In this document: positions 1-64,000 of the stretch, in pieces
Numbering within the stretch: the first letter of the stretch is position 1
Layout of the letters: each line of letters starts with the position of its first letter
Source of the DNA: Natrialba swarupiae
GTDB lineage: Archaea > Halobacteriota > Halobacteria > Halobacteriales > Natrialbaceae
Length of the DNA: 64,000 bases
NCBI RefSeq assembly: GCF_008245225.1
Contig: NZ_VTAW01000010.1
Coordinates: 62,001-126,000, forward strand
Reading direction: 5' to 3'
Notes under the pieces: model-generated
Database searches by the model: none
The model's input: the letters and a program-made list of their open reading frames with translations, nothing else
What the model was told of the DNA's origin: nothing
Position numbers and translations under genes: made by a program

Positions 1-120
1 GGGGGTCGCACCCTCCGCGCGAGCTCGTCTCGACGGCGAACGCACGAGGAGTTCTGGGTCGACGACGTCGCGCGGATGCAGCCTCTCAGCCGGCGAGAAG
101 CGACAACTGGCAATGATACC
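1..120. other. Window edge, upstream of prkA1; possible tail of an upstream gene
   Basis: All three forward frames are open for most of this stretch, so coding cannot be assigned. One forward frame runs in from the window edge and ends in a TGA at 122-124 that overlaps the ATG of the next gene (ATGA). Such an overlap is common between co-transcribed haloarchaeal genes, so an upstream partial gene is possible. I recognise no protein family in any frame. Confidence 0.25.
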
Positions 121-2193
121 ATGAACGGAGACATCGAGACGCTCGAGAAGCTAAGTTCGGACTACAAGGAATCGATGCCCGCAGACCTGCGGGAGACGAA
201 ATCGTTCGACTGGTACTTAGCGGAGACCTACGAGGACCCGAAGATCACCCGCAACGCCCACCAGCGCGTCGCAGATATGTTCGATTACTACGGCACGACC
301 TACGACGAAACCGAGGGTGTCGTCGAGTACCAGCTCGCCAGCGAGGATCCGTTAAACGACGGCGAGAACACCTTCTACGGCAAGGTGATCCACCAGTCGA
401 TCCACGAGTTCGTCAACAAGGTGAAATCGGGTGCTCGACGGCTCGGACCCGAACGACGGATCAAGCTCCTGCTCGGCCCGGTCGGGTCGGGGAAGTCTCA
501 CTTCGATAAGCAGGTTCGTCAGTACTTCGAGGATTACACGCTCCGCGAGGAGGGTCGGATGTACACGTTCCGCTGGACGAACCTCTGTGACGTCATCAAG
601 GACCAGGACCCCGCCGACGACACGGTCCGGTCGCCGATGAACCAGGATCCGCTCGTGCTCCTCCCACGCGAGCAACGCCAGCGAGTGATCGACGACCTAA
701 ACGAGCGCCTCGAGGCACCGTACACTATCCAGAACGAGCAGGCACTCGATCCAGAAAGCGAGTTCTACATGGACAAACTGCTGGCGTACTACGACGACGA
801 CCTCCAGCAGGTACTCGAGAACCACATCGAGATCATCCGCTTCATCGCCGACGAGAACAAACGCCAGGGCTTAGAGACGTTCGAGCCCAAGGACAAGAAA
901 AACCAGGACGAGACCGAGTTGACGGGCGACGTCAACTACTCGAAGATCGCCATCTACGGCGAGAGCGACCCGCGTGCGTTCGACTACTCGGGGGCGTTCT
1001 GTAACGCCAACCGGGGGATTTTCTCCGGCGAAGAGCTGCTCAAACTCCAGCGGGAGTTCCTCTATGACTTCCTGCACGCGACCCAAGAGCAGACGATCAA
1101 GCCCAAAAACAATCCCCGGATCGACATCGACCAGGTGATCGTCGGCCGGACGAACATGCCCGAGTACAAGGACAAGAAAGGCGACGAGAAGATGGAGGCG
1201 TTCAACGACCGCACCAAGCGGATCGACTTCCCGTACGTCCTCTCTTATGAGGACGAGGCCAGCATCTACCAGAAGATGTTGAACAACGCCGACGTCCCCG
1301 ACATCAACGTCGAGCCCCACACTCTCGAGATGGCCGGACTGTTCGGCGTGCTCACGCGGATCGAAGAGCCCGACACGGAGACCGTCGGACTGCTGACAAA
1401 GGCAAAGGCGTACAACGGCGAGATCGACGAGGGCGACGACATCGACGTCAAGAAGCTTCGCGAGGAGGCCGCAGCGAAAGCCGAGATCGGCGAGGGAATG
1501 GTCGGCATCTCGCCGCGCTTTATCGGCGACGAGATCGCCGAGGCGATCATGGACTCGAAACACCGCTCGCGGGGCTTTCTCTCGCCACTGACGGTGTTTA
1601 ACTTCTTCGAGGAGAATCTCGAGCATCACGGCTCGGTCCCCGAGGAGAACTTCGAGACCTACTACCGCTATCTCGAGACGGTTCGCGAGGAGTACCGCGA
1701 GCGCGCGATCGAGGACGTCCGTCACGCGCTGGCCTACGACTTAGACGAGATCCAGCGCCAGGGCGAGAAGTACATGGACCACGTGATGGCCTACATCGAC
1801 GACGACACGATCGAGGACGAACTGACCGGCCGGGAACAAGAACCCGACGAGACGTTCCTGCGCTCGGTCGAGGAGAAACTCGACATTCCCGAAGATCGCA
1901 AGGAGGACTTCCGTCAGGAAGTGAGCAACTGGGTCTCTCGGCGCGCTCGAGAGGGCGAGGCGTTCAACCCACAGGACAACGAGCGCCTGCGCCGCGCACT
2001 CGAACGCAAACTCTGGGAGGACAAGAAACACAACATCAACTTCTCCGCGCTCGTGTCGGCCAACGAGTTCGACGACGACGAGCGGTCCTCGTGGATCGAC
2101 GCCCTGATCGAACAGGGCTACTCCGAGGAAGGGGCAAAAGAGGTACTCGAGTTCGCCGGCGCGGAGGTCGCCAAAGCAGAGATCGAAGACTAA
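121..2193 (+). CDS. prkA: PrkA-type serine protein kinase (first of two)
   Basis: This 690-residue protein resembles the PrkA/YeaG family of serine kinases, which carry an AAA-like N-terminal ATPase core and a C-terminal kinase-like part. The P-loop GPVGSGKS is at about residues 119-126, after an acidic N-terminal segment. The frame is open upstream to an ATG at 76, but I chose the ATG at 121 because homologues start just ahead of the LSSDYKES stretch and the 45 nt before it add an atypical basic segment. The gene is followed after one base by a second prkA and then by yeaH/DUF444 and spoVR genes. In bacteria this set is induced in starvation and stationary phase. The role in haloarchaea is inferred from that conservation. 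The substrate is unknown. Confidence 0.88.
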   Translation: MNGDIETLEKLSSDYKESMPADLRETKSFDWYLAETYEDPKITRNAHQRVADMFDYYGTTYDETEGVVEYQLASEDPLNDGENTFYGKVIHQSIHEFVNKVKSGARRLGPERRIKLLLGPVGSGKSHFDKQVRQYFEDYTLREEGRMYTFRWTNLCDVIKDQDPADDTVRSPMNQDPLVLLPREQRQRVIDDLNERLEAPYTIQNEQALDPESEFYMDKLLAYYDDDLQQVLENHIEIIRFIADENKRQGLETFEPKDKKNQDETELTGDVNYSKIAIYGESDPRAFDYSGAFCNANRGIFSGEELLKLQREFLYDFLHATQEQTIKPKNNPRIDIDQVIVGRTNMPEYKDKKGDEKMEAFNDRTKRIDFPYVLSYEDEASIYQKMLNNADVPDINVEPHTLEMAGLFGVLTRIEEPDTETVGLLTKAKAYNGEIDEGDDIDVKKLREEAAAKAEIGEGMVGISPRFIGDEIAEAIMDSKHRSRGFLSPLTVFNFFEENLEHHGSVPEENFETYYRYLETVREEYRERAIEDVRHALAYDLDEIQRQGEKYMDHVMAYIDDDTIEDELTGREQEPDETFLRSVEEKLDIPEDRKEDFRQEVSNWVSRRAREGEAFNPQDNERLRRALERKLWEDKKHNINFSALVSANEFDDDERSSWIDALIEQGYSEEGAKEVLEFAGAEVAKAEIED

Positions 2194-2194
2194 C

Positions 2195-4480
2195 ATGACC
2201 GGCACCGACTACGTTACCGAGGCCGACCGCGCGCTGGAGGAGACCTACGAGGAGCCGATGAGCCTCCCAGCGTACGTCGATCGGATCTTCGAGAATCCGA
2301 CGATCGCCTCCCACGCCTCGAAGTACCTCCTCGAGGCGATCGAAGCCGCCGGAACGCGAACGGTCGTCGAGGAAGGCGAAGAGAAAGAGCGCTACCGATT
2401 CTTCGACGACCCGTACAACGACGGCGAACACGCAATTCTCGGCAACACCGAGGTGCTAAACGGGTTCGTCGACGACCTCAGATCGATCGCGGCGGGCCGG
2501 GCGAAAGACGAGAAGATCGTCTGGTTCGAGGGGCCGACCGCGACCGGGAAATCGGAGCTCAAACGCTGTCTGGTCAACGGCCTCCGAGAGTACTCGAAGA
2601 CGCCGGAGGGGCGTCGGTACACGGTCGAGTGGAACGTCACGACCGCCGACGCCGAGGAGCGGAGCTTGAGCTACGGCGGCGACCCCACCGCCTCGGACGA
2701 CCAACACTGGTACGAGAGTCCGGTCCAGGCACACCCGCTCTCGGTGTTCCCCGAGGACGTCCGCGATCGGATTCTGGCCGATCTCAACGGCGAACTCGAG
2801 GACCACGTCCCCGTCCGAGTCGACGCCCAGCTCGATCCGTTCTCCCGGGAAGCGTACGAGTTCTTAGAGGAGCGGTACCGCCGAGCGGGCAAGGACGAGT
2901 TGTTCTCGGCGATCACCGACGAGACCCACCTGCGGGTGAAAAATTACGTCGTCGACCTCGGACAGGGCGTCGGCGTCCTCCACAGCGAGGACGACGGCCG
3001 CCCCAAGGAGCGACTCGTCGGCTCGTGGATGCACGGCATGCTCCAGGAACTCGACTCGCGAGGACGCAAGAACCCGCAGGCCTTTTCCTACGACGGTGTC
3101 CTCTCGCAGGGCAACGGCGTCCTCACGATCGTCGAGGACGCCGCCCAGCACGCAGACCTGCTTCAGAAGCTGTTGAACGTCCCCGACGAGCAGTCCGTGA
3201 AACTGGACAAGGCGATCGGGATGGACGTCGACACCCAGATGCTGATCATCTCGAACCCGGATCTCGAGGCCCAGCTCAACCAGCACGCCGACCGAAACGG
3301 CATGGATCCGCTGAAGGCACTCAAACGACGCCTCGACAAGCACCGCTTTGGCTACCTGACGAATCTGAGCCTCGAGTGTGAACTCATCAGGCGGGAGCTG
3401 ACGAACGAAAAAAGCGTCTGGGAGGCCGACGGCTACGACGAGTTGGCCGATCGGATCCGCGAGCCGGTGACGGTGACGGTCAAAGGTAGCGACGGCGAGA
3501 CGCGGACAGAAGAGTTCGCGCCCCACGCCATCGAGGCGGCCGCGCTGTACGCGGTCGTCACCCGACTCGACGAGGAAGATCTTCCGAACGGACTCGATCT
3601 GGTCGATAAAGCGTTGATCTACGATAAGGGGTACCTACAGGAGGGAGATACGCGACGCGAGAAAGACGAGTTCGATTTCGCCGACGGCGCCCACGACGGC
3701 GAACACGGGATCCCGGTGACCTACACTCGCGACACGCTCGCCGAGTTGCTCCAGACCGACCGGGAGCGCCACCACGCAGAGTTGCCGGTCGAGGACGTCG
3801 TGATGCCCCGTGACGTGTTAAACGGGATGGCCGAGCAGATGGCCGACGCGCCGGTGTTCTCGTCGGGCGAGCGCTCCGAGTTCGAGAACCGCGTCGTCCC
3901 GGTGAAAAACTACATCTTCGACCAACAGGAGTCGGACGTCATCGAGGCCATTATGCACGAGAAACGCGTCGACGAGGAGACCGTCGCCGAGTACGTCGAA
4001 CACGTCTACGCGTGGGAGACCGACGAACCGCTGTACAACGACCGCGGCGAGGAGGTCGAACCCGATCCACTGAAGATGAAACTCTTCGAGGTCGAACACC
4101 TCGGACGGTTCTCCGAGGAGGAGTACCAGGGCAACCTTCCCAGAGAGAGCGTCCAGAACTTCCGTCGTGAGAAGGTCATCACGTCGCTGAATCGCCACGC
4201 CTGGGAACACCGCAACGAGGACTTCGCCGTCCAGAACGTCGACCTCACCGCAATTCCGGTTATCAAGTCGGTCCTCGAGAGCCACGACTGGGAGGACGTC
4301 AGGCGGACGTTCGAGGACTTCGATCCGCGCCAGTGGGACGACCCGCCGAGCGGGACGGAGACGGAGACCGTCAAGGAGGATACGATCGAAACGATGGTCT
4401 CCGAGTTCGACTACTCCGAGGCGTCGGCCGAACTGACCAGCAGACACGTCATGGGACAGGTGAGCTACCGATGGGACTGA
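2195..4480 (+). CDS. prkA: PrkA-type serine protein kinase (second of two)
   Basis: This 761-residue PrkA paralogue has the P-loop GPTATGKS at about residues 113-120. It shares with its neighbour the short conserved stretch around YNDGE-A-LG just ahead of the ATPase core. The start codon follows the stop of the first prkA by one base, and the 3' end overlaps the next gene by 10 nt, so the four genes look like one transcript. The two kinases have clearly diverged. They may form a hetero-oligomer or act on different targets, but nothing in the sequence decides this. Confidence 0.88.
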
Positions 4481-5799
4481 GAGACGACCTGGAGCGATTC
4501 CGCGAGGTCGGCGAACAGCGCCGCGAGGACCTGGCCGACTTCATCCAGTACGGCGACCTCGGCCAGAGCCGACCGGGTGAGATCAAGATCCCCGTCAAGA
4601 TCGTCTCGCTTCCGGAGTTCGAGTACGACCAGCGTGACAAAGGCGGCGTCGGCCAGGGCGACGGCGGAACGCCCGACGTCGGCCAGCCGGTCGGCCAGCC
4701 CCAGCCACAGCCGGGTGACGAGGACGGCGACGAGGGCGAACCCGGCGAGGAAGGCGGGGAACACGAGTATTACGAGATGGACCCCGAGGAGTTCGCCCAG
4801 GAACTCGACGAGGAACTCGGCCTCGACCTGGAGCCGAAAGGGAAGAAGGTAATCGAGGAGAAAGAGGGGCCGTTTACGGATCTCACGCGGACGGGGCCCG
4901 ACAGCACGCTCGACTTCGAGCGGATGTTCAAGGAGGGACTCAAGCGAAAGCTCGCGATGGACTTCGACGAGGACTTCGTGCGGGAAGTCTGTAAGGTCGA
5001 GGAGATCACGCCTCGCGAGGTCTTCGAGTGGGCCCGCGGGGAGAACCTCCCGGTCTCGATGGCCTGGATCGAGGAAGCGTACGCCGACATTCCCGAAGAG
5101 GAACGGGGGACGTGGTCCTCGATCGAGGCGGTCGAGGAGAACGTCGACCGCCAGTCGGTCCACCAGCAGATCCGCCGCGAAGGGATCAAACACGTCCCCT
5201 TCCGGCGCGAGGACGAACGCTACCGCTACCCGGAGATCATCGAGGAAAAAGAGAAGAACGTCGTCGTCGTCAACATCCGCGACGTCTCCGGCTCGATGCG
5301 GGAGAAGAAACGCGAACTCGTCGAGCGGACGTTCACGCCGCTGGACTGGTATCTGACCGGGAAGTACGACAACGCCGAGTTCGTCTACATCGCCCACGAC
5401 GCCGACGCCTGGCAGGTCGAACGCGAGGACTTCTTCGGCATCCGCTCCGGCGGCGGGACGAAGATCTCGAGCGCGTACGAACTCGCCGCCGAGTTGTTAG
5501 AGGAGTACCCCTGGAGCGACTGGAACCGGTACGTCTTCGCTGCAGGAGACTCCGAAAACTCTTCCAATGACACCGAAGAGCGGGTCATCCCGATGATGGA
5601 GGAGATCGACGCCAACCTCCACGCCTACGTCGAGACCCAGCCAAGCGGCAACGCGATCAACGCGACCCACGCCGAGGAACTCGAGCGCCACTTCGGCACG
5701 GATTCCGACGACGTCGCGGTCGCGTACGTCAACGGCGAGAGCGACGTAACCGACGCGATCTACCGCATTCTCAGCACGGAAGGTGACGACGATGAGTAA
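4471..5799 (+). CDS. YeaH/YhbH family protein (DUF444), VWA-like
   Basis: The 442-residue product belongs to the DUF444/YeaH family, the usual partner of PrkA kinases. After an acidic low-complexity segment rich in Gly, Asp, Glu and Pro, a von Willebrand A-like domain begins. Its metal-binding DVSGSM motif lies at about residues 271-276. The ATG at 4471 was chosen because it starts the conserved [11 protein letters not shown]-terminus; the longer open frame upstream is only a shadow of prkA2. It overlaps the prkA2 stop by 10 nt. VWA proteins paired with ATPases often act as substrate adaptors, which would fit here as inference. Confidence 0.88.
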
Positions 5800-5854
5800 C
5801 GAAGCAAACGTCGTTCGCTTCGAACTCACGGAAATCGGTGATTTTCATGAGTAA
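5792..5854 (+). CDS. Possible 20-residue peptide bridging yeaH and spoVR
   Basis: An ATG at 5792 overlaps the yeaH stop. It opens a 20-codon frame that ends in a TAA inside the first codons of spoVR. Its first residues, [10 protein letters not shown], resemble the spoVR N-terminus [11 protein letters not shown]. It may be a translational-coupling leader or the vestige of an older spoVR start left by a frame change. No homologue is known to me. Confidence 0.3.
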
Positions 5855-7874
5855 TTCAAACTCCAACGCGGACCGGTTCCGCAAACAGGCGATCGCCGGC
5901 GAACTCGAGGAACCGGTGCGCGAAGCCCGGAATCTCGCGGAGAAACTCGGCCTCGAGCCGTACCCGGTCAACTACTGGATCATCGACTACGACGAGATGA
6001 ACGAACTCATCGCCTACGGCGGGTTCCAGTCGCGGTACCCCCACTGGCGGTGGGGAATGCAGTACGACCGCCAGCAGAAACAGGGCCAGTACACCGGCGG
6101 GAAGGCCTTCGAGATCGTCAACAACGACAACCCGGCCCACGCCTTCTTACAGGAGTCGAACACGCTGGCCGACCAGAAGGCCGTCATCACCCACGTCGAG
6201 GCCCACTCCGATTTCTTCGCGAACAACGAGTGGTTCGGCATGTTCACGAGCGGCCGGTCGGACGACGATCAGGTCAACGCCGCCGCGATGTTAGAGCGCC
6301 ACGCTCGAGCGATCGACGAGTACATGTCCGATCCCGAGATCGACCGCGCCGAGGTCGAAAAGTGGATCGACCACTGCCTCTCCCTCGAGGACAACATCGA
6401 TCAACACCGGGTGTTCGAGCGCCGACTCGACGTCGACGGCCCGGCCGCAGAGATCGACGAGGATCTCGCCGAAAAGCTCGACGAACTCGAGCTCTCCGAG
6501 GAGATCAAAGGCGAAGTGTTCGACGAGGAGTGGCTCGAGAAACTCGAGGCCGAGGACGGCCAGGTGACGTTCCCGGAAGAGCCCCAGAAGGACCTACTCG
6601 CGTTCGTCCGCGAACACGGCAAGCAGTACGACGGAGAGTCCGAACGCGCCGTCGAGATGGAGGGGTGGCAACGTGACGTCCTCGATATGATGCGTGCGGA
6701 GGCGTACTACTTCGCCGCCCAGAAGATGACGAAGGTGATGAACGAGGGCTGGGCGGCCTACTGGGAGTCGACGATGATGACCGACGAGGTCTTCGCTGGC
6801 GACGACGAGTTCCTGAACTACGCCGATCACATGGCGAAGGTGCTGGCCTCGGGCGGGCTGAATCCCTACAGTCTCGGCATGGAGCTGTGGGAGTACGTCG
6901 AAAACACCACCAACCGTCGCGAGGTCTTAGAGCGGCTCCTTCGCGTCGAGGGCATATCCTGGCGAAACCTCACCGACGTCGTCGACGTCGACGACGTCCT
7001 CGAGACGCTCGAGCCACCCGAATCGATCGACACCATCACCCGCGAGACGCTCGACCAGCTCGAGGACGCGCCCGACGAGTGGGTCGACCGCGAAGCACTC
7101 GAGCGGGCGCGCGAGGGAGAGATCGACGTCGCGAAGTACCCCTGGAAAGTGCTCACCGACGAGGGGCTGGCGCGCCGCCACTACTCGCTGGTCAAACGAC
7201 AGAACCGCGGGTTCCTCTCGCGGGTCACTCAGAACGAACTCGAGCGGATCGGCCGCTACCTGTTCGACGACGCCCGCTACTCGTCGCTCGAGGAGGCGCT
7301 CGCGGAGGTCGACTTCACTGCAGGGTGGGATCGGATGTTCGACGTCCGGGAGAGCCACAACGACGTGACCTTCCTGGACGAGTTTCTCACCCAGGAGTTC
7401 ATCACGGAAAACGACTACTTCACCTACGAACACTCCCAGGCGACCGGGCAGTTTCACGTGGCAAGCGACGCCGCGGAGGACGTCAAAAAGAAGCTCCTGT
7501 TGCAGTTCACCAACTTCGGCAAACCGACGATCGCGGTCTACGACGGCAACTACAACAACGCCAACGAGCTCCTGTTGGGCCACCAGTACAACGGTGTCAT
7601 GCTCGACATCGGCCAGGCTCGAGAGACCCTCAGACGGATCTTCGAGCTGTGGGGTCGCCCCGTGAACCTGCTGACGATCGTCAAGGAAGTCGACGAACAC
7701 GACATCGAAGTGGCGAAGCGTCGGAATCGCGAACCGGAAGCCGAGGAACGCGGCAAGCTGATTCGCTACGACGGCAAGGAGGTCACGATGGAGGATGTGT
7801 CGTGGAACGAGGTCGAACACCTCGCGGCCGACGACGTCGATTACGACACGAAGCCCGACGAGTGGCTCGCGTGA
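5847..7874 (+). CDS. SpoVR family protein
   Basis: This 675-residue protein matches the SpoVR/YcgB family. The N-terminal region carries the conserved PYPVNYWIIDYDEMNELIAY stretch and the GFQSRYPHWRWGM motif. SpoVR genes are linked to prkA and yeaH in many bacteria and archaea. The biochemical role is unsettled: it is needed for cortex formation in sporulators, but these hosts do not sporulate. I used the ATG at 5847 rather than the GTG three codons earlier. The gene closes the module; the next gene starts 79 nt later. Confidence 0.88.
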   Translation: MSNSNSNADRFRKQAIAGELEEPVREARNLAEKLGLEPYPVNYWIIDYDEMNELIAYGGFQSRYPHWRWGMQYDRQQKQGQYTGGKAFEIVNNDNPAHAFLQESNTLADQKAVITHVEAHSDFFANNEWFGMFTSGRSDDDQVNAAAMLERHARAIDEYMSDPEIDRAEVEKWIDHCLSLEDNIDQHRVFERRLDVDGPAAEIDEDLAEKLDELELSEEIKGEVFDEEWLEKLEAEDGQVTFPEEPQKDLLAFVREHGKQYDGESERAVEMEGWQRDVLDMMRAEAYYFAAQKMTKVMNEGWAAYWESTMMTDEVFAGDDEFLNYADHMAKVLASGGLNPYSLGMELWEYVENTTNRREVLERLLRVEGISWRNLTDVVDVDDVLETLEPPESIDTITRETLDQLEDAPDEWVDREALERAREGEIDVAKYPWKVLTDEGLARRHYSLVKRQNRGFLSRVTQNELERIGRYLFDDARYSSLEEALAEVDFTAGWDRMFDVRESHNDVTFLDEFLTQEFITENDYFTYEHSQATGQFHVASDAAEDVKKKLLLQFTNFGKPTIAVYDGNYNNANELLLGHQYNGVMLDIGQARETLRRIFELWGRPVNLLTIVKEVDEHDIEVAKRRNREPEAEERGKLIRYDGKEVTMEDVSWNEVEHLAADDVDYDTKPDEWLA

Positions 7875-7953
7875 CTCTCCTTTCTTCCTAGACGTTTCGA
7901 ATTAAACTGCCGGAAGGCTTTTACCTTCTATCAATCATGCTCCCACCGGGATC

Positions 7954-8547
7954 ATGGATAGGGATGGGGGAGAGTCCGTCGAGCAGCGACCGAACTCCTG
8001 TTCGTTCGATCTGCCGTCGGTTCTCGTACAGCTCGATGACCGGACGGCAACTGCACAGCGAGAGGCCGTCCGGACGATCCGGGAGAACGTCAAGGAACAG
8101 CCGAGAGTGTGCCTTCCAGCCGTTCCGAAGCTTCGGGCGCTTCTCGCACAGCCGTCTCTGGAGTGTCACGATACGGTCGCCTACTGTCTCGCCGAACTGG
8201 CAGCAGAGTCGCCGGTCGACGTGGCACCCTCGGCCGACGAAATCGTCGCGTTCGTCGACGACGACCCGCCAGCGGCGGTGACCGCGGATCTGCTCCGGTG
8301 TCTCGAGTCGATCGCCACCGCTCGACCGGCAGCCCTCGTCGACCACACCGAGGTGATCGCCACGACCCTCGAGAGCGACGATCCGGACGTTCGGGCCGCC
8401 GCCGCGGCCACGCTCGGCCGCGTTGGCCTCGAGACCGACGCGACGCTCGAGGGGACGCGGGACCGACTCGCGGAACTCGCGGCGGACGACCCAAACCGGG
8501 AGGTCCGTGCCCGTGCACGACGGGCATGTGAACTGATCTCGCGGTGA
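7954..8547 (+). CDS. HEAT-repeat protein
   Basis: The 197-residue soluble product is mostly helical and shows at least three HEAT/PBS-like repeats. Examples are the segments around TAQREAVRTIRENV, the one ending VAYCLAELAAESP, and the repeat around DPDVRAAAAATLGRVGLE. Such proteins are scaffolds or partner-binding modules. No catalytic motif is seen. It lies downstream of the kinase module in the same direction but with its own start, so co-transcription is possible but not shown. Confidence 0.7.
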   Translation: MDRDGGESVEQRPNSCSFDLPSVLVQLDDRTATAQREAVRTIRENVKEQPRVCLPAVPKLRALLAQPSLECHDTVAYCLAELAAESPVDVAPSADEIVAFVDDDPPAAVTADLLRCLESIATARPAALVDHTEVIATTLESDDPDVRAAAAATLGRVGLETDATLEGTRDRLAELAADDPNREVRARARRACELISR

Positions 8548-8600
8548 CGGGCCGGGACAGTACTCGAAACCACGGCTTCATCCGGTGGTCCGTCACCGCC

Positions 8601-8687
8601 TACTGCTTTGGCACGCCCACACTGCAGGGTCGAATGTGGTGGTGTGGTTCGAGTCGACCCCCGCAGTCGACGCTTGTCGGAGTACTA
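8601..8687 (+). repeat. Repeat family A, copy A1
   Basis: An imperfect palindromic intergenic element of about 87 nt. It begins with TGCTTTGGCACGCCCACACT and ends with GCTTGTCGGAGTACTA. It is directly followed by a family B element, the ends sharing the bases CTATAG. Related copies lie at 20993, 25185 and 43369. Confidence 0.8.
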
Positions 8688-8769
8688 TAGTAGCCACTGC
8701 ACGTCATTGCACACCTGATCGCCAGACGGACCGGCGATCAGTGTGTAAATCGTTGCAGTTGTTACTATA
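8685..8769 (-). repeat. Repeat family B, copy B1
   Basis: An 85-nt inverted-repeat element with ends TATAGTAGCCACTG and CAGTTGTTACTATA and an inner stem built on CTGATCGCC/GGCGATCAG. It abuts A1. In the orientation used for B2 and B3 it lies on the minus strand. Confidence 0.8.
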
Positions 8770-8795
8770 ACCCTGAACCAGAAAACGTACGTTTC

Positions 8796-8876
8796 ATGCG
8801 GTCTGCTGTACGCCATTGCCGGTGCGAGCGCAGACGTGTCACAGTTACACCGGTAAATCGGTACAGCAATCCGTAT
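8796..8876. repeat. Repeat family C, copy C1
   Basis: An element of about 81 nt with terminal inverted repeats ATGCGGTCTGCTGTAC and GTACAGCAATCCGTAT around an imperfect inner stem (CCGGTG/CACCGG). It lies 49 nt before the start of the CBS gene. It would be read as spurious N-terminal codons if an upstream start were chosen for that gene. Confidence 0.8.
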
Positions 8877-8924
8877 GACGGCTCGACGGAAAGTACCATA
8901 ACGATCGAATCCGTTCGTACTGAT

Positions 8925-9299
8925 ATGAGTTCTCCCGATAGGGTTACCGTCGAAGACGTGATGTCGACACCGCTCGAGACGATTTCGCCGGACGCCACGG
9001 TGATGGAAGCTACCCAGCAGATGCGCGGGAAGGATATCAACGCGCTGGTCGTACAGACGACGCCTCGAGCGATAATCAGCAGTACGGACGTGCTCGACGC
9101 CGTTGCCGACGGACGAAACGTCTCGGAGCTCGAGGTCGCCGACGTGATGACGACCGACGTGGAGACCGCCACGCCGGATCTCTACATGGAGGAAGTCGCT
9201 GCGATGATGACCACCTACGGAATCAAACACCTGCCGGTCGTCGACGACGACTACGTTGGGATGGTCTCCTCGACCGACGTCACCACACACCACTCTTAA
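8925..9299 (+). CDS. CBS-domain pair protein
   Basis: The 124-residue product consists of two CBS motifs: VEDVMSTPLETISPDAT at the start and VADVMTTDVETATPDL in the second half. Each is followed by the usual INALVV or IKHLPVVD strand. CBS pairs bind adenine nucleotides and act as energy sensors, often on partner proteins. It is a stand-alone pair with no attached effector. The ATG at 8925 gives the standard N-terminus; the longer open frame begins inside repeat C1. Confidence 0.85.
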   Translation: MSSPDRVTVEDVMSTPLETISPDATVMEATQQMRGKDINALVVQTTPRAIISSTDVLDAVADGRNVSELEVADVMTTDVETATPDLYMEEVAAMMTTYGIKHLPVVDDDYVGMVSSTDVTTHHS

Positions 9300-9447
9300 C
9301 GGTCGGAAGCGATACTGATCACCCTCGATTCGGTACTTACCAGTTCACCGTTGCCGGACTCGAGAAGCCGACGCCGATGCAGTTCGGCCGACATCGACGC
9401 GGCCCGTCCGATATCGACTTGGCTTCTCCGAGGCCAAAGCGAGGACG

Positions 9448-9993
9448 CTACTCGAAGGCGGCCGGATCCCCGCGACGGTAGCGATCGAGCCGTCGGTAGC
9501 CGTGGACTGTGACGTCGTCGTCGAGTTCGACCTCGTAGCGACCGATGATGTCCTGGGTGTCGGGAACCGATCGTCGCTCGACGACCTCGACGATCGCGAG
9601 CCAGCCGTCGTCGGTCGGAACGATCTCGCTGACCCCGTCGAACTCGCGGCCGATGAGATCGCCGGCGCTCGACTGGACGGTCTGTCGAACGGCGAGGACG
9701 CCTTCGATCGTCTCGTCGGCGTCGACGTCCTCGGCGTCGATCGAGTCGGGATCGGTTTTCTCCTCGGCGATCATATCGGGGCCGAGTTCCCTGCTTCGGC
9801 TCTCGCGTTCGGTCTCTGCGTCTTGTTGTTTCTGTTCGCCTTCGTCGGCTGTTTGACTGTCACTCACGGTTGGATCACTCTCGTCGTGTTGGTAGCAAAA
9901 GCCGTCCTCAGCGGCCGGTCGTGAACAGCGCTCACCGTCGGCTGTGAGCGCCTTACACTGGTCGGTCGACCCCTGGGTGTCGGCTTCGGCCAT
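9448..9993 (-). CDS. gvpO: Gas vesicle protein GvpO with N-terminal zinc-finger-like extension
   Basis: The C-terminal 90 residues match haloarchaeal GvpO, including the VVERRSVPDTQDIIGRYEV core and the YRRLDRYRRGD tail. Unlike the roughly 120-residue Halobacterium protein, this 181-residue version starts with a Cys/His segment (CKALTADGERC then CYQH, residues 13-35). It resembles the small zinc-binding modules found on many haloarchaeal proteins. GvpO is needed for gas-vesicle formation and affects gvp expression. It is the third gene of a leftward gvpA-gvpN-gvpO operon, 9 nt after gvpN. Confidence 0.9.
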   Translation of the reverse strand: MAEADTQGSTDQCKALTADGERCSRPAAEDGFCYQHDESDPTVSDSQTADEGEQKQQDAETERESRSRELGPDMIAEEKTDPDSIDAEDVDADETIEGVLAVRQTVQSSAGDLIGREFDGVSEIVPTDDGWLAIVEVVERRSVPDTQDIIGRYEVELDDDVTVHGYRRLDRYRRGDPAAFE

Positions 9994-10002
9994 AGCTGAA
10001 CG

Positions 10003-11022
10003 TCAGATTGTCTCACCGATGCTCGCTCGTAGCTCCTCGATACTGCCGTTCCCGCCGGCGATCTTCGGTGCGAGGACGTCCGTGAAGAGCTCCGTCAGCA
10101 ACCCCTCGTCGATCGCCTCCTCGTCGCCGTCGAACACCGTGATCCCCGTGGCCGCGGTGATCGCCGCCCGCGTTCCGACGACGACGTCGAGTTCGTCGCG
10201 AAGCGCTCGTGTCGCTCGGACGATCGTCTCGACGTCCTCCTCCGGGAGGTCGACGTGCGAGCTGACGATCTCCCGTTCGGTCTCCTCGTCGTAGTAGTCG
10301 ACGTGGACGCCGACGAATCGGTCGAGCAACGCGTCTTGCTGATCGTGGACGCCCGCGTACTCGACGTCGTTCGAGGTGACGATCGCCCGGAACTCGGGGT
10401 GGACGTCGATCGTTCGATCCTCGCCGCGCTTTCCCGGACGCTCGAGGACGCCCTCCTCGAACACCGAGAGCAAGACGTTGTGGGCCGACGGATCGCTTCG
10501 CGAGAACTCGTTGTAGACGAGCGTCGCGCCCTCTCGAACTGCCACGGAGAGGGGGTTGTCGACCCAGCGCTCGCGGACGATTTCGGTCTGTTTGCTGACG
10601 CCGCCGACGAAGCGGTCGTCTTCTTTGTACCGTTCTCCGCCCGCGTGTGCGCCGACGAGCGCCGCGGTGTCGACGGCCTCGTCGCCGTTGAGCCAGACGA
10701 CCGGCCGTCCGCGTTCGGCGGCCGCAGACAGCGCGAGCGCCGTCTTGCCACAGCCGGTGGGGCCGATCAGGTGTACCGGTTGGTCGGCCTCGAGCCAGCC
10801 CGTGATTCGGTCGCGAAGCGAGGCGACCGCGTCGGTCTCGACGAACAGCTCGGGGACGACTTCGTCGGGTTCGGACAGCGGGCTGTCGCCATCGCGGTCG
10901 CGGGCGTTCGCCGCCGCCGTCCGCGCGAGTTCTTTCTTCGCACGGCGACCCGCTTTGCTCGAGCGGTCGCTCCTGATCTTCCGGCCGCGGACTTTGCGCG
11001 TTCGCGAGGAGTCGTCCGCCAT
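10003..11022 (-). CDS. gvpN: Gas vesicle AAA ATPase GvpN
   Basis: A 339-residue MoxR-like AAA+ ATPase. The P-loop GPTGCGKT follows a basic N-terminal segment rich in Arg and Lys. A Walker B-like stretch ATLVYNEFSRSDPSAHN and the sensor motif IVTSNDVEYAG follow. GvpN enhances vesicle growth and is thought to remodel or chaperone the assembling shell. It starts 5 nt after gvpA, which leaves no room for gvpC, the usual gene between them in Halobacterium and Haloferax. Confidence 0.93.
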   Translation of the reverse strand: MADDSSRTRKVRGRKIRSDRSSKAGRRAKKELARTAAANARDRDGDSPLSEPDEVVPELFVETDAVASLRDRITGWLEADQPVHLIGPTGCGKTALALSAAAERGRPVVWLNGDEAVDTAALVGAHAGGERYKEDDRFVGGVSKQTEIVRERWVDNPLSVAVREGATLVYNEFSRSDPSAHNVLLSVFEEGVLERPGKRGEDRTIDVHPEFRAIVTSNDVEYAGVHDQQDALLDRFVGVHVDYYDEETEREIVSSHVDLPEEDVETIVRATRALRDELDVVVGTRAAITAATGITVFDGDEEAIDEGLLTELFTDVLAPKIAGGNGSIEELRASIGETI

Positions 11023-11027
11023 CGGGG

Positions 11028-11315
11028 TTACTCTGAGGCTGACTGGGGTGACGATTCGGGTCGACGCTCGACCTCGAGTTCTTCCAGTTCCTCGAGTTCG
11101 CCCTCGGCGGTGGCTTGCTCAATTTTTGCGATCTCCTCCGCGTAGTGTAAGAAGGTGTCGACGCTGGCGACGACGACGCGGGCTTCGACCGTCAGGAGTT
11201 CGATCCCGACGACCGATACCCGCGCCCAGATGTCGATGACGACGCCTTTGTCGAGGATTCGGTCGAGGACTTCCGCGAGACTCGAGGAATCCGGTCTGCG
11301 CTGTGGTTGTGCCAT
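11028..11315 (-). CDS. gvpA: Gas vesicle major shell protein GvpA
   Basis: The 95-residue product has the canonical GvpA core: [20 protein letters not shown], then [21 protein letters not shown] and an acidic tail. The family usually runs about 75 residues; this one has a longer Glu-rich C-terminus and a short [11 protein letters not shown]-terminus. It is the first gene of the leftward arm, so its promoter must lie in the 268-nt gap up to the SPW gene. No clear TATA box is visible close to the start. Confidence 0.95.
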
Positions 11316-11357
11316 GAGACGTCCGACCGTTCACGACCTGCTCGTAACACGGTGTGC

Positions 11358-11372
11358 ACTGCGACTGCAAGC
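11358..11372. promoter_or_regulatory. 15-nt motif repeated ahead of gvpA and gvpF (copy 1)
   Basis: The 15-mer ACTGCGACTGCAAGC lies 43 nt before the gvpA start codon. It recurs exactly and in the same orientation at 12082-12096, upstream of gvpF. Its position ahead of both divergent gvp arms makes it a candidate shared regulator site. That role is inference. Confidence 0.35.
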
Positions 11373-11422
11373 CGGTTCGACTGCTGTTTCGTCCCTGGGT
11401 TTCGTCGACTGCTGGTTCGACG

Positions 11423-11460
11423 TCGGGTCCCGGACTCGAACACATCGGAACGGGACCCGA
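11423..11460. promoter_or_regulatory. 10-nt perfect inverted repeat
   Basis: TCGGGTCCCG at 11423-11432 and CGGGACCCGA at 11451-11460 are exact reverse complements separated by 18 nt. They lie in the gvpA to SPW gap. They could form a stem-loop or a protein-binding site. Confidence 0.45.
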
Positions 11461-11522
11461 CCGAGGTCCAGCCTCGGACCCACTGGAACGGGACTCGATC
11501 GAGGCCCAGCCTCGAGCGCACC
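11447..11522. repeat. Two tandem 38-nt repeats with compensated hairpin arms
   Basis: Copy 1 (11447-11484) and copy 2 (11485-11522) match at about four of five positions. Each contains a short hairpin: CCGAGG/CCTCGG in copy 1 and TCGAGG/CCTCGA in copy 2. The outer base pair therefore changes on both sides. They sit between gvpA and the SPW gene. Confidence 0.6.
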
Positions 11523-11583
11523 ACCAAAGGGACCCGAGATCTGCCTGCACCAGTTTTAGTCCGGTCGCAGCCGTATCGAGGGT

Positions 11584-11985
11584 ATGAGCGATCGGACGCC
11601 GGCCGCCGGAACGTCGCCGATAGCACAGCGGACGGCCGGACTCGCGGCCGGACTCGGCTTCCTGCTGGTGATCTCGGGGGTGTTTCTCACCGGGTTCGGG
11701 TGGATCATCGTCAACAACGTGATAACCGGCGCGATCGTCGCGGTCGCGGCCGCGTACACCGCGGCGGTTCCGTCGGGTGGCCGTCTCCCGCGTATCGCCC
11801 CACCAGCCGTCGTCGTCCTGGCGGGGTTGTGGGCGATCGCCTCCCCGTTCGTCCTCGGCGTCGAGCAGGGACTGCTGTTCTGGGCCACCGTCGTCCTCGG
11901 CGTTTTGATCGCAGTGCTCGCGCTGGTAAGCATCTACGGGTCCACCCAGCGAACGGACCGAACGGCCGCGGACGTCTCGTCCTGA
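11584..11985 (+). CDS. SPW-type four-helix membrane protein inside the gvp locus
   Basis: The 133-residue protein has about four predicted membrane helices arranged as two pairs. The second pair contains ASPFVLG, the hallmark position of SPW-repeat membrane proteins. It lies between the leftward gvpA arm and the rightward gvpF arm, in the place usually taken by gvpD/gvpE or their promoters. Function is unknown. A link to gas vesicles rests only on location. Confidence 0.6.
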   Translation: MSDRTPAAGTSPIAQRTAGLAAGLGFLLVISGVFLTGFGWIIVNNVITGAIVAVAAAYTAAVPSGGRLPRIAPPAVVVLAGLWAIASPFVLGVEQGLLFWATVVLGVLIAVLALVSIYGSTQRTDRTAADVSS

Positions 11986-12081
11986 AGACCGCGTTCGTCG
12001 ACGTTCGCACTCGAGACCACCACGCGTCGTTCGTGATCACCGCGTCGCCGACAGTCGTCTCGATCCGTGCCGGAAACGGAG

Positions 12082-12096
12082 ACTGCGACTGCAAGC
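12082..12096. promoter_or_regulatory. 15-nt motif repeated ahead of gvpA and gvpF (copy 2)
   Basis: Exact second copy of ACTGCGACTGCAAGC. It is about 150 nt before gvpF in the 262-nt gap that follows the SPW gene. The rest of that gap holds no gene that I can support. Confidence 0.35.
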
Positions 12097-12247
12097 AGTA
12101 CGACCACCGGCCGCGCCGTCGAATCATCGCCGACGAGTTCCTCGAGACCCGCGAGTGCGGTCTCCGGGTTCGGAACCCACACGCTATGATACGGACACGA
12201 TCTAGACGCCTCGAGACGGTCGCCGAACAGCACGCGACGACCGGGGT

Positions 12248-12880
12248 GTGTTCCCGGTGAACAACCGGTACGTCTACGGGGTCGTCGAAGGCGATCCCAT
12301 CGAGTTCGAAACGGACGCCGTCGGCGGTGCGAGCGTCGTCTACACGATTTCACATCGCCGACTCGGCGCGGTCGTCTCCGACATCGACACCACCGATCCC
12401 GAGGAGACCGACGAGGACGCTACACGCCACGACGAGGTGCTTCGACGGATCATGAACGACGGGGACGGTCGAGCGGTCGTCCCGATGCAGTTCGGCATGG
12501 CCTTCGAGAGCGACCGGGCGCTGAAAAACGTCCTCAGGGGCGCACTCCCGGCGTTCAGGCGCGCGCTGAACGACGTCGAGGGTCGCGTCGAACTCGGCGT
12601 CAAGATCGTCCGCGCGGAAGACGCCGACGTCGACGCCGACGCCGTCACAGAGCGCATCGCCGACGAACTCGAGCCGATCGCCGCACAGTCCGTCGGGAAC
12701 GACCTGTTCAGCGACCGCCTCGTGTTGAACCGCTCGTATCTCGTCGATCGCGAGGACCGCGAGGCGTTCGACGAGGCGATCGCCCGACTCGAGGAGGACG
12801 AAGACGACCTCGTCGTCCGCTACACGGGTCCGTTCGCGCCGTACAGCTTCGTCGACGTCACCATCGGAGCCCAGCGATAA
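12248..12880 (+). CDS. gvpF: Gas vesicle protein GvpF
   Basis: This 210-residue GvpF/L-family protein has the usual YVYGVVEGDPIE start, the stretch LGAVVSDIDTTDPEETDED, the VVPMQFGMAFES motif and the terminal RYTGPFAPYSFVDVTIG motif. GvpF is a minor vesicle protein that contacts GvpA during assembly. It opens the rightward F-to-M operon. No ATG is available: start candidates are GTG at 12248 or GTG at 12257, and the second gives an N-terminus closer to the family. The next gene follows by 2 nt. Confidence 0.92.
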   Translation: MFPVNNRYVYGVVEGDPIEFETDAVGGASVVYTISHRRLGAVVSDIDTTDPEETDEDATRHDEVLRRIMNDGDGRAVVPMQFGMAFESDRALKNVLRGALPAFRRALNDVEGRVELGVKIVRAEDADVDADAVTERIADELEPIAAQSVGNDLFSDRLVLNRSYLVDREDREAFDEAIARLEEDEDDLVVRYTGPFAPYSFVDVTIGAQR

Positions 12881-12882
12881 CC

Positions 12883-13137
12883 ATGTTCGTCCTCGACGAC
12901 CTCCTGTTTCGGCCGTTCGTCGGCATCGTCGACGCGATCCACACGATCGCCCTCGACGAGCTGTACGACGTCGACGGCCTCGAGGACGAACTCAAGGAAA
13001 ATCAGTTGTTGTACGAACTCGGCGAGCGCTCCGAGGAGGAGTATCGGCGACGGAAGGCGGAGCTGGAGGACGAACTCGAGATCGCACGCGAGGTCCACGA
13101 ACGGCTCGCGAGCGGTCGCGTGGAGGTGAAATCCTAA
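12883..13137 (+). CDS. gvpG: Gas vesicle protein GvpG
   Basis: The 84-residue product matches GvpG. It has a hydrophobic FVLDDLLFRPFVGIVDAIHT start, then a charged coiled-coil segment with EEEYRRRKAELEDELEIA. It is a small accessory protein of gas-vesicle assembly. Its stop overlaps the next start by one base (TAATG). Confidence 0.92.
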   Translation: MFVLDDLLFRPFVGIVDAIHTIALDELYDVDGLEDELKENQLLYELGERSEEEYRRRKAELEDELEIAREVHERLASGRVEVKS

Positions 13138-13859
13138 TGACCGAAGACGATCACGATCCCGACGACCGACCCGGTGGACCGGGCGATGAGACCGAACGCA
13201 ACCGCGACGAGCAGGACGACGACCACTGGCTGTCGAGCCTGTTGTCGGCGCTCGAGGGACTCGAGGAGCTCTCGGCGTCGAACCGTCGACGAAGCGGGCG
13301 GTCGGTGTTCGACGTCGACCTCTCGGTTCGCGGTGCCGACGAGGCGTCGCGAGGCGAGTCGCGGTCCGGTCGAGACCCACTGACTGGCAGTGAGCGGACG
13401 GGCCACCGTCGAGATCCACACGGTCACGAACCCAGCCGCAGACAGCGGCGAACGCGTTCCTCGAGTCGTCCGTCGGTGGCGACGCGTCGGTACGACGACG
13501 AACTGCTCGTGACGGCGGACGTCGGCGACACCGACCCCGAGGACGTGACGGTGGGGTTCGAGGATGGCACGCTCGTCGTCGGACTCGAGGGTCGCGAACT
13601 CGATCGTATCGAGGTTCCCTGGGGCGATCACACGGCCGAGGCGGGGATCAGAAACGGCGTTCTCACGGTTCGCGTCGAGCCAGGATCGAAAGAGAGGAGA
13701 GACGGCACAGCGGTCGACAGAGCCGACGACAGGGCAGGCGACGCAGGTAGCGACGGGGCAGGCGACGCAGGTAGCGACGGGACAGACGACGCAGGTAGCG
13801 ACGGGACAGACGACGTCGAGGGAGACGAGACCACCGACACGGAGGTCGACGATGAGTGA
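13137..13859 (+). CDS. gvpH: Gas vesicle protein GvpH (Hsp20-like)
   Basis: The 240-residue protein has an acidic, disordered N-terminus. An Hsp20/alpha-crystallin-like domain follows at about residues 115-185 (DDELLVTADVGDTDPEDVTV through [12 protein letters not shown]). The acidic tail holds a tandem repeat of the unit GDAGSDGA/T. GvpH works with GvpI in vesicle maturation. The stop overlaps the next ATG (ATGAGTGA arrangement), implying coupled translation. Confidence 0.88.
   Translation: MTEDDHDPDDRPGGPGDETERNRDEQDDDHWLSSLLSALEGLEELSASNRRRSGRSVFDVDLSVRGADEASRGESRSGRDPLTGSERTGHRRDPHGHEPSRRQRRTRSSSRPSVATRRYDDELLVTADVGDTDPEDVTVGFEDGTLVVGLEGRELDRIEVPWGDHTAEAGIRNGVLTVRVEPGSKERRDGTAVDRADDRAGDAGSDGAGDAGSDGTDDAGSDGTDDVEGDETTDTEVDDE
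13734..13815 (+). repeat. 24-nt tandem repeat inside gvpH
   Basis: Three full 24-nt units (13734-13757, 13758-13781, 13782-13805) and a partial fourth encode GDAGSDGx octapeptides in the tail of GvpH. Units differ by at most a few bases, so copy number may vary between strains. Confidence 0.8.
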
Positions 13860-14748
13860 GTCGTCCGCGACCGAGGACCGAGACGAGTTCGGCGACCTCC
13901 TTGAGGAGGCGACCGAACGTCTTGGAGCGCTCGAGGACCGCCTCGGCGACACGGACGCCCTCGAGGATCTCGAGGACGATACGCTCGAGTCGACGCTCGA
14001 CGATCTGGAGACGCTCGGGACCGTCGCGACGGAGGCGGTGGAGTTGATCGACGCAGTCGACGTCGGAGACCTCCCGGAGGCCGTCGACGGGGACGATCTG
14101 CTCGAGGCGATCGAGATGGGCGAGATTCCGGCGGTGCTCGCGGACGACGATGCGGGCGTCGACGAACTCGTCGAGGTCGACGAACTGTTCCGGGCGATCG
14201 ATCTGCTGTCGGCCTGGAACGCCTCCGATCTCGGCTCGCTCGTCGAGGAGGGCCGCGAACTCGAGGGGGCGGTCGACGATCTGGCAGACGACGGTGACGA
14301 CGCGGGCGTCGTCGAGCAGGCGGCCTCAGAAGTGACGGACGAGAGTGGACTCGGCGGAGACGGAGACCTGATCGACGACGTCGATCCGTCGGACGCACTC
14401 GGCGATATCGACGTGATGGAGGACCCGGAGGCCTACCAGTTCGCCATCCAGCAGGGCGCGATGGAAGGGATCGACGCGTTCCGCGAGGCGTTGCTCGAGA
14501 CCCACGCGACGTTCGAACGCCTGTACGAGTTCAACCGCGAGAAGATGCGCCGTCGAGACACGAGCGCGAACTCTCGAAATCCGACAGCGGCCTCGACGAT
14601 GCCGACCGAACGGGCGGCGGTCGGAAGCGGCGTCAAACACGCGACGGTCCCCCAGTCCGTCCGGCTCTCGACGGCACCCAGCCGGACGCGGATTTACGGA
14701 CAGCGCTTCGAACGCGAGCGCAAGAAACGGAGAAACGACGATGACTGA
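13852..14748 (+). CDS. gvpI: Protein in the gvpI position, large acidic form
   Basis: The 298-residue product lies between gvpH and gvpJ, where gvpI is expected. Its last 55 residues are basic and end in a YGQRFERERKK-type tail that recalls the small basic GvpI. The preceding 240 residues are acidic and helical. They resemble a haloarchaeal domain also seen in proteins unrelated to gas vesicles (segments such as VDVGDLPEAVDGDDLLEAIE and AYQFAIQQGAMEGIDAFREA). I therefore read it as GvpI extended by, or replaced with, a larger fusion. The gene symbol follows from position and tail only. Start and stop overlap both neighbours. Confidence 0.6.
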   Translation: MSESSATEDRDEFGDLLEEATERLGALEDRLGDTDALEDLEDDTLESTLDDLETLGTVATEAVELIDAVDVGDLPEAVDGDDLLEAIEMGEIPAVLADDDAGVDELVEVDELFRAIDLLSAWNASDLGSLVEEGRELEGAVDDLADDGDDAGVVEQAASEVTDESGLGGDGDLIDDVDPSDALGDIDVMEDPEAYQFAIQQGAMEGIDAFREALLETHATFERLYEFNREKMRRRDTSANSRNPTAASTMPTERAAVGSGVKHATVPQSVRLSTAPSRTRIYGQRFERERKKRRNDDD

Positions 14749-14849
14749 CCCACCACCGCGACCGACTCGAACCAGGCGCACCGTTCGGAGAACCACCGAT
14801 CTCCCCCCTCGAACGACGAAGCGAACCACGAACAGCGGGGGGATCCGAT
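14741..14849 (+). other. Out-of-frame N-terminal segment of gvpJ (frameshift at G6)
   Basis: The ATG at 14741 overlaps the gvpI stop, as all other starts in this operon do. It encodes MTDPPPRPTRTRRTVRRTTD, a typical GvpJ-like beginning. The frame is lost at the G6 run at 14837-14842: with five Gs it would continue directly into the gvpJ frame. As given, this frame ends at 14923. Confidence 0.6.
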
Positions 14850-15527
14850 GTGCTGGTCGCGTCCCCAACTCGGCGTTCGTCGGCGAGCCAGCCATCGGCG
14901 GAGGTGGTCGGCGTGGTCGATGACTTCCAGCCGAGTCGCCAGAAGACGGACCTCGCCGAAGTCGTCGAGATGCTACTCGACAAAGGAATCGTCATCAACG
15001 CCGACATCGCCGTCTCGATCGGCGACACGCAGCTACTCGGCGTGCAGGTTCGGGCCGCGATCGCCTCGTTCGAAACCGCCGCCAAGTACGGCCTCGAGTT
15101 CCCCGAAGGGACCGACATGCGCCGGGTCGCGGCGGCGGTCGATGAGCCCGAACTCGCCGAAACGGAACGGCCGAGGCCGCCGATCGACGCGACGAGGGGC
15201 GTAAACGTCACGCCCGACGAGCGGTACGCGGACGAAACCCGGATCGAGGACGACCCCGACTCGAGCGAGAACGCGGAGGAAGCGACCGGCGGTGACGAGA
15301 GCCGCGGCGACGAGGCGAGTTTCGAACACCCGAACCGCGGAACCGAACGCCTCGGCGCGCGACCGGACCCCGAGCGGCCGACGAGCGGCGGCCTCGAGAT
15401 GATCGGCGGAGACGGCGACAGCGACGAGGCCGACGACCCCGACTTGGAGGACACCGGCGCGGACGACTCCGCCGAGGGCGAGTCGGGCGACGAAACGGCG
15501 ACGGCGGAAACGGAGGGGAACACGTGA
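14850..15527 (+). CDS. gvpJ: Gas vesicle protein GvpJ (start uncertain)
   Basis: The 225-residue open frame contains the GvpA/J/M core, from [20 protein letters not shown] through the [18 protein letters not shown] helix. A long acidic C-terminal tail follows. GvpJ is a minor shell paralogue needed for nucleation. The only in-frame start candidates are GTGs, the first at 14850. The G-rich run just upstream could act as a ribosome-binding site, or it could be the place of a one-base insertion that separates this frame from the ATG at 14741. The stop overlaps the gvpK start by 4 nt. Confidence 0.88.
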
Positions 15528-15868
15528 CACAGATCGACGTCGGCGACGGGGAGAGCGCACGCGACGGGCTCGTTACCCTGGTCGTCACCGTCGTGGAGAT
15601 CCTGATCGCCGCCTTAGAGCGAGAGGCGGTTCGACGCATGGAGTCGGGTGAGCTCTCCGACGAGGAGATCGAACGTCTCGGGAGCCAACTCGCCCGGATC
15701 GAAGCCGAGATCGATCAGCTCAAACGCGACGAGGGAATCGAGGAGAGCGTCGACGATCTCCACGGCGACCTCGACGGTCTCGTCTCGGACGCGATCGAGC
15801 AGCTTCGCGGTGATCCAGACGTCGCGTCGGCACCCGGCTACTCCGTGTTCGGGGGTGATAGCGAGTGA
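15524..15868 (+). CDS. gvpK: Gas vesicle protein GvpK
   Basis: The 114-residue protein matches GvpK: the [20 protein letters not shown] helix and [19 protein letters not shown] are characteristic. It starts with GTG, overlaps gvpJ by 4 nt and overlaps gvpL by 4 nt. It is required for vesicle formation in model haloarchaea. Its molecular role is not settled. Confidence 0.92.
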
Positions 15869-16809
15869 CCGACGACGGCGTGCCCGACCGGGAGACGGAG
15901 CTGAACGCCCCGAATCAGCAGTCACCGTCCGCCGCGACCGAAGCCGACGGCCCACCGGAGATCGACGAGGGTCGGTACCTCTACTGTCTCGTTCGGGCGA
16001 ACGAGGGACCGTCCGTCGGCGAGAGCCTCGAGTCGACAGGCGTCGACGACGAACCGGTCTCGGTCGTCGTCGAGAACGGCATCGGTGCCGTCCTCCACAG
16101 CTGTGACGGCCTCTACGACTCGTCGGATATAGCGCAGATCAGACGCTGGCTCGTCCGCCACCAGCTGGTCGTCGACCGGGCCGGAGAAGCGTTCGGGACG
16201 CCGATTCCGTTCCAGTTCGACACGATCATCCGCGGGGACGACGAGGCCGTCCGAACCTGGCTCGACGAGGAGTCAGAGACCCTCGAGCGAGCGCTCTCGG
16301 AACTCGCCGGTCACTGGGAGTACCGCGTCGAAGTCGTCGAGACGGACCCGATCGACGACAACGAGTTGCTCGATCGCGACGACCGGCTCCAGGAGCTTCG
16401 CGACCGGATCGACGACGCCGGCGAGGGGACGGCACACCTGCTCGAGACGCAGTTCGACCGTCGCCTCTCGGAGTTGCGAGCGGCCCGTCGGGAATCGCTT
16501 TCGGACGACGTGAGAGAGCGCCTGACGGCCGAGGCACGCGAAGTGCACGCACTCGAGCGCTCGCCCACCGCGTCGCTCTCGACGGAGCTGGGAGACGAAG
16601 CCGATTCGGATACCGACCAGAACGGCGGTGAAACGCTCTGTCGACTCACCCTGCTCGCCCACGAAGACAACGAGGGCGCGATCGGTGCGATTCTCGAGGA
16701 GGTGGCCTCGACCGACGGACTCGAGGTCAGGTTCACCGGGCCGTGGCCACCGTACACCTTCGCCCCGGAGTTGGGTGATGGCGAATCGACCGGCTCTTCA
16801 CAATCATGA
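15865..16809 (+). CDS. gvpL: Gas vesicle protein GvpL
   Basis: This 314-residue GvpF/L-family member has the [11 protein letters not shown] start of the domain at about residue 38, after a disordered N-terminus. The [20 protein letters not shown] motif follows, and the protein ends with [15 protein letters not shown]. GvpL interacts with most accessory Gvps and is thought to act as an assembly platform. It starts with GTG and overlaps both neighbours by 4 nt. Confidence 0.92.
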
Positions 16810-17120
16810 AACCGAGAAAAGACGACGAGGCGCTCGTCGACGTACTCGACGTTCTGCTCAGGGACGGTGCGATCCTCCGGGCGGACGTGATCGTCTCGGT
16901 CGCGGACGTCCCGCTCGTCGGGATCAAACTCACCGCGGCGATCGCCGGGATGAAGACGATGACCGAGTACGGCCTCTTCGAGGAGTGGGACGTCGAACGA
17001 CGCCGATCTTCGATAACCCGCCGCCAGCACGCGCCGCGTCGCTCGAGTGAGGATGGGGTCGGTCGGTCGAGGCCGAGTGAACGCGAAACGGTTGGAGGAC
17101 AGAAATCGAGCGATTCGTGA
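16806..17120 (+). CDS. gvpM: Gas vesicle protein GvpM
   Basis: The 104-residue product has the GvpA-like core: ALVDVLDVLLRDGAILRADV, then VGIKLTAAIAGMKTMTEYG. A basic tail follows. GvpM is aggregation-prone and helps nucleate the shell with GvpJ and GvpL. It is the last gene of the rightward gvp operon. Confidence 0.92.
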   Translation: MKPRKDDEALVDVLDVLLRDGAILRADVIVSVADVPLVGIKLTAAIAGMKTMTEYGLFEEWDVERRRSSITRRQHAPRRSSEDGVGRSRPSERETVGGQKSSDS

Positions 17121-17196
17121 GCAGATCGGGCGGCGGTGATACCCCCACTCGTTTGGGACGGTACCGTGTGTGATCTCTCCACGGCCCGATCGGCTG

Positions 17197-17412
17197 TCAC
17201 GCGAACTTCGGACGTTCGGTCGTGAGTTCGACGTCGCCGGAGACCACCTCCTCGTCCCGATCGTCGTCGTAAACGTACTGTCCGGTCGACCCACAGAGCG
17301 TACACTCGTAGGTCTCGGATATCTCGTTTATCACCTCGCCGTTCTCGAAGTAGATGCGGCTCTGGGTGATCTGCAGGAACTGGGGGGTGTCACAGTTGGT
17401 GCAGGTGATCAT
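17197..17412 (-). CDS. Small zinc-ribbon protein, uncharacterised
   Basis: The 71-residue product carries two knuckles, CTNC near the N-terminus and CTLC at about residue 37, spaced for one zinc ribbon. The tail is acidic. Small proteins of this kind are common in haloarchaea and are usually of unknown role. It is convergent with gvpM and probably unrelated to the vesicles. Confidence 0.65.
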   Translation of the reverse strand: MITCTNCDTPQFLQITQSRIYFENGEVINEISETYECTLCGSTGQYVYDDDRDEEVVSGDVELTTERPKFA

Positions 17413-17811
17413 ACCTGACGGATAGGTTCTACCGGTTGTAGTTATCCGGCTTGTAACGGGAGGGCAACCGGTTCTACGGCTGGATTACCGCCAGTTCACC
17501 TATCGTGCTAACGAAACACACACTCGTGTGCAATACGTCGCGCGTTCGGGGTCAGATCGGGAGGTAATACCGTGTTACCTGGGAAACAAACGACACTCGG
17601 TGGAATTCTCGCCCGGAGACGATATTCCGGGAGAACGGGGCTGGCTGGCCGAAATGGAGCGTGTAAGGAGTTACTTACCGATTCTCAGGATGTGGTACCG
17701 ACGAGAGAGCGACGATCACGCCCGTGGTTCCCTCGTCGATGTGGTCGTCTGTACGGTCGGATCGTGGTGCCGCGGGATGGGTCGAGATCCGCGGCGTACT
17801 CACGAGCTATC
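17413..17811. other. Intergenic stretch of about 400 nt, no supported gene
   Basis: Forward and reverse open frames exist but none shows a family motif, a convincing start or haloarchaeal codon bias throughout. GC content appears lower than in flanking genes. It borders a pseudogene and may be decayed sequence. Confidence 0.5.
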
Positions 17812-18375
17812 GGTCAACCCGAACCCGCTCGCCGGTTCGAGCCGCCTCGTAGGCGGCCTCCGGTAGGGCCGTCACCCGGCGCGTCTCGTGCAGTCGCCGG
17901 CGGCTCCGTCCCCTCGAGAACGCTATCGACGAACGCGTCGGCGCGAGACGGATCCTGGCGCGGATCGACGTAAGGGACGAACTCGTTGACGTCGGCGTCG
18001 ATCTCGAAGACGTCGCGTGCATCGTCTAGATCGGTCGCCAGGGGCTTGTCGTAGTAGACGTGGCGGTCGTGCTCGAGCGCGGCGACGATCTGCTCGTGAT
18101 GGTGAGTGTGTGGCGTTCCGATCACCACCGCGTCCAGGTCGGCCGCTTCCTCCTCGAGCAACTCGAGGGAGTCGGTGTACTGGCTCGCGTGGAACGTCGA
18201 ACGTACGCCCGGTGCCGATGAGGGTGTCAGCATCGAGAACACAGAGGGCGCTCACTGCCGCGTCTTCATGGGTGTGAAACTGGCCGCCAACAGTGGTTCC
18301 GATGTATCCGAGTCCAACGATACCGACCGAATCGGTGCGATCGAACGGGATCCGTCCATACCGACGCCACCACCT
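17812..18375 (-). pseudogene. Gfo/Idh/MocA-type oxidoreductase remnant
   Basis: Three fragments in different reverse frames belong together. The first is an N-terminal NAD-binding strand, SVGIVGLGYIGTTVGGQFHT, near 18300. Next, around 18100, comes the core PHTHHHEQIVAALEHDRHVYYDKPLA, with the dinucleotide-domain EKP-like signature YDKPL. The last is a C-terminal helix, EAAYEAARTGERVRV, near 17830. An intact member is about 350 residues. Here at least two frameshifts and a deletion of roughly 150 codons have removed the substrate-binding domain. Confidence 0.7.
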
Positions 18376-18404
18376 CGAACCGCCTGTACGTGCGGGACTC
18401 TCTC

Positions 18405-18486
18405 ATACGGACTGCTGTACCTGTGTCCCGCTGCTCCCGGGACCCGGTATCCGGGAGCGACGGTGATGACGTACAGTAAACCGTAT
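18405..18486. repeat. Repeat family C, copy C2
   Basis: Terminal inverted repeats ATACGGACTGCTGTAC and GTACAGTAAACCGTAT enclose an inner stem CGCTGCTCCCGG/CCGGGAGCGACG. It lies between the oxidoreductase pseudogene and the glutaredoxin gene. Confidence 0.85.
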
Positions 18487-18538
18487 CACAATTCGAACCC
18501 GTATCGCTTTCCGACCGGGTCAACAACGACGGGGTACG

Positions 18539-18775
18539 ATGGTCACGATCTATGCCCTCGAGGGCTGTCCGTACTGTGAAACCGTCTCCGATCGACTCGA
18601 CGAGGCCGACGTCGACTACGAGTGCGAGTGGGTCCCCGCGTTGCACTCCGGACGCGACGAAATCAAGCGCATCTCCGGACAGCGCGCCGTCCCGGTACTC
18701 GTCGATGAGGACCGCGGAGTCACGATGGCGGAGTCCGAAAATATCCTCGAGTACGTCGACCGGACGCTCGCCTGA
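18539..18775 (+). CDS. Glutaredoxin-like protein
   Basis: The 78-residue thioredoxin-fold protein has the active-site motif CPYC at residues 10-13, the TVP-like cis-Pro segment RAVPVLVD and the C-terminal ESENILEYVDRTL. It should reduce disulfides or mixed disulfides. In haloarchaea the likely partner is gamma-glutamylcysteine rather than glutathione, which is family knowledge. It is a monocistronic gene. Confidence 0.88.
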   Translation: MVTIYALEGCPYCETVSDRLDEADVDYECEWVPALHSGRDEIKRISGQRAVPVLVDEDRGVTMAESENILEYVDRTLA

Positions 18776-19007
18776 CGACCCGACCGCCGTCGTTTCGCAC
18801 TCGGAGATGCACTTACTCGCACTCGACACCAACAACTCGATCGTGGCTGTCGAGTCCAGGCGCGTCCAGCCATACCGAGCGGTTATAGGTCGACACTATC
18901 GATTCGAACGTCGTCCCAACCGATTCGTAGCTTCGTACTATACGGACGTTACACGTCCCTTGCCGACGGTGGACGGTTGCTACTGTCTACCAACCGTCCG
19001 CATAACA
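18776..19007. other. Intergenic stretch, no supported gene
   Basis: Codon usage is poor in all frames and no family motif is seen. Several AT-rich steps could be promoter elements for the small frame that follows. Confidence 0.45.
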
Positions 19008-19154
19008 ATGGGGCACGCACCCGACGAATCTCCCGCGGGGATACAAGGCCCCGCCGGGTATGCGTTCGGCCCAGACATCACCGTGCTGCCAAGCCGATTG
19101 CGTGCGTTCGTGCCCGGATCGCTCGAAAGTGGACTCGCCCCCGCTTCGAGTTAG
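19008..19154 (+). CDS. Possible 48-residue protein
   Basis: A forward frame starting at ATG 19008 encodes a 48-residue peptide (MGHAPDESPAGIQGPAGYAF, then a mixed Pro/Ser-rich remainder). It has G/C-rich third positions and no recognised family. A very GC-rich hairpin (GGGGCGGGCCCCGCCC at about 19174) follows its stop. It could equally be noncoding; support is weak. Confidence 0.3.
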   Translation: MGHAPDESPAGIQGPAGYAFGPDITVLPSRLRAFVPGSLESGLAPASS

Positions 19155-19216
19155 CTCATGTCTCTCACGCCGGGGCGGGCCCCGCCCCCGCCCAGGTTTC
19201 GAATTACCAGCCCGTC

Positions 19217-19657
19217 TCACTCGCTAGCACTCGAGTCGTCGACCTGGCGATCGGATTCCTCGAAGGCGTCGGCCAGCCACGCGTCGATGATCGCCGTGTG
19301 TACCGTCCGGAGGCCGGCGTTCTGGATCGTCCCCGCCGCCTCGAACAGTTCGCGAGCGGTCGCGACGGTTTCGGGTTCGGCTGCCAGGTAGGTGAGAACG
19401 AAATCCTCGGGATCGACCGCGTTCACGGCGTCGAAGTCGGCGGCGTCGTAGAGGGATGCGAACTCGGCGACGACCTCGGCGAGGAGGTCGTCGGTCGCGT
19501 CCGCTCCCGGATCGCCCACCGTGACGCCGGACGCTGCGGGGTCGAAGTACTCCTCGATGTCGACGACGCCGGCCCGTTCGTACAGGTAGTCGCCGAGGCG
19601 GTCGCAGACGGGCCTCGAGACGTAGACGCCGACGAGCGTGTACCGATCTTCGGTCAT
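19217..19657 (-). CDS. Acidic protein of unknown function
   Basis: The 146-residue soluble, acidic protein is mainly helical, with an N-terminal YTLVGVYVSRPVCDRLGDYL segment. I do not recognise the family. The ATG at 19657 gives the MTEDRYTL start; a longer frame adds only seven codons. It is divergent from dnaJ, with 149 nt between starts. Codon usage is typical of a real gene. Confidence 0.65.
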   Translation of the reverse strand: MTEDRYTLVGVYVSRPVCDRLGDYLYERAGVVDIEEYFDPAASGVTVGDPGADATDDLLAEVVAEFASLYDAADFDAVNAVDPEDFVLTYLAAEPETVATARELFEAAGTIQNAGLRTVHTAIIDAWLADAFEESDRQVDDSSASE

Positions 19658-19806
19658 GCGCGACGGTTGGGCGCGCATCCCCTCAAACGTACGGCATTTC
19701 TTTCACCGGAAGCGCCACCGGGGAGATTCCGCCACTGCCCGTCGAAGCGGGGTTCATTCGGGAACGGTCGTTTCAAGTGGATCAACCGATTACCGTGTGG
19801 CAACGA

Positions 19807-20964
19807 ATGAGCGAGGATTTCTACGACGTTCTCGGCGTGAGCCCAGACGCCTCTGCCGAGGAGATCAAACAGGCCTACCGGGAGAAGGCGACGGAGTACC
19901 ATCCGGACGTCAGCGACGATCCGGACGCCGAGGAGAAGTTCAAGAAGATCCAGAAAGCAAAACAGGTTCTGACCGACGAGGAGAAGCGCCAGGCCTACGA
20001 CCGGATGGGCCACGATCGCTACGAGCAGGCCGAAAAACACGGCTACGACGCCGGATCTGGCGGTGCCCGCGGCATGGGCGGCGATCCGTTCGGCGGCATG
20101 GGCGGTGGCGGCATGGGCGGCGGTCTCGGCGACATCTTCGAGCAGGTGTTCGGCGGCGGTGGCGGCCGCGGACGCCGCCGTCCACGAAAGGGTCAGGACC
20201 TCCGAACCGGCCTCGAGATCGATCTCGAGGAGGCGTTCGACGGTGCCGAAAAGCAGTTTACGATCGAACGGCCGGAAACCTGTGAGGCCTGTGACGGCGA
20301 GGGCCACCCCCCGGACGCGGACGTCAGGACCTGTCCCGAGTGTCAGGGACAGGGGCAGGTAACCCAGGTCCAGCAGACGCCGCTTGGCCGCGTCCAGCAG
20401 ACGACGACGTGTCCTCGCTGTGAGGGCGAGGGGAAACTGTACTCCGAGACGTGTAGCGAGTGTCATGGCGAGGGCTACGTGCGAAACGAAACGACGCTGA
20501 CCGTCGAAATTCCGCCCGGTATCCAGGACGGACAGACCCTCCGAATGGAGAGAGAGGGTGCACCCAGCCCCGAAGGTGGACCCGACGGGGACCTCCTCAT
20601 CGACGTCGCGATCCGCGATCACGAGGAGTTCGAACGTGAAGGCGACGACCTGCGCTTCCGGCTTCCGATCTCGTTCCCGCAGGGGACGTTCGGCGACAAC
20701 GTCGAGGTCCCGACGCTCGATGGTGCGGCGGAGTTCGAGATTCCACGCGGTACCCAAAGCGGCGAGGTCTTCCGCCTCGAGGGAAAGGGCATGCCCCGCC
20801 TGCGCGGACGCGGCCAGGGTGACCTCTACGTCCAGGTCCAGATCGTCACGCCCCAGTCGCTCAACGACGAACAGCGCGAGGCCCTCGAGGCGTTCGCCGA
20901 AGCCGGCGGCGACGAGATCGAAGTCAAGGAGGGGTTCTTCGAGAAGATCAAGCGAGCGTTCTAG
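19807..20964 (+). CDS. dnaJ: Chaperone DnaJ
   Basis: A full-length 385-residue type I DnaJ. It has a J domain with the HPD motif at about residue 33, a G/F-rich linker with GGMGGGGMGGG repeats, and four CxxCxGxG zinc knuckles (CEACDGEG, CPECQGQG, CPRCEGEG, CSECHGEG). The two beta-barrel substrate domains follow. It stimulates DnaK ATPase and delivers unfolded proteins. dnaK and grpE, often adjacent in haloarchaea, are not in this window. Start chosen at ATG 19807, where the J domain begins. Confidence 0.96.
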   Translation: MSEDFYDVLGVSPDASAEEIKQAYREKATEYHPDVSDDPDAEEKFKKIQKAKQVLTDEEKRQAYDRMGHDRYEQAEKHGYDAGSGGARGMGGDPFGGMGGGGMGGGLGDIFEQVFGGGGGRGRRRPRKGQDLRTGLEIDLEEAFDGAEKQFTIERPETCEACDGEGHPPDADVRTCPECQGQGQVTQVQQTPLGRVQQTTTCPRCEGEGKLYSETCSECHGEGYVRNETTLTVEIPPGIQDGQTLRMEREGAPSPEGGPDGDLLIDVAIRDHEEFEREGDDLRFRLPISFPQGTFGDNVEVPTLDGAAEFEIPRGTQSGEVFRLEGKGMPRLRGRGQGDLYVQVQIVTPQSLNDEQREALEAFAEAGGDEIEVKEGFFEKIKRAF

Positions 20965-20992
20965 ACGATCGGTTCTCGTTCCGTTCTCACCA

Positions 20993-21068
20993 CTAGTGCT
21001 TTGGCACGCCCACACTACAGCGTCGAATTCGGTGGTGTGGTTCGAGTCGACGCTTGTCGAAGTACTAG
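20993..21068 (+). repeat. Repeat family A, copy A2
   Basis: A 76-nt element from CTAGTGCTTTGGCACGCCCA to GCTTGTCGAAGTACTAG, with CTAG at both ends. It lies 28 nt after the dnaJ stop. Confidence 0.85.
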
Positions 21069-21134
21069 CACCGTCCCAACTGGCGACACGTAAAATTAAG
21101 TCCGTCCTCGTTGATCGAACCTGTGGAGTTTCCG

Positions 21135-21728
21135 ATGACAGAACGACAGATACTGCTCCTCGCAGGCGACTTCGTCGAGGACTACGAGATTATGGTACCG
21201 TTTCAGGCGCTACAGATGGTCGGACACGACGTCCACGCGGTGTGTCCCGAAAAGGAGGCCGGTGACGTCTGTCCTACGGCGGTCCACGACTTCGAGGGCG
21301 ACCAGACCTACACCGAGAAGCCGGGGCACAACTTCGAACTGACCCACGACTTCGATTCGATCGATCCCGAGGAGTACGACGCGCTCGTCATTCCCGGCGG
21401 GCGCGCGCCGGAGTATCTCCGAACGTACGACGAGGTACTCGAGATCGTCCAACACTTCTTCGAGGCGGAGAAACCCGTCGCCGCGCTCTGTCACGGCGTC
21501 CAGCTACTCGCCGCCGCGGACGTCCTCGAGGGGCGAACCTGTACCGGCTATCCGGCCCTCGAGACCGACGTCCGCCTCGGCGGTGCGGAGTGGGCCGACG
21601 GCGTCACCCGCGACGAAACCCTCGTGACTGGGCAGGCCTGGCCCGACCATCCCGAGTGGCTCGCAGAGTTCCTCGAAGTGCTCGGGACCGACATCGACCA
21701 CGCCGAACCGGCCGCTGCGGACGATTGA
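21135..21728 (+). CDS. DJ-1/PfpI family protein
   Basis: The 197-residue protein has the class I glutamine-amidotransferase-like fold of the DJ-1/PfpI family. The nucleophile elbow [10 protein letters not shown] contains the conserved Cys-His pair, and [15 protein letters not shown] is the usual oxyanion-side motif. Members act as deglycases, chaperones or proteases; the specific activity is uncertain. Its TGA stop overlaps the first base of repeat C3. Confidence 0.88.
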
Positions 21729-21807
21729 TACGGTCTGCGATGACTGATTGGCGGTCGATCGCTCGTCGGTCTGCGATCGACCGGTACCGACTCGTCGCGG
21801 TCCGTAT
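21728..21807. repeat. Repeat family C, copy C3
   Basis: The element begins ATACGGTCTGCGATGACTG and ends CGTCGCGGTCCGTAT, with an inner stem GCGGTCGATCGC/GCGATCGACCG. The TGA stop of the DJ-1 gene forms TGATACGG with its first bases. A partial second copy (TACGGTCTGCTGTAAC) follows directly at 21810-21825. Confidence 0.8.
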
Positions 21808-21893
21808 GGTACGGTCTGCTGTAACTGGTTGTCACCGCACCCGAACGGACGCGAGTCGGCGTGCTTTTTTGCTCCGAGCGAGCACCTCGAGGT

Positions 21894-22628
21894 ATGACCG
21901 TCGCGACCGTCGACGACCTGCTCGCCCGCGACCGCCGCGACGAACGGACGGTACTGATCGACGCGACGGGCCGGTCGTTCGACGCCCACTGGTTCTGTAC
22001 GACGTCCTGGAAGGCCGGCAACTTCCTCCGGCACGCGGGCGTCCGCGAGGGCGTCACCGTCGGCGTCGTCGGCGAGGGCCCGCTCGCGCTGTTTGCGTTC
22101 CTCGGGACGACGCTGCTCGAGGGACGGACCCGATTCGGTCCCCCGACGGACCTCGCGGACGACGACGAGTTCCGGGCGCTCGTCGCCCCAGTCGACGACC
22201 TCGAGTCCGACCGGTACGACCTCCCGCGGGGTGCCCAGCGCGTCGGCTACGGCGACGCGCCCGCCGAACCGGGAATTCATCACTTCGACGCCGGCCTCTG
22301 GAGCGAAAACCCCTCCTTCCCGCCGCTGTCGATCGATCCCGACACCGAGATCCTGACCGACGGCAACCGAACCGTAAGCCACGGCGACGTCCTCGCGGCC
22401 GCGCGTACGATCGTCCAGGAGTACGGCATCGGGGCGGGCGATCGGGTCGTCGTCCACGAGTCGCTTACAGACCCTCGAGTCGTCACGGCAGGCGTGATCG
22501 CACCGCTGCTCGCGAACAGCGTAATCGTCCTGACCGACGGCAACGTCGATCCCCGATACGAGTTCGCCGTCTCGAGTTCGCCGGACTCCGACCGGACGCC
22601 GATCGATCCAACGACGGTCTCGTTTTGA
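21894..22628 (+). CDS. Short AMP-binding-enzyme-like protein
   Basis: The 244-residue product resembles the N-terminal part of acyl-CoA/acetyl-CoA synthetases of the ANL superfamily, with segments such as SWKAGNFLRHAGVREGVTVG and GAGDRVVVHESLTDPRVV. It lacks the P-loop-like TSGTTG motif and the C-terminal lid. It is therefore probably not an active synthetase. Similar short proteins seem to occur in other haloarchaea, so it may be a fixed form rather than a truncation. Function unknown. Confidence 0.6.
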   Translation: MTVATVDDLLARDRRDERTVLIDATGRSFDAHWFCTTSWKAGNFLRHAGVREGVTVGVVGEGPLALFAFLGTTLLEGRTRFGPPTDLADDDEFRALVAPVDDLESDRYDLPRGAQRVGYGDAPAEPGIHHFDAGLWSENPSFPPLSIDPDTEILTDGNRTVSHGDVLAAARTIVQEYGIGAGDRVVVHESLTDPRVVTAGVIAPLLANSVIVLTDGNVDPRYEFAVSSSPDSDRTPIDPTTVSF

Positions 22629-22766
22629 GCGTCGATCGGCGCAATCCCGAGATCGATCCGTACCCGACAGCAGTCCGTCCGAATCGAGGGACGCGACTCC
22701 CGACGGCGTCCTCGCCGTGACGGTGACCCGCAAACCCTTTTGCCCGCACGTGCCCTACGTCGAAGT

Positions 22767-23369
22767 ATGTACGTGCGGGACGCGAAAAACAGGGAAGAAG
22801 TCTGGTTGCTCGACCACATCGAGTCGATGGGGCTCGACGACACGGCGTTCCGCTCGCGCGACTACGTCGTCGCGATCGACGAGGAGTCCGGCGAAAAGGC
22901 CGGATTCGGGCGAATCCGCGTCCACAAGTTCGGCCCCGACTCGGACGACGACGAAATCCACGAGGTCTGCGAACTGACCAGCATCGGCGTCCTCGAGGGA
23001 TGGCGCGAACAAGGCGTCGGGGCCCACGTCGTCGAGCGCCTCGTCGAGTACGCGAGCGACCAGGGGTTCGAGACCGTCTACACGCTGACCGGCGAGGGCG
23101 GCTACCTCGCCCAGTTTGGCTTCCAGCGCATCGACGAATCTCGACTGCCGGAGCCGCTCCAACGGCGCCTCGAGGAAAAACGGGACGGCGTCGATCCCGA
23201 TGCGAAGCCGCTCGCGATCGACGTCGTGGAGTTCCGAATGCCGGATCGGCTTCGAGAGGCGTTCAAGCGAGCACCGGAGGGACGGGAGGAAGCCTCGACC
23301 GACGAGACGCCCGAGGACTTCGGCATCGATCCCGACTCGGCGACCTACAAGTACGACACCGGCCGCTGA
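22767..23369 (+). CDS. GNAT family N-acetyltransferase
   Basis: The 200-residue GNAT protein has a typical acetyl-CoA binding motif A, ELTSIGVLEGWREQGVGAHV, in which the QGVGAH loop fits Q/R-x-x-G-x-G/A. The following YLAQFGFQRI is motif B. The substrate is unknown. The start MYVRDAKNREEVWLLDHI matches the family; the longer frame adds nine residues and was rejected. Confidence 0.82.
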   Translation: MYVRDAKNREEVWLLDHIESMGLDDTAFRSRDYVVAIDEESGEKAGFGRIRVHKFGPDSDDDEIHEVCELTSIGVLEGWREQGVGAHVVERLVEYASDQGFETVYTLTGEGGYLAQFGFQRIDESRLPEPLQRRLEEKRDGVDPDAKPLAIDVVEFRMPDRLREAFKRAPEGREEASTDETPEDFGIDPDSATYKYDTGR

Positions 23370-23505
23370 CGCGGGTCGACCGATTTCGCGATGACGCCGT
23401 GGCTGTCTCTTTTGTCCCTCCAACCGTCGGCTCGGGTTAGATGTCCAACAGGTTAGAGAATCAGGTCACCAACCTTCAAGCACCGTCATCCCCTCCGTTC
23501 CGACA

Positions 23506-25188
23506 ATGTTCGACCCCGACGAGCTCGAGGAGATCCGCGCGGGTCACGAGCAGTGGCACGAGGAGTCGGTCGAGCCGGTGATTGATCGGTTCGGCGAGCG
23601 AAAGGAGACGTTCACGACGGATACGGGGGGCCAGGAGGTCGACCGGCTGTATACGCCCGCCGACGTCGGCGATCTGGACTATCAGGACGATCTAGGAAAC
23701 CCAGGCGAACCACCGTACACCCGCGGCGTCTACTCGACGGGCTATCGCGGTCGGCTGTGGACGATGCGTCAGTACGCCGGCTTCTCGACGCCCGAAGACA
23801 CCAACGAGCGGTATCACTACCTGCTCGATCAAGGCCAGACGGGGCTCTCGATGGCGTTCGACCTACCGACGCAGATGGGATACGACTCGGACGACGCGAT
23901 GGCCGCCGGCGAGGTCGGCAAGGCTGGCGTCGCGATCGACTCGCTTTCCGATATGGAGACGGTGTTCGACGGCATCCCGCTCGACGAGGTGTCGACGTCG
24001 ATGACGATCAACGCGCCAGCGTCCGTGTTACTCGCGATGTACATCGCGGTCGGTGACGAGCAGGGCGTCGACCGCGCGGAGTTGCGAGGCACGATCCAGA
24101 ACGATCTCCTGAAGGAGTACATCGCACGCAACACCTACATCTATCCGCCGGAGCCGTCGATGCGGATCATCACCGACATCTTCGAGTTCTGTGCCGCGGA
24201 GACGCCGAAATTCAACACGATCTCGATCTCCGGCTACCACATCCGCGAGGCTGGTTCGACCGCAGCACAGGAACTCGCCTTTACCCTCGGCAACGGCATC
24301 GAGTACGTCGAGGCAGCGATCGACGCCGGGCTCGACGTCGACGAGTTCGCACCCCAGCTCTCCTTTTTCTTCAACGGTCACAACAACATCTTCGAGGAAG
24401 TCGCGAAGTTCCGTGCCGCCCGCCGAATGTGGCACGACATCATGGAAGAGCGCTTCGACGCGCAAAACCCCAAATCCAAACAGCTCAAATTCCACACCCA
24501 GACCGCAGGCTCGATGCTGACCGCCCAACAGATCGAGAACAACGTCGTCCGCGTCGCGTATCAGGCGCTTGCGGCGGTTCTGGGAGGCACCCAGAGTCTC
24601 CACACCAACGGCAAAGACGAGGCGCTCGCACTGCCAACGGAGGAATCCGTCCGTACGGCCCTGCGAACGCAGCAGATCCTCGCTCACGAATCCGGCGCGG
24701 CCGACACGGTCGATCCCCTCGCCGGCAGCTACTACGTCGAGTCGCTGACCGACGAGGTCGAAGCCGACGCGTACGACATCCTCGAGGCGGTCGACGAGCG
24801 GGGCGGCATGCTCGAGGCCGCCGATCAGCAGTGGGTCCAACGCCAGATCCAGGATACGGCGTTCGACCGCCAGAAGGAGATCGAGTCGGGCGAACGGATC
24901 ATCGTCGGCGTCAACGAGTTCGAGGTCGACGAAGACCCCGAGATGGACGTCCAGGAAGTCACCGAGGAAGACCAAAGACGCCAGATCGATCACCTCGAGT
25001 CCGTTCGCGAGGAACGCGACGACGAGGCCGTCGAGGCGACCCTCGAAGCGCTACGCGAGACCGCCCGCGGCGACGAGAACCTGATGCCGGCGATCATCGA
25101 CGCCGTGAAGGCGTACGCGACGGTCGGTGAGATCTGTACCGTCCTCCGCGAGGAGTTCGGCGAGTACCAGCCCGGAACCGCGATCTAG
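23506..25188 (+). CDS. Methylmalonyl-CoA mutase, catalytic (large) subunit
   Basis: The 560-residue protein matches the TIM-barrel catalytic subunit of archaeal methylmalonyl-CoA mutase. It has the substrate-channel [20 protein letters not shown] region, [14 protein letters not shown] and [15 protein letters not shown]. The B12-binding domain is absent, as in archaea where a separate small subunit supplies it; no such gene is seen here. It interconverts methylmalonyl-CoA and succinyl-CoA in propionate and odd-chain metabolism. The TAG stop lies inside the end of repeat A3. Confidence 0.95.
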
Positions 25189-25260
25189 TACTTCGACAAG
25201 CGTCGACTCGGACCACACCACCGAATTCGACCCTGTAGTGTGGGCGTGCCAAAGCACTAG
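25185..25260 (-). repeat. Repeat family A, copy A3
   Basis: The reverse orientation of A2 and nearly identical to it. It runs CTAGTACTTCGACAAGCGTC to GTGCCAAAGCACTAG. The first CTAG contains the TAG stop codon of the mutase gene. Confidence 0.85.
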
Positions 25261-25261
25261 T

Positions 25262-25480
25262 CGATCCGACCGTCGACTCGTTCTCATCTGCACCCAGAAC
25301 GAGTACTCCGATCGATCCGACGGTGGTGACGTCTCGCTCGTTAGCGATGCGTCGGGCGGCCAGATCGTCGGTAGCGAGCGTTCCGTCGCGTTGGATCACG
25401 CCGCGAACCGTGCTCTGTTCAACGGCCACACAATCGACATTCCAATCTGCGATCACACTCAAGTCGACGGACGAGGATGT
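25262..25480 (-). pseudogene. Remnant of a PIN-like toxin protein (DUF3368-like)
   Basis: A reverse frame in the gap between the mutase and cyclodeaminase genes encodes about 70 residues, including LATDDLAARRIANERDVTTV and GSIGVLV. This is the C-terminal half of PIN-like nucleases, where TDDLAAR supplies an acidic metal ligand. The N-terminal half is missing, and the far end runs into repeat A3. It is presumably a dead toxin-antitoxin remnant. Confidence 0.5.
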
Positions 25481-25486
25481 TCGAAT

Positions 25487-26473
25487 ATGGTTCGCGTCCT
25501 CTCGGACTCGGATGTCGCGTCGGTGCTCGACCTCGAGGCGTTGCTTCCGATCGTCGCAGACGCCTTCGAGCGCCAGTACGTCGGGGCTGTCACCCGGCCG
25601 GATCGCCCTCACTACCCGATCGGAACCGGGCTCAACCCGGACCAGCCGACGGAGCCGACCGGAACTGGCCTCTGTATGCCTGCGTACGTCCACGGAGCGA
25701 GCTACACTGCGACGAAACTCGTGACGGTCTGTGCGGACAACGCCGAACGCGGATTGCCGACCGTTACGGCCCAGATCTCACTCGCCGACGCGGAGACCGG
25801 TCAACCCGCCGGCTACCTGGCGGGAAACCGGATCACCAGCGCCCGGACCGGCTGTATTGGCGGACTAGCCGCCCGGGAACTCGCCGTCGACGGATCGATC
25901 GATCTGGCGGTGATCGGTGCCGGCACACAGGCCCGCTGGCAGACCAGAGCGATCGCCGCCGCGATCGGCTCCGCCCTCAACTCCGTTCGGATCTACGCGC
26001 CGAGCGACTCACGATTCGAGTGTGCGGCCGACCTCTCTGCCGAGATCGACGCTCCCGTCGACTCCGTCTCGAGCCCCCACGAAGCCGTCGACGGTGCGAC
26101 CATCGTCGTTACGGCGACGACCAGCGCGGACCCGGTGTTTCCCGGCGACACGCTCGCTGCGGGCACGCTCGTGGTCGCCGTCGGCGCGTACACCCCCGAG
26201 ATGCAGGAACTGGACGCGACGACGATCGAACGGGCGGATCGCGTCTTCGGAGACGTTCCCGACGAGGCCGCAGAAACCGGCGATCTACGCGAGTATCCCG
26301 ATCTCGAGGTGGCGCCGTTCGGCGGCGTCCACGCGGGCGAGTTCGGTCGGCACTCGGACGACGAGATCCTCGTCCTCGAGTCGGTCGGATCCGCGGTTCT
26401 CGACGCGGCGACCGCAGAGTACGTCTTGGATCGAGCGGACGAGGCGGAAATCGGAACGACGGTTTTATTATAA
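25487..26473 (+). CDS. Ornithine cyclodeaminase/mu-crystallin family protein
   Basis: The 328-residue protein has the family's NAD-binding core IDLAVIGAGTQARWQTRAI, preceded by NRITSARTGCIGGLAAREL. The stretch KLVTVCADNAERGLPTV holds the substrate-binding Lys. Members include ornithine cyclodeaminase, alanine dehydrogenase and ketimine reductase. The exact substrate cannot be read from the sequence. The ATG at 25487 starts the conserved MVRVLSDSDV; the much longer frame upstream reads through repeat A3 and is rejected. Confidence 0.85.
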   Translation: MVRVLSDSDVASVLDLEALLPIVADAFERQYVGAVTRPDRPHYPIGTGLNPDQPTEPTGTGLCMPAYVHGASYTATKLVTVCADNAERGLPTVTAQISLADAETGQPAGYLAGNRITSARTGCIGGLAARELAVDGSIDLAVIGAGTQARWQTRAIAAAIGSALNSVRIYAPSDSRFECAADLSAEIDAPVDSVSSPHEAVDGATIVVTATTSADPVFPGDTLAAGTLVVAVGAYTPEMQELDATTIERADRVFGDVPDEAAETGDLREYPDLEVAPFGGVHAGEFGRHSDDEILVLESVGSAVLDAATAEYVLDRADEAEIGTTVLL

Positions 26474-26578
26474 GTCGGTCGGTACGAGACCAGCAATCGG
26501 ACGGTACCGATCGCGGCCGATTCCTCGGCCACGACACTGAAATACGGGCTTCGCAAAGTAGTTGCTGACTGTCCGTCG

Positions 26579-26656
26579 ATGTTCAACACGAAGGCCGCCT
26601 CTCCCGGAGGCGACGAGACGTCGAACGCGCCACTGGAGGTGAGCCAGCGACAGTGA
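26579..26656 (+). CDS. Possible 25-residue leader peptide
   Basis: ATG 26579 opens a 25-codon frame, MFNTKAASPGGDETSNAPLE and five more residues. Its TGA at 26654-26656 overlaps the GTG start of the sensor gene (GTGA). The arrangement suggests translational coupling. No homologue is known to me. Confidence 0.35.
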   Translation: MFNTKAASPGGDETSNAPLEVSQRQ

Positions 26657-28848
26657 CGCCTCGATCTGTCCCGATCGTCGACCGGGTCACCGACGCGTTC
26701 TTCGCGCTCGATACGGACTTTCGATTCACGTACGTCAACGACCGCGCAGAGACGTTGCTCAAACGTTCGCGTGACGATCTCATCGGCCGGGTCATGTGGG
26801 ACGAGTTCCCCCAAACCGTCGAAACCCAGTTTCCTGACGGCTTCCACCGCGCGATGGACGAGCAGGTTCCCGTCTCCTTCGAGATCTATCACGCCCAACT
26901 CGAGACGTGGTTCGAAGCTCAGGCGTATCCCGGCGAAGACGGCCTCTCGGTGTACATGCGCGACGTCACCGAGCGAAAGCGCCAGGAGACGACGATCGCC
27001 CAACACGCGGCCGTCGTCGAAGCGGTCCACGACGGAATCGTCACGCTCGACCGGGATCGCCGGATCGTGACGGTCAACGCCGCCATCGAGGAGTTTCTCG
27101 GCGTCGAGCGAGACGATCTGGTGGGCGAACACGTCGAGATCGTTCCCGAACTCGCTTCGATCGCCGACGAGGACGCCATCGAGATCGGCCGTGCGATCAC
27201 CGACGTCGATATCGGGACCGCAGGTCGCCGCCAGGTCGAGGTACCGTTTACCGACGCCGACGGAACCGATCGGATGGGTGACTTCCGGTTCGTCCCGATC
27301 GAAGACGACACCGCAACCGTCGCGGTCGTCGTCCGAGACGTCACCGACCAACACGAGTACGAACGCATCGCGGCGTCGCTCCACGAGATCACCCGCTGGC
27401 TGCTCGAGTCCGACGACCCAGAGGAGATCTGTGCTATTGCCGTCCACGCCGGGAGCGACCTGCTCGATCTCCCGATCAGCGGCGTCTGGCTCCTCGAGCA
27501 GGAACACGGCTATCTCGAACCCGTCGCCGGAACCGCGGGCGCTCACGACGAGTTCGGTGGTCTCCCCCGATTTCATCCCAACGAGGGGCTCGTCTGGGAG
27601 GTGTTCGAATCCGGCTCAGTCGAGCGATTCGACGACCTCGAGGCCGTCGACGGTCTCTACAATCGGGAGACGCCGATTCGGTCGGAGATCATCGCGCCCA
27701 TCGGTACACGGGGCGTGATCATGACCGGTTCGCTCGAGGCCGATCAGTTCGACGAAACCGACGTCGAACTGGTGTCGACGCTCGCCGAGAACACGCGTGC
27801 GGCGCTCGATCGGGCCGATCGCGAGCAGGTTCTCCGGAAACGGACCGACGAACTCGAGCGCCAGACTGAACGTCTCGAGGGCGTCGCGAACGTCCTCTCG
27901 AACGATCTAAAGCGCCAGCTTCAGGTCGTCGCCGACGAACTGAAAACGGACTCGAGCAGTGTCGGTCTCGGCTCGGAGTCGGACGACGGAGTCGGAGCGA
28001 GCAGCGTAGACAGCAACGCCACGGCGACAAACTCGGACGGTGACGGACCCGAGTCGACGGCCGGAGCCAGTGGCGACGTCGAAACGGTGGCCGAGACCAG
28101 CGACGAATCCGGATCGGGTTCCGACGAGTGGGAGTTCCCGCTCGAGTCGGAGACGGAGGTGGACGAACACGAGGTGTCCGCGAGCGAGGGCGACCTGGAG
28201 GCGGGGACGGTCTGGGGCTCGGATGAGGAGGCGACCGGAGACGTTCCCGAAGCGGAGGCGACCGGTGGTGGAACCGGGACGGACCACGAAAAGTGGGAGT
28301 TCCCACTTTCGGACGACTCGGTCGAAGCGACGCTCGACCGTGCGGAGCGGCTCATCGACGACGTCCGGGAGTTCGCTCGCAACGCTTCGTCCGTCCGAAC
28401 CCGCAGCCGAATCCGACTCGACCGCGTAATCGAGGAGGCCGCGAGTGCATCACGTCTCGAAGCGAGCACAGTGTTCGTCGAGCGAGCGGCGACGCTGAGG
28501 GCGGATCCCGACCGTCTCATCTATCTCCTCGAGACGGCGTTCGACGACATCGCCGCCCGGACGGCCGGCGATGATCTAACGGTTCGTGTCGGGCTTACCG
28601 GAATCGACGACCCCGACGCCCCCCGCGGGTTCTACATCGAAGACGACGCTGCCGATGCGCCGCCGACGGCGACCGATCGACTGCTCGATCCGACGACCGA
28701 GTACCAGACGGCTATCGACGGGCTCGGACTGACCCTCGTTCGAGCGATCGCCGAAGCTCACGACTGGCGACTCTCGATCGAGACGGCGGAACGAAACGGA
28801 ACGCGAATCGTCGTCGACGGCGTGATGACCCTCGAGCCGCGCGCGTAG
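26653..28848 (+). CDS. PAS-PAS-GAF sensor protein with degenerate histidine-kinase core
   Basis: The 731-residue protein has a PAS domain (about residues 8-110, ending YMRDVTERKR) and a second PAS (about 118-230, ending VVVRDVTDQHEYER). A GAF domain follows (about 240-395), then an acidic linker of roughly 120 residues and a kinase-like C-terminus. The H-box reads LSNDLKRQLQ with Asn at about residue 417 where the phosphoacceptor His should be. The N-box segment LLETAFDDIAA lacks the conserved Asn, and the G1 box is not recognisable; only a GLGLTLV G2-like loop remains. It is probably an inactive signalling scaffold. A HalX regulator gene faces it 23 nt away. Confidence 0.82.
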   Translation: MTPRSVPIVDRVTDAFFALDTDFRFTYVNDRAETLLKRSRDDLIGRVMWDEFPQTVETQFPDGFHRAMDEQVPVSFEIYHAQLETWFEAQAYPGEDGLSVYMRDVTERKRQETTIAQHAAVVEAVHDGIVTLDRDRRIVTVNAAIEEFLGVERDDLVGEHVEIVPELASIADEDAIEIGRAITDVDIGTAGRRQVEVPFTDADGTDRMGDFRFVPIEDDTATVAVVVRDVTDQHEYERIAASLHEITRWLLESDDPEEICAIAVHAGSDLLDLPISGVWLLEQEHGYLEPVAGTAGAHDEFGGLPRFHPNEGLVWEVFESGSVERFDDLEAVDGLYNRETPIRSEIIAPIGTRGVIMTGSLEADQFDETDVELVSTLAENTRAALDRADREQVLRKRTDELERQTERLEGVANVLSNDLKRQLQVVADELKTDSSSVGLGSESDDGVGASSVDSNATATNSDGDGPESTAGASGDVETVAETSDESGSGSDEWEFPLESETEVDEHEVSASEGDLEAGTVWGSDEEATGDVPEAEATGGGTGTDHEKWEFPLSDDSVEATLDRAERLIDDVREFARNASSVRTRSRIRLDRVIEEAASASRLEASTVFVERAATLRADPDRLIYLLETAFDDIAARTAGDDLTVRVGLTGIDDPDAPRGFYIEDDAADAPPTATDRLLDPTTEYQTAIDGLGLTLVRAIAEAHDWRLSIETAERNGTRIVVDGVMTLEPRA

Positions 28849-28871
28849 TCGAGTGCCGTCACTCGACCACG

Positions 28872-29459
28872 TCACTCGTCGGCGATCGATTCCCGCGTCA
28901 GGTCCCGACACAGCTGTTTGCTGTCGTCGGTTTCGAGGAGGTCCGCGACCGTCTCGTCGAGGTGTACCCGCAACACCGCCAGTCGATCCTCGAGTCGGGC
29001 GTACTCCTCGCTGCTCTTTCGTTCCGCCTCCGTCTTCTGTCTATCCAGCAAGACTTTCTTCGACGCGAGCGCGAAAAACTCCTGGAGCTGTTCGTCGTAC
29101 GTCGATCGAAGCAACAGTTGATCGATTACCTCGATCAGCTCCGGCTTCGAGACCGGCTTGACGAGGTAGTCGTCGAACCCCATCTCGACGATGTCGAAGT
29201 CGGGTTCGATCGCCGTCACCATCGCGACCCGACAGTCGAGGTTCCGCTCTCGGATCGTCTCGAGGACTAGATCGCCCGAGAGGCCGGGCATCCGCCGATC
29301 GAGGAGCACGACGTCGATATCCCCGTCGATGGCCTCGAGCGCTTCGGTTCCGTCGTAGGCCGTCCTGACGTCGTATCGCTCCTCGAGCCGAGAGGTGTAG
29401 AGATTCGCGAGATCCGGCTCGTCTTCGGCGATCAGTACGGACGGTCGGTCGGTTGCCAT
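28872..29459 (-). CDS. Response regulator with HalX domain
   Basis: The 195-residue protein has a receiver domain with phosphoacceptor Asp in DVVLLDRRMPGLSG, acidic pocket EDE near the start and conserved Lys in DYLVKPVSKPEL. A C-terminal HalX domain follows (about residues 125-190, LLDRQKTEAERKSSEEYARL). HalX regulators are haloarchaeal two-component outputs. It is convergent with the degenerate sensor gene. Start ATG 29459 gives MATDRPSVLIAEDEPD. Confidence 0.9.
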   Translation of the reverse strand: MATDRPSVLIAEDEPDLANLYTSRLEERYDVRTAYDGTEALEAIDGDIDVVLLDRRMPGLSGDLVLETIRERNLDCRVAMVTAIEPDFDIVEMGFDDYLVKPVSKPELIEVIDQLLLRSTYDEQLQEFFALASKKVLLDRQKTEAERKSSEEYARLEDRLAVLRVHLDETVADLLETDDSKQLCRDLTRESIADE

Positions 29460-29636
29460 CGAACGATCCCCCTCCACCCTTTCGGTTCCGCATGCGTACC
29501 GTACACACATCAAGATACCGGACCGTCGTCAGTTGGATCCAACCGAACGAAAGGATAACTCCGGCGAAACCGACGGCGGGAGGGGCTCATACGGGAAAGC
29601 GAACGCGTCGTCGACAATCGGCGGGACGGTTCGAGG

Positions 29637-31844
29637 TTACTCGAGTTCGGCCTCGAGCGTGTCCCGAAGCGAGCGAATCGCGCCGGCCGATCGTTCGAGC
29701 GTTCGATCACCGACAGACAGCTCGAGCGTTCCGCGGTCGGTCGCCTCGCCGAGGGCGACGACCGGTGCGACGCCGTCGAACGCCTCACGGACGGCTGCTG
29801 GGGAGTCGGTCTGGACCAGCGCGCGACCCGGCTGTTCGTGGAAGAGAGCGGCCGCGGGCTCGCTATCGGCTGGGATCGACACCTCGAGCCCGGCGTCCTC
29901 GCTTACCATCTCGGCCAGCGAGACGGCGAGCCCGCCGTGGCTGACGTCGTGGACCGCGAGCGTCGCCTCGTCGTTTGCGACCGCCGCGAGCGTCTCGACG
30001 ATTTCCGATGGGGTCTCGGGCAGGGACGGAAACGCGTCACTCCCGCCGAACTGCGCGAGGTACTCCGAGCCGCCGAGTCTCGTCCCGTCGGCCTCGAGGC
30101 CGCGGTCGCCGACGAGCAACAGTTCGCCCTCGGACTCGACAGAGAGCGGTGGCGCATCGTAGCCGTCTTTCGTCCCGACGAGCGCGAGCGTCGGCGTCGG
30201 CGGGATCGGACCCGTCGCGGAGTCGTTGTACAGCGAGACGTTCCCGCCGACAACGGGTGCCGACAGCGTCTCGCACATGTCAGCAAGCCCATCGACGATC
30301 CCCCGGAACCCGCCGTAGACGTCGGGCTTTTCGGGATTACCGCCGTTGAGACAGTCGACCGCGGCGAGCGGGGTCGCACCCTTGGCCGCCACGTTCGTCG
30401 CGTTCTCGAGGGCGATCGCTCGCGCACCCTCGTACGGCGCCGCGTCGGTCCAGTTCGGTGCAGCGCCCGCCGAGAGCGCCAGGCCGGTTTCGGCTTCCCG
30501 GATCGCGACGATCGCCGCGTCGTCGCCGGGACCGACGCTCGTCCGAACGCCGACCTCGTGATCGTACTGGCGGTAGACCCAGCGCTTCGAGGCCGTGTTC
30601 GGACTCGAGACGACGACGTCGAACGCCGCCTCGAGATCGACCTCGGGGAGATCGGTTTCGGGCTCCGACGGCTCCTCGTGTGCTAAGTCGTTCATCGGTG
30701 CGCCCTCGCCGAGGAAGTGCGCGTCAACGTCGACGACGGTCTCGCGCTTTCGCGGCTCGCTTTGCTCTCCGTCAGGGTCATCCGAGGCGCTTTGGGCTTC
30801 GCTCCCGTCGAAGGTGCAGACGTAGTTGCCGTCCGTGACCTCGCCGATCACCGAACAGCCCAGATCGAAACGCTCTGCGATCTCCTCGACGCGGTCGACG
30901 TGTTCGGGTTCGACCTCGTAGCACATCCGCTCCTGGGACTCCGCGAGCAGGATCTCGAGTGCCGACATGTTGGGTTCGCGCTGGTGGACCCGCTCGAGTT
31001 CGATGTGTGCGCCGAGGCCGCCTTTCGCGACCAGTTCGCTCGAGGCCCCCCCGAGGCCGGCCGCGCCGAGGTCACGTGCGGACTCGATCAGCCCCTCCTC
31101 GATCAACACCTCGTTGGCCTCGATCAACAGCTTCTCCGCGTAGGGATCACCGACCTGGACCGCGGGTCGGTCCTCCGTTTCGGCGTCTTCCGCTAAGTCC
31201 TCGCTGGCGAAGCTCGCACCGCCCAGCCCGTCGCGGCCGGTGGCGTTCCCGACGAGGACGAGTTTGTTGCCGGGCTCCTGTGCTTCGGCCGTGACGAGCC
31301 GTTCCTCGTCCGTGAGGCCGATACAGGCGACGTTGACGAGCGGGTTCCCCTCGTAGTCGGAGTGGAAGTCGACGCTCCCCGCGACCGTCGGCACGCCGAT
31401 ACAGTTGCCGTAGTGGCTGATCCCCTCGACGACGCCCTCGAGGAGATACCGGGAGTGTTCGCGGTCGAACGCGCCGAAGTACAGCGAGTCGGCGAGCGCG
31501 ATCGGGTACGCGCCCATCGAGAGCGTGTCGCGGACGATCCCGCCGACGCCCGTCGCCGCCCCGTCGAACGGATCGACGTACGAGGGGTGGTTGTGGCTCT
31601 CGATCCCCATCGTGATGTACGTCTCTCCGTCGTCGTCTCCCGGCAACGCGACGACCGCCGCGTCGTCGCCCGGCCCGACGACGACCTGCTCGCCCTCGCT
31701 CTCGAACGCCGACAGCAACGGTCTCGAGGAGCGGTACGCGCAGTGTTCGCTCCAGAGGTTCTCGAACAGCGCCGCCTCGGCCGGGGTGGGCTCGCGCTCG
31801 AGTTCCTCGACGACGAGTTCGCGGTCCGAATCGGCTAAACTCAT
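29637..31844 (-). CDS. purL: Phosphoribosylformylglycinamidine synthase subunit PurL
   Basis: The 735-residue PurL is full length. It starts with the linker region [20 protein letters not shown], has the ATP-binding [14 protein letters not shown] segment and the repeated second half with [14 protein letters not shown]. It converts FGAR to FGAM with ATP and ammonia from PurQ in purine synthesis. purS and purQ are not adjacent. It is divergent from the PHP gene. Confidence 0.96.
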
Positions 31845-32080
31845 TCACGTCAATGGTGGTCCGTGGCCGGTAAAGGGGTTTCTATGTGCACGTTCGTGTA
31901 TCTTCTCGCGCGACCTCTGCACCCGAACGTCGACGCTTACGAGATGACACCGGACTCGAGAATTATCGGCACTCGAGTGCACTCTCTCCGTTTCGAAGAC
32001 TGCAAACACGGGTCGTCAGGAACGCAAAGCGTGTCGAGTGTTTCGAGTCGTTTTTCATCAAGCCACACGAAGGTAAGCGC

Positions 32081-32767
32081 GTGCTGTCGATCGAACTCCA
32101 CGTCCACTCGGAACTCTCCTACGACGGTCGTGATCCGGTCGATCTCATCTTAGAGCAGGCAAAGGGAGTCGGGCTCGACGCGATCGCGATCACCGACCAC
32201 GACGAGATCGAAGCCAGCCTCGAGGCCGCCGAGCGCGCCCCGGAGTACGGGCTCGTCGGTATTCCGGGGATGGAGATCTCGAGCAAGGCGGGCCACGTCT
32301 TGGGCCTCGGTCTCGAGGAGGAAGTGCCGCCGGGGCTGTCCTTCGAGTCGACGCTGGAGGCGATTCACGCCCAGGACGGGCTGGCGGTGATTCCCCACCC
32401 GTTCCAGGAGTCACGCCACGGCGTGATCGCCCGAATTTCCCGTGACGAACTCGCGGAGGGTGACGCCATCGAGGTGTACAACTCCCGGCTTCTGACAGGG
32501 CGGGCGAACCGTCAGGCCGAGCGCTTCGCTCGCTCGCGCGGTCTACCGATGACCGCCGGAAGCGACGCTCACATCAGCGAGATGGTCGGCCAGGCAGTGA
32601 CCAGAGTCGACGCGGACGAGCGATCGGTCGACGCGATCCTCGCGGCGGTCCGCGACGGGCGAACCTCCGTCGAGGGTAAGCGGACGCCGTGGCACATCAG
32701 CGTCCGCCAGGCCGCAGGCGGTGCGAAACGCCGGTTCAGAAACGGTATCGTGGGGTTGTTCCGATGA
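32081..32767 (+). CDS. PHP-domain metal-dependent phosphoesterase
   Basis: The 228-residue protein starts with the PHP motifs ELHVHSELSYDG and DAIAITDHDE, followed by IPGMEISSKAGH and TAGSDAHI. These provide the His/Asp/Glu metal ligands of PHP phosphoesterases; substrates range from nucleotides to histidinol phosphate. The GTG at 32081 precedes the first motif and has a short purine-rich stretch before it. A longer frame upstream crosses the purL promoter region and was rejected. The stop overlaps the next start by 4 nt. Confidence 0.86.
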   Translation: MLSIELHVHSELSYDGRDPVDLILEQAKGVGLDAIAITDHDEIEASLEAAERAPEYGLVGIPGMEISSKAGHVLGLGLEEEVPPGLSFESTLEAIHAQDGLAVIPHPFQESRHGVIARISRDELAEGDAIEVYNSRLLTGRANRQAERFARSRGLPMTAGSDAHISEMVGQAVTRVDADERSVDAILAAVRDGRTSVEGKRTPWHISVRQAAGGAKRRFRNGIVGLFR

Positions 32768-33927
32768 GACTGTGCGGCGCGGATCCGGAAACGGTCCGAC
32801 GGGCGTTGGAGACGGGCGATCCGTTCCCAGGAACCCGTGGATTCGCGGGCGAGATCGACGGAACGTTCGTCAGGGACGTGCTCGGCCGGGTTCCGCTGTT
32901 CGTCGACGCCGCCGGGGTCGAGGGCGGATCGTCGTCCGACTCGAGAGCTGCGTGGGCGTTCGAACCGACGCGACTCGAGGTACCTGTCCCAGTGCCAGCG
33001 GGGACGGTCGTCGACGCGGACGAACTCGGCCGACTCGTCGCGGTCGGAACCGATCTCGAGATCGACGACTTCCCCGAGCCGCGGTGGACGGTGCCGGATC
33101 CGAAGCCGGAGTCGGATCGGGACGTCGCTCTCGAGGAACTCGAAACTGCGATTCGTTCGGCTACGGACGACGTTCGATCGGCCGACCTCGACGTTGCGGT
33201 CGCGTTCTCGGGTGGCGTCGACTCGGCGCTCGTCGCCGAGTTGCTCGACGCTCCGCTGTACGTCGTCGGCTTTCCGGACAGCCACGACGTTGAGGCCGCA
33301 CGCACGGCCGCGACGGCGATGGGACGCGAGTTGACCGTCGTCGAACTCGAGCCGGCCGACCTCGAGCGCGCGGTTCCCGAAATCGTCCGCGCGACGGGGC
33401 GGACGAACGCGATGGACGTCCAGATCGCGCTCCCACTCTATCTCGTCGCCGAGCGCGTCGCCGCCGACGGCTTCGACGCGCTTGCGGTCGGCCAGGGAGC
33501 GGACGAACTGTTCGGCGGCTACGAGAAGGTGGTTCGCCTCGACCACCGCGTCGACGCGGCGACGACACGCGGCGCGGTTCGCGAGCAGATTCGAAGCCTC
33601 CCCGATCAGCTTCCACGGGACGTGCTGACGATCGAGGCGGCCGGCCTCGAGCCGGTTGCACCACTGTTACACGACGCCGTCGTCGCGGCGGCGCTCCGGC
33701 TGCCGGACGACTTGCTGGCCGACGAGGAGACGCGAAAGCGTGGCTTCCGACAGGTTGCGTCGCAGTATCTCCCCGAGGACGTCGCGACCCGGGACAAGAA
33801 GGCCGTCCAGTACGGCAGCCTGGTCGCTCGCGAACTCGACCGCCTCGCCAGACAGGCGGGCTACAAGCGGCGGATGGACGACCACGTCTCGAAGTACATC
33901 GCGTCGCTGCTCGAGGCCCAGGAGTAG
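32764..33927 (+). CDS. Asparagine synthase-like protein with reduced N-terminal domain
   Basis: The 387-residue product has the PP-loop ATP pyrophosphatase signature VAFSGGVDSALVAELL in the middle and the asparagine-synthetase motif GQGADELFGGYEKV. The first 120 residues look like a shortened glutaminase domain. It starts MRLCG rather than MCG, so there is no N-terminal catalytic Cys. It may use free ammonia or have another amidation substrate. The gene overlaps the PHP gene by 4 nt and is probably co-transcribed. Confidence 0.78.
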   Translation: MRLCGADPETVRRALETGDPFPGTRGFAGEIDGTFVRDVLGRVPLFVDAAGVEGGSSSDSRAAWAFEPTRLEVPVPVPAGTVVDADELGRLVAVGTDLEIDDFPEPRWTVPDPKPESDRDVALEELETAIRSATDDVRSADLDVAVAFSGGVDSALVAELLDAPLYVVGFPDSHDVEAARTAATAMGRELTVVELEPADLERAVPEIVRATGRTNAMDVQIALPLYLVAERVAADGFDALAVGQGADELFGGYEKVVRLDHRVDAATTRGAVREQIRSLPDQLPRDVLTIEAAGLEPVAPLLHDAVVAAALRLPDDLLADEETRKRGFRQVASQYLPEDVATRDKKAVQYGSLVARELDRLARQAGYKRRMDDHVSKYIASLLEAQE

Positions 33928-33961
33928 TCCTGGACGGCGGTCGTCGGGACGCCGGCGCTCG

Positions 33962-34291
33962 TCAGGACGGCAACGGACAGAGACTCGCCGTAAAAACCAC
34001 CGTCTCGTCGGTCTCGTTTCTCGCGCCGTGTTCGACGCCGCGCTCGTGAAGCACGACGCCGGGCGCCTCGATGGCCTCGCTCTCCCCGTCCTGGAGCACC
34101 GTCACCGTCCCCTCGAGAACGTGGAAGACGTTCGTGCTGTCACCGTGCTCGTGGGGTTCGAGTTGCGCGTCCGGCCCGAGGGCGAACGCCTTCACGAGGA
34201 CGTCCTCTTCGACGACCAGTTCGGTGGTTTCGATCTCGCCGTCTGCCGGTTCGAGTTCGTCGATCGCATCGGCGTATCTGTCGAGGCTCAT
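33962..34291 (-). CDS. Cupin-domain protein
   Basis: The 109-residue single-domain cupin has the two conserved motifs in reduced form: EPHEHGDSTNVFHVLEGTVT with metal-ligand histidines, then VVLHERGVEHGARNETDE. The role cannot be inferred. The ATG at 34291 starts MSLDRYADAID; the longer frame upstream has no homology and was rejected. It converges with the asparagine-synthase-like gene. Confidence 0.85.
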   Translation of the reverse strand: MSLDRYADAIDELEPADGEIETTELVVEEDVLVKAFALGPDAQLEPHEHGDSTNVFHVLEGTVTVLQDGESEAIEAPGVVLHERGVEHGARNETDETVVFTASLCPLPS

Positions 34292-34483
34292 AGGAGACGT
34301 TCGACGACGGACCGTATAAAATACACCGCAAGCGGACGGTTTCGGGACTCCGCTCGGTTCGAGCGTCGGCTGATGGGGGTGAAACCTGTCGACTGCTGCC
34401 AGCACCCGAAAAACGAGAGGGAACGAATACCCCGGGGAGAGACGACGAACCGAACTCCTGGCGAACGGAACCGAAAGCCCGTC

Positions 34484-34565
34484 ATACGGTTTACTGTAAG
34501 TCATTTCCGGTGCAACCGCCGCACGGGTCGCGGTTGCACCGGTACATCGTTACAGCAGACCGTAT
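34484..34565. repeat. Repeat family C, copy C4
   Basis: The clearest copy. Outer inverted repeats ATACGGTTTACTGTAA and TTACAGCAGACCGTAT frame an inner 12-bp stem CCGGTGCAACCG/CGGTTGCACCGG. The last base is the final A of the mrp stop codon (TGATACGG on the minus strand). Confidence 0.9.
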
Positions 34566-35656
34566 CAGTCCTCGAGTTCGGTCGGGAGCGTGTCGTCGGG
34601 GGTGTCGGAGGTGTTCTCGTCGACGGTTCGACGGTTGATCTCGCCGATGCGGTTGGAGATTTCGGCGACGAGGTCCTCGACGGGCTCCTGGGCCGCGCTC
34701 TCGTCGTTCTTGACGATCGCGCCCTCGCTACCATCGGCGCCGAAGTCCGGGTGGATCGGAATCTGACCGAGAAGCGGCACGTCGTACTTGTCGACGATCT
34801 GTTGGGCGCCGTCGGTGCCGAACAGGCTGTACTCCTTGCCGGTGTCCGGCGCGATGAACGTGCTCATGTTCTCGACGATTCCCAGCACCGGCGTGTTGTG
34901 TTTGTTGAACATCTGGATGCCCTTGCGGGTGTCGTCGAGTGCCATCTCCTGTGGCGTCGTGACGACGACCGATCCGGTGACGGGCATCGACTGCAGGAGG
35001 TTCAACGTCGCGTCGCCGGTCCCTGGCGGGAGGTCGACGATGAGGTAGTCGAGTCGACCCCACTCGACGCCCTCCAAGAACTTCATCATGAACTTGTTGA
35101 CCATCGGTCCACGGAGGATCGCGGGATCGTCTTCGTCTTCCATCATGATCCCCATGCTGATGACGCGGACGCCGTCGGATCGCGGCGGGACGATGTCTTC
35201 GTTGGGGGTGACCCCAGGATCGCTCTCGACCGGCAGGATTCGAGGAATGTTCGGCCCGTGAATATCCGCATCGAGAATGCCGACCATCGCGCCGCGTTTC
35301 TCGAGTCCCGCGGCGAGGTTGGCCGCGACCGTCGTCTTACCGACGCCGCCTTTGCCGGAGGCGACCGCGATCACGTTGCGTACCCGCGGGAGCACTTCGT
35401 CGTCGAACCCGTGTTCGGTCCCGACGTGTGCTCGTAGGTCCGCCTCGAGGCCGGCGTTGTCGACGACCTCCCGGATCCGGTTGCCGATCTCCATCTCGGA
35501 GGGCGCGTACGGAGCGTTGAACGCGAGCGAGATCCGTGCGGTCTCGTCGTCGATGGTGACGTCGTTGACGAGTCCGAGCGAGACGATATCCTCGCCGATG
35601 TCCGGATCTTCGATCCCCTCGAGTTCGATTTTGAGTTCGTGTTCTGTAATACTCAT
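34565..35656 (-). CDS. Mrp/ApbC family Fe-S cluster carrier ATPase
   Basis: The 363-residue protein has an N-terminal DUF59/MIP18-like domain (about residues 1-85) fused to a ParA-like ATPase. The deviant Walker A is VASGKGGVGKTTVAANLA and the Walker B is DYLIVDLPPGTGD. In this family the protein binds and transfers Fe-S clusters to apoproteins. The usual paired Cys motif of the C-terminal region is not obvious, as in many haloarchaeal members. The TGA stop is fused to repeat C4. Confidence 0.9.
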   Translation of the reverse strand: MSITEHELKIELEGIEDPDIGEDIVSLGLVNDVTIDDETARISLAFNAPYAPSEMEIGNRIREVVDNAGLEADLRAHVGTEHGFDDEVLPRVRNVIAVASGKGGVGKTTVAANLAAGLEKRGAMVGILDADIHGPNIPRILPVESDPGVTPNEDIVPPRSDGVRVISMGIMMEDEDDPAILRGPMVNKFMMKFLEGVEWGRLDYLIVDLPPGTGDATLNLLQSMPVTGSVVVTTPQEMALDDTRKGIQMFNKHNTPVLGIVENMSTFIAPDTGKEYSLFGTDGAQQIVDKYDVPLLGQIPIHPDFGADGSEGAIVKNDESAAQEPVEDLVAEISNRIGEINRRTVDENTSDTPDDTLPTELED

Positions 35657-35803
35657 AGTGCGTCGGTAATCCTATCGGAACGAACGGTGTCGAGCGGGAT
35701 ACGTGTGATGGTTCGGGCCCCTAGCCCGTTCCGTCTGGCGGTTTCGTCGCGTTCGAGAGCGGACGATCTGGACGACTCGAGGACGAACTGCGTTCGATCG
35801 CGG

Positions 35804-36106
35804 CTACAGTCCGGGCGAACCGATGGGTTCGGGCAGTCGCCCGAAGAATACCAGGCCGATAACGAGGGTCATGACCAGCATGGAAACCCACATCGTCGTC
35901 GTCAGTCCGACGAGATACGTGACCCCGAGGAGCCCGGTTTTCGTATCGCGAGGCGTTCCGACGAACCACGCGGTGACCATGACGTAGATGGGGACGAGAA
36001 CGACCCCGAAGATGAGCCAAGAGCCGGTGTTGGGGAAGCCGGTGACCCCTTCGGTGGCCTCGTAGCCGTGATACAGGACGATCGCGAGCGCGGACGACGG
36101 AGACAT
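35804..36106 (-). CDS. Small membrane protein, paralogue 1 of the NrfD operon
   Basis: The 100-residue protein with about three membrane helices is clearly related to the next upstream gene. Shared stretches include LIFGV-LVP-YVM--AWFVG and the ending LPEPIGS-G. It lies 197 nt downstream of that paralogue, in the same direction. It is likely an extra membrane subunit of the ferredoxin-NrfD complex. Confidence 0.7.
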   Translation of the reverse strand: MSPSSALAIVLYHGYEATEGVTGFPNTGSWLIFGVVLVPIYVMVTAWFVGTPRDTKTGLLGVTYLVGLTTTMWVSMLVMTLVIGLVFFGRLPEPIGSPGL

Positions 36107-36303
36107 GCGTCTACAGCTAGTGCCACCACCGAACACGGTCGTGGTACTGCCTGCACTCGCATGGTCGGATTCGGATGACAGGGAACCACCGCATCAGCGT
36201 CGATGTCAAGCGATCGGTGTGACTCGAGAGACGGCAGCGTGAGTGGAGACGAGCCTCGTGACTCGACTGATCGAGACGGAAAACGAGAACGCGGTCGGTC
36301 GGG

Positions 36304-36618
36304 TTACGGTCCGGTGGAACCGATGGGTTCGGGAAGTCCGCCGTAGAAGACGACGGCGATGATCATCGTCAGGATGAACATCCCGATCCACATCTGGGCC
36401 GTAATTCCGACCAGGTAGCCGACGCCCATCAGGCCGGTCTTGGAGTTACGTGGCTCGCCGACGAACCACGCGATAATCATGACGTAGACCGGAACCAGGA
36501 TGACGCCGAAGATGAGGTAGGTTCCGATGTTCGGGAAGCCGGTGAGTCCCTCAGTTCCGCCTTCTCCGTGATAGAGGACCCACGAGAGCGCGCTCATGAG
36601 CGTCGCCGGGGCGATCAT
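36304..36618 (-). CDS. Small membrane protein, paralogue 2 of the NrfD operon
   Basis: The 104-residue protein with about three helices has a conserved VLYHGEGGTEGLTGFPNIG N-terminal region, also present in paralogue 1. The start overlaps the nrfD-like stop by 4 nt, so it is co-translated with the membrane subunit. I do not recognise a named family. The position corresponds to small accessory subunits of NrfD-type quinone oxidoreductases. Confidence 0.72.
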   Translation of the reverse strand: MIAPATLMSALSWVLYHGEGGTEGLTGFPNIGTYLIFGVILVPVYVMIIAWFVGEPRNSKTGLMGVGYLVGITAQMWIGMFILTMIIAVVFYGGLPEPIGSTGP

Positions 36619-38021
36619 GCTTCCACCTCCGGTTCGCCCGCGTGCTCATCCGATGGCTCGTGCTCGCCGTGGCCGTGATCGCCACGGAGATGTTCGACTG
36701 CGTGGAGTTCGACGACCGGAACGAGCTTCGAGATGACGAGGAAGAACAACACCACCATTCCGATGGTTCCAGCCAGCGAGAGGAGTTCGATCGCACTCGG
36801 GAAGTAGTCCCCCGGCGTCGCCTCGTAGATGCTAAACGTCGGATACCAGAACCCGGAGAGAACGAAGTACGTCTTCTCGACGAGTGTCGCGATCAGCACG
36901 AGCACGCCCGCCACGATCGCTCGCCCTTTGCTAAACAGCGATGGACGAAGGACCGTCGCGAAGATGAACGCGAGGACGCTGACGACCATCAGCATCGGGA
37001 CGACGTACATCGGGTGCGAGAACTTCGAGTCGGTCGCAGTCGCGTGGTCGACCGTCGGCGCGAAGCTGCCCGCGGTGAGCTGTTGGAGCTGAAGCCAGAG
37101 GAACAGCAGGCAGAAGAAGCCGAGCCACAGCAAGAGCCCACGGAAGATGTCGTCGGTGATGATGTGATCCCAGTCGTAGGCGCGACGGAAGGCGTACGAA
37201 ACCAGGATAACGCCGCTGATCGCCGACGTCAGCGCGATCGTCAGGAACTGTGGACCCTGAATGGCCCCGAACCAGCTCGGATAGTTCGGCAGGACGGCGA
37301 ACAGCCACGGAATCACACCGCCGTGGAGCAACAGCGGCGCCATGATGATGATCGCCAGCGCGACCCACCAGACCATCCGCTCGATGACCTCGTCTTCTTT
37401 CTCGGTGTAACCGAGGGTCAACATATCGTAGACTTTCCCGTAAAGGTCGGGAAACTGGACGCCACCGACCTGTGGCGCAAACGACGGGAGCTGACCACGA
37501 AGTCGAGAGATATCGTATCGGAGCGTCAGCCCGAGGTAGGTCGCCGTCAGCACGAAGTAGGCCGTAATGACCGTCACGTCCCACACCAGCGGCGAGTTGT
37601 TCACCGTGATGTGGTAGTGACCGAGGACGCTCGTGACCATCCGGTCGGGTCGACCCATGTGGACGAGAATGTAGAAGCCGGCCGCCGAGAGGCCAGCCAG
37701 CGTCAACATCTCCGCGAGACGAGCGACCGGCATGTACCGATCCATGCCGAGCAGTCGAACGGCCGCCGAGAGGATGATCCCGCCGTGGGCGATCCCGACC
37801 CACCAGATGAACGCGCCGATGTACAGCCCCCAGGTGACGCCGCCACCGCTGCCCCAGTCGGAGAGGCCGGTGACGACCATCCCGTCTCTGAGCTGAATCA
37901 TCCATCCGACCAGGAACGCTCCGAGAGCGAGCGCACAGACGCCAAAGAGGACGAAGTACTTCTTGCTGAATCCCTCGGTCGGTCGGAGGATGTCTTCTTC
38001 GGTGGGTGTCTTCGTGCTCAT
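36615..38021 (-). CDS. NrfD/PsrC-type membrane subunit
   Basis: The 468-residue protein with about ten membrane helices matches the large NrfD class (PsrC, ActC). It has a long N-terminal helix, the GLYIGAFIWWVGIAHGGIIL motif and the late YVVPMLMVVSVLAFIFATVL helix. These subunits bind menaquinone and pass electrons to or from an attached Fe-S subunit. The His-rich tail (HGHGEH) is a local feature. It overlaps both neighbours by 4 nt. Confidence 0.88.
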   Translation of the reverse strand: MSTKTPTEEDILRPTEGFSKKYFVLFGVCALALGAFLVGWMIQLRDGMVVTGLSDWGSGGGVTWGLYIGAFIWWVGIAHGGIILSAAVRLLGMDRYMPVARLAEMLTLAGLSAAGFYILVHMGRPDRMVTSVLGHYHITVNNSPLVWDVTVITAYFVLTATYLGLTLRYDISRLRGQLPSFAPQVGGVQFPDLYGKVYDMLTLGYTEKEDEVIERMVWWVALAIIIMAPLLLHGGVIPWLFAVLPNYPSWFGAIQGPQFLTIALTSAISGVILVSYAFRRAYDWDHIITDDIFRGLLLWLGFFCLLFLWLQLQQLTAGSFAPTVDHATATDSKFSHPMYVVPMLMVVSVLAFIFATVLRPSLFSKGRAIVAGVLVLIATLVEKTYFVLSGFWYPTFSIYEATPGDYFPSAIELLSLAGTIGMVVLFFLVISKLVPVVELHAVEHLRGDHGHGEHEPSDEHAGEPEVEA

Positions 38022-39649
38022 AGCGACACCCCGGCGTCACCGACGGTCCCCTCGTCGAGGACTTCTTTGCGGTCGTCGGTCTGACCGATGTCGTCGTAGG
38101 CGACCGGACCGTCGACCTGTTCGGCGTTCGGTCCGGGGTTCTGTCCGATATACGTGACGTTCGGATTCGTACCGATATCCTCGAGCAGCTTGAACGACGA
38201 CCCGGCGACCCCAGCGTACTGACGGAGTCGAAGGTTGGCGTCGTCTTCGCTCCCGTCACCGAGTTGTAACTCGGCCAGTACGTCCTCGCTCTCGAGATCG
38301 ACGTACTCTTCGAGCGCGTCGACGGATTCGAGGACCGTCTGTTCTTGCTCGAGGATGGTGTCGTTCGTCTCCTCGGGCGGCTCTTCTCTGTCGCTGACGA
38401 TCTCGATCGCCTTCATGATGCTGACGAGTTCTCGATCGAGGTCGTCGTCTTCGTCATCCTCGAACGCCTCGATCGCCGACTCGAGATCGTCGTCTTCGCT
38501 GAGAATGCCGTCGATCGCCTCCGGCGACGGGACGTTGCGGACGATGTCGATAATTGCTCGGCTTTTGCTCGGATACTCGCCGTGCTGGTGCGCGTCGCTG
38601 CGTTCGTCGTTGACGTCGCCGAACTGGATCGCGTCCGGTGGACAGGCTTCCTCACAGGCCGTCGTTCCGATGCGGTCGTCGCCCATCAGGCCGTCCTGTC
38701 GGGTCGGACACATCGTACACTTGCTCATGACGCCACGGGGTGCGCGACTGTCGACCCATCGACCGCGCTCGTCCATCATGTGATCGCCTTCTTCGCCGGG
38801 TTCGACACCCATCTGATCGGCGATTTCTTCTTCGGTGGCTTCCTGGGGTTCGTCCCACTGGAAGTAGTTGACGCCGTACGGACAGGCGACCTGACAGTAC
38901 CGACAGCCGATACAGACGTCGTAATCCGTCAGAACGAGACCGTCCTTTTCACGGGTGTGGCGCGCCGTCGTCGGACAGACCTTCTCACAGGGTGCGTCTG
39001 TACAGTGTTGACACGGTCGGACGAGCATGTTGTAGCCGTCCATCCCGCCTCGAACGTCGGGGGCCGGCGAGCCGCCTTCGGTGGTGTCGTCCTCGAACGC
39101 GAGGACGTACATCCAGTTGACGCCCTGGTCGGTCTGGTTCTCTTGCTGACAGGCAGTCACGCAGGAGAGACAGCCGTCACACCGCTCGAGGTCGATCGTC
39201 ATCCCCCACTGGGTGCCGTCCGGTTCTTCGACCTGCTGTTGGGTATCCGCGACTGCCGCCTCGGGTTCGCCGTCGTCGACGGTGCCCCACGCACCGAGTC
39301 CGACGGCCGCCGCGCCGGCCCCCATCTTCTTCATCGCGTCGCGCCGACTGTCTTCGCCGTCACCCTCGAACTTCGAGAGCATCCGGGAAACCGTCCCTTC
39401 CTCCGCAGCCTGCATTTCCTCGTAGGCTTCCTCCGTCGGGCGGTTGTCCTCGCCGAACTCCTCCATCACGTCGTCGTGATACATCTCGTGGAACTCGGCT
39501 TCGGACAGCTCGCCTTTGGTGACGCGCATCGCGTCTTTGGCCATCTCCATACCGAGGTCGCTGTCGTACTCGGTATCGTCGAGCATCGTCTCGAGCTCTC
39601 CCTCCCACTCCTCGCCGAGCGGGTGGAACGATTCGTCGTCCGCACTCAT
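38018..39649 (-). CDS. Four-cluster ferredoxin subunit with internal Tat-like signal
   Basis: The 543-residue protein carries four [4Fe-4S] motifs, namely CDGCLSCVTAC from residue 157, CQHCTDAPCEKVCP, CIGCRYCQVACP and CTMC with a later CEEACP. This is the PsrB/ActB pattern. An RRDAMKKMGAGAAAVGLGAW segment at residues 102-121 follows a 100-residue acidic lead. It looks like the extended Tat signal known in molybdopterin/Fe-S proteins, so the subunit may face outside. The C-terminal 180 residues are acidic. It is the first gene of a four-gene operon; no molybdopterin catalytic subunit is present. Confidence 0.85.
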   Translation of the reverse strand: MSADDESFHPLGEEWEGELETMLDDTEYDSDLGMEMAKDAMRVTKGELSEAEFHEMYHDDVMEEFGEDNRPTEEAYEEMQAAEEGTVSRMLSKFEGDGEDSRRDAMKKMGAGAAAVGLGAWGTVDDGEPEAAVADTQQQVEEPDGTQWGMTIDLERCDGCLSCVTACQQENQTDQGVNWMYVLAFEDDTTEGGSPAPDVRGGMDGYNMLVRPCQHCTDAPCEKVCPTTARHTREKDGLVLTDYDVCIGCRYCQVACPYGVNYFQWDEPQEATEEEIADQMGVEPGEEGDHMMDERGRWVDSRAPRGVMSKCTMCPTRQDGLMGDDRIGTTACEEACPPDAIQFGDVNDERSDAHQHGEYPSKSRAIIDIVRNVPSPEAIDGILSEDDDLESAIEAFEDDEDDDLDRELVSIMKAIEIVSDREEPPEETNDTILEQEQTVLESVDALEEYVDLESEDVLAELQLGDGSEDDANLRLRQYAGVAGSSFKLLEDIGTNPNVTYIGQNPGPNAEQVDGPVAYDDIGQTDDRKEVLDEGTVGDAGVSL

Positions 39650-39801
39650 CTACGTAGCACACCTCCTGGCATCGGTCTCTCTCACGGAGTGGATACTCAG
39701 CGACAGATACTTGAATACGTTCATTTGGGATCCACTACCCCGAACTCACGACTAGATGTGGTTGAAGTATGGACTCGATTTCCACGCCGTGAGAACTAGA
39801 C

Positions 39802-39825
39802 CGAACAGGTTCGTATATATTAATA
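39802..39825. promoter_or_regulatory. Palindrome plus TATA-like element upstream of the ferredoxin-NrfD operon
   Basis: CGAACAGGTTCG (39802-39813) is a perfect inverted repeat that runs directly into GTATATATTAATA (39813-39825). This lies just downstream of the HTH-10 gene and about 160 nt before the operon start. It looks like a regulated promoter with a long leader. The adjacent regulator is the obvious candidate ligand, by inference. Confidence 0.45.
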
Positions 39826-39844
39826 CCAACGCCCAGGGACGGCC

Positions 39845-40519
39845 TCAGTTCGTCGGCAACTGTCCGTCGAGCGGTTCGTCGTCCTCGAGGCCCGGAAGAT
39901 CCTCGACGAACCGTTTGACGATCGACTCCTCCGCCCGGTGAAGCGTCTCGCTACAGGTCGATTTGGCGATCCCGAGATGCTCTGCGAGTTCGGTCAGCGA
40001 ACACCGGCGTGGCGTATCGTAGTAGCCTTGTTCGACGGCCGCGACGACGACTTCGAGCTGGCGCTCAGAGAGGACCTGACTCTCGTGTAACCGGTCGCTG
40101 ACGTTCTCGATTCGATACTGGAGACCGAACCGCTCGAGTTGCTCGGCGAGTTCCGCCAGGCGTTCTCGAGAGCCGGTGACGTCGATCGTCGCCTCGCCGT
40201 CCTGGATCTCGACGGGGAGTTCGATCGGCATTCCCGATTCTCGCGAGGAGAACAACAGAAGCGGTGCCGTCGTCTCGAAGTGGATCGTCGCCTCGTTGTC
40301 GCTCCACTCGACGAGCGTCAACTCCGTGATCTGGGGATGGTCGGTGATGTCGTCGACGATATCAGTGACGTTCCGTCCGGTAATCCGAACCAGTGCGAAG
40401 CCGGATTCGGAGCCGGGAACCGCGGCCAGCACGCGAAACGTGGCGTCCGGATACGCCACGGACACCTGCTGGATCCAGACCTGTTCGGGCATCGTCACCG
40501 TGAGTGTCGCCTGGGCCAT
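39845..40519 (-). CDS. HTH-10 (Bat/DmsR-type) transcriptional regulator
   Basis: The 224-residue regulator ends in an HTH-10 domain: LSERQLEVVVAAVEQGYYDT, then LTELAEHLGIAKSTCSETLH. Its N-terminal sensor-like domain resembles those of DmsR-type activators. DmsR controls DMSO/TMAO reductase operons in Halobacterium and sits next to them. Here the regulator lies directly upstream of the ferredoxin-NrfD operon in the same direction. The start at 40519 was chosen because the longer frame has no homology. Confidence 0.84.
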   Translation of the reverse strand: MAQATLTVTMPEQVWIQQVSVAYPDATFRVLAAVPGSESGFALVRITGRNVTDIVDDITDHPQITELTLVEWSDNEATIHFETTAPLLLFSSRESGMPIELPVEIQDGEATIDVTGSRERLAELAEQLERFGLQYRIENVSDRLHESQVLSERQLEVVVAAVEQGYYDTPRRCSLTELAEHLGIAKSTCSETLHRAEESIVKRFVEDLPGLEDDEPLDGQLPTN

Positions 40520-40562
40520 TGGAGGTGAACACCTACTGTCTAAGGCTGAGAACCCACAGTTA

Positions 40563-40574
40563 CGAATATATTCG
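40563..40574. promoter_or_regulatory. Perfect 12-nt palindrome with TATA core
   Basis: CGAATATATTCG lies in the divergent gap between the HTH-10 gene and the DUF2249 gene. It is 44 nt from the regulator start and 82 nt from the DUF2249 start. Being symmetric, it could serve as a TATA box in either direction or as an operator. Confidence 0.4.
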
Positions 40575-40655
40575 CCGTCATTCCTACCGACTGGGAACCC
40601 GTCACGAACCGATTCGGCCGAAGATCCAACTGGCGACGGAACCGTTCGCTCGCTC

Positions 40656-40883
40656 ATGACGTCTCCAGCCGCCGACCGAACGCTCGACGTCAGAGAGATC
40701 GATGGCCCACCGTTCGACGACATCGTCGCCGCGCTCGACGACCTTGCGGACGACGAACGGCTCGAGTTGATCGCCCGGTTCGAGCCGGCTCCGCTCTACG
40801 GCGACCTCGACGGCCGGAGATTCGACCACGACAGCGAGAAACGAGACGACGGGACGTGGCACGTCCTCCTCGAACACGCTTAG
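40656..40883 (+). CDS. DUF2249-like small protein
   Basis: The 75-residue protein has the pattern of the DUF2249 domain: an early LDVREIDGPPFDDIVAALDD strand-helix, then ERLELIARFEPAPLYGDL. Such proteins often neighbour denitrification and other anaerobic-respiration genes. That agrees with the redox genes on both sides. Function is not established. Confidence 0.75.
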   Translation: MTSPAADRTLDVREIDGPPFDDIVAALDDLADDERLELIARFEPAPLYGDLDGRRFDHDSEKRDDGTWHVLLEHA

Positions 40884-41030
40884 ATCGCGCCGTCGTTGAT
40901 ACCGAATGCTGCGTCGTTGGTGCCGAACACTGTACTGGCGTCTCACGCCTGCACTGCTGGGCGAACGCATGCGGTGGACGTCGCTCGTCAGTCGACGACT
41001 GGGATGGCTGTGAACACGTTGTTGAGTCGA

Positions 41031-41672
41031 TCAGTTCAGTCCGGAGGGATACTCACCGGTCTTCCGGTAGTGAGAGACAACCGTGGCGAACGCGGCGAGC
41101 TGGAGCGCGACGACGAGAACGATCGTGACCAGGTACAGCCAGTGCAGCGGGTCGTCGGACGGGAACCCGGGTCGGAGATAGGCCCTGTCGTAGATGTGGA
41201 CGGTGACGAGCCAGAAGATCGTGTACGCTCCGACGGTCTGATGCCACTTCCACGCCTTTCCGCCCATGTAATCGTAGGCGCTGTTGTTCGAGGTAGCCGC
41301 GAGCCCAACCGCGATGATCACGGCCACGAGCGAACCGAACGCCCAGGGACTCATGTCGGCCAGGTAGCCGACGACGTCCCAGTCTCTCGCCTGGAACACG
41401 AAGAGCAGGTGAACGACACTCCAGATAGCGAACCAGATCCCTAACTCTGCCCGCCAGTTGACGGGGAAATTCCCCGAGAACCGGCGTCTGATAGCGGGCC
41501 AGAGCCGTACGGTTGGCCCGACGATCATCACCAAGCCGAGGAGAAACCACGGAACTGCACCCACGACCCGCTGCTCGTGATATCCAGCCACCCACAGTAA
41601 CACGGCGAAGACGACACTTCCGGCACCCACAACCAGATGGTGGGTGAGTTCGTTGTTCGTATCTACCGACAT
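41031..41672 (-). CDS. Ferric-reductase-like membrane protein
   Basis: The 213-residue protein with about six membrane helices matches the ferric reductase-like transmembrane domain (MsrQ/YedZ type). Candidate heme-ligand histidines are in WSVVHLLFVFQARDWD, GKAWKWHQTVGAY and LVTVHIYDRAYL. It probably carries b-type heme and passes electrons from quinol or flavin. No partner such as MsrP is adjacent. An AT-rich TATA-like element lies about 30 nt before the start. Confidence 0.78.
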   Translation of the reverse strand: MSVDTNNELTHHLVVGAGSVVFAVLLWVAGYHEQRVVGAVPWFLLGLVMIVGPTVRLWPAIRRRFSGNFPVNWRAELGIWFAIWSVVHLLFVFQARDWDVVGYLADMSPWAFGSLVAVIIAVGLAATSNNSAYDYMGGKAWKWHQTVGAYTIFWLVTVHIYDRAYLRPGFPSDDPLHWLYLVTIVLVVALQLAAFATVVSHYRKTGEYPSGLN

Positions 41673-41936
41673 ATCTTTCTCAACGACGGTATTCGGTGCT
41701 CTCCATTAAAATTCTACTTGTGCCCCGACCAATAGAACGAGCGTTTCCGTACAGATACTGTCTGATGAGCTTGTGAATTTGGGGACATGTTTGTACTAGA
41801 AGTGTTGAGATATTCGATTCGGGCGCCATCGAATCGTTCTCGGACCGGGATGCCACTACCAGAGTCGTACCCGAATTCGGGTCCTGTCCCGACGGTGTAT
41901 CGTTCCTTTCGAACGGGATCGGACGTCGTCGAGAAG

Positions 41937-42102
41937 TATCGTAACAACTGAATCGGTGTACACACCGATCACCGATCCGTCGGGCGATCGGGTATGCATT
42001 GACTTTCATACGGTCTGCCGTGCCGATGTACCAGTGCAACCGCACGCAGTCCTGCAGTTTCACCGTCGACGACTGATAACAGCCAGTATCTGTGGCTACT
42101 AT
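41937..42102 (+). repeat. Repeat family B, copy B4, interrupted by a family C element
   Basis: The left part runs TATCGTAACAACTGAATCGG to GCATTGACTTTC and the right end is CTGTGGCTACTAT. Between them, at 42008-42089, sits a whole family C element. In the intact copies B2 and B3 the two parts are only about five bases apart. Confidence 0.8.
42008..42089. repeat. Repeat family C, copy C5, nested in B4
   Basis: Ends ATACGGTCTGCCGTG and AACAGCCAGTAT, with a degenerate inner stem. It interrupts B4, which shows it arrived after B4. Confidence 0.75.
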
Positions 42103-42202
42103 CGCCTACCCCGCCAATTCTGACGAATCCGACGAGTAGAGGCACTCACTCGAGTGGAAGAACGGACGGGTTTGATAAGGTTTGGAAGATGTTGTTCGGT
42201 GT

Positions 42203-43372
42203 ATGTACAACGAGATACTCGTCCCGACGGATGGGAGCGACGTAGCCGAGCGAGCCGGAACCGTCGCCGTTCAAATGGCCGAACTCTTCGGCGCGGATCT
42301 GACCGTCGTCTCCGTTCGAGAGCCGGGCACCGAAGAGCAAGCAGAACGCGCCGTGGGAGATATCGAGGAGGCCGCGATCGAAGCCGGACTCTCCCCTCAA
42401 ACCGAGATTATCGACGACGAGAAATCGGCGATCCACCAGGCGATCATCGACTACGCCGAGGACCACGGCGTCGACGTCGTCGTGATGGGGACCCACGGCC
42501 GGACGGGCATCAGTCGATTCCTGCTCGGGAGCGTAGCCGAACAGTTCCTTCAGGAGTCGCCGGTTCCAGTCGTGACCATTCACGAGGATACCGTCATCGA
42601 CTTCGAGATAGACAACGTCCTCGTTCCGACCGACGGGAGTGAGGGGAGCGAGGCCGCTACGGAGCACGCGATCGATCTCGTGACCGAAACCGGTGGGACG
42701 ATCCACGCGCTCTACGTCACCTCCGGACCCGAAGCGGAATCGTCGCCGACCGACGACGTACGTGATCGGGGCGAAGCCGCCGGTGTGGAGGTCGTTTCGG
42801 CTACACGAAGCGGTCGACCACACGAGGCGATCGCCGGGTACACGGCAGAGGCTGAGATCGACGTGGTCGTGATGGGGACCCACGGCCGCACCGGTCTCAG
42901 ACGATACCTGCTCGGGAGCGTCACAGAACGCACAGTTCGGTTCTCACCAGTCCCAGTCGTCTCCGTGAAACCGGAGTCGGCCGGCGCCACCGTCGAGTTC
43001 CTCGACTACGAAGTCATAGCGGACAACGACTGGTCGCTGGAGGACGACGACCTCTTCGAGAAGGCGGCCGAGGCCGACCTGACGGCGGAGACCCACGGGA
43101 CGATGACTGTCGAAAAAGGGGAGTACATCCTCGAGGCGGCCGAGGCCGAAGGCTACGACTGGCCGTTCTTCTGTCGAGGTGGTGGCTGTATCAACTGTGC
43201 AGCGACACTGGTTGATGGTGAGGTCGAGATGGAGGTTAACCGTAGCCTCTCCGACGAGGAGGTAGACGAGATGAACCTGCGGTTGACCTGCGTCGCCACG
43301 CCGACGACTGACGAAGTAAAGCTGGTCTACAACGCCAAACAGCTCGACCAGCTCCGGGACCGAATTCTCTAG
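42203..43372 (+). CDS. Usp-Usp-[2Fe-2S] ferredoxin fusion protein
   Basis: The 389-residue protein has two universal-stress-protein domains (about residues 1-130 and 135-262). Each has the ATP-binding G-x2-G-x9-G-S pattern, seen as MGTHGRTG, then LLGSV. The last 125 residues form a plant-type [2Fe-2S] ferredoxin with the acidic N-terminal insert typical of haloferredoxin. Cluster cysteines are at about 324, 329, 332 and 363 (CRGGGCINC, then LTCV). The two folds are normally separate proteins. The frame is continuous, so this is a true fusion. The TAG stop lies in repeat A4. Confidence 0.88.
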   Translation: MYNEILVPTDGSDVAERAGTVAVQMAELFGADLTVVSVREPGTEEQAERAVGDIEEAAIEAGLSPQTEIIDDEKSAIHQAIIDYAEDHGVDVVVMGTHGRTGISRFLLGSVAEQFLQESPVPVVTIHEDTVIDFEIDNVLVPTDGSEGSEAATEHAIDLVTETGGTIHALYVTSGPEAESSPTDDVRDRGEAAGVEVVSATRSGRPHEAIAGYTAEAEIDVVVMGTHGRTGLRRYLLGSVTERTVRFSPVPVVSVKPESAGATVEFLDYEVIADNDWSLEDDDLFEKAAEADLTAETHGTMTVEKGEYILEAAEAEGYDWPFFCRGGGCINCAATLVDGEVEMEVNRSLSDEEVDEMNLRLTCVATPTTDEVKLVYNAKQLDQLRDRIL

Positions 43373-43457
43373 TACCGTTCCAAACGTCGACTGCCGGGTC
43401 GAACCGACCCGACGCCACCGAGTTCGACCCTGCAGTGCAGGCTTGCCAAAGCACTAT
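43369..43457 (-). repeat. Repeat family A, copy A4
   Basis: An 89-nt copy from CTAGTACCGTTCCAAACGTC to CTTGCCAAAGCACTA. The first CTAG contains the stop codon of the Usp-ferredoxin gene. The other end abuts B2. Confidence 0.8.
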
Positions 43458-43538
43458 AGTAACAACTGAAACGATTTACACACTGATCGCACAGCTGTCG
43501 TGCGATCAGGTGTGCATTGACGGTCAGTGGCTACTATA
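43455..43538 (+). repeat. Repeat family B, copy B2
   Basis: An 84-nt element with ends TATAGTAACAACTG and CAGTGGCTACTATA and inner stem CTGATCGCAC/GTGCGATCAG. It abuts A4. The A-to-B junction uses the opposite A end from that in the A1-B1 pair. Confidence 0.85.
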
Positions 43539-43600
43539 GGTAACCGACTCGGTGTACCGGCGAACCGACGGACGGATCGCACGGATTTCGCCGATCGTTC

Positions 43601-44506
43601 TCACCCGTCGATCCGTTCACGTATCAGCGCCGTCGTTCGGTCGGGTTCCTCGTGGGGAACCCAGTGGCTCGTGTCGGGCAGAAACTCGAGGCGGGCGTCC
43701 GTACAGCAGTCGTAGCTGTCGATCGCCAGTTCGGAGACCAGTGCGGCGTCGTCCCGTCCCCAGGCCACGAGGGTCGGCGTATCCACACCAGTCCGCGGAA
43801 GCATCGAGGGGTACCGAGCGCTCGCCCGGTACCACGCGAGCATTCCGGAGAGTGCACCCTCGCGTCGCCACGCCTGCCGGTACCGCTCGAGGTCGGCATC
43901 GGTGAACGTACCGGGAGCTGTGGGGCCTCGAAGCGCTCGCTCGAGCGGTCGAAAGTCGTCGTACCGGCAGACCCGTTCCGGAAGCCACGGGAGCTGAAAG
44001 ACCATGGCGTACCAGCTTCGGCGGAGCTGCTCCGGGTTCGACGTCAGCTGTCGTCGAAACGCGACGGGGTGGGGCGCGTTGATCGCGGTGAACGTCTCGA
44101 CCGCCCGAGGGTGGCGGATCGCGAGATCCCAGCCGACGATTCCGCCCCAGTCGTGACCGACGACGTGGGCGGCGTCGCGTCCGTCCGCTCGGATCAGTTC
44201 GAGAACGTCTCGAGCGAGTGTTTCTCGTCGGTACTCTCGGATCGACTCCGGCTTCTCACTCCGGTTGTAACCGCGTCCGTCGGGAACGAGGACACGATAG
44301 CCGGCCTCGACCAGCGGCTCGATCTGTCGGTGCCAGGCGTACCAGAACTCCGGAAAGCCGTGGAGCAACACGACGAGCGGATCGGTATCTTTCCCGGCGG
44401 TGACGGCGTGGAGCCGAACCCCGTTCACCCGGTGGTGCGTCGACTCGAGGTCGGCGGGCTGGCTCGCCGCGATAGCGGTGTCGTCCTCTGCCGGAATCGA
44501 CGTCAT
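43601..44506 (-). CDS. Alpha/beta hydrolase, epoxide hydrolase-like
   Basis: The 301-residue hydrolase has the oxyanion motif HGFPEFWYAW and the nucleophile elbow VGHDWGGIVGWDLA with Asp as nucleophile. The C-terminal DTSHWVPHEEPD holds the catalytic His. This pattern is that of soluble epoxide hydrolases and haloalkane dehalogenases; HGxP favours the former. The start at 44506 gives MTSIPAEDD; the longer frame is not conserved. Monocistronic. Confidence 0.86.
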   Translation of the reverse strand: MTSIPAEDDTAIAASQPADLESTHHRVNGVRLHAVTAGKDTDPLVVLLHGFPEFWYAWHRQIEPLVEAGYRVLVPDGRGYNRSEKPESIREYRRETLARDVLELIRADGRDAAHVVGHDWGGIVGWDLAIRHPRAVETFTAINAPHPVAFRRQLTSNPEQLRRSWYAMVFQLPWLPERVCRYDDFRPLERALRGPTAPGTFTDADLERYRQAWRREGALSGMLAWYRASARYPSMLPRTGVDTPTLVAWGRDDAALVSELAIDSYDCCTDARLEFLPDTSHWVPHEEPDRTTALIRERIDG

Positions 44507-44621
44507 TCGTTCGTCGGCGATTCGTCCTGATACCCCATCAAAACTGGGTACCCTCGACGGACGACGTTGCCGATACGGTTCGACGTGGAACCGAGCCGGG
44601 TGTGACGTCTCCCGAGCCCGC

Positions 44622-44816
44622 TCACGTCCAGACGCGAAGACAATCGTTCGAACAGAAGTGGAGGTCGATCGGTTCGTCGGGATTTCCGTCGACGTACGTC
44701 CGAAGCGTGTACGCGATCTCCGCGTCGGACTCGCAGTTGTCACACGTCCTGTCGACGCTCGGTTCGTCGCGGTCCGTCGCCACGGTCGTATCGGCGTGCA
44801 TATCGATCGAAGGCAC
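44622..44816 (-). CDS. Small zinc-finger protein
   Basis: The 64-residue protein has CDNC and, 28 residues later, CSNDC followed by LRVW. This is a treble-clef-like arrangement found in many haloarchaeal mini-proteins. A second ATG five codons in is possible. Role unknown. Confidence 0.68.
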   Translation of the reverse strand: MPSIDMHADTTVATDRDEPSVDRTCDNCESDAEIAYTLRTYVDGNPDEPIDLHFCSNDCLRVWT

Positions 44817-44953
44817 CGACTACCCCCTTGAGTATGCCCCGCTTAGACCGGTTTCTCCTCGAGAAAGCCCGTACTAACTAGCGTCAACATCGCATTGCGT
44901 GGATGATCCGATTCCGGCTGTATTCGAGACGGAGTGAGGGTGTCCTCGTTCGG

Positions 44954-45934
44954 TCACGCCGGTACGCCGCCTTCGGCCTCGAGCAGTTCGTGATACCGGT
45001 TGCGGATCGTCACCTCGGAGATGCTGGCGACCTCGCTGACCTCGTTCTGGGTGACCTTCTCGTTGGTGAGCAACGCGGCGGCGTAGACGGCGGCGGCCGC
45101 GAGGCCAACCGGCGACTTGCCGCTGTGAATCCCCGACTCTTTGGCCGTTTTGAGCAACTGACGGGCGCGACGTTCGGTTTCGTCCGAGAGCTCGAGATCG
45201 CTCGCAAAGCGCGGGACGTAACTCTCGGGGTCGGCGGGCTGGACCTCTAGCCCGAGTTCCCGGACCACGTACCGGTACGTTCTGGCGATCTCGTCTTTCT
45301 CGACGCGGGAAACGGCCGAGATCTCATCGAGGCTGCGTGGGGTGCCCGCCTGGCGGGCAGCGGCGTACAGCGCCGAGGTCGCGACGCCCTCGATCGACCG
45401 TCCCGGAAGGAGGTCCTCCTCGAGTGCGCGCCGATAGATGACGCTTGCAGTTTCGCGGACGTTCTCGGGGAGGCCGAGTGCGCTGGCCATGCGATCGATC
45501 TCGCCCAGCGCCTGTTTTAAGTTGCGCTCCTTGCTGTCTCGCGTTCGGAAGCGCTCGTTCCAGGTGCGAAGCCGTTGCATCTTCTGTCGCTGGCGACTCG
45601 AGAGCGCCTTGCCGTAGGCGTCTTTGTCCTGCCAGCCGATGTTCGTGCTGAGCCCCTGGTCGTGCATCATGTTGGTCGTCGGCGCGCCGACGCGGCTCTT
45701 TTCGTCTTTCTCGGCGGCGTCGAACGCACGCCACTCGGGCCCGCGGTCGATTTCGTCTTCCTCGACGACGAGTCCACAGTCCTCACAGACGGTCTCGGCG
45801 TGTTCGGCGTCGCTGACCAATCGACCGTCGCACTCCGGACAGGCCTCGAGTTCGTCAGTTCGCTCGGATGATTCTTGTTCTGCTGTGGTTTGGCCCCGCT
45901 CGTCACTACGAGTTCGAATGCTGGAGTCGGTCAT
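44954..45934 (-). CDS. Transcription initiation factor TFB (TFIIB), copy 1
   Basis: The 326-residue TFB has an N-terminal zinc ribbon (CPECDGR, then CEDCG), the B-finger region RGPEWRAFD and GAPTTNMMHDQGLSTNIGW, and two cyclin folds ([19 protein letters not shown] and GKSPVGLAAAAVYAAALL). It recruits RNA polymerase to TBP-bound promoters. Haloarchaea have many TFBs with different promoter sets. The ATG at 45934 precedes a TFB-like N-terminus. A reverse TATA-like element (CGTTATAAATTA) lies about 50 nt upstream. Confidence 0.94.
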   Translation of the reverse strand: MTDSSIRTRSDERGQTTAEQESSERTDELEACPECDGRLVSDAEHAETVCEDCGLVVEEDEIDRGPEWRAFDAAEKDEKSRVGAPTTNMMHDQGLSTNIGWQDKDAYGKALSSRQRQKMQRLRTWNERFRTRDSKERNLKQALGEIDRMASALGLPENVRETASVIYRRALEEDLLPGRSIEGVATSALYAAARQAGTPRSLDEISAVSRVEKDEIARTYRYVVRELGLEVQPADPESYVPRFASDLELSDETERRARQLLKTAKESGIHSGKSPVGLAAAAVYAAALLTNEKVTQNEVSEVASISEVTIRNRYHELLEAEGGVPA

Positions 45935-45974
45935 TGTATTGGAACCGTGAAATATCGATGAAAACGGGTTGCCG

Positions 45975-45990
45975 TGATAATTTATAACGT
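45975..45990 (-). promoter_or_regulatory. TATA box of tfb copy 1
   Basis: On the minus strand CGTTATAAATTATCAC lies 41-56 nt before the start codon. This implies a short 5' leader. Confidence 0.5.
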
Positions 45991-46048
45991 TTCTCGAGCA
46001 CTTAAAACTGTGGCCATACTGAGGAAGATGGCGGTGTATCGCACATTC

Positions 46049-46095
46049 AGACGGTTTACTGTCGGTTGGTAACCCGTCGCGACAGGAATCCGTAT
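46049..46095. repeat. Repeat family C, short copy C6
   Basis: A 47-nt minimal copy: AGACGGTTTACTGTC and GACAGGAATCCGTAT with only 17 nt between them. It has kept the outer inverted repeat and lost the inner stem. It is followed on the minus strand by the TGATACGG form of the end. Confidence 0.7.
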
Positions 46096-46158
46096 CACAC
46101 GAGCGTGGCACGCACCGGTATCGAAACTCTTACTCTGCGAAGGCGACTGCTCTCGGGC

Positions 46159-46443
46159 ATGAGTGAGAGCCCGGAGACCGCCGACCCCGAGGAGGTTCGC
46201 CACGTGGCGCAACTGGCTCGCGTCGGCCTCGCGGACGACGAGGTCGACCAGTTTACGCGCCAATTCGCGGACATTCTCGAGTATTTCGAGACGCTCGACG
46301 AGGTGCCCGAAGTCGACCGTGAAGCCGACCTCGCGAACGTGATGCGGCCCGACGTGGAACGCGACTCCCTCGAGAGCGAGGAGGCGCTTCGGAACGCAGC
46401 CGACACCGAAGACGGCTACTTCAAAGGACCGAACGTCTCCTGA
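46159..46443 (+). CDS. gatC: Asp-tRNA(Asn)/Glu-tRNA(Gln) amidotransferase subunit C
   Basis: The 94-residue GatC has the pattern VRHVAQLARVGLADDEVDQF, then the FETLDEVPEVD linker and NVMRPDVERDSLESEEAL. It stabilises GatA within GatCAB, which amidates mischarged tRNA. gatA follows after 2 nt. gatB is elsewhere. Confidence 0.94.
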   Translation: MSESPETADPEEVRHVAQLARVGLADDEVDQFTRQFADILEYFETLDEVPEVDREADLANVMRPDVERDSLESEEALRNAADTEDGYFKGPNVS

Positions 46444-46445
46444 TC

Positions 46446-47738
46446 ATGACCGAGAACCTATTCATCACCGAGGAGACGATCGAAGGCGACGACGACGGCC
46501 CACTCGCCGGCCAAACCGTCGCCGTCAAGGACAACATCTCCACCGAGGGCGTCCGAACGACCTGTGGCTCCGAGATGCTCTCCGAGTACGTGCCGCCGTA
46601 CGATGCGACGGTCGTCAGCCGGCTGAAGGAGGCCGGTGCGACCATCGTCGGTAAGGCCAACATGGACGAGTTCGGGATGGGAACGACGACGGAGACGTCC
46701 GCGTTCGGACCAACGGAGAACCCGGCCGCACCCGGATACGTCCCTGGAGGCTCGTCGGGCGGTTCCGCGGCGGCTGTCGCCGCTGGTGAGGCGGATCTCG
46801 CGCTCGGGTCGGACACCGGCGGCTCGATCCGCTGTCCGGCCGCGTTCTGTGGCGTCGTCGGCATCAAACCCACCTACGGACTGGTCTCGCGGTACGGACT
46901 CGTCGCCTACGGCAACAGCTTAGAACAGATCGGTCCGTTCGCCGACAGCGTCGAGGACGCCGCTGCTCTCCTCGACGTCATCGCGGGCGAGGACGAACGG
47001 GACGCGACGACACAGGAACCGCCACACGACTCGGGTACTCGAGCGGCCGAGCACTCGAGTTACGCCGATGCGGCCACTGGCGACGTCGACGGTCTCTCGA
47101 TCGGCGTACCGACGGAGCTCCTCGAGGGGGCCGACGAGGGCGTCGTTGAGACGTTCTGGGATACGATCGGCGACCTCGAAGACCGCGGCGCGACGTACCA
47201 CGAAGTCTCGCTGCCGTCGGTCGAACACGCCGTGGAAGCCTACTACGTGATCGCGATGTCCGAAGCGTCGTCGAATCTCGCGCGATTCGACGGCGTCCGG
47301 TACGGCAACTCCGGTGGCTACGACGGTAACTGGAACGAGGCGTTCTCGAAGGCACGCGAGGAGGGGTTCGGCGACGAAGTCAAACGACGAATCCTGCTCG
47401 GCACCTATGCGCTCTCTGCCGGCTACCACGACAAGTACTACAAGAAAGCCCAGGACGCTCGCGCGTGGGTCAAACAGGACTTCGACGAGGCGCTCGAGGA
47501 GGCCGACGTGCTCGCGTCGCCGACGATGCCCGTTCCGCCGTTCGAACTGGGGGAGGGTCTCGAGGACCCGCTCCAGATGTATCTCGCGGACGCCAACACG
47601 GTGCCGGTCAACCTCGCCGATCTGCCCGCAATTTCAGTTCCGGCGGGCGAGACCGACGGCCTCCCCGTCGGTCTCCAACTCGTCGGCCCTGCATTCGGCG
47701 AGAAGCAACTGATCGAGGCGGCGAGCGCACTCGCCTAA
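46446..47738 (+). CDS. gatA: Asp-tRNA(Asn)/Glu-tRNA(Gln) amidotransferase subunit A
   Basis: The 430-residue amidase-signature protein has the catalytic Lys in VAVKDNISTEGV, the Gly/Ser-rich loop VPGGSSGGSAAAVAAG and the SDTGGSIRCPAAFCGVVGIK segment with the catalytic serines. It releases ammonia from glutamine for transamidation. It is shorter at the N-terminus than bacterial GatA, as is normal for haloarchaea. Confidence 0.96.
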   Translation: MTENLFITEETIEGDDDGPLAGQTVAVKDNISTEGVRTTCGSEMLSEYVPPYDATVVSRLKEAGATIVGKANMDEFGMGTTTETSAFGPTENPAAPGYVPGGSSGGSAAAVAAGEADLALGSDTGGSIRCPAAFCGVVGIKPTYGLVSRYGLVAYGNSLEQIGPFADSVEDAAALLDVIAGEDERDATTQEPPHDSGTRAAEHSSYADAATGDVDGLSIGVPTELLEGADEGVVETFWDTIGDLEDRGATYHEVSLPSVEHAVEAYYVIAMSEASSNLARFDGVRYGNSGGYDGNWNEAFSKAREEGFGDEVKRRILLGTYALSAGYHDKYYKKAQDARAWVKQDFDEALEEADVLASPTMPVPPFELGEGLEDPLQMYLADANTVPVNLADLPAISVPAGETDGLPVGLQLVGPAFGEKQLIEAASALA

Positions 47739-47850
47739 GTCCGGGCTTCGCGTGAGATCCGAGCCGTCGACGTCGGCCAAAACCGGTCCGGGCGGAGATA
47801 GATTTTTGTATTGTTCGATTCATTACCGAGACACTGCGTTCATCCGTACC

Positions 47851-48264
47851 ATGAAAATCGCACGAGACCAGGAAGTCGCGTTCGACGAGTTCTCGAGGGC
47901 GTGTGACCTCGCCGAGACGTATTTCGGCCGGACGATCGACGAGGTTGCGCTTCACGCGCCAGTCTCGCGACGCCAACTCGTTGCTGTCCTGGCTCGTGCA
48001 CAGCTCTCCGGACGACAGCTGGCAGTCGACGGTCTGACCGAGGAGGGAAACGTCGTCTACCGGTCCGGCCACGAGACGTTGCTGTGGCTCGATGGCGGAT
48101 TCTGGACCGATATGCGCGGCCGCCACCACCTGAAACCGGACGAGGGACGAGCCGCTCGTGAGGTCCACAGACGAATTATCGAAGCGATCGACGGCGATGT
48201 TGCCTACTACAATCGCGAGCGGGACCCGTTCGTGTTGATCGAACGGTTCGGCCAGTACGAGTGA
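47851..48264 (+). CDS. Conserved-looking protein of unknown function
   Basis: The 137-residue soluble protein of mixed alpha/beta character includes the stretches SRACDLAETYFGRTIDEVAL and VVYRSGHETLLWLDGGFWTD. I do not recognise the family. The ATG at 47851 is preceded by a non-homologous extension in the same frame, which was rejected. Codon usage is good. The TGA stop is fused to repeat C7. Confidence 0.65.
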   Translation: MKIARDQEVAFDEFSRACDLAETYFGRTIDEVALHAPVSRRQLVAVLARAQLSGRQLAVDGLTEEGNVVYRSGHETLLWLDGGFWTDMRGRHHLKPDEGRAAREVHRRIIEAIDGDVAYYNRERDPFVLIERFGQYE

Positions 48265-48344
48265 TACGGTTTCCTGTCAGTCGGGACCGCTGAACCCGCG
48301 ACCCGCCTGCGGGTTCAGCGGTAACACGGTCCAGCAATCCGTAC
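48264..48344. repeat. Repeat family C, copy C7
   Basis: Ends ATACGGTTTCCTGTC and GGTCCAGCAATCCGTAC; the inner stem CCGCTGAACCCGC/GCGGGTTCAGCGG is perfect. The first base belongs to the stop codon of the preceding gene. Confidence 0.85.
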
Positions 48345-48387
48345 GAGTTCGTCTCCGGCGCGCCGAGAAACCGAGATCGCGACTGGC

Positions 48388-48747
48388 CTACTCTTCGTAG
48401 GCGAGGTTCATGATCCACTGCGAGAACGCGTCGCTGTTCGGATCGACCTCCTCTTCGCCGATAAACGGCGAGAGCATATCGCCGGCCATCAACAGCGTAA
48501 ACTCGAGGTCTCGAGCGGTCGGTGTAATGTAGTAGGTGTTGTGCCCGGCGTAGACTGTCTCCTCGCGGTCGACGAGTTCCTTCTCGACGAGCGACTCGAC
48601 GATACGACTTCCCTTTCTCGAGGAGACGTCCAGTTCCTTCCAGAAGTCACTCTGGTGGATACCGCCGGTCTCGCGAACGAGTTCGAGACCAGCCCGCTCG
48701 TCTTCGGAGAGTTCGGCTTCGATCGCGGAAACGCTCACGGTGACCAC
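48388..48747 (-). CDS. Winged-helix transcriptional regulator
   Basis: The 119-residue wHTH protein has an N-terminal HTH in ELVRETGGIHQSDFWKELDV followed by SSRKGSRIVESLVEKELVDR and the wing TVYAGHNTYYIT. It is similar to haloarchaeal MarR/Lrp-like one-domain regulators. The start may be the GTG at 48747 or the GTG three codons later, which has a better-placed GAGGTG. Target unknown. Confidence 0.72.
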   Translation of the reverse strand: MVTVSVSAIEAELSEDERAGLELVRETGGIHQSDFWKELDVSSRKGSRIVESLVEKELVDREETVYAGHNTYYITPTARDLEFTLLMAGDMLSPFIGEEEVDPNSDAFSQWIMNLAYEE

Positions 48748-48807
48748 CTCGTCGTGCTCGCCGCTGGCGGGAGTGCATCCATGCGTCTAGGAGGAATAGG
48801 GAGCCGC

Positions 48808-49584
48808 TTAAATGTGCCCTTCGATATCCGCCATCGCACTCGAGATTTCCTCGTAAGCCGTCCGGCAGGGTGGACCCGGCGCGAATCGGTAGCTCGCTCC
48901 CTTGCCGAGTGCGATCAGCGACGACGACCGTGTCCCGAACCCGTCTCCGTGGATGCAGACGCCGTACTCGTGGTCCGAGAGTACGGCGGCCGCGCGCTCG
49001 AGCCACTCCGCCGGGGTTTCGGAGGGGGTCGAGTCGGCGTCGACCCGCGACGAGAGCGCCCGTCGGACTCCCTGTGCGTTCTCGGCCTGTGTTCTGGCCG
49101 CGTCGGACCGAGTGTCGGGAATTTCGACGTCGTCGTCGACTGCGACGTTGACGACGACGTGGACGCCGGGTTCGAATCGCGTCGCCGAGAGGTCACCGTC
49201 CCAGCGATAGCACGTCGCGTCGTCGGCGTCGGCGATCACGAGATAGAAGCCGTCGTACTCGTCGGTCGTCGTTGCCTCCTCGAGAACCGTTTCCGCCTCT
49301 GTCGCCGACTCGGCCTCGAGGACGTCTGCGACGAGCAGGCCGCGCGAGCGGTCCCCTGCGAGGGCGGTATCGTTCCACGCGTTCGTGATGCCCGCGAAGA
49401 CGCCGAACTCGTTGTAGCCGATCCAGGTGCCGCCGGCCTCTCGGTCACGCGGTGCGATCGTCACCGGCTCCTCGCGGTAGACGCTGGGGGGATCCGAGTC
49501 GCGCTCGAGCGATTCGTCCCGGTTCGCGGCGACGACGACCGGCGCGTCCTCGAACACCCGCCAGGCGAGCGTGAGCGTACACAC
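48808..49584 (-). CDS. NRDE (TANGO2-like) family protein
   Basis: The 258-residue protein starts with CTLTLAWRVFEDAPVVVAAN, then RDESLERDSDPP. This contains the diagnostic NRDE motif and a second-position Cys after the GTG start, as in Ntn-type hydrolases. Also typical is TWIGYNEFGVFAGITN. Eukaryotic TANGO2 affects heme and lipid handling; the archaeal role is not known. A longer frame upstream was rejected because the Cys must be near the N-terminus. Confidence 0.85.
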   Translation of the reverse strand: MCTLTLAWRVFEDAPVVVAANRDESLERDSDPPSVYREEPVTIAPRDREAGGTWIGYNEFGVFAGITNAWNDTALAGDRSRGLLVADVLEAESATEAETVLEEATTTDEYDGFYLVIADADDATCYRWDGDLSATRFEPGVHVVVNVAVDDDVEIPDTRSDAARTQAENAQGVRRALSSRVDADSTPSETPAEWLERAAAVLSDHEYGVCIHGDGFGTRSSSLIALGKGASYRFAPGPPCRTAYEEISSAMADIEGHI

Positions 49585-49679
49585 GCCGATACAGAGGGGG
49601 GCGATCCCCTTAACTTCGTCCCGCGTCGATCGTTGGCCGAATCGACGGCAGCGGCGCGTATTCGCGGACACAGAAAAGA

Positions 49680-50093
49680 TTAGGCGACGGTGACCGTTAC
49701 GGTCGCCGCCGCACCGTCCGCGAGCGCTTCGACGAGGCGACGGTCGACCCCCTCGGCGGCGAATTCGGCGTCGGTGAGGATCGTCCGGTCGTCGACGTAC
49801 TCGCTCGTGCGGCCGACGGCGCTGCGATCGTTCGTGAGTTCGAGGTCCGGATCGCCACGACCCTCGATCGACTCCCGGTGGCCACCCGCCTCGATCGTGA
49901 CGGTGATCGTCGCGTCGGCGTCGCGGCAGGCGTCGACGAACGCCGGATCGAAATCCGCGGGTGCGCGATCGGCCTCGATCGCGAGGATGCAATCTCCCGC
50001 AGGAGTGAGAAAGTCGTCCGTCGTCACCTCGAACGTGCTCGCGTGCTCGGCGCTGACGTTCTCGTGGCCTCGAGCATGAATGACTTCTTCCAT
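49680..50093 (-). CDS. DUF371 family protein
   Basis: The 137-residue protein matches the archaeal DUF371 family: MEEVIHARGHENVSAEHAST, then FLTPAGDCILAIEADRAPAD and a strand-rich remainder ending in ATVTVTVA. Function is unknown. The Cys in GDCI is conserved in the family as I recall it. The start at 50093 gives the standard N-terminus. Confidence 0.85.
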   Translation of the reverse strand: MEEVIHARGHENVSAEHASTFEVTTDDFLTPAGDCILAIEADRAPADFDPAFVDACRDADATITVTIEAGGHRESIEGRGDPDLELTNDRSAVGRTSEYVDDRTILTDAEFAAEGVDRRLVEALADGAAATVTVTVA

Positions 50094-50235
50094 ACGCGGG
50101 GGTATGCTCTCACGCGGATAACGGATACGAATTTGTGGGACGGAAGCGAGTACGAACGCGTGGGCAGGAAAGGGGTTCACTATCGACGACTCGAGCGCTC
50201 CGCAGTCCGTCGTTTCGCCGGGTCCGCAATCGAGC

Positions 50236-50269
50236 CGGTGATCCCACCGGAACGGATAACAGTCCGTAT
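50236..50269. repeat. Repeat family C, half copy C8
   Basis: Only one end is recognisable: an inner CCGGTGATCCCACCGG hairpin and AACAGTCCGTAT. The last base belongs to the stop codon of the phosphodiesterase gene (TGATACGG on the minus strand). Confidence 0.55.
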
Positions 50270-51612
50270 CAGACAAGACTCGCGCCGTCGAACGCTCCCC
50301 GTCGGTACTCGATGTCCATCAAGTCGAGGATCGTTGGCGTGATGTCGAAGAGGTCGGCGTCGTCGATGGTCGCGCCGGGGTGGTCGATGTACAGTGCAGT
50401 GTCGTCGAAGCTGTGCATCCCGTTTCGCGGTCCGGTATCGAAGACGTCGGAGTCGGCCTTGAAACCGGATTTGAGGTCGAAGCCGTGGTTGGGAATCGCC
50501 ACCAGATCCGGCGCGATGTCGTCGTGGTCGCCGCGGAACGCGGCCTCCTTTTCGACGACGCGATCGACGACCTTCCGGCCGTTCGGGCCCTCGAGGGACT
50601 CGAGATCGGATTTGAGTTCGTCGCGGACGGCGTCGTACTCCTCCTGGGGGACGGATCCGCGAGGATCTCGACCCTCGAGGTTGATATAAAAGCGGCCGGG
50701 AATAAACGAGTATACCCTCGTCTCGTCGGTGATATCGTCCAGTTCTTCGGGATCGTCGGTTCGAAAGGAGATCCACCCCTCCTCGCGGAGCCACTCGTTG
50801 CAGTGCACTTCGTAGTCGAGGCTGGTAAAGCCGTGATCCGAGGCGACGACAAGCGTGGTGTTTTCCGGCAACGTCTCGCGCAGTCGGCCGACGTAATCGT
50901 CGACCGTCCGGTAGAACTCGAGGAACTCCTCGCGGTACTCGCCGTCGCGTTCGTAGTCTTCGAACAGGAAGTGATTGACCCGGTCCGTGGTCATGAAGAC
51001 GCCGAAAAAGAGATCCCAGTCGTCCTCCTCGACGTAGTGTTCGAACGCCTCGAAGCGCGCGTCGAGCGTTTCCTGGGCGTCCTCGATGAACTCCGTCTTG
51101 TCAGCCTCGTGGCCGAGTTTTGGGTTGACGTCGATCCGGTAGTCGATCGACTCGAGGTAGTCGCGGACGTCGTCGGGGTAGGCTGCCTTCTCGAGACCCG
51201 AAGAGAGAAAGCCCGAAACCATCCGCTGGACGCTGCGCTGGGGTGGGAAGGTGACGGGAACGTTCATTACGGTCGCCTGTCGGCCGTCCTCTTGGACGTG
51301 ATCCCAGACACGATCCGCCTGGACGTCGCCGCCCATCGGAACGTAGGTGTCGTAGGTACCGACCTCCCGGTCTTGGAAGCCGTAGACGCCGGTTTCACCC
51401 GGGTTCTTTCCGGTCGTCAACGATGGCCAGCAGGCGCTCGATTCCGGCGGAACGATACTCGAGATCTCGCCCGCCGATCCCTCGTCGGCGATCGCGGCGA
51501 AGTTCGGGAACAGTTCCTCGTTCTCCGAGAGCAAACTGTACGGCACACCATCGACTCCGATAAACGCGACCCGCGGGGATTCGTCGCCCCGCAATCGATC
51601 GAACAGGCCCAT
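50269..51612 (-). CDS. Type I phosphodiesterase/nucleotide pyrophosphatase-like protein
   Basis: The 447-residue alkaline-phosphatase superfamily protein has the metal-binding VAFIGVDGVPYSLL start. The nucleophile region contains SACWPSLTTGKNPGETG, and later metal ligands are in ASDHGF and MHSFDDTALYID. It should cleave phosphodiester or phosphate-monoester bonds in an unidentified substrate. The start at 51612 gives MGLFDRLRGDESPRVAFIG. Confidence 0.85.
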   Translation of the reverse strand: MGLFDRLRGDESPRVAFIGVDGVPYSLLSENEELFPNFAAIADEGSAGEISSIVPPESSACWPSLTTGKNPGETGVYGFQDREVGTYDTYVPMGGDVQADRVWDHVQEDGRQATVMNVPVTFPPQRSVQRMVSGFLSSGLEKAAYPDDVRDYLESIDYRIDVNPKLGHEADKTEFIEDAQETLDARFEAFEHYVEEDDWDLFFGVFMTTDRVNHFLFEDYERDGEYREEFLEFYRTVDDYVGRLRETLPENTTLVVASDHGFTSLDYEVHCNEWLREEGWISFRTDDPEELDDITDETRVYSFIPGRFYINLEGRDPRGSVPQEEYDAVRDELKSDLESLEGPNGRKVVDRVVEKEAAFRGDHDDIAPDLVAIPNHGFDLKSGFKADSDVFDTGPRNGMHSFDDTALYIDHPGATIDDADLFDITPTILDLMDIEYRRGAFDGASLV

Positions 51613-51763
51613 GGCCGGTCGTAGTCCGACCGTATACAAGAAGGTTCGTTTCGAGACACTGTTCTGAGAAGGCGTCGAGATCCGTGGACGAACCGCCAGT
51701 AGGGAGGTCTCGTCTGTGGCAGGTGTGGCGGGCGAAGCCGAAACTAACCGGCGTCGAGGATTG

Positions 51764-51895
51764 TCACTCCGCTCGTCCACCGGGGGCGTCCGGATCGAAG
51801 TTCGTCGGGACGACCGTCGGGTGGGCCAGACCGGGACTCGAGTCCGTTCGCTCGCCGATTTCGGCGTCGTTGACGGACGGATCGGTTACTGCCAT
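51764..51895 (-). CDS. 43-residue protein with its own promoter
   Basis: A reverse frame from ATG 51895 encodes 43 residues, acidic and Pro-rich (MAVTDPSVNDAEIGERTDSS, then HPTVVPTNFDPDAP). A TATA-like TAATTTTATC at 51921-51930 lies about 30 nt before the ATG, the spacing of leaderless haloarchaeal genes. Codon third positions are G/C-rich. No family is recognised. Confidence 0.5.
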   Translation of the reverse strand: MAVTDPSVNDAEIGERTDSSPGLAHPTVVPTNFDPDAPGGRAE

Positions 51896-52088
51896 AACGG
51901 ACGGACGTACGCCGACCAGCCGGATAAAATTACCCATGCTCATAACGCATGAGTTCTCGAGCGTGGATAACTCGAGTGAATCGGTCGAAGTCGATGGGCC
52001 GAGTGAGAGTCAGTCGAAGACGAATCGACCGGAGACGTCTCGGCCGGGAGAGAGTCGGTCAGGAGCGGCCGTCCAGCTTCCGACGGCG
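51896..52088. other. Intergenic stretch downstream of ppa
   Basis: Apart from the TATA element of the 43-residue gene, nothing clear is seen. The open frames here lack start context or motifs. Confidence 0.4.
51921..51930 (-). promoter_or_regulatory. TATA box of the 43-residue gene
   Basis: TAATTTTATC on the minus strand, centred about 30 nt from the ATG at 51895, predicts a leaderless transcript. Confidence 0.45.
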
Positions 52089-52622
52089 TTACCCGAACTG
52101 TTCCTCGTAGAGGTCCTGGGCGTGTTCGATGGCGTCGTAGGCGGCCTGTTTGTCCTCCCAGCCCAACGTCTCGACTTCCTTGCCCGCCTCGAGATTCTTG
52201 TAGGTCGCGAAGAACTCGTCGATCTCGTCACGCTGTTGCTGTGGAATGTCTTCGAGATCCTCGATGTGGTCGAATCGTGGATCCTCGCTGGGGACGGCGA
52301 TGACCTTGTCGTCTTGCTCGCCGTCGTCGTCCATCTTCATCAGGGCGACGGGGCGGGCCTCGATGACACAGCCGGGGAACGTCTGGTCTTCGACGAGGAC
52401 GAGCACGTCGAAGGGGTCCTCGTCGTCGTAGTACGACTGGGGAATAAAGCCGTAGTCGGAGGGGTAGTGGACGTTGCTGTGGAGGACGCGGTCGAGGACG
52501 ACGCCGGGGACGTCCTTGTCGTACTCGTACTTGTTTCGCTCGCCTTTGAGACACTCGACGACGGCGTAGATCTCTTCTGGCGGGTTCGGTCCAGTCTCGA
52601 GGTCTTCCCAGAGATTGACCAT
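52089..52622 (-). CDS. ppa: Inorganic pyrophosphatase (type I)
   Basis: The 177-residue soluble pyrophosphatase has the family segments ECLKGERNKYEYDK, NVHYPSDYGFIPQSYYDDEDPFDVLVLVEDQTFPG and EDPRFDHIEDL. The DxDPxD-type Asp triad is present (DDEDPFD). It hydrolyses PPi and so drives biosynthesis. The start MVNLWEDLETGPNPPEEIYA matches archaeal Ppa. Confidence 0.95.
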   Translation of the reverse strand: MVNLWEDLETGPNPPEEIYAVVECLKGERNKYEYDKDVPGVVLDRVLHSNVHYPSDYGFIPQSYYDDEDPFDVLVLVEDQTFPGCVIEARPVALMKMDDDGEQDDKVIAVPSEDPRFDHIEDLEDIPQQQRDEIDEFFATYKNLEAGKEVETLGWEDKQAAYDAIEHAQDLYEEQFG

Positions 52623-52790
52623 GTACGCTGAGAGTCGGCGGTGGATCAAAAAGTACTTTCGTAATCACGTTTGAAGCACAAGTGACGGCTACCAGACAGC
52701 CGACAGACGCGACCGGTCGGGAACCGTTCGACCGCCATCTGCGGAAAGACGGCGTCTGACCGTCCGTAAGACCAAATAGTTGGCAAGTCT

Positions 52791-52797
52791 TAAATAG
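52791..52797 (+). promoter_or_regulatory. TATA box of the PadR gene
   Basis: TTAAATA lies 28-22 nt before the ATG at 52819. The hexamer AAATAG also occurs 19 nt upstream. The position predicts a near-leaderless transcript. Confidence 0.5.
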
Positions 52798-52818
52798 TCT
52801 GGTGACATTTACAGAAGT

Positions 52819-53178
52819 ATGTCAGAGGCACAATCAATCACCGGCGAACAGAGCATTGCACGGGAACTCACCGCGTTCCAGACCAACATCCTCACCATCC
52901 TCGCGAAGGAGCCGATGTACGGGCTGGCGATCAAGCGCGAACTCGAAGAGTACTACGGGACCGAAGTCAATCACGGTCGACTCTACCCGAACCTCGACGA
53001 ACTCGTCGAACTCGGGCTGGTCGAAAAGAGCGAACTCGACAAGCGAACGAACCAGTACTCGCTGACCGACGACGGCTACGACGCTGTCTTGGACGGCGTC
53101 CGCTGGACGCTCTCGAAGGTCGTCACCGGCGACGACCGTGCCGACGAGATCCGCGATATCGTCGACGAGAGCTACTGA
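52819..53178 (+). CDS. PadR family transcriptional regulator
   Basis: The 119-residue winged-helix protein has the PadR core: LTILAKEPMYGLAIKRELEE, then EVNHGRLYPNLDELVELGLV and a short C-terminal helix. It is a widespread haloarchaeal repressor type. Targets are unknown. The direct AAATAG repeat around its TATA box may be an autoregulatory site. Confidence 0.88.
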   Translation: MSEAQSITGEQSIARELTAFQTNILTILAKEPMYGLAIKRELEEYYGTEVNHGRLYPNLDELVELGLVEKSELDKRTNQYSLTDDGYDAVLDGVRWTLSKVVTGDDRADEIRDIVDESY

Positions 53179-53194
53179 ACTCCGAACGAGCGGT

Positions 53195-53854
53195 CTACCG
53201 AATCCGGAACTCGGGCACCGGTTCGTCGGCCGTCTCGTAGACCAACTCGATCGATTCTTCGACGACGTCACGCTGGGCTGGCGACGGCCACGCGTTGCGG
53301 ACGAAATACTCCGTACAGAACTCCGAGAGCTCCGGGCCAGTCAGCGACTCGATCCGTTTCGCGTAGTGGTTCCCGACGAAATCCGCGAGCGCGCTCGCGT
53401 TCGCCCCGTGGACGTCGCCGTGGCGCTTGGCGACCTGCGCGACGAGTTCGCGGTTGTGTTCGTCGACGGCACTCCAGTCGTCCGGATCGCCCGCCCCCTC
53501 GAGTGACACCTCGATCGCTCGTGAGACGTCTTCGATCCGGTCGGTTCTCACGACGTCACCATCGCGCCACTCCTCGGGATAGAGCACGAGCACCGCGTCG
53601 CCGTCGTCCTCGCGGATCCTGGCGGTGAATCCGTACGGCTCGAGGAGGTCGTCACGACGACGCTTCCGTGCTGTCGTCTCGTTTTCGTCGGGCGTCGAGC
53701 GCGCGATGCGGGTGAGCCGTTCGACCTTGCTGACGACGTCCGCAGGGACCTCCTCGTCACCGTCGGCTCCGCCCGTGTCCGCGTTGCCGCCCTCGTAGTC
53801 GGTCCCACCCTCGTGATCGATGCCGGGCCCGTCTAATCCATCGAAATTGCTCAT
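53195..53854 (-). CDS. Haloarchaeal rnhA-operon protein
   Basis: The 219-residue protein lies directly downstream of rnhA in the same direction. A disordered acidic N-terminus is followed by a conserved part with RIARSTPDENETTARKRRRD, DPDDWSAVDEHNRELVAQVA and FCTEYFVRNAWPSPAQRDVV. Homologues are linked to rnhA in other haloarchaea as I recall. No catalytic motif is visible. It may help process RNA-DNA hybrids, but only context supports that. Confidence 0.7.
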   Translation of the reverse strand: MSNFDGLDGPGIDHEGGTDYEGGNADTGGADGDEEVPADVVSKVERLTRIARSTPDENETTARKRRRDDLLEPYGFTARIREDDGDAVLVLYPEEWRDGDVVRTDRIEDVSRAIEVSLEGAGDPDDWSAVDEHNRELVAQVAKRHGDVHGANASALADFVGNHYAKRIESLTGPELSEFCTEYFVRNAWPSPAQRDVVEESIELVYETADEPVPEFRIR

Positions 53855-53963
53855 GGACGATGGTTCGTCCTCGAGGGTCTTTCCGTGCTCGATTTCGTCG
53901 TCGGTCGTCGGCGACCGAATCACGAGACGAAAGCCGGTGGCGGAGAGGGACGTGTTGATGGGA

Positions 53964-54557
53964 TCACTGCTGGTCCATCGCTTCGTTCGCCAGGGCGTCC
54001 GCGCGGTCGTTGACCTCGCGTGGGACGTGCTCGAGCGTCCACTCGTCGAACGACCGCAGGAGTTCGTGGACGGTGACGCGGCGCTCGCGAAGCTCCGGGT
54101 TGTTGGTGTCGTACTCGCCGCGGACCTGCTTGACGATCAGTTCGGAGTCTCCGCGGACGTGGATCTCGTCGTAGCCGTAGTCGCGGGCGGCCTCGAGGGC
54201 GGCGATCAACGCCTCGTACTCGGCCTGGTTGTTCGTCGCGCGTCCGATCGTCTCGCTTCCCTCAGCGACGATCCCCTCGCTCGTGACGACCACCCAGCCG
54301 ATCCCCGCGGGGCCGGGGTTGCCGCGCGCGCCGCCGTCGAAGTAGACATGTGCGCGGCCACCCCCCTCCCGGAGGATCGCTTCGAGATCCCGCGGAGCCC
54401 CACCCTGGACGACGACTTTGTCGTCGTAGGCGACCGCGGTCGCGTCCCCGCGGCTCGCCCGCCAGCGCTCGTGGTCGGTGTTTCCGGGTTCGACGGTCAC
54501 ACCCGCTTGCTCGAGGCGGTCGCGGGCGGCGTCGACGTCGCATTCGATAACCGGCAT
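53964..54557 (-). CDS. rnhA: Ribonuclease HI
   Basis: The 197-residue RNase HI has a 65-residue N-terminal extension. The catalytic acids lie in HVYFDGGARGNPGPAGIGW, TNNQAEYEALIAALEAA, VRGDSELIVKQVRGE and PREVNDRADALANEA. It removes RNA from RNA-DNA hybrids in replication and repair. The extension (residues 1-65) is typical of haloarchaeal RnhA. Start ATG 54557. Confidence 0.93.
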   Translation of the reverse strand: MPVIECDVDAARDRLEQAGVTVEPGNTDHERWRASRGDATAVAYDDKVVVQGGAPRDLEAILREGGGRAHVYFDGGARGNPGPAGIGWVVVTSEGIVAEGSETIGRATNNQAEYEALIAALEAARDYGYDEIHVRGDSELIVKQVRGEYDTNNPELRERRVTVHELLRSFDEWTLEHVPREVNDRADALANEAMDQQ

Positions 54558-54683
54558 TCGTCCCGTCCATCGCCGAGTTCCGGATAAAGTCTTTCCGGTT
54601 TCAAATCGCAAACTCGACCGTTGAGGCGCTCTATCGCCGATTATTGGCGGATATCCGTCGACAGGTGAAAACGGAGTCCAAGG

Positions 54684-54693
54684 GTTTATATAT
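54684..54693 (+). promoter_or_regulatory. TATA box of tfb copy 2
   Basis: GTTTATATAT, centred about 31 nt before the ATG at 54720, fits a leaderless haloarchaeal promoter. A second AT-rich step (ACTATAAAAG) lies nearer the ATG. Confidence 0.65.
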
Positions 54694-54719
54694 TGTGGTG
54701 ATACTACTATAAAAGTGCG

Positions 54720-55682
54720 ATGACACGGTCCACCCGCCAGCGGGAGCGAACGCGTGAGATGGACGAGACCGAGGATCAAGAAGGGGTACGTGCCTGCCCC
54801 GAGTGTGACTCGGAGAATCTCGTTAAGGACTCCGACCGGGGTGAGCTCATCTGTGAAGACTGTGGGCTCGTCGTGGAAGAGGAGAAGATCGACCCCGGCC
54901 CTGAGTGGCGGGCGTTCAACCACCAGGAACGCCAAGAGAAGTCCCGCGTCGGCGCCCCAACGACACAGACGATGCACGACAAGGGGCTCACGACGACGAT
55001 CGACTGGAAGGACAAAGACGCCTACGGTCGCTCTATTTCCTCGAAAAAGCGCAGTCAGATGCATCGACTGCGCAAGTGGCAAGAGCGCATTCGAACCAAA
55101 GACGCCGGCGAACGAAACCTGCAGTTCGCGCTCTCCGAGATCGATCGGATGGCCTCGGCACTCGGCGTCCCGCGTTCGGTTCGCGAGGTCGCGTCGGTAA
55201 TCTACCGACGCGCGCTCAAAGAGGACCTCATCCGTGGCCGCTCGATCGAGGGCGTCGCGACGTCGGCCCTCTATGCGGCCTGTCGAAAGGAAGGCATTCC
55301 GCGAAGCCTCGAGGAGATTTCGGAAGTCTCACGCGTCGAACGAAAGGAAATCGGTCGGACGTATCGATACATCTCGCAGGAACTCGGCCTCGAGATGCGA
55401 CCCGTCGACCCGAAAAAGTACGTCCCGCGCTTCTGTTCTGAACTCGAACTGTCCGAGGAAGTCCAGACCAAGGCCAACGAGATCATCGAGAAGACGGCCG
55501 AGGAAGGCCTACTCTCGGGTAAGTCACCGACCGGATACGCCGCCGCGGCGATCTACGCCGCGTCGCTTCTCTGTAATGAGAAGAAGACCCAGCGTGAGGT
55601 CGCTGACGTCGCACAGGTGACGGAAGTGACGATCCGGAACCGGTATCAAGAACAGATCGAAGCGATGGGCATCCACGGCTAG
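54720..55682 (+). CDS. Transcription initiation factor TFB (TFIIB), copy 2
   Basis: The 320-residue TFB has the zinc ribbon CPECDSEN and CEDCG, the B-finger [20 protein letters not shown] and two cyclin folds ([40 protein letters not shown]). It is closer to the general TFBs than copy 1, with a more basic reader segment ([13 protein letters not shown]). The two copies lie 9 kb apart in opposite directions. Confidence 0.95.
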
Positions 55683-55864
55683 TCGCGTCTTCACACGTTT
55701 TTTGAGCGCTCGAGACGAAACTCGGGAGAGATCCGTCTCGCACTCGGTGCAAAAGACGAGTTAGCGGTGGATCGACGCGGCTCACGACGAACGGATCCCG
55801 GAAGCGATCTTCGGCTTCACGGAGGCTTTCGATGAGCGGTCCCGTGCTTGCTATGCCTTCGACC

Positions 55865-56095
55865 CTACTCTTCGCCCGCGTCGTCACCGTTCTCTTCGTC
55901 CATCGCGTCGTCACCGTTCTCTTCGTCTGCGGGATCGTCCTCCGGATCGTCTGCCGGGTCGTCGTTTTCCGGTGACGTGTCGTCGGCTTCACCGGGACCT
56001 TCGTCACCACAGCCTGCAAGTGCGGTCACACCGGCTGCTGCAGTCAACGCGATCGCTCGACGGCGAGTCAGGCGGTCTGTGTACGTCATAGCCAT
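55865..56095 (-). CDS. Small Tat-dependent lipoprotein with acidic tail
   Basis: The 76-residue protein begins with a twin-arginine signal, RRRAIALTAAAGVTALAGC, in which AGC is a lipobox. The mature part is nearly all Asp, Glu, Asn, Gly and Pro, with a repeated DEENGDDA unit. No globular domain follows. It could be a surface anchor remnant or a real acidic surface peptide. Confidence 0.6.
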   Translation of the reverse strand: MAMTYTDRLTRRRAIALTAAAGVTALAGCGDEGPGEADDTSPENDDPADDPEDDPADEENGDDAMDEENGDDAGEE

Positions 56096-56344
56096 CGAGT
56101 TCGACCTGGCGGGAGGACAAGAGAATGTGGGACATACAGCACTCGCTCGAGTTTCAAACGACTGTTACATGCGCACGATTCGCCGCGATAGGAAACGGTT
56201 CGTCGGGATCGAAATCGGAGTGTCGAGTGAGAAACACGCTTCGAGAAATCCGTCCGCCACCGACGCTCGTCCGTTCGTCAGCCAACGGTTGCTTACGAGC
56301 GCAACAGTGCTAACGCCCGTGGCTCGGACGGGCAGCAGACCGTC
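56096..56344. other. Gap between the lipoprotein and gfcR genes
   Basis: No gene is supported. It must hold the promoter of the lipoprotein gene; no strong TATA box is evident. Confidence 0.4.
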
Positions 56345-56995
56345 TCACTCCTCTTTGCCGACGCTGATGACCTGGAGGAGCGAGTAGACGGGAACGCCGT
56401 CGACCGCTTCAATCCCCTGTTTGTCAGCTAGTACGACACACGCGAGCGGTTCGCCCCCTTCAGCGCGGATCGCCTCGATCGTCTCGCGCATGGTCGTCCC
56501 GCTCGTGATCGTGTCGTCGACGACGTAACACTCGCGGTCGCGAATCGTCGCGAAGTTTCGGGAGAACGTCCCGCCGAGGTCTTCGATGTCGCCTTCCTCC
56601 CACTGGTGTTTCGCGGGGGTGTACGTTCCCAGATCCGTCTCGAGTTCGCGTGCGACGAGCGTCGCGATCGGCCCGCCAGCCTTCTCGATACCGATCGTCA
56701 GATCCACGTTCTTGCCGTGTTTGGCCAGTAAGTCGGCCATCGCGGCCGCGACGTGGCCCATTCGTCCGCTGTCACGTCCGATCGCCGACCAGTCGACGTG
56801 GATGTCCTGTGGACCTCCCGCAGGTCGATCGGTCTGGGTCTGGGATGGCTGATCGGTCGGGGCGGCGTCGCTTCGCTCGACGAGCCAGCTCGCGGTCTCC
56901 CGTGACACGTTGAGTTCGTCCGCGATCTCCCCTTTCGATAGTCCTCGCGCTGCAAGCTCCGCTGCACTCTCGATCAGATCGTCGACGTTCTTCAT
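56345..56995 (-). CDS. gfcR: GfcR-type regulator with PRTase domain
   Basis: The 216-residue protein has an N-terminal HTH (ELAARGLSKGEIADELNVSR). The rest is a phosphoribosyltransferase-like domain with the PRPP motif CYVVDDTITSGTTM and the VDLTIGIEKAGGPIATLVAR strand-loop. In Haloferax the homologue GfcR activates sugar-catabolism genes. It probably senses a phosphorylated sugar metabolite rather than acting as an enzyme. A leaderless promoter lies just upstream. Confidence 0.9.
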   Translation of the reverse strand: MKNVDDLIESAAELAARGLSKGEIADELNVSRETASWLVERSDAAPTDQPSQTQTDRPAGGPQDIHVDWSAIGRDSGRMGHVAAAMADLLAKHGKNVDLTIGIEKAGGPIATLVARELETDLGTYTPAKHQWEEGDIEDLGGTFSRNFATIRDRECYVVDDTITSGTTMRETIEAIRAEGGEPLACVVLADKQGIEAVDGVPVYSLLQVISVGKEE

Positions 56996-57015
56996 AACGG
57001 GAGGGTTCGGACGCC

Positions 57016-57025
57016 GATTTTATAG
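57016..57025 (-). promoter_or_regulatory. TATA box of gfcR
   Basis: TATAAAATCG on the minus strand lies about 26 nt before the ATG at 56995, the standard leaderless distance. Confidence 0.65.
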
Positions 57026-57140
57026 GCGTGTCGTCGTTCGCCCCTTGCCATCGGAGGAGGTTTCCGGATGCGAACCGACCCGAGACGGACCGAGGGCCAG
57101 GCGAAAACCTTCTATCGGTTACGTTCGACGTAGGAGTACG

Positions 57141-58415
57141 ATGGAACGATACGATCTCGTCTACCGTCTCTACGACGAGTACGACACGGAAACGTTGCGG
57201 GAGTACCAGGAGTTCGTCGACATCTTTCCGGCGGTCGACTCGCGGGCGGCACTCGAGCACTGGCAGGACGCCACCGAGGAACTCGAGGTACGAAAGGACG
57301 AGATTCGATCCGCGTTCGCGACCGGCGAGACGTTCGCGGAGGTCGCCGCGCGGGCGAACCGCGACCAGGCGTTTACCGCACTCGACCTCCAGACGAAGTA
57401 CGGGCGGGCCGTGAACGTGCTCGTCCTCGACGTCGACGAGACGCTTCGATCCGCCGGCGGGACGGACAACGAGATTCCCCGCGAAACGCTTCACGTCCTG
57501 ACCGAGTTTCACGATGCCGGCGTTCCGATCGTCATCTGCACCGGCCAGACCTTAGAGAACGTCAAGGGGTTCGCCATCCAGGGGCTGGGAAGCGAGATCG
57601 TTCACTCGGGAACCCTCTCGATCGTCTACGAGGCGGGAACCGGGGTCTTTACCCCCGGACACGGTGCCGACACGAAGCAGTTGCTCTACGAGGACCTCGA
57701 CGCGGAGATCAGGGACGTCTTCGACGACGTTCGGTCGCGTACCCTCCCCGAAGCCCCCGAACGGCTTCGCCGGGGCTGTCACCTCCAGGGCAACGAGTTC
57801 AACGTCACGATGAAGCCGAACTACGAGACCGGCTCCGCGAACGCGCGGGAGGTCATCGACGAGGCGCTGGTCTACCTGATCGACCTGCTCGCCGACGCCG
57901 TCGGTTCGGTCCGCGAGTCCAGCGCCGACGGAAACGGCGAGGGCGTCGTCGACGGTGAGACGATCGAGGACTGGACGCGAGCGTTCTACGCCGCACAGGA
58001 CCCCGAGATCAGGGGCGTCCTCGAGGGGGAAGGTGCGTACCCCGATCTCGGTCCCGACGCCGTTCCCGACGCGCTCGCCGACGTCTTAGAGCGGATCGAC
58101 GTCGCCTACTACGAGGCCGACGCGGCCGAGATCGGGAGCCTCGAGTTGAACAAGGTCGTCGGCGTCGAGCGCGCACTCGACGTGCTGGGGGTCGAGGACC
58201 CGTTCGCACTCGTGATGGGCGACTCGAAAAGCGACCTGCGGGTGATGCGGTGGATCGACGACCGCGACGCCGGCATCGCGGCCGCGCCGGAACACGCCTC
58301 CCAGGACACCCTGGAACACGTCCTCGAGACGGACGAACTCGTCTTCGACCAGGGAAAGAGCGTCGACGTCCTGCGGACGGTGTACGCGTTGAACCAACTG
58401 GCTCGACTCGAGTGA
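57141..58415 (+). CDS. HAD superfamily protein (haloarchaeal, long form)
   Basis: The 424-residue protein has an N-terminal helical part of about 95 residues and then a HAD fold. Motif I is VLVLDVDETLRSAGG, motif II VICTGQTLENV and motif IV ALVMGDSKSDLRVM. Substrate is unknown; the size of the cap suggests a sugar phosphate or small metabolite. It runs divergently from gfcR, and the next HAD gene follows after 39 nt. Confidence 0.8.
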   Translation: MERYDLVYRLYDEYDTETLREYQEFVDIFPAVDSRAALEHWQDATEELEVRKDEIRSAFATGETFAEVAARANRDQAFTALDLQTKYGRAVNVLVLDVDETLRSAGGTDNEIPRETLHVLTEFHDAGVPIVICTGQTLENVKGFAIQGLGSEIVHSGTLSIVYEAGTGVFTPGHGADTKQLLYEDLDAEIRDVFDDVRSRTLPEAPERLRRGCHLQGNEFNVTMKPNYETGSANAREVIDEALVYLIDLLADAVGSVRESSADGNGEGVVDGETIEDWTRAFYAAQDPEIRGVLEGEGAYPDLGPDAVPDALADVLERIDVAYYEADAAEIGSLELNKVVGVERALDVLGVEDPFALVMGDSKSDLRVMRWIDDRDAGIAAAPEHASQDTLEHVLETDELVFDQGKSVDVLRTVYALNQLARLE

Positions 58416-58454
58416 AGCCGATACTATATTTTCTCCGACCACTAACGAGTACCC

Positions 58455-58973
58455 GTGACCGAGTACGACGCTGTCGTCTACGATCTGGACGGGACGATCG
58501 TCGATCTAAACGTCGACTGGAACGCCGTCGCGACCGACGTCCTCGCGGTGTACGACGCCGCGGACGTCGAGCCGGGGGGGAACGACCTCTGGGAGCTGCT
58601 CCTCGGTGCCGACGAGGTCGGTCTGGCGGCGGAGGTCGAATCCGTCATCGCGAGTCACGAACGCGAGGGCGCGCCGACGTCGCCGCGACTCCGCCACGCC
58701 GACGAACTGCTCGAGCGGACGGTGCCGGTCGGCGTCTGTTCGTTGAACTGCGAGGAGGCCTGCCAAATCGCCCTCGAAGAACAGAACCTCCACGACGAAG
58801 TCGAGACGGTCGTCGGTCGCGACACCGTCGAAACGCAGAAGCCGGAACCCGAGCCACTGCTCGCAGCCGTCGACGACCTCGGGACCTCGCCCGAGCGGGC
58901 GCTGTTCGTCGGCGACTCCCCTCGAGACGAACTGACCGCCGAGCGAGCCGGGACGGCGTTCGAGTACGTGTAG
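58455..58973 (+). CDS. HAD-like hydrolase, phosphoglycolate phosphatase-like
   Basis: The 172-residue HAD protein has motif I VVYDLDGTIVDLNVDW and the final motif ALFVGDSPRDELTAERAG with the conserved Asp pair. A short cap follows the first motif. The third-motif Lys is in TQKPEPEPLL. It starts with GTG. It could dephosphorylate glycolate-type phosphates, but substrates of this family are hard to predict. Confidence 0.82.
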   Translation: MTEYDAVVYDLDGTIVDLNVDWNAVATDVLAVYDAADVEPGGNDLWELLLGADEVGLAAEVESVIASHEREGAPTSPRLRHADELLERTVPVGVCSLNCEEACQIALEEQNLHDEVETVVGRDTVETQKPEPEPLLAAVDDLGTSPERALFVGDSPRDELTAERAGTAFEYV

Positions 58974-59014
58974 TGTCAGCCCAGGTTCGATCCGACGAAT
59001 CGGAGTCGCGTAGA

Positions 59015-59097
59015 TATAGTCCCCACTGAAACGAATTACACACTGATCGCGGAGCCGCCTTGCGATCAGGTGTACATTGACGTTCAGTGGCTACTAT
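59015..59097 (+). repeat. Repeat family B, copy B3
   Basis: A solitary copy with ends TATAGTCCCCACTG and CAGTGGCTACTAT, inner stem CTGATCGC/GCGATCAG. It is about 85% like B2 by eye and lies in the gap between convergent genes. Confidence 0.85.
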
Positions 59098-59138
59098 CGT
59101 TCGAACCGCTACCGACGTCGTCCGTACTGCTGTCCCGG

Positions 59139-59372
59139 TCACTCGCTCGTCCGCTTGGCGTAGGCGAAGACGACGATGGCCGTGAGAAACCAGATGGGCG
59201 CGCCGATGCGGATGGCGAACTCCGCTCGAGCGCCCCACGTCGGGAGGTCGGCCGTCGTCGAGAGCACGGCGACGATAGGTGCCCCGACGACGATCGTCGC
59301 CACGAAGGTGACCTGCATCACCCAGCCGTAATCGACACCGTCGGGGGAGCTGCTTTCGACTGGTTCCGGCAC
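59139..59372 (-). CDS. Small two-helix membrane protein
   Basis: The 77-residue protein has two predicted membrane helices (MQVTFVATIVVGAPIVAVLS and IGAPIWFLTAIVVFAYAK) and a short acidic N-terminus with SPDGVDYGWVMQ. Similar small proteins are common in haloarchaea; I recall a DUF assignment but not the number with certainty. It starts at GTG 59372. It is divergent from panB. Confidence 0.65.
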   Translation of the reverse strand: MPEPVESSSPDGVDYGWVMQVTFVATIVVGAPIVAVLSTTADLPTWGARAEFAIRIGAPIWFLTAIVVFAYAKRTSE

Positions 59373-59464
59373 GACTGTCTCTCCAGAGCCGTCCCTATTA
59401 AGCGTCGCGGGTCCGCGCTCGTTCCGGCTGCTCAAGCCGACGAGCGCGAGCCGAGAGCGACGAC

Positions 59465-59471
59465 GTTTAAC
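59465..59471 (+). promoter_or_regulatory. TATA-like element of panB
   Basis: TTTAACG lies 29-23 nt before the panB ATG, consistent with a leaderless transcript. Confidence 0.45.
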
Positions 59472-59493
59472 GCTCGCGGCCGAACGTGTGTCT

Positions 59494-60306
59494 ATGACTA
59501 CCGTTCGGGACGTCAGGAAAAACGATGGAGAGCAGCCGATCACCATGTTGACGGCCTACGACGCGCCGACGGCCGGGATCGTCGACGAGGCAGGCGTCGA
59601 CGTCGTCCTCGTGGGAGATAGCGTCGGTAACGCGAGTCTCGGCTACGAGACGACGCTTCCCGTAACCGTCGACGACCTCGCACGACACGTCGGAGCGGTC
59701 TCGCGTGCGACCGAGGAGGCGCTGGTCGTCGCCGACATGCCGTTTCTCTCCTACGGCGTCGACGAAGGGGAGAGCGTCGAGAACGCGGGCCGGATGCTCA
59801 AAGAGGAGGGTGCCCAAGCGGTCAAACTCGAGACCGGACCACACACCGTCTCGCTCACCGAGACGATGACCCAGCTCGGCATTCCGGTGATGGCCCACCT
59901 CGGGCTGACGCCCCAACACGTCAACCAGTACGGCGGCTATCCGAGACAGGGGACCGATCCCGACGCGGCCGAGCGTATCCGCGAACTCGCGTTGGCCCAC
60001 GAGGAGGCCGGCGCGTTCTCGCTCGTCTTAGAACACGTTCCGTCGAACCTCGCGGCGGAGGTGACCGACACCCTCGAGATTCCGACGATCGGCATCGGTG
60101 CCGGCCCCGACTGTGACGGGCAGGTGCTCGTCGTCGACGACGTGATCGGATTGAGCGAGTGGTCTCCCTCGTTCGCGAAACGCTTTGGCGACGTCCGCGG
60201 GGAGATGGAATCGGCCGTCGAGGAGTACGTCGCAGCGGTCGAATCCGGTGAGTTTCCCGGAGCGGAACACAGCCACGAGGAGGGGGATCTCGAGGACATC
60301 TACTGA
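59494..60306 (+). CDS. panB: 3-methyl-2-oxobutanoate hydroxymethyltransferase (PanB)
   Basis: The 270-residue PanB has the conserved TMLTAYDAPTAGIVDEAGVD, VLVGDSVGNASLGYETTLPV, MAHLGLTPQHVNQYGGYPRQ and IGIGAGPDCDGQVLVVDDV. It makes ketopantoate from 3-methyl-2-oxobutanoate in CoA synthesis, a bacterial-type step found in some haloarchaea. The ATG at 59494 is favoured over the GTG two codons earlier by the promoter spacing. Confidence 0.95.
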   Translation: MTTVRDVRKNDGEQPITMLTAYDAPTAGIVDEAGVDVVLVGDSVGNASLGYETTLPVTVDDLARHVGAVSRATEEALVVADMPFLSYGVDEGESVENAGRMLKEEGAQAVKLETGPHTVSLTETMTQLGIPVMAHLGLTPQHVNQYGGYPRQGTDPDAAERIRELALAHEEAGAFSLVLEHVPSNLAAEVTDTLEIPTIGIGAGPDCDGQVLVVDDVIGLSEWSPSFAKRFGDVRGEMESAVEEYVAAVESGEFPGAEHSHEEGDLEDIY

Positions 60307-60380
60307 TCGTCCGGCGACCGGACACGGGGTACTAGGGGCATAATACAACTACAAGGAAGACCCCGTTGTATACCGAGAGA

Positions 60381-60390
60381 GTATATATAC
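60381..60390 (+). promoter_or_regulatory. TATA box of the 68-residue gene
   Basis: GTATATATAC, centred about 31 nt before the ATG at 60417, predicts a leaderless transcript. Confidence 0.65.
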
Positions 60391-60416
60391 ACCGTCCGCC
60401 GAATCCGTTCGTACGT

Positions 60417-60623
60417 ATGCCACGCCCTACCACAGGGACGCTTCCAGTTCCCGATTCGGTCTCCAACGAGACCGCAATGCTCCGTCACGTGATCGTCGAC
60501 CGCGAGGGTGAAGATATCGTCGTCTGTACGATGTTTCCACAACGTCTGGAAGACGGGGACGTCGAAACGCAGTGGCTCGGTGCGGAGGGGGAGTCGTTCG
60601 TCTCACTCGAGCGGATGCGCTGA
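60417..60623 (+). CDS. Small DUF7511-like protein
   Basis: The 68-residue product shows the pattern of a small haloarchaeal family: HVIVDREGEDIVVCTMFPQR, then VETQWLGAEGESFVSLERMR. Members are single-domain and of unknown function. The strong TATA box at the right distance supports the start. Confidence 0.72.
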   Translation: MPRPTTGTLPVPDSVSNETAMLRHVIVDREGEDIVVCTMFPQRLEDGDVETQWLGAEGESFVSLERMR

Positions 60624-60640
60624 TCGAATCCGCGGCCACG

Positions 60641-61417
60641 TCAGTCTTCGAGCGTCCGCAGAAACGTCGTGACGGCTTCGTTGAACGCGTCGGGTCGTTC
60701 GAGCATCGAGAGGTGGCCCGCGTCGGAGATCTCGATCGTCTGGGCGTCCGGAATCTCCGTGGCGAGAAACTCGTGGAACCACGGCGGGGTCAGCCGGTCG
60801 TGTTCACCGTACACCGCGAGGACGGGGACGTCGATCTCCCCCAGTCTGTCACGAACGTCGAACGCGTGGCAGGTCCGAAAGTCCCGGTAGGTGACCGCCT
60901 GCCCGCAGTCGTACATCGTCTCGATCGACCGCTCGCGCAGCGTCGGGTCGGGGTCTGCGAAGAGACGACCCGGCTGGTGGAGAAACTCGACCGCTCGATC
61001 GAAGTCAGTCTCGAGCCACCGCAGCAGGTCGTCCAGGACGCCCATCCGTGCACCCGTTCCGGTCAGGACGACCGCGTCCGGGTCGAACTCTCGCTCGAGG
61101 AGGACGTGAACGACGACGGCTCCACCGAGTGAACTCCCGAGGAGGATGCGGGCGTCCGTACGCTCGACGACAGCGAGGAGATCGTCGACGTAGGCCGAAA
61201 GCGTCGGGTATCCAGCCGTTGCGTCGATATCCGTCGAATCGCCGTGCCCGCTGAGATCGAGCGCCACGATCGGGTTCTCCGCACCGAGCTCTCGCTGAAA
61301 CCGCCAGAGGTCCCGCGAAGAGCCGCTACCGTGGACACAGCAGATCCGTGGCCCGTCCCCGCCCCGGTCGGTACTTTCGTAAGCGGTCCGCCGACCGTGA
61401 TGTGATACCGTCTGCAT
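60641..61417 (-). CDS. Alpha/beta hydrolase
   Basis: The 258-residue hydrolase has the oxyanion loop CVHGSGSSRDLW, nucleophile elbow LLGSSLGGAVVV with Ser, acid in YGEHDRLTPPWF and catalytic His in SDAGHLSMLERP. The substrate class is not evident. The start at 61417 gives MQTVSHHGR. It converges with the small gene. Confidence 0.88.
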   Translation of the reverse strand: MQTVSHHGRRTAYESTDRGGDGPRICCVHGSGSSRDLWRFQRELGAENPIVALDLSGHGDSTDIDATAGYPTLSAYVDDLLAVVERTDARILLGSSLGGAVVVHVLLEREFDPDAVVLTGTGARMGVLDDLLRWLETDFDRAVEFLHQPGRLFADPDPTLRERSIETMYDCGQAVTYRDFRTCHAFDVRDRLGEIDVPVLAVYGEHDRLTPPWFHEFLATEIPDAQTIEISDAGHLSMLERPDAFNEAVTTFLRTLED

Positions 61418-61562
61418 AGCGTAGTCGACGAGAGGCGGCCGCATAAATGCTGGTCGCCGAAGCCGGTCCGACTGGGCGACACTCGCGACGACGATCGGCC
61501 TGAACTGCTAACATCGATCTTCTTGTCACACCACTGCTGTCCCCGTATTATTGGGAGAAAGA

Positions 61563-61573
61563 TTTATATATAA
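61563..61573 (+). promoter_or_regulatory. TATA box of the Hsp20-like/cdc48 operon
   Basis: TTTATATATAA lies 36-26 nt before the ATG at 61599, which is followed at once by a second ATG. This gives a near-leaderless start for the two-gene operon. Confidence 0.65.
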
Positions 61574-61601
61574 GGGGCACTTACCTGTGGTTAGTTAAAT
61601 G

Positions 61602-61847
61602 ATGAACCTCGATCGATTCACTCACGAAACGGAACGGCCGGCCCGCCGGTACGAGTACGACGACTCATCGGTCGTGGCGGTCGATTTCGGCCCTGGTGCC
61701 GACGCGACCGTCGACCTCGTCGACGGAACGGTTATCGTCGTCCTCGAGGACGACCAGTTCGAACTCGAACTCCCCGAGGCGACAGCTGATGCGCACACGT
61801 TTATCAGAAACGGCGTGCTCACTGTCGAACTGGAGGCAGACCAATGA
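61602..61847 (+). CDS. Small Hsp20/GvpH-like protein
   Basis: The 81-residue protein resembles the alpha-crystallin-like core: [40 protein letters not shown] and [11 protein letters not shown]. The last stretch is also seen in GvpH. ATGs at 61599 and 61602 are both possible. Its stop overlaps the AAA ATPase start by 4 nt, so a shared role in protein quality control is a fair inference. Confidence 0.75.
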
Positions 61848-64000
61848 AACTCACCGTCAAACCCTTAAAGCAGAAAGACGCGGGTCGCGGACTCGCGGCG
61901 ATCGATCGCGTCTCGATGCGAGAACTCGACCTCGAGAACGGGGACTATATCGTCATCACGGGCAACGGTGACGAGCAGGCCGTCGCACGTGTCTGGCCGG
62001 GCTACCCCGAGGACGAGGGACGAGGAATCGTCCGAATCGACGGACGCCTGCGCCAGGAAGCCGACGTCGGTATCGACGACCGCGTGACGATCGAACGCGC
62101 GGACGTCAAACCGGCGACGTCGGTGTCCGTCGCGCTCCCTCAGAACCTCCGTATTCGGGGGGACATCGGCCCGCTGGTGCGGGATAAACTCTCCGGGCAG
62201 GCCGTCACGGAGGGCCAGACGGTTCCGTTCTCGCTCTCGTTCGGTCCGATGGCGAGTTCGGGCCAGTCCGTCCCGCTGAAGATCGCGAGTACGTCCCCGA
62301 GCGGAACGGTCGTCATCACCGACTCGACGAGCATCGACATCTCGGAGACGCCCGCCGAACAGGTTAGTTCGGCCAGCGGCCCCTCCGCCGAAGGCGTCCC
62401 GAACGTCACCTACGAGGACATCGGCGGACTCGACAACGAACTCGATCAGGTTCGTGAGATGATCGAGTTGCCGATGCGCCACCCGGAGCTGTTCCAGCAA
62501 CTCGGCATCGAGCCCCCGAAAGGCGTCTTACTCCACGGCCCACCGGGTACCGGGAAGACCCTGATGGCGAAGGCGGTCGCAAACGAAATCGACGCCTACT
62601 TCGAGACGATCTCCGGGCCGGAGATCATGTCGAAGTACTACGGCGAATCGGAAGAGCAACTCCGTGAGGTGTTCGAGGAGGCAGAAGAGAACGCCCCCGC
62701 GATCATCTTCATCGACGAACTCGACTCGATCGCCGCCAAACGCGAAGAGGCCGGCGGCGACGTCGAACGACGGGTCGTCGCCCAGTTGCTCTCGCTGATG
62801 GACGGGTTAGAGGAGCGCGGTCGCGTCACCGTGATCGCGGCCACCAACCGCGTCGACGACATCGACCCCGCGCTCCGGCGTGGCGGCCGGTTCGACCGCG
62901 AGATCGAGATCGGCGTCCCCGACAAGGACGGCCGCAAGGAGATCCTGCAGGTCCACACCCGCGGGATGCCGCTCACGGAATCGATCGACCTCGATCGCTA
63001 CGCCGAGAACACCCACGGCTTCGTCGGTGCGGACCTCGAGTCGCTGGCCCGCGAGAGCGCGATGAACGCCCTGCGTCGCATTCGCCCGGAACTCGACCTC
63101 GAGTCCGAGGAGATCGACGCCGACGTCCTCGAGTCGCTACAGGTCACCGAATCCGACTTCAAGGAGGCGCTCAAGGGCATCCAGCCCTCCGCGATGCGCG
63201 AGGTCTTCGTCGAGGTTCCCGACGTCACCTGGAACGACGTCGGCGGCCTGGGCGACACTAAAGAGCGCCTGCGCGAGACGATCCAGTGGCCACTCGACTA
63301 CCCAGAGGTGTTCGAGGCGATGGATCTCGAGGCCGCGAAGGGCGTGATGATGTACGGCCCGCCGGGCACCGGAAAGACGCTGCTCGCGAAGGCAGTCGCC
63401 AACGAGGCCGAGTCGAACTTCATCTCGATCAAGGGCCCCGAGTTGCTGAACAAGTACGTCGGCGAGTCCGAGAAGGGCGTTCGCGAAATCTTCGAGAAAG
63501 CGCGGTCGAACGCACCGACCGTGATCTTCTTCGACGAGATCGACTCCATTGCCGGCGAACGCGGCCAGCGCCAGGGAGACTCCGGCGTCGGCGAACGCGT
63601 CGTCTCCCAGCTGCTGACCGAACTCGACGGGTTAGAGGAACTCGAGGACGTCGTCGTGATCGCGACGACCAACCGACCGGACCTGATCGATTCGGCGCTG
63701 CTCCGTCCAGGGCGACTCGACAGACACGTCCACGTTCCCGTCCCGGACGAGGAGGGTCGCCGGAAGATCTTCGAGGTCCACACCCGCGGGAAGCCACTGG
63801 CCGACGCGGTCGACCTCGAGTGGCTCGCCGCGGAGACGGAGGGCTACGTCGGTGCCGACATCGAGGCGGTCTGTCGCGAGGCCTCGATGGAAGCCAGTCG
63901 GGAGTTCATCAACTCCGTCGATCCTGACGAGATGCCCGACACCATCGAGAACGTCCGGATCAGCCGGGAACACTTCGAACACGCACTCGAGGAGGTCAAG
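61844..64000 (+). CDS. Cdc48/VCP-type AAA ATPase, 3' end outside the window
   Basis: The visible 719 codons include the N-terminal double-psi barrel region ([20 protein letters not shown]) and two AAA modules. The first P-loop is [13 protein letters not shown] with Walker [12 protein letters not shown]; the second is [13 protein letters not shown] with [11 protein letters not shown]. It follows the VCP/Cdc48/VAT pattern of unfoldases. The frame is open to the window edge, so the C-terminus is missing here. A canonical protein is 740-750 residues, so only a short tail should be absent. Confidence 0.95.

Follow-up and report, generated by a model that had tools for sequence, protein, structure and literature searches.

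A compact Fe-S/NrfD gene cluster as a candidate haem-free menaquinol:halocyanin oxidoreductase in haloarchaea

The window considered here, a stretch of 64,000 nucleotides of Natrialba swarupiae DNA, contains a compact module comprising a four-cluster Fe-S protein, an NrfD-type membrane protein and two small membrane proteins, which probably replaces the cytochrome bc complex as a haem-free menaquinol:halocyanin oxidoreductase. Its gene content, its conserved residues, a distribution complementary to that of cytochrome b and the adjacency of halocyanin genes in relatives have been observed, while the activity, its direction, the partner and the energy coupling are inferred in the absence of expression or activity data. 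According to two reviews (PMC3403918, 2012; PMC8305020, 2021), complex III is missing from about one-third of haloarchaea, chiefly Natrialbales, and it has not been resolved how electrons reach halocyanin from quinol in those without cytochrome bc; the cluster is a named, testable candidate for this step.

Genes and conserved residues of the cluster

ORF calling and Pfam bear out the four-gene operon described in a sequence-only reading of this DNA (Fe-S protein, NrfD and two paralogous small membrane proteins), with all four genes on the minus strand where that reading had placed them. The features are as follows:

39845..40723, minus strand: HTH_10/BAT-type regulator (Pfam PF04967, 6e-20)
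38018..39649, minus strand: Fe-S subunit, 543 aa (ORF; Pfam PF16947 and Fer4; PDB profile matches; cysteine counts)
39431..39625, minus strand: Ferredoxin_N domain of the Fe-S subunit, residues 9-73, ahead of the Tat-like motif (Pfam PF16947, 1.8e-34)
39326..39349, minus strand: SRRDAMKK (residues 101-108), a twin-arginine motif with a hydrophobic stretch after it (conservation)
39149..39181, minus strand: cysteine motif C157-C160-C163-C167 (cysteine counts)
38975..39013, minus strand: cysteine motif C213-C216-C221-C225 (cysteine counts)
38882..38914, minus strand: cysteine motif C246-C249-C252-C256, with Tyr251 between two ligands (cysteine counts)
38642..38719, minus strand: cysteine motif C311-C314-C332-C336 (cysteine counts)
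36615..38021, minus strand: NrfD-type quinone-reactive membrane subunit, 468 aa (Pfam PF03916, 3.3e-21)
37659..37661, minus strand: His121 of NrfD, aligned with ActC His139, a quinol protonation position (profile alignment)
36304..36618, minus strand: small two-TM membrane protein 1 (sTM), 104 aa (ORF, TM prediction, AF2)
35804..36106, minus strand: small two-TM membrane protein 2, 100 aa from the ATG (65% identity to the first; start check)
34565..35656, minus strand: Mrp/ApbC-type Fe-S cluster carrier, 363 aa, the conserved end of the cluster (Pfam PF10609, 4.3e-90)

The Fe-S and NrfD genes (38018/38021) and the NrfD and sTM genes (36615/36618) overlap by a few bases, and a gap of about 200 bp precedes the second small membrane gene. 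The presence of the latter was confirmed, but not the GTG at 36136 listed as its start, which is probably the ATG at 36106. The two small proteins possess two predicted transmembrane segments each; no PDB relative of sTM was found by sequence or by fold (AF2 model of the first protein, pLDDT 84.8). The Mrp/ApbC gene, not noticed in the earlier reading, is part of the cluster and lies downstream in 51 of the 56 named modules; the HTH_10/BAT gene, which is located at most three genes upstream in 23/56, is the probable regulator. The gene caller missed sTM in 12 and Mrp in five of the 56 modules, the cause not having been checked case by case, and a scan for sigma-70 promoters and terminators was uninformative for archaeal DNA.

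The Ferredoxin_N domain, which in the Fe-S subunit is accompanied by Fer4 domains, occurs at one haloarchaeal locus (L119) as a separate 81-aa protein adjoining a molybdopterin (Mo) operon. The Tat-like signal proposed to follow a lead of 100 residues is real: the arginine pair of SRRDAMKKM is found in 39/39 relatives that have the region (four of the 43 Fe-S rows, namely an 81-aa N-domain, a 199-aa protein and two Mo-linked proteins, lack it and were left out), and the twin-arginine motif is invariant in alignment A2 (35 rows), while it is absent from both Mo-linked Fe-S proteins examined (n = 2). The four clusters attributed to this subunit agree with its 16 cysteines in four cubane-type motifs, 15 of which are invariant in all 42 alignable relatives, with position 314 occupied by Cys in 39/42 and by Asp in 3/42; Tyr251 is kept in all 42 rows. 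In the PDB the Fe-S profile matches ArrB, ActB and PsrB, and a 16-Cys protein adjoining NrfD qualifies as half of an NrfCD-type pair. The predicted model of the subunit is poor (pLDDT 61.9), and its fold repeats only what the sequence had given.

The sole PDB match of the NrfD profile is ActC of alternative complex III (2e-27 to 4e-24), a result that we rejected as proof, since two Mo-linked haloarchaeal NrfDs, used as a control, match the same four ActC chains. An ActC-like NrfD with a quinol site is therefore present, but does not discriminate. H121, S143 and D148 of NrfD match H139, S164 and D169 of ActC, and the quinol-site residues are invariant; position 121 is His in 53/53 rows of the module clade and Asp or Ser in the other six rows. 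Two replacements count against the proposed role, with Leu240 at the position of Asp253 of ActC and Lys383 at that of the proposed gatekeeper Arg395. In the NrfD tree the module proteins form a clade of 53 rows (support 100/100) apart from the Mo-linked NrfDs, and 12 rows from cytochrome-b-containing genera outside the window's family make up a branch of their own. Three further NrfD copies are encoded elsewhere in the genome, none with an adjoining Fe-S gene; unlike ActF, they retain the quinol-site residues.

Distribution of the module and its link to halocyanin

Of 391 genomes from the class, 96 of the 99 without cytochrome b and 40 of the 292 with it possess the module (module alone in 96, neither in 3, the two together in 40 and cytochrome b alone in 252). 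In the family of the window the corresponding numbers are 80, 0, 12 and 9, and outside it 16, 3, 28 and 243, i.e. the module is present in 16/19 genomes without cytochrome b versus 28/271 with it. The same holds within a single Natronomonas-like genus, where 6/6 genomes without cytochrome b and 1/5 with it possess the module. These counts are not corrected for ancestry, the genomes are not independent, and Fisher p-values are descriptive only. The three genomes with neither are G007, G093 and G365, two of which, of 2.1-2.2 Mb, are perhaps anaerobes, which is a guess. Forty genomes, 28 of them outside the family, have both systems, and therefore the module is not only a replacement. The genome of the window itself gave no match to cytochrome b (PF00033), for which Haloferax volcanii served as a positive control, and it encodes three COX2 proteins, all with CuA ligands (three CuA-type oxidases).

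A search of the flanks in relatives, suggested in the sequence-only reading, was positive: in 16/56 named module loci the gene immediately upstream of, and co-directional with, the Fe-S gene encodes a halocyanin, compared to 2/621 of the remaining gene positions at these loci. Halocyanins were identified by a motif, which 14 of the 16 fit, or by likeness in BLAST, on which alone the short frames at L188 and L214 were included. All ten adjoining halocyanins tested pass Pfam Copper-bind, and all four tested pass TIGR03102. On the Fe-S tree the adjacency requires five gains or losses, of which at least three are forced. Against the link, the window's own copy and 40/56 named modules have no adjoining halocyanin. 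In the window's genome halocyanin domains are spread over six contigs. The adjacency and the complementarity with cytochrome b lend support to the earlier suggestion of a quinol:acceptor oxidoreductase that passes electrons to a blue-copper protein; the electron transfer itself has not been shown.

Proposed pathway and alternatives

In the pathway that we propose, NrfD would oxidise menaquinol at a site close to the outer face, with His121, Ser143 and Asp148 placed as in the quinol site of ActC, and electrons would pass through the four Fe-S clusters of the Tat-exported subunit to a membrane-anchored halocyanin and on to the CuA-type oxidases. The sTM proteins may be structural, like the two-helix ActD, and Mrp/ApbC together with the Ferredoxin_N domain could load the clusters ahead of export.

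NrfD/Fe-S pairs usually serve molybdoenzymes, and some haloarchaeal relatives adjoin a Mo subunit (L119, L124), which would suit a respiratory molybdoenzyme with its catalytic subunit encoded at another locus and the module as its membrane and Fe-S portion. We consider this highly improbable. As the earlier reading had it, no Mo or Mo-like gene adjoins the cluster, and the distant molybdopterin subunit that would have refuted it did not emerge from a genome search: the only Mo-bisPGD enzyme, a single PF00384 protein, is the formate dehydrogenase alpha subunit, whose sequence has no Tat signal at its start and whose gene does not adjoin an NrfD gene. Besides, the Tat motif of the Fe-S subunit, missing from the two Mo-linked ones, and the separate clade of the module NrfDs speak against such a partner. 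The catalytic subunit that defines CISM enzymes (Psr, Dms, Arr) is not found, and a DMSO- or polysulfide-reductase reading was rejected, given the lack of a Mo partner and the subunit's own Tat motif. Operation in reverse, from an outside donor to the menaquinone pool, has a precedent in QrcCD of QrcABCD, an Fe-S/NrfD pair that reduces menaquinone and whose essential Tyr113 and Ser138 (PMC13059093) are matched by Tyr251 and Ser143; it remains very unlikely, as no CXXCH c-type haem motif was found in the 22 called genes at 28-52 kb of the window or in 529 gene rows around the 56 named modules, no donor enzyme was recognised, and the distribution of the module tracks the loss of cytochrome b.

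It is also conceivable, though unlikely, that the module is a respiratory side branch to another outside acceptor or for stress, and that its match with cytochrome b loss reflects shared ancestry within Natrialbaceae. The genomes with both systems, the separate branch of the Halobacterium and Halorubrum members and the restriction of halocyanin adjacency to some lineages agree with this; the counts outside the family and in the Natronomonas-like genus do not, and nothing else has been seen to fill the complex III gap. On the other hand, PMC6176080 describes natronoarchaea without complex III or its alternatives that use quinol oxidases, which counts against the menaquinol:halocyanin oxidoreductase that we prefer. 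For the wider claim, that a haem-free, Q-cycle-free complex III, in which an Fe-S/NrfD pair delivers electrons from menaquinol directly to a blue-copper protein, serves the respiration of an entire archaeal family and, separately, that of some Natronomonas, Halovenus and two other lineages, we see only slightly better than even prospects. If this is true, no smaller functional stand-in for cytochrome bc is known to us. The label 'polysulfide reductase NrfD', tabulated for sulfur respiration in haloarchaea in PMC8966722, may denote an aerobic chain in some genomes.

Comparison with known systems

The haloarchaeal cytochrome bc complex (petABC/petABD) shares with the module the proposed reaction, from quinol to halocyanin; however, the proteins are unrelated and the complex is absent from the window's genome. 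The PsrBC and DmsBC anchors of CISM enzymes likewise combine a four-cluster Fe-S protein with NrfD, but the module has no catalytic A subunit, and its Tat signal belongs to the Fe-S subunit. QrcCD is a similarly minimal redox pair, and Y113 of QrcC, according to PMC13059093, also lies between cluster ligands; the module differs in the lack of the QrcA cytochrome and QrcB, in His121 at the position of Asp120 of QrcD, and in the opposite direction proposed for the electrons.

The module is nearer to alternative complex III than to DMSO reductase, as had been suggested, although, as the control showed, Mo-linked NrfDs resemble ActC as well. Alternative complex III comprises ActABCDEF and is known from Rhodothermus, Flavobacterium and chloroflexi. 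The similarities include a match of the Fe-S profile to the Fe-S half of ActB (4e-38), a Tat-exported Fe-S subunit and occurrence where cytochrome bc is missing. The sTM proteins, with two TM segments each, may be counterparts of the two-helix ActD (PMC5928083), yet sTM has no PDB match. We nevertheless rejected filing the module under alternative complex III, since it failed tests for defining features: the molybdopterin-like B1 domain of ActB and the c-type cytochromes ActA and ActE are missing; moreover, the cluster has a single NrfD and no ActF, and it has a Ferredoxin_N domain. If the proposed role is true, the module shows the extent to which alternative complex III can be reduced.

Gene content of the cluster and its paralogues

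The cluster, consisting of the Fe-S protein, NrfD, the small two-TM membrane proteins and Mrp/ApbC, lies on the minus strand of the window, preceded by a regulator gene; its Fe-S + NrfD pair defines the modules counted below among named loci.

Genes of the cluster (positions in the window; method in brackets)
34565-35656, minus, Mrp/ApbC Fe-S carrier gene (Pfam)
35804-36106, minus, small membrane protein 2, related to small protein 1
36304-36618, minus, small membrane protein 1, related to small protein 2
36615-38021, minus, NrfD membrane protein gene (ORF and Pfam)
38018-39649, minus, Fe-S protein gene (ORF and Pfam)
39845-40723, minus, HTH_10 regulator gene, upstream of the Fe-S gene (Pfam)

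Three further NrfD copies, 87, 79 and 74% identical to that of the window and without an adjoining Fe-S gene, are found on other contigs of this genome, and a second Fe-S paralogue (61% identical), without NrfD, on a fifth contig; the small membrane proteins are present in this genome at the window cluster only. The second Fe-S paralogue (L008:9532-11184, contig C12), which might pair with the solo NrfDs, is followed by a gene for a conserved membrane protein of 65-67 aa, an arrangement seen at 14 of the 21 named loci with an NrfD-less Fe-S paralogue. At 11 Natrialbaceae loci (L007:9192-11974 and ten others) an FAD/NAD(P)H oxidoreductase gene precedes an NrfD copy lacking a Fe-S partner, and the two could possibly form an NAD(P)H:menaquinone enzyme. 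Elsewhere in the window, a single 396-aa frame (42182-43372, plus strand) joins two universal-stress-protein domains to a haloarchaeal [2Fe-2S] ferredoxin (Usp-Usp-Fer), while the genes at 9448-17120 resemble a gas-vesicle cluster and those at 1-7874 an operon of the PrkA/YeaH/SpoVR type.

Conservation and predicted export of the Fe-S subunit

Of 194 genomes sampled initially from the class, 97 contain NrfD relatives and 66 the small protein. The named loci are the best 80 of 534 from a search whose query was 18 aligned Fe-S proteins; among these 80 there are 56 Fe-S + NrfD modules, of which 44 have a called small protein and 51 a called Mrp. Fifteen of the 16 cluster cysteines are invariant in the 42 alignable Fe-S rows, and C314 is replaced by Asp in three. 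The window-type Fe-S protein is predicted to be made for export on its own, since the twin-arginine motif occurs in all 39 relatives possessing that region and is missing, together with the N-domain, from both molybdopterin-adjoining Fe-S proteins (L119, L124), which begin right at the first cluster. L119 encodes the N-domain (Ferredoxin_N; gene starting at 4334) as a protein of its own, 81 aa long, beside the Mo operon, and by analogy with this stand-alone form Ferredoxin_N may be an assembly domain able to act in trans.

Fe-S proteins of 738-776 aa (L109, L184, L193, L196, L211) carry a long insertion ahead of the conserved C-terminal motif. In the divergent relatives L121 and L123 a lipobox-like cysteine was noted by eye downstream of the Tat motif. 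A Tat lipoprotein adjoins divergent Fe-S/NrfD pairs (L121:9880-11787, L138:9975-11606); its likeness to the haem-b subunit of type II DMSO reductases is faint, with an E value of 0.00095 that does not reach the cut-off.

Possible electron partners and the missing complex III

The sequence-only reading, which proposed a quinol:acceptor oxidoreductase, would have been refuted by a distant molybdopterin partner. Such a partner is unlikely in this genome, because the only protein found with PF00384 is a formate dehydrogenase alpha (733.7 against a cut-off of 666.25) with no Tat signal at its start and no adjoining NrfD.

Complex III is reported to be missing from about one third of haloarchaea, Natrialbales above all, with their electron flow unresolved (PMC8305020), and the same gap is stated for Natrialba magadii, Haloterrigena turkmenica and Natronomonas pharaonis (PMC3403918). 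Cytochrome b (PF00033), searched for here and across the class, is absent from this genome, the control search being positive in Haloferax volcanii. All three COX2 proteins of this genome carry CuA ligands, so the oxidases, judged from these residues, are expected to need a one-electron donor. Halocyanin domains are found on six of its contigs, and one 642-aa frame (G000:C16:81594-83078) holds five.

Genomes with and without the module and cytochrome b
Set: module without cytochrome b; neither; both; cytochrome b only
391 genomes: 96; 3 (G007, G093, G365); 40; 252
Window's family: 80; 0; 12; 9
Outside window's family: 16; 3; 28; 243
194-genome sample (hand count; overlaps the 391): 50; 2; 16; 126

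These counts are not independent events. The cytochrome-b-less lineages with the module include at least the window's family, part of genus g33 (Natronomonas-like by sequence), g52, g57 and family f11; within g33 every one of the 6 genomes that lack cytochrome b carries the module, as does 1 of the 5 that possess it.

Halocyanin is the next gene upstream, on the same strand, in 16 of the 56 named modules (the retrieved stretch includes an upstream gene in 54), and occupies 2 of 621 other gene positions in these loci. Mapped on the Fe-S tree, this trait requires five changes, at least three of them forced by well-supported branches. Copper-bind (Pfam) was matched by 10 of 10 upstream halocyanins tested and the NCBIfam halocyanin cut-off passed by 4 of 4. 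No halocyanin gene adjoins the window module or most Natrialbaceae modules. By eye, the usual axial-ligand place in the upstream halocyanins (L176 to L244) is held by Met, Gln or His, a variation that may tune the potential towards menaquinol. Among open-licence PMC papers we found none treating halocyanin together with NrfD, and one table on NrfD in haloarchaea.

The NrfD clade, the proposed reaction and alternative complex III

In a tree of 59 NrfDs, 53 form one clade (support 100/100), separate from the Mo-linked and divergent NrfDs. It splits into 12 NrfDs from genomes with cytochrome b, which form one branch, and a second branch of 41 (support 88/86) in which the window sequence groups with those of Halovenus, the Natronomonas-like genomes and Natrialbaceae; copies without a Fe-S neighbour are mostly nested inside Natrialbaceae. 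The quinol-protonation position (His139 of ActC, the NrfD-type subunit of alternative complex III) is His in all 53 and the other two quinol-site positions are Ser and Asp in all 53; the six NrfDs outside the clade have Asp or Ser in place of this His.

These residues and genes are observed; what reaction they carry out, in which direction, and whether protons are pumped is inference. Menaquinol would be oxidised within NrfD on the outer side, and electrons would pass through the four Fe-S clusters to halocyanin and on to the CuA oxidases. The small membrane proteins would be helpers like ActD, the two-helix small subunit of alternative complex III (PMC5928083), and Mrp/ApbC with the N-domain would load clusters ahead of Tat export; for the N-domain this role is a guess, drawn from the way it precedes the Tat motif, stands alone in L119 and has an Mrp gene nearby.

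A profile of the window NrfD matched four PDB sequences, all ActC. This match is a property of the wider NrfD group and is not module-specific, because a control profile from two Mo-linked haloarchaeal NrfDs gave the same ActC matches. Natronoarchaea are described as lacking alternative complex III (PMC6176080). Compared with ActC, the window NrfD has Leu in place of Asp253, and Lys383 stands at the position of Arg395, a residue reported as conserved across all NrfDs (PMC13059093).

Follow-up and report, generated by a model that had tools for sequence, protein, structure and literature searches.

We found that a single open reading frame in Natrialba swarupiae encodes two universal-stress-protein (Usp) domains followed by a haloarchaeal [2Fe-2S] ferredoxin, a protein that we call USF, and that its gene is in most cases kept beside a gene for a membrane protein, here c1, which by its sequence profile belongs to the ferric-reductase/MsrQ-STEAP superfamily of b-heme proteins. 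USF is a new combination of known modules, with a membrane partner previously undescribed. The chance that USF and c1 work as an electron-transfer pair is, in our estimate, about even. The window is the whole stretch of DNA that was analyzed, 64,000 nucleotides long.

One open frame joins two Usp domains to a haloferredoxin

An earlier note, made from the sequence alone, had described one uninterrupted frame with two Usp domains and a [2Fe-2S] haloferredoxin, and this was borne out by translation, by Pfam and NCBIfam (NF041393) matches, and by alignment with the ferredoxins of known structure 1e0z and 1doi. The frame runs for 389 open codons from the ATG at 42203; an alternative TTG lies 21 bases upstream, and the orthologs align at the M-Y start. 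Its features are as follows.

42203..43372, plus strand: USF gene, Usp-Usp-haloferredoxin fusion, 389 aa plus stop (translation, HMM matches, same architecture at 25 loci)
42203..42580, plus strand: Usp domain 1, residues 1-126 (PF00582; tandem-Usp fold matches 3loq, 3cis, 3ab8)
42488..42532, plus strand: ATP motif 1, GTHGRTGISRFLLGS, residues 96-110 (conserved in 22/22 aligned family members)
42593..42970, plus strand: Usp domain 2, about residues 131-256 (second PF00582 stretch)
42875..42919, plus strand: ATP motif 2, GTHGRTGLRRYLLGS, residues 225-239 (conserved in 22/22 aligned family members)
42989..43369, plus strand: haloarchaeal [2Fe-2S] ferredoxin domain with acidic N-terminal segment, residues 263-389 (NF041393, 1e0z, 1doi, Foldseek)
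43172..43291, plus strand: cluster cysteines C324, C329, C332, and C363, CRGGGCINC...LTC (sequence; invariant in the family alignment)

USF matched Pfam Usp (PF00582) in two stretches with an E value of 1.6e-54 (184.7 bits against a cut-off of 24) and Pfam Fer2 with an E value of 1.7e-13. Residues 263-388 scored 202 bits against the NCBIfam model Frdxn_Halo (NF041393), which passes its cut-off of 150, and residues 263-389 aligned end to end with the ferredoxins of Halobacterium (1e0z) and Haloarcula (1doi), acidic N-terminal segment included. The G-x2-G-x9-GS motif is whole in both Usp domains, and the cluster ligands C324-x4-C329-x2-C332-x30-C363 are complete in this protein and in each of the 22 aligned family members; the ATP pattern in each Usp domain and the four cluster cysteines, both reported in the earlier note, thus hold across the family. 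Only about six residues link the end of the second Usp domain (near 256) to the start of the ferredoxin (263).

An AlphaFold model of USF, built from a 21-row alignment, reached a pLDDT of 79.9 and a pTM of 0.71. Confidence is low at the ATP loops and at the cluster loop, as may well be expected when ligands are left out of the modeling. Foldseek matched the model to the tandem Usp proteins 3loq (Archaeoglobus fulgidus), 3cis (Rv2623), and 3ab8 (TTHA0350) and to the haloferredoxins 1e10 and 1doi, the last with a TM-score of 0.86 by target length. The three tandem Usp proteins share with the model two Usp domains in the same tandem fold, and Rv2623, like USF, carries the ATP motif in both; USF differs from them in its added C-terminal ferredoxin. 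The Usp module of USF is best explained as a pseudo-dimer with two predicted ATP sites.

The fusion is patchily distributed, conserved, and hidden under a ferredoxin label

A search for this domain order among 391 haloarchaeal genomes of the class found the three-domain protein in 22, three of which hold two copies, giving 25 loci. The frame is uninterrupted at these loci, at 50-89% identity. Among the near orthologs (76-89%) are those of Natronosalvus hydrolyticus, Natronorubrum halalkaliphilum, and two Natronococcus; finished plasmids of both Natrialba magadii and Natronococcus occultus carry some of the more distant ones (about 50-57%). Hosts that carry names belong mostly to soda-lake genera, which describes the named hosts and is not a rule. 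No three-domain ortholog has an internal stop, which excludes a stop or frameshift at residues 255-270. That an assembly error, frameshift, or chance read-through joined two genes is ruled out by the orthologous open frames at 25 loci in 22 genomes, finished plasmids among them, and we treat its probability as negligible. With dN/dS values of 0.07-0.38 per domain, all three domains are under purifying selection.

The ferredoxin domains of USF group together in one clade (support 98/95) that excludes both the canonical carrier and the other ferredoxin fusions, in a tree whose outgroup, an approximate cyanobacterial-type ferredoxin, served for root placement only. The same genome has a separate gene for a standalone haloferredoxin of the canonical kind (C49:60500-60880, 213 bits). 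USF and the haloarchaeal ferredoxins (1e0z/1e10, 1doi; NF041393) have the whole domain, the acidic segment, and the four cysteines in common. However, whereas the canonical protein stands alone at about 128 aa, the USF domain is the C-terminal part of a 389-aa fusion, falls in a separate clade, is encoded by an extra gene, and has another cluster loop, mostly CR[GA]GGC[IV]NC as against CRAGACANC.

Two of the three-domain proteins, at L110 14001-15248 (NMAG_RS22510) and L111 12963-14192 (NATOC_RS23120), are named only "ferredoxin Fer" in RefSeq, apparently because the equivalog model NF041393 spans just the C-terminal third. This label hides a distinct three-domain protein. The earlier note had called the architecture undescribed, and although databases carry such proteins under that name, we found no paper describing it in the open-licence literature; a description in a subscription journal is possible. 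We class USF as a new build from known modules because the literature lists Usp fusions to permeases and exchangers, not to ferredoxin. In the haloarchaeal Usp-transporter fusions (amino-acid permease, Na+/H+ exchanger; PMC7601130, PMC12159084), Usp is an added module as in USF, but the fused partner in USF is an electron carrier and not a transporter. The nearest published analogue is DnaJ-Fer of Thaumarchaeota and plants (PMC3564930), in which ferredoxin is likewise fused to a stress or regulatory domain.

Further haloferredoxin fusions were noticed elsewhere, with domains named by eye: J-Fer at L138, L141, and L142, HTH-Fer at L139 and L140, and two winged-helix-like domains with Fer at L125-L127. 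Their recurrence suggests that this haloferredoxin has been used repeatedly in regulatory fusions. USF differs from DnaJ-Fer, J-Fer, and HTH-Fer in that its partner domain is a tandem Usp and its gene is linked to a membrane FRD-type protein.

USF is linked to a putative b-cytochrome

The best clue to function is this membrane neighbor, which the earlier note had overlooked:

41031..41672, minus strand: c1, 213-aa membrane protein, FRD/MsrQ-STEAP-type, probable b-cytochrome; neighbor of USF and divergent from it here

A c1 gene (213-216 aa) adjoins USF at 21 of the 25 loci. The two genes are divergent at eight (the window and seven near relatives) and lie on the same strand with c1 downstream at 13, where c1 usually follows USF by 75-320 bases. 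Since gene order differs yet the neighbors stay together, the adjacency has been kept through rearrangement. One potassium-channel-like gene lies between USF and c1 in Natronococcus occultus, and the downstream c1 copy in G364 is split into two frames. No c1 was found near USF at the remaining four loci (L046, L047, L049, L058), and one genome with USF, G344, has none anywhere. By genome, c1 is present in 21 of 22 with USF and in 10 of 369 others, these ten holding c1 relatives without USF. Every genome with a high-scoring type-I c1, 21 in all, also has USF (Fisher p 3e-26, without correction for phylogeny; most genomes of the sample come from one family, and the statistic ignores shared ancestry). 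Among 393 genomes drawn evenly from the phylum, c1 relatives occurred only in the window's own family, and a class-wide search placed them in further haloarchaeal families as well.

RefSeq names c1 hypothetical, no Pfam family covers it, and its profile found no relative among PDB sequences. Compared by hhalign with MsrQ, the c1 profile gave a probability of 96% and an E value of 4.6e-9. The c1 ortholog at L048 matched the MsrQ HMM at 2.4e-6, below the curated cut-off, as was a match of a c1 ortholog to the Ferric_reduct HMM (0.0018). In the curated MsrQ test (NF003831), c1 scored 27.2 bits at best, short of the cut-off of 130. R74, H88, and H159 are invariant across 16 c1 sequences, and the spacing of 14 between R74 and H88 is that of R77 and H91 in MsrQ. 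In the short FRD forms YedZ and STEAP, an arginine replaces the first heme histidine while the surface-proximal pair is kept (PMC3591440); c1 carries this signature, with the arginine in TM3 and the surface-proximal histidine pair. It has five clear TM segments and a weaker TM5. An AlphaFold model from a shallow alignment was poor (pLDDT 53), and its structural matches, NOX5 (Z 5.8) and STEAP1 (Z 4.8), are too weak to be relied on. Scanning the genome itself and the phylum with the MsrQ HMM gave almost nothing.

Heme binding by c1, predicted from these residues, makes it a probable b-cytochrome. This is the first assignment for a membrane family annotated as hypothetical. Its closest known relatives are MsrQ/YedZ and STEAP, with which it shares the TM3 arginine in place of the first heme histidine, the surface-proximal histidines, and the lack of a dehydrogenase domain. 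It probably works like MsrQ or STEAP, though the curated test does not class it as MsrQ; in contrast to MsrQ, its partner gene encodes a ferredoxin fusion, and no MsrP was listed beside USF or c1 in two annotated neighborhoods. Because c1 is without the flavin/NADPH domain of its NOX-type relatives, it would need an external electron donor.

An exported ferredoxin accompanies c1 or USF in some genomes

At three loci of one genus (L094, L096, L099), which have a type-II c1, more distant in sequence, and no USF, a gene for an exported-type [2Fe-2S] ferredoxin lies directly upstream of c1, 10-51 bases apart. Its product has a twin-arginine, lipobox-like N terminus and a Fer2 domain by Pfam. Above 140 bits this protein was found in 13 of the 391 genomes, all 13 of which have USF or c1; it was not found in the window's genome. 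In G344, the genome with USF and no c1, its gene precedes USF by about 1.1 kb, a stretch that holds one Usp-like gene, and in G253 it lies about 2 kb from a USF copy that has no c1. Fer2 domains fused to FRD proteins have been described (PMC3591440). It is chiefly because USF, c1, and the exported ferredoxin share neighborhoods pairwise that we argue for an electron path leading from USF through c1 and, in some species, outward.

A proposed role for the pair, and its alternatives

We propose that USF is a nucleotide-controlled ferredoxin that exchanges electrons with its own membrane b-cytochrome, c1, a proposal that we would back and doubt in equal measure. USF would be a cytosolic electron carrier responsive to stress and energy state, whose ferredoxin part would make contact with c1 and whose docking or turnover would be set by the adenine-nucleotide state of the Usp module. 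Electrons would probably pass from reduced ferredoxin to the surface-proximal heme of c1 and on to a quinone or an acceptor at the outer face, which in some relatives may be the exported [2Fe-2S] ferredoxin. The pair could then vent low-potential electrons under stress, as an overflow or maintenance valve.

Control of electron transfer by nucleotide binding had been suggested in the earlier note. Two points make such gating plausible: the ATP sites are both kept, next to a linker of few residues, and Rv2623, a tandem-Usp homolog, works by binding ATP (PMC2682197). In its most specific form, with ATP/ADP on the Usp module switching the fused ferredoxin as donor to the MsrQ-like c1 and electrons going onward to the exported ferredoxin in some species, we rate the scheme as unlikely. 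If true, it would describe a haloarchaeal nucleotide-gated transmembrane electron wire in which ferredoxin replaces the flavin/NADPH domain of NOX-type enzymes. By what route haloarchaea reoxidize ferredoxin is not settled (PMC8305020), and little is understood of what Usp proteins do at the molecular level. USF with c1 offers a defined two-gene system for measuring nucleotide control of electron flow.

The [2Fe-2S] domain might instead read the redox state of the cell or of c1 and alter ATP binding or partner choice by Usp, which would make Usp the output and the ferredoxin a switch rather than a bulk carrier. Such a sensor would fit the fusion of the same ferredoxin to helix-turn-helix and J domains, its clade separate from the canonical carrier (98/95), and the many Usp genes near USF. 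We consider it somewhat unlikely, as the conserved linkage is to an electron-transfer-type membrane protein and not a regulator, and the domain has kept its carrier-like fold, its acidic segment, and its four cysteines. The Usp domains could also merely localize or stabilize the ferredoxin at c1 or a nearby transporter under stress, with no nucleotide gating. Usp domains of haloarchaea are frequently found fused to membrane transporters or next to them (PMC3102087), and P-type ATPase genes occur in 12 USF neighborhoods, but both ATP motifs are whole in the 22 aligned members, beyond what a pure scaffold needs, and we hold this reading to be decidedly unlikely.

Electron supply to oxoacid oxidoreductases, the role that the earlier note had given for haloferredoxin, is unlikely to be the main one because the genome has the canonical standalone protein and USF is an additional gene. 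A reading of USF as a second general ferredoxin for oxoacid:ferredoxin oxidoreductases, with Usp as a passive passenger, can draw on the equivalog cut-off that USF passes and on its RefSeq name. The distinct cluster loop, the patchy spread (22 of 391 genomes), and the c1 linkage all speak against it as well, and we judge it very improbable.

Surroundings of the pair

A regulator gene lies near the pair:

39845..40723, minus strand: HTH_10/BAT-type regulator just downstream of c1 (Pfam HTH_10, 6e-20)

It is at most a possible local regulator; it is neither conserved with USF and c1 nor clustered with the other loci. The genes at 36615-39649 (minus strand) encode a respiratory-type module made up of an NrfD membrane protein and a 4Fe-4S protein that has a Ferredoxin_N domain; no molybdenum subunit was noticed beside it. 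We considered a link between these genes and USF but left it out of the model, as a similar pair occurs near USF in one other genome (L058) and not in the rest.

The neighborhoods of L095, L097, and the 13 tandem loci hold many Usp genes and a P-type cation ATPase, along with CBS and pyridoxamine-oxidase-like genes, and call to mind an energy-stress cluster. On account of the Usp, P-type ATPase, CBS, and PPOX neighbors, we considered a dormancy module like mycobacterial DosR and set it aside as a resemblance only. A repeat of about 85 bases lies just downstream of USF (43455-43539), with a diverged copy between c1 and USF (41938-42008); it has about 40 copies in the genome and looks like a MITE. 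Farther off in the window are PrkA/SpoVR-type genes at its start (76-8547, a sequence impression only) and a gas-vesicle gene, GvpL/GvpF, at 12248-12880.
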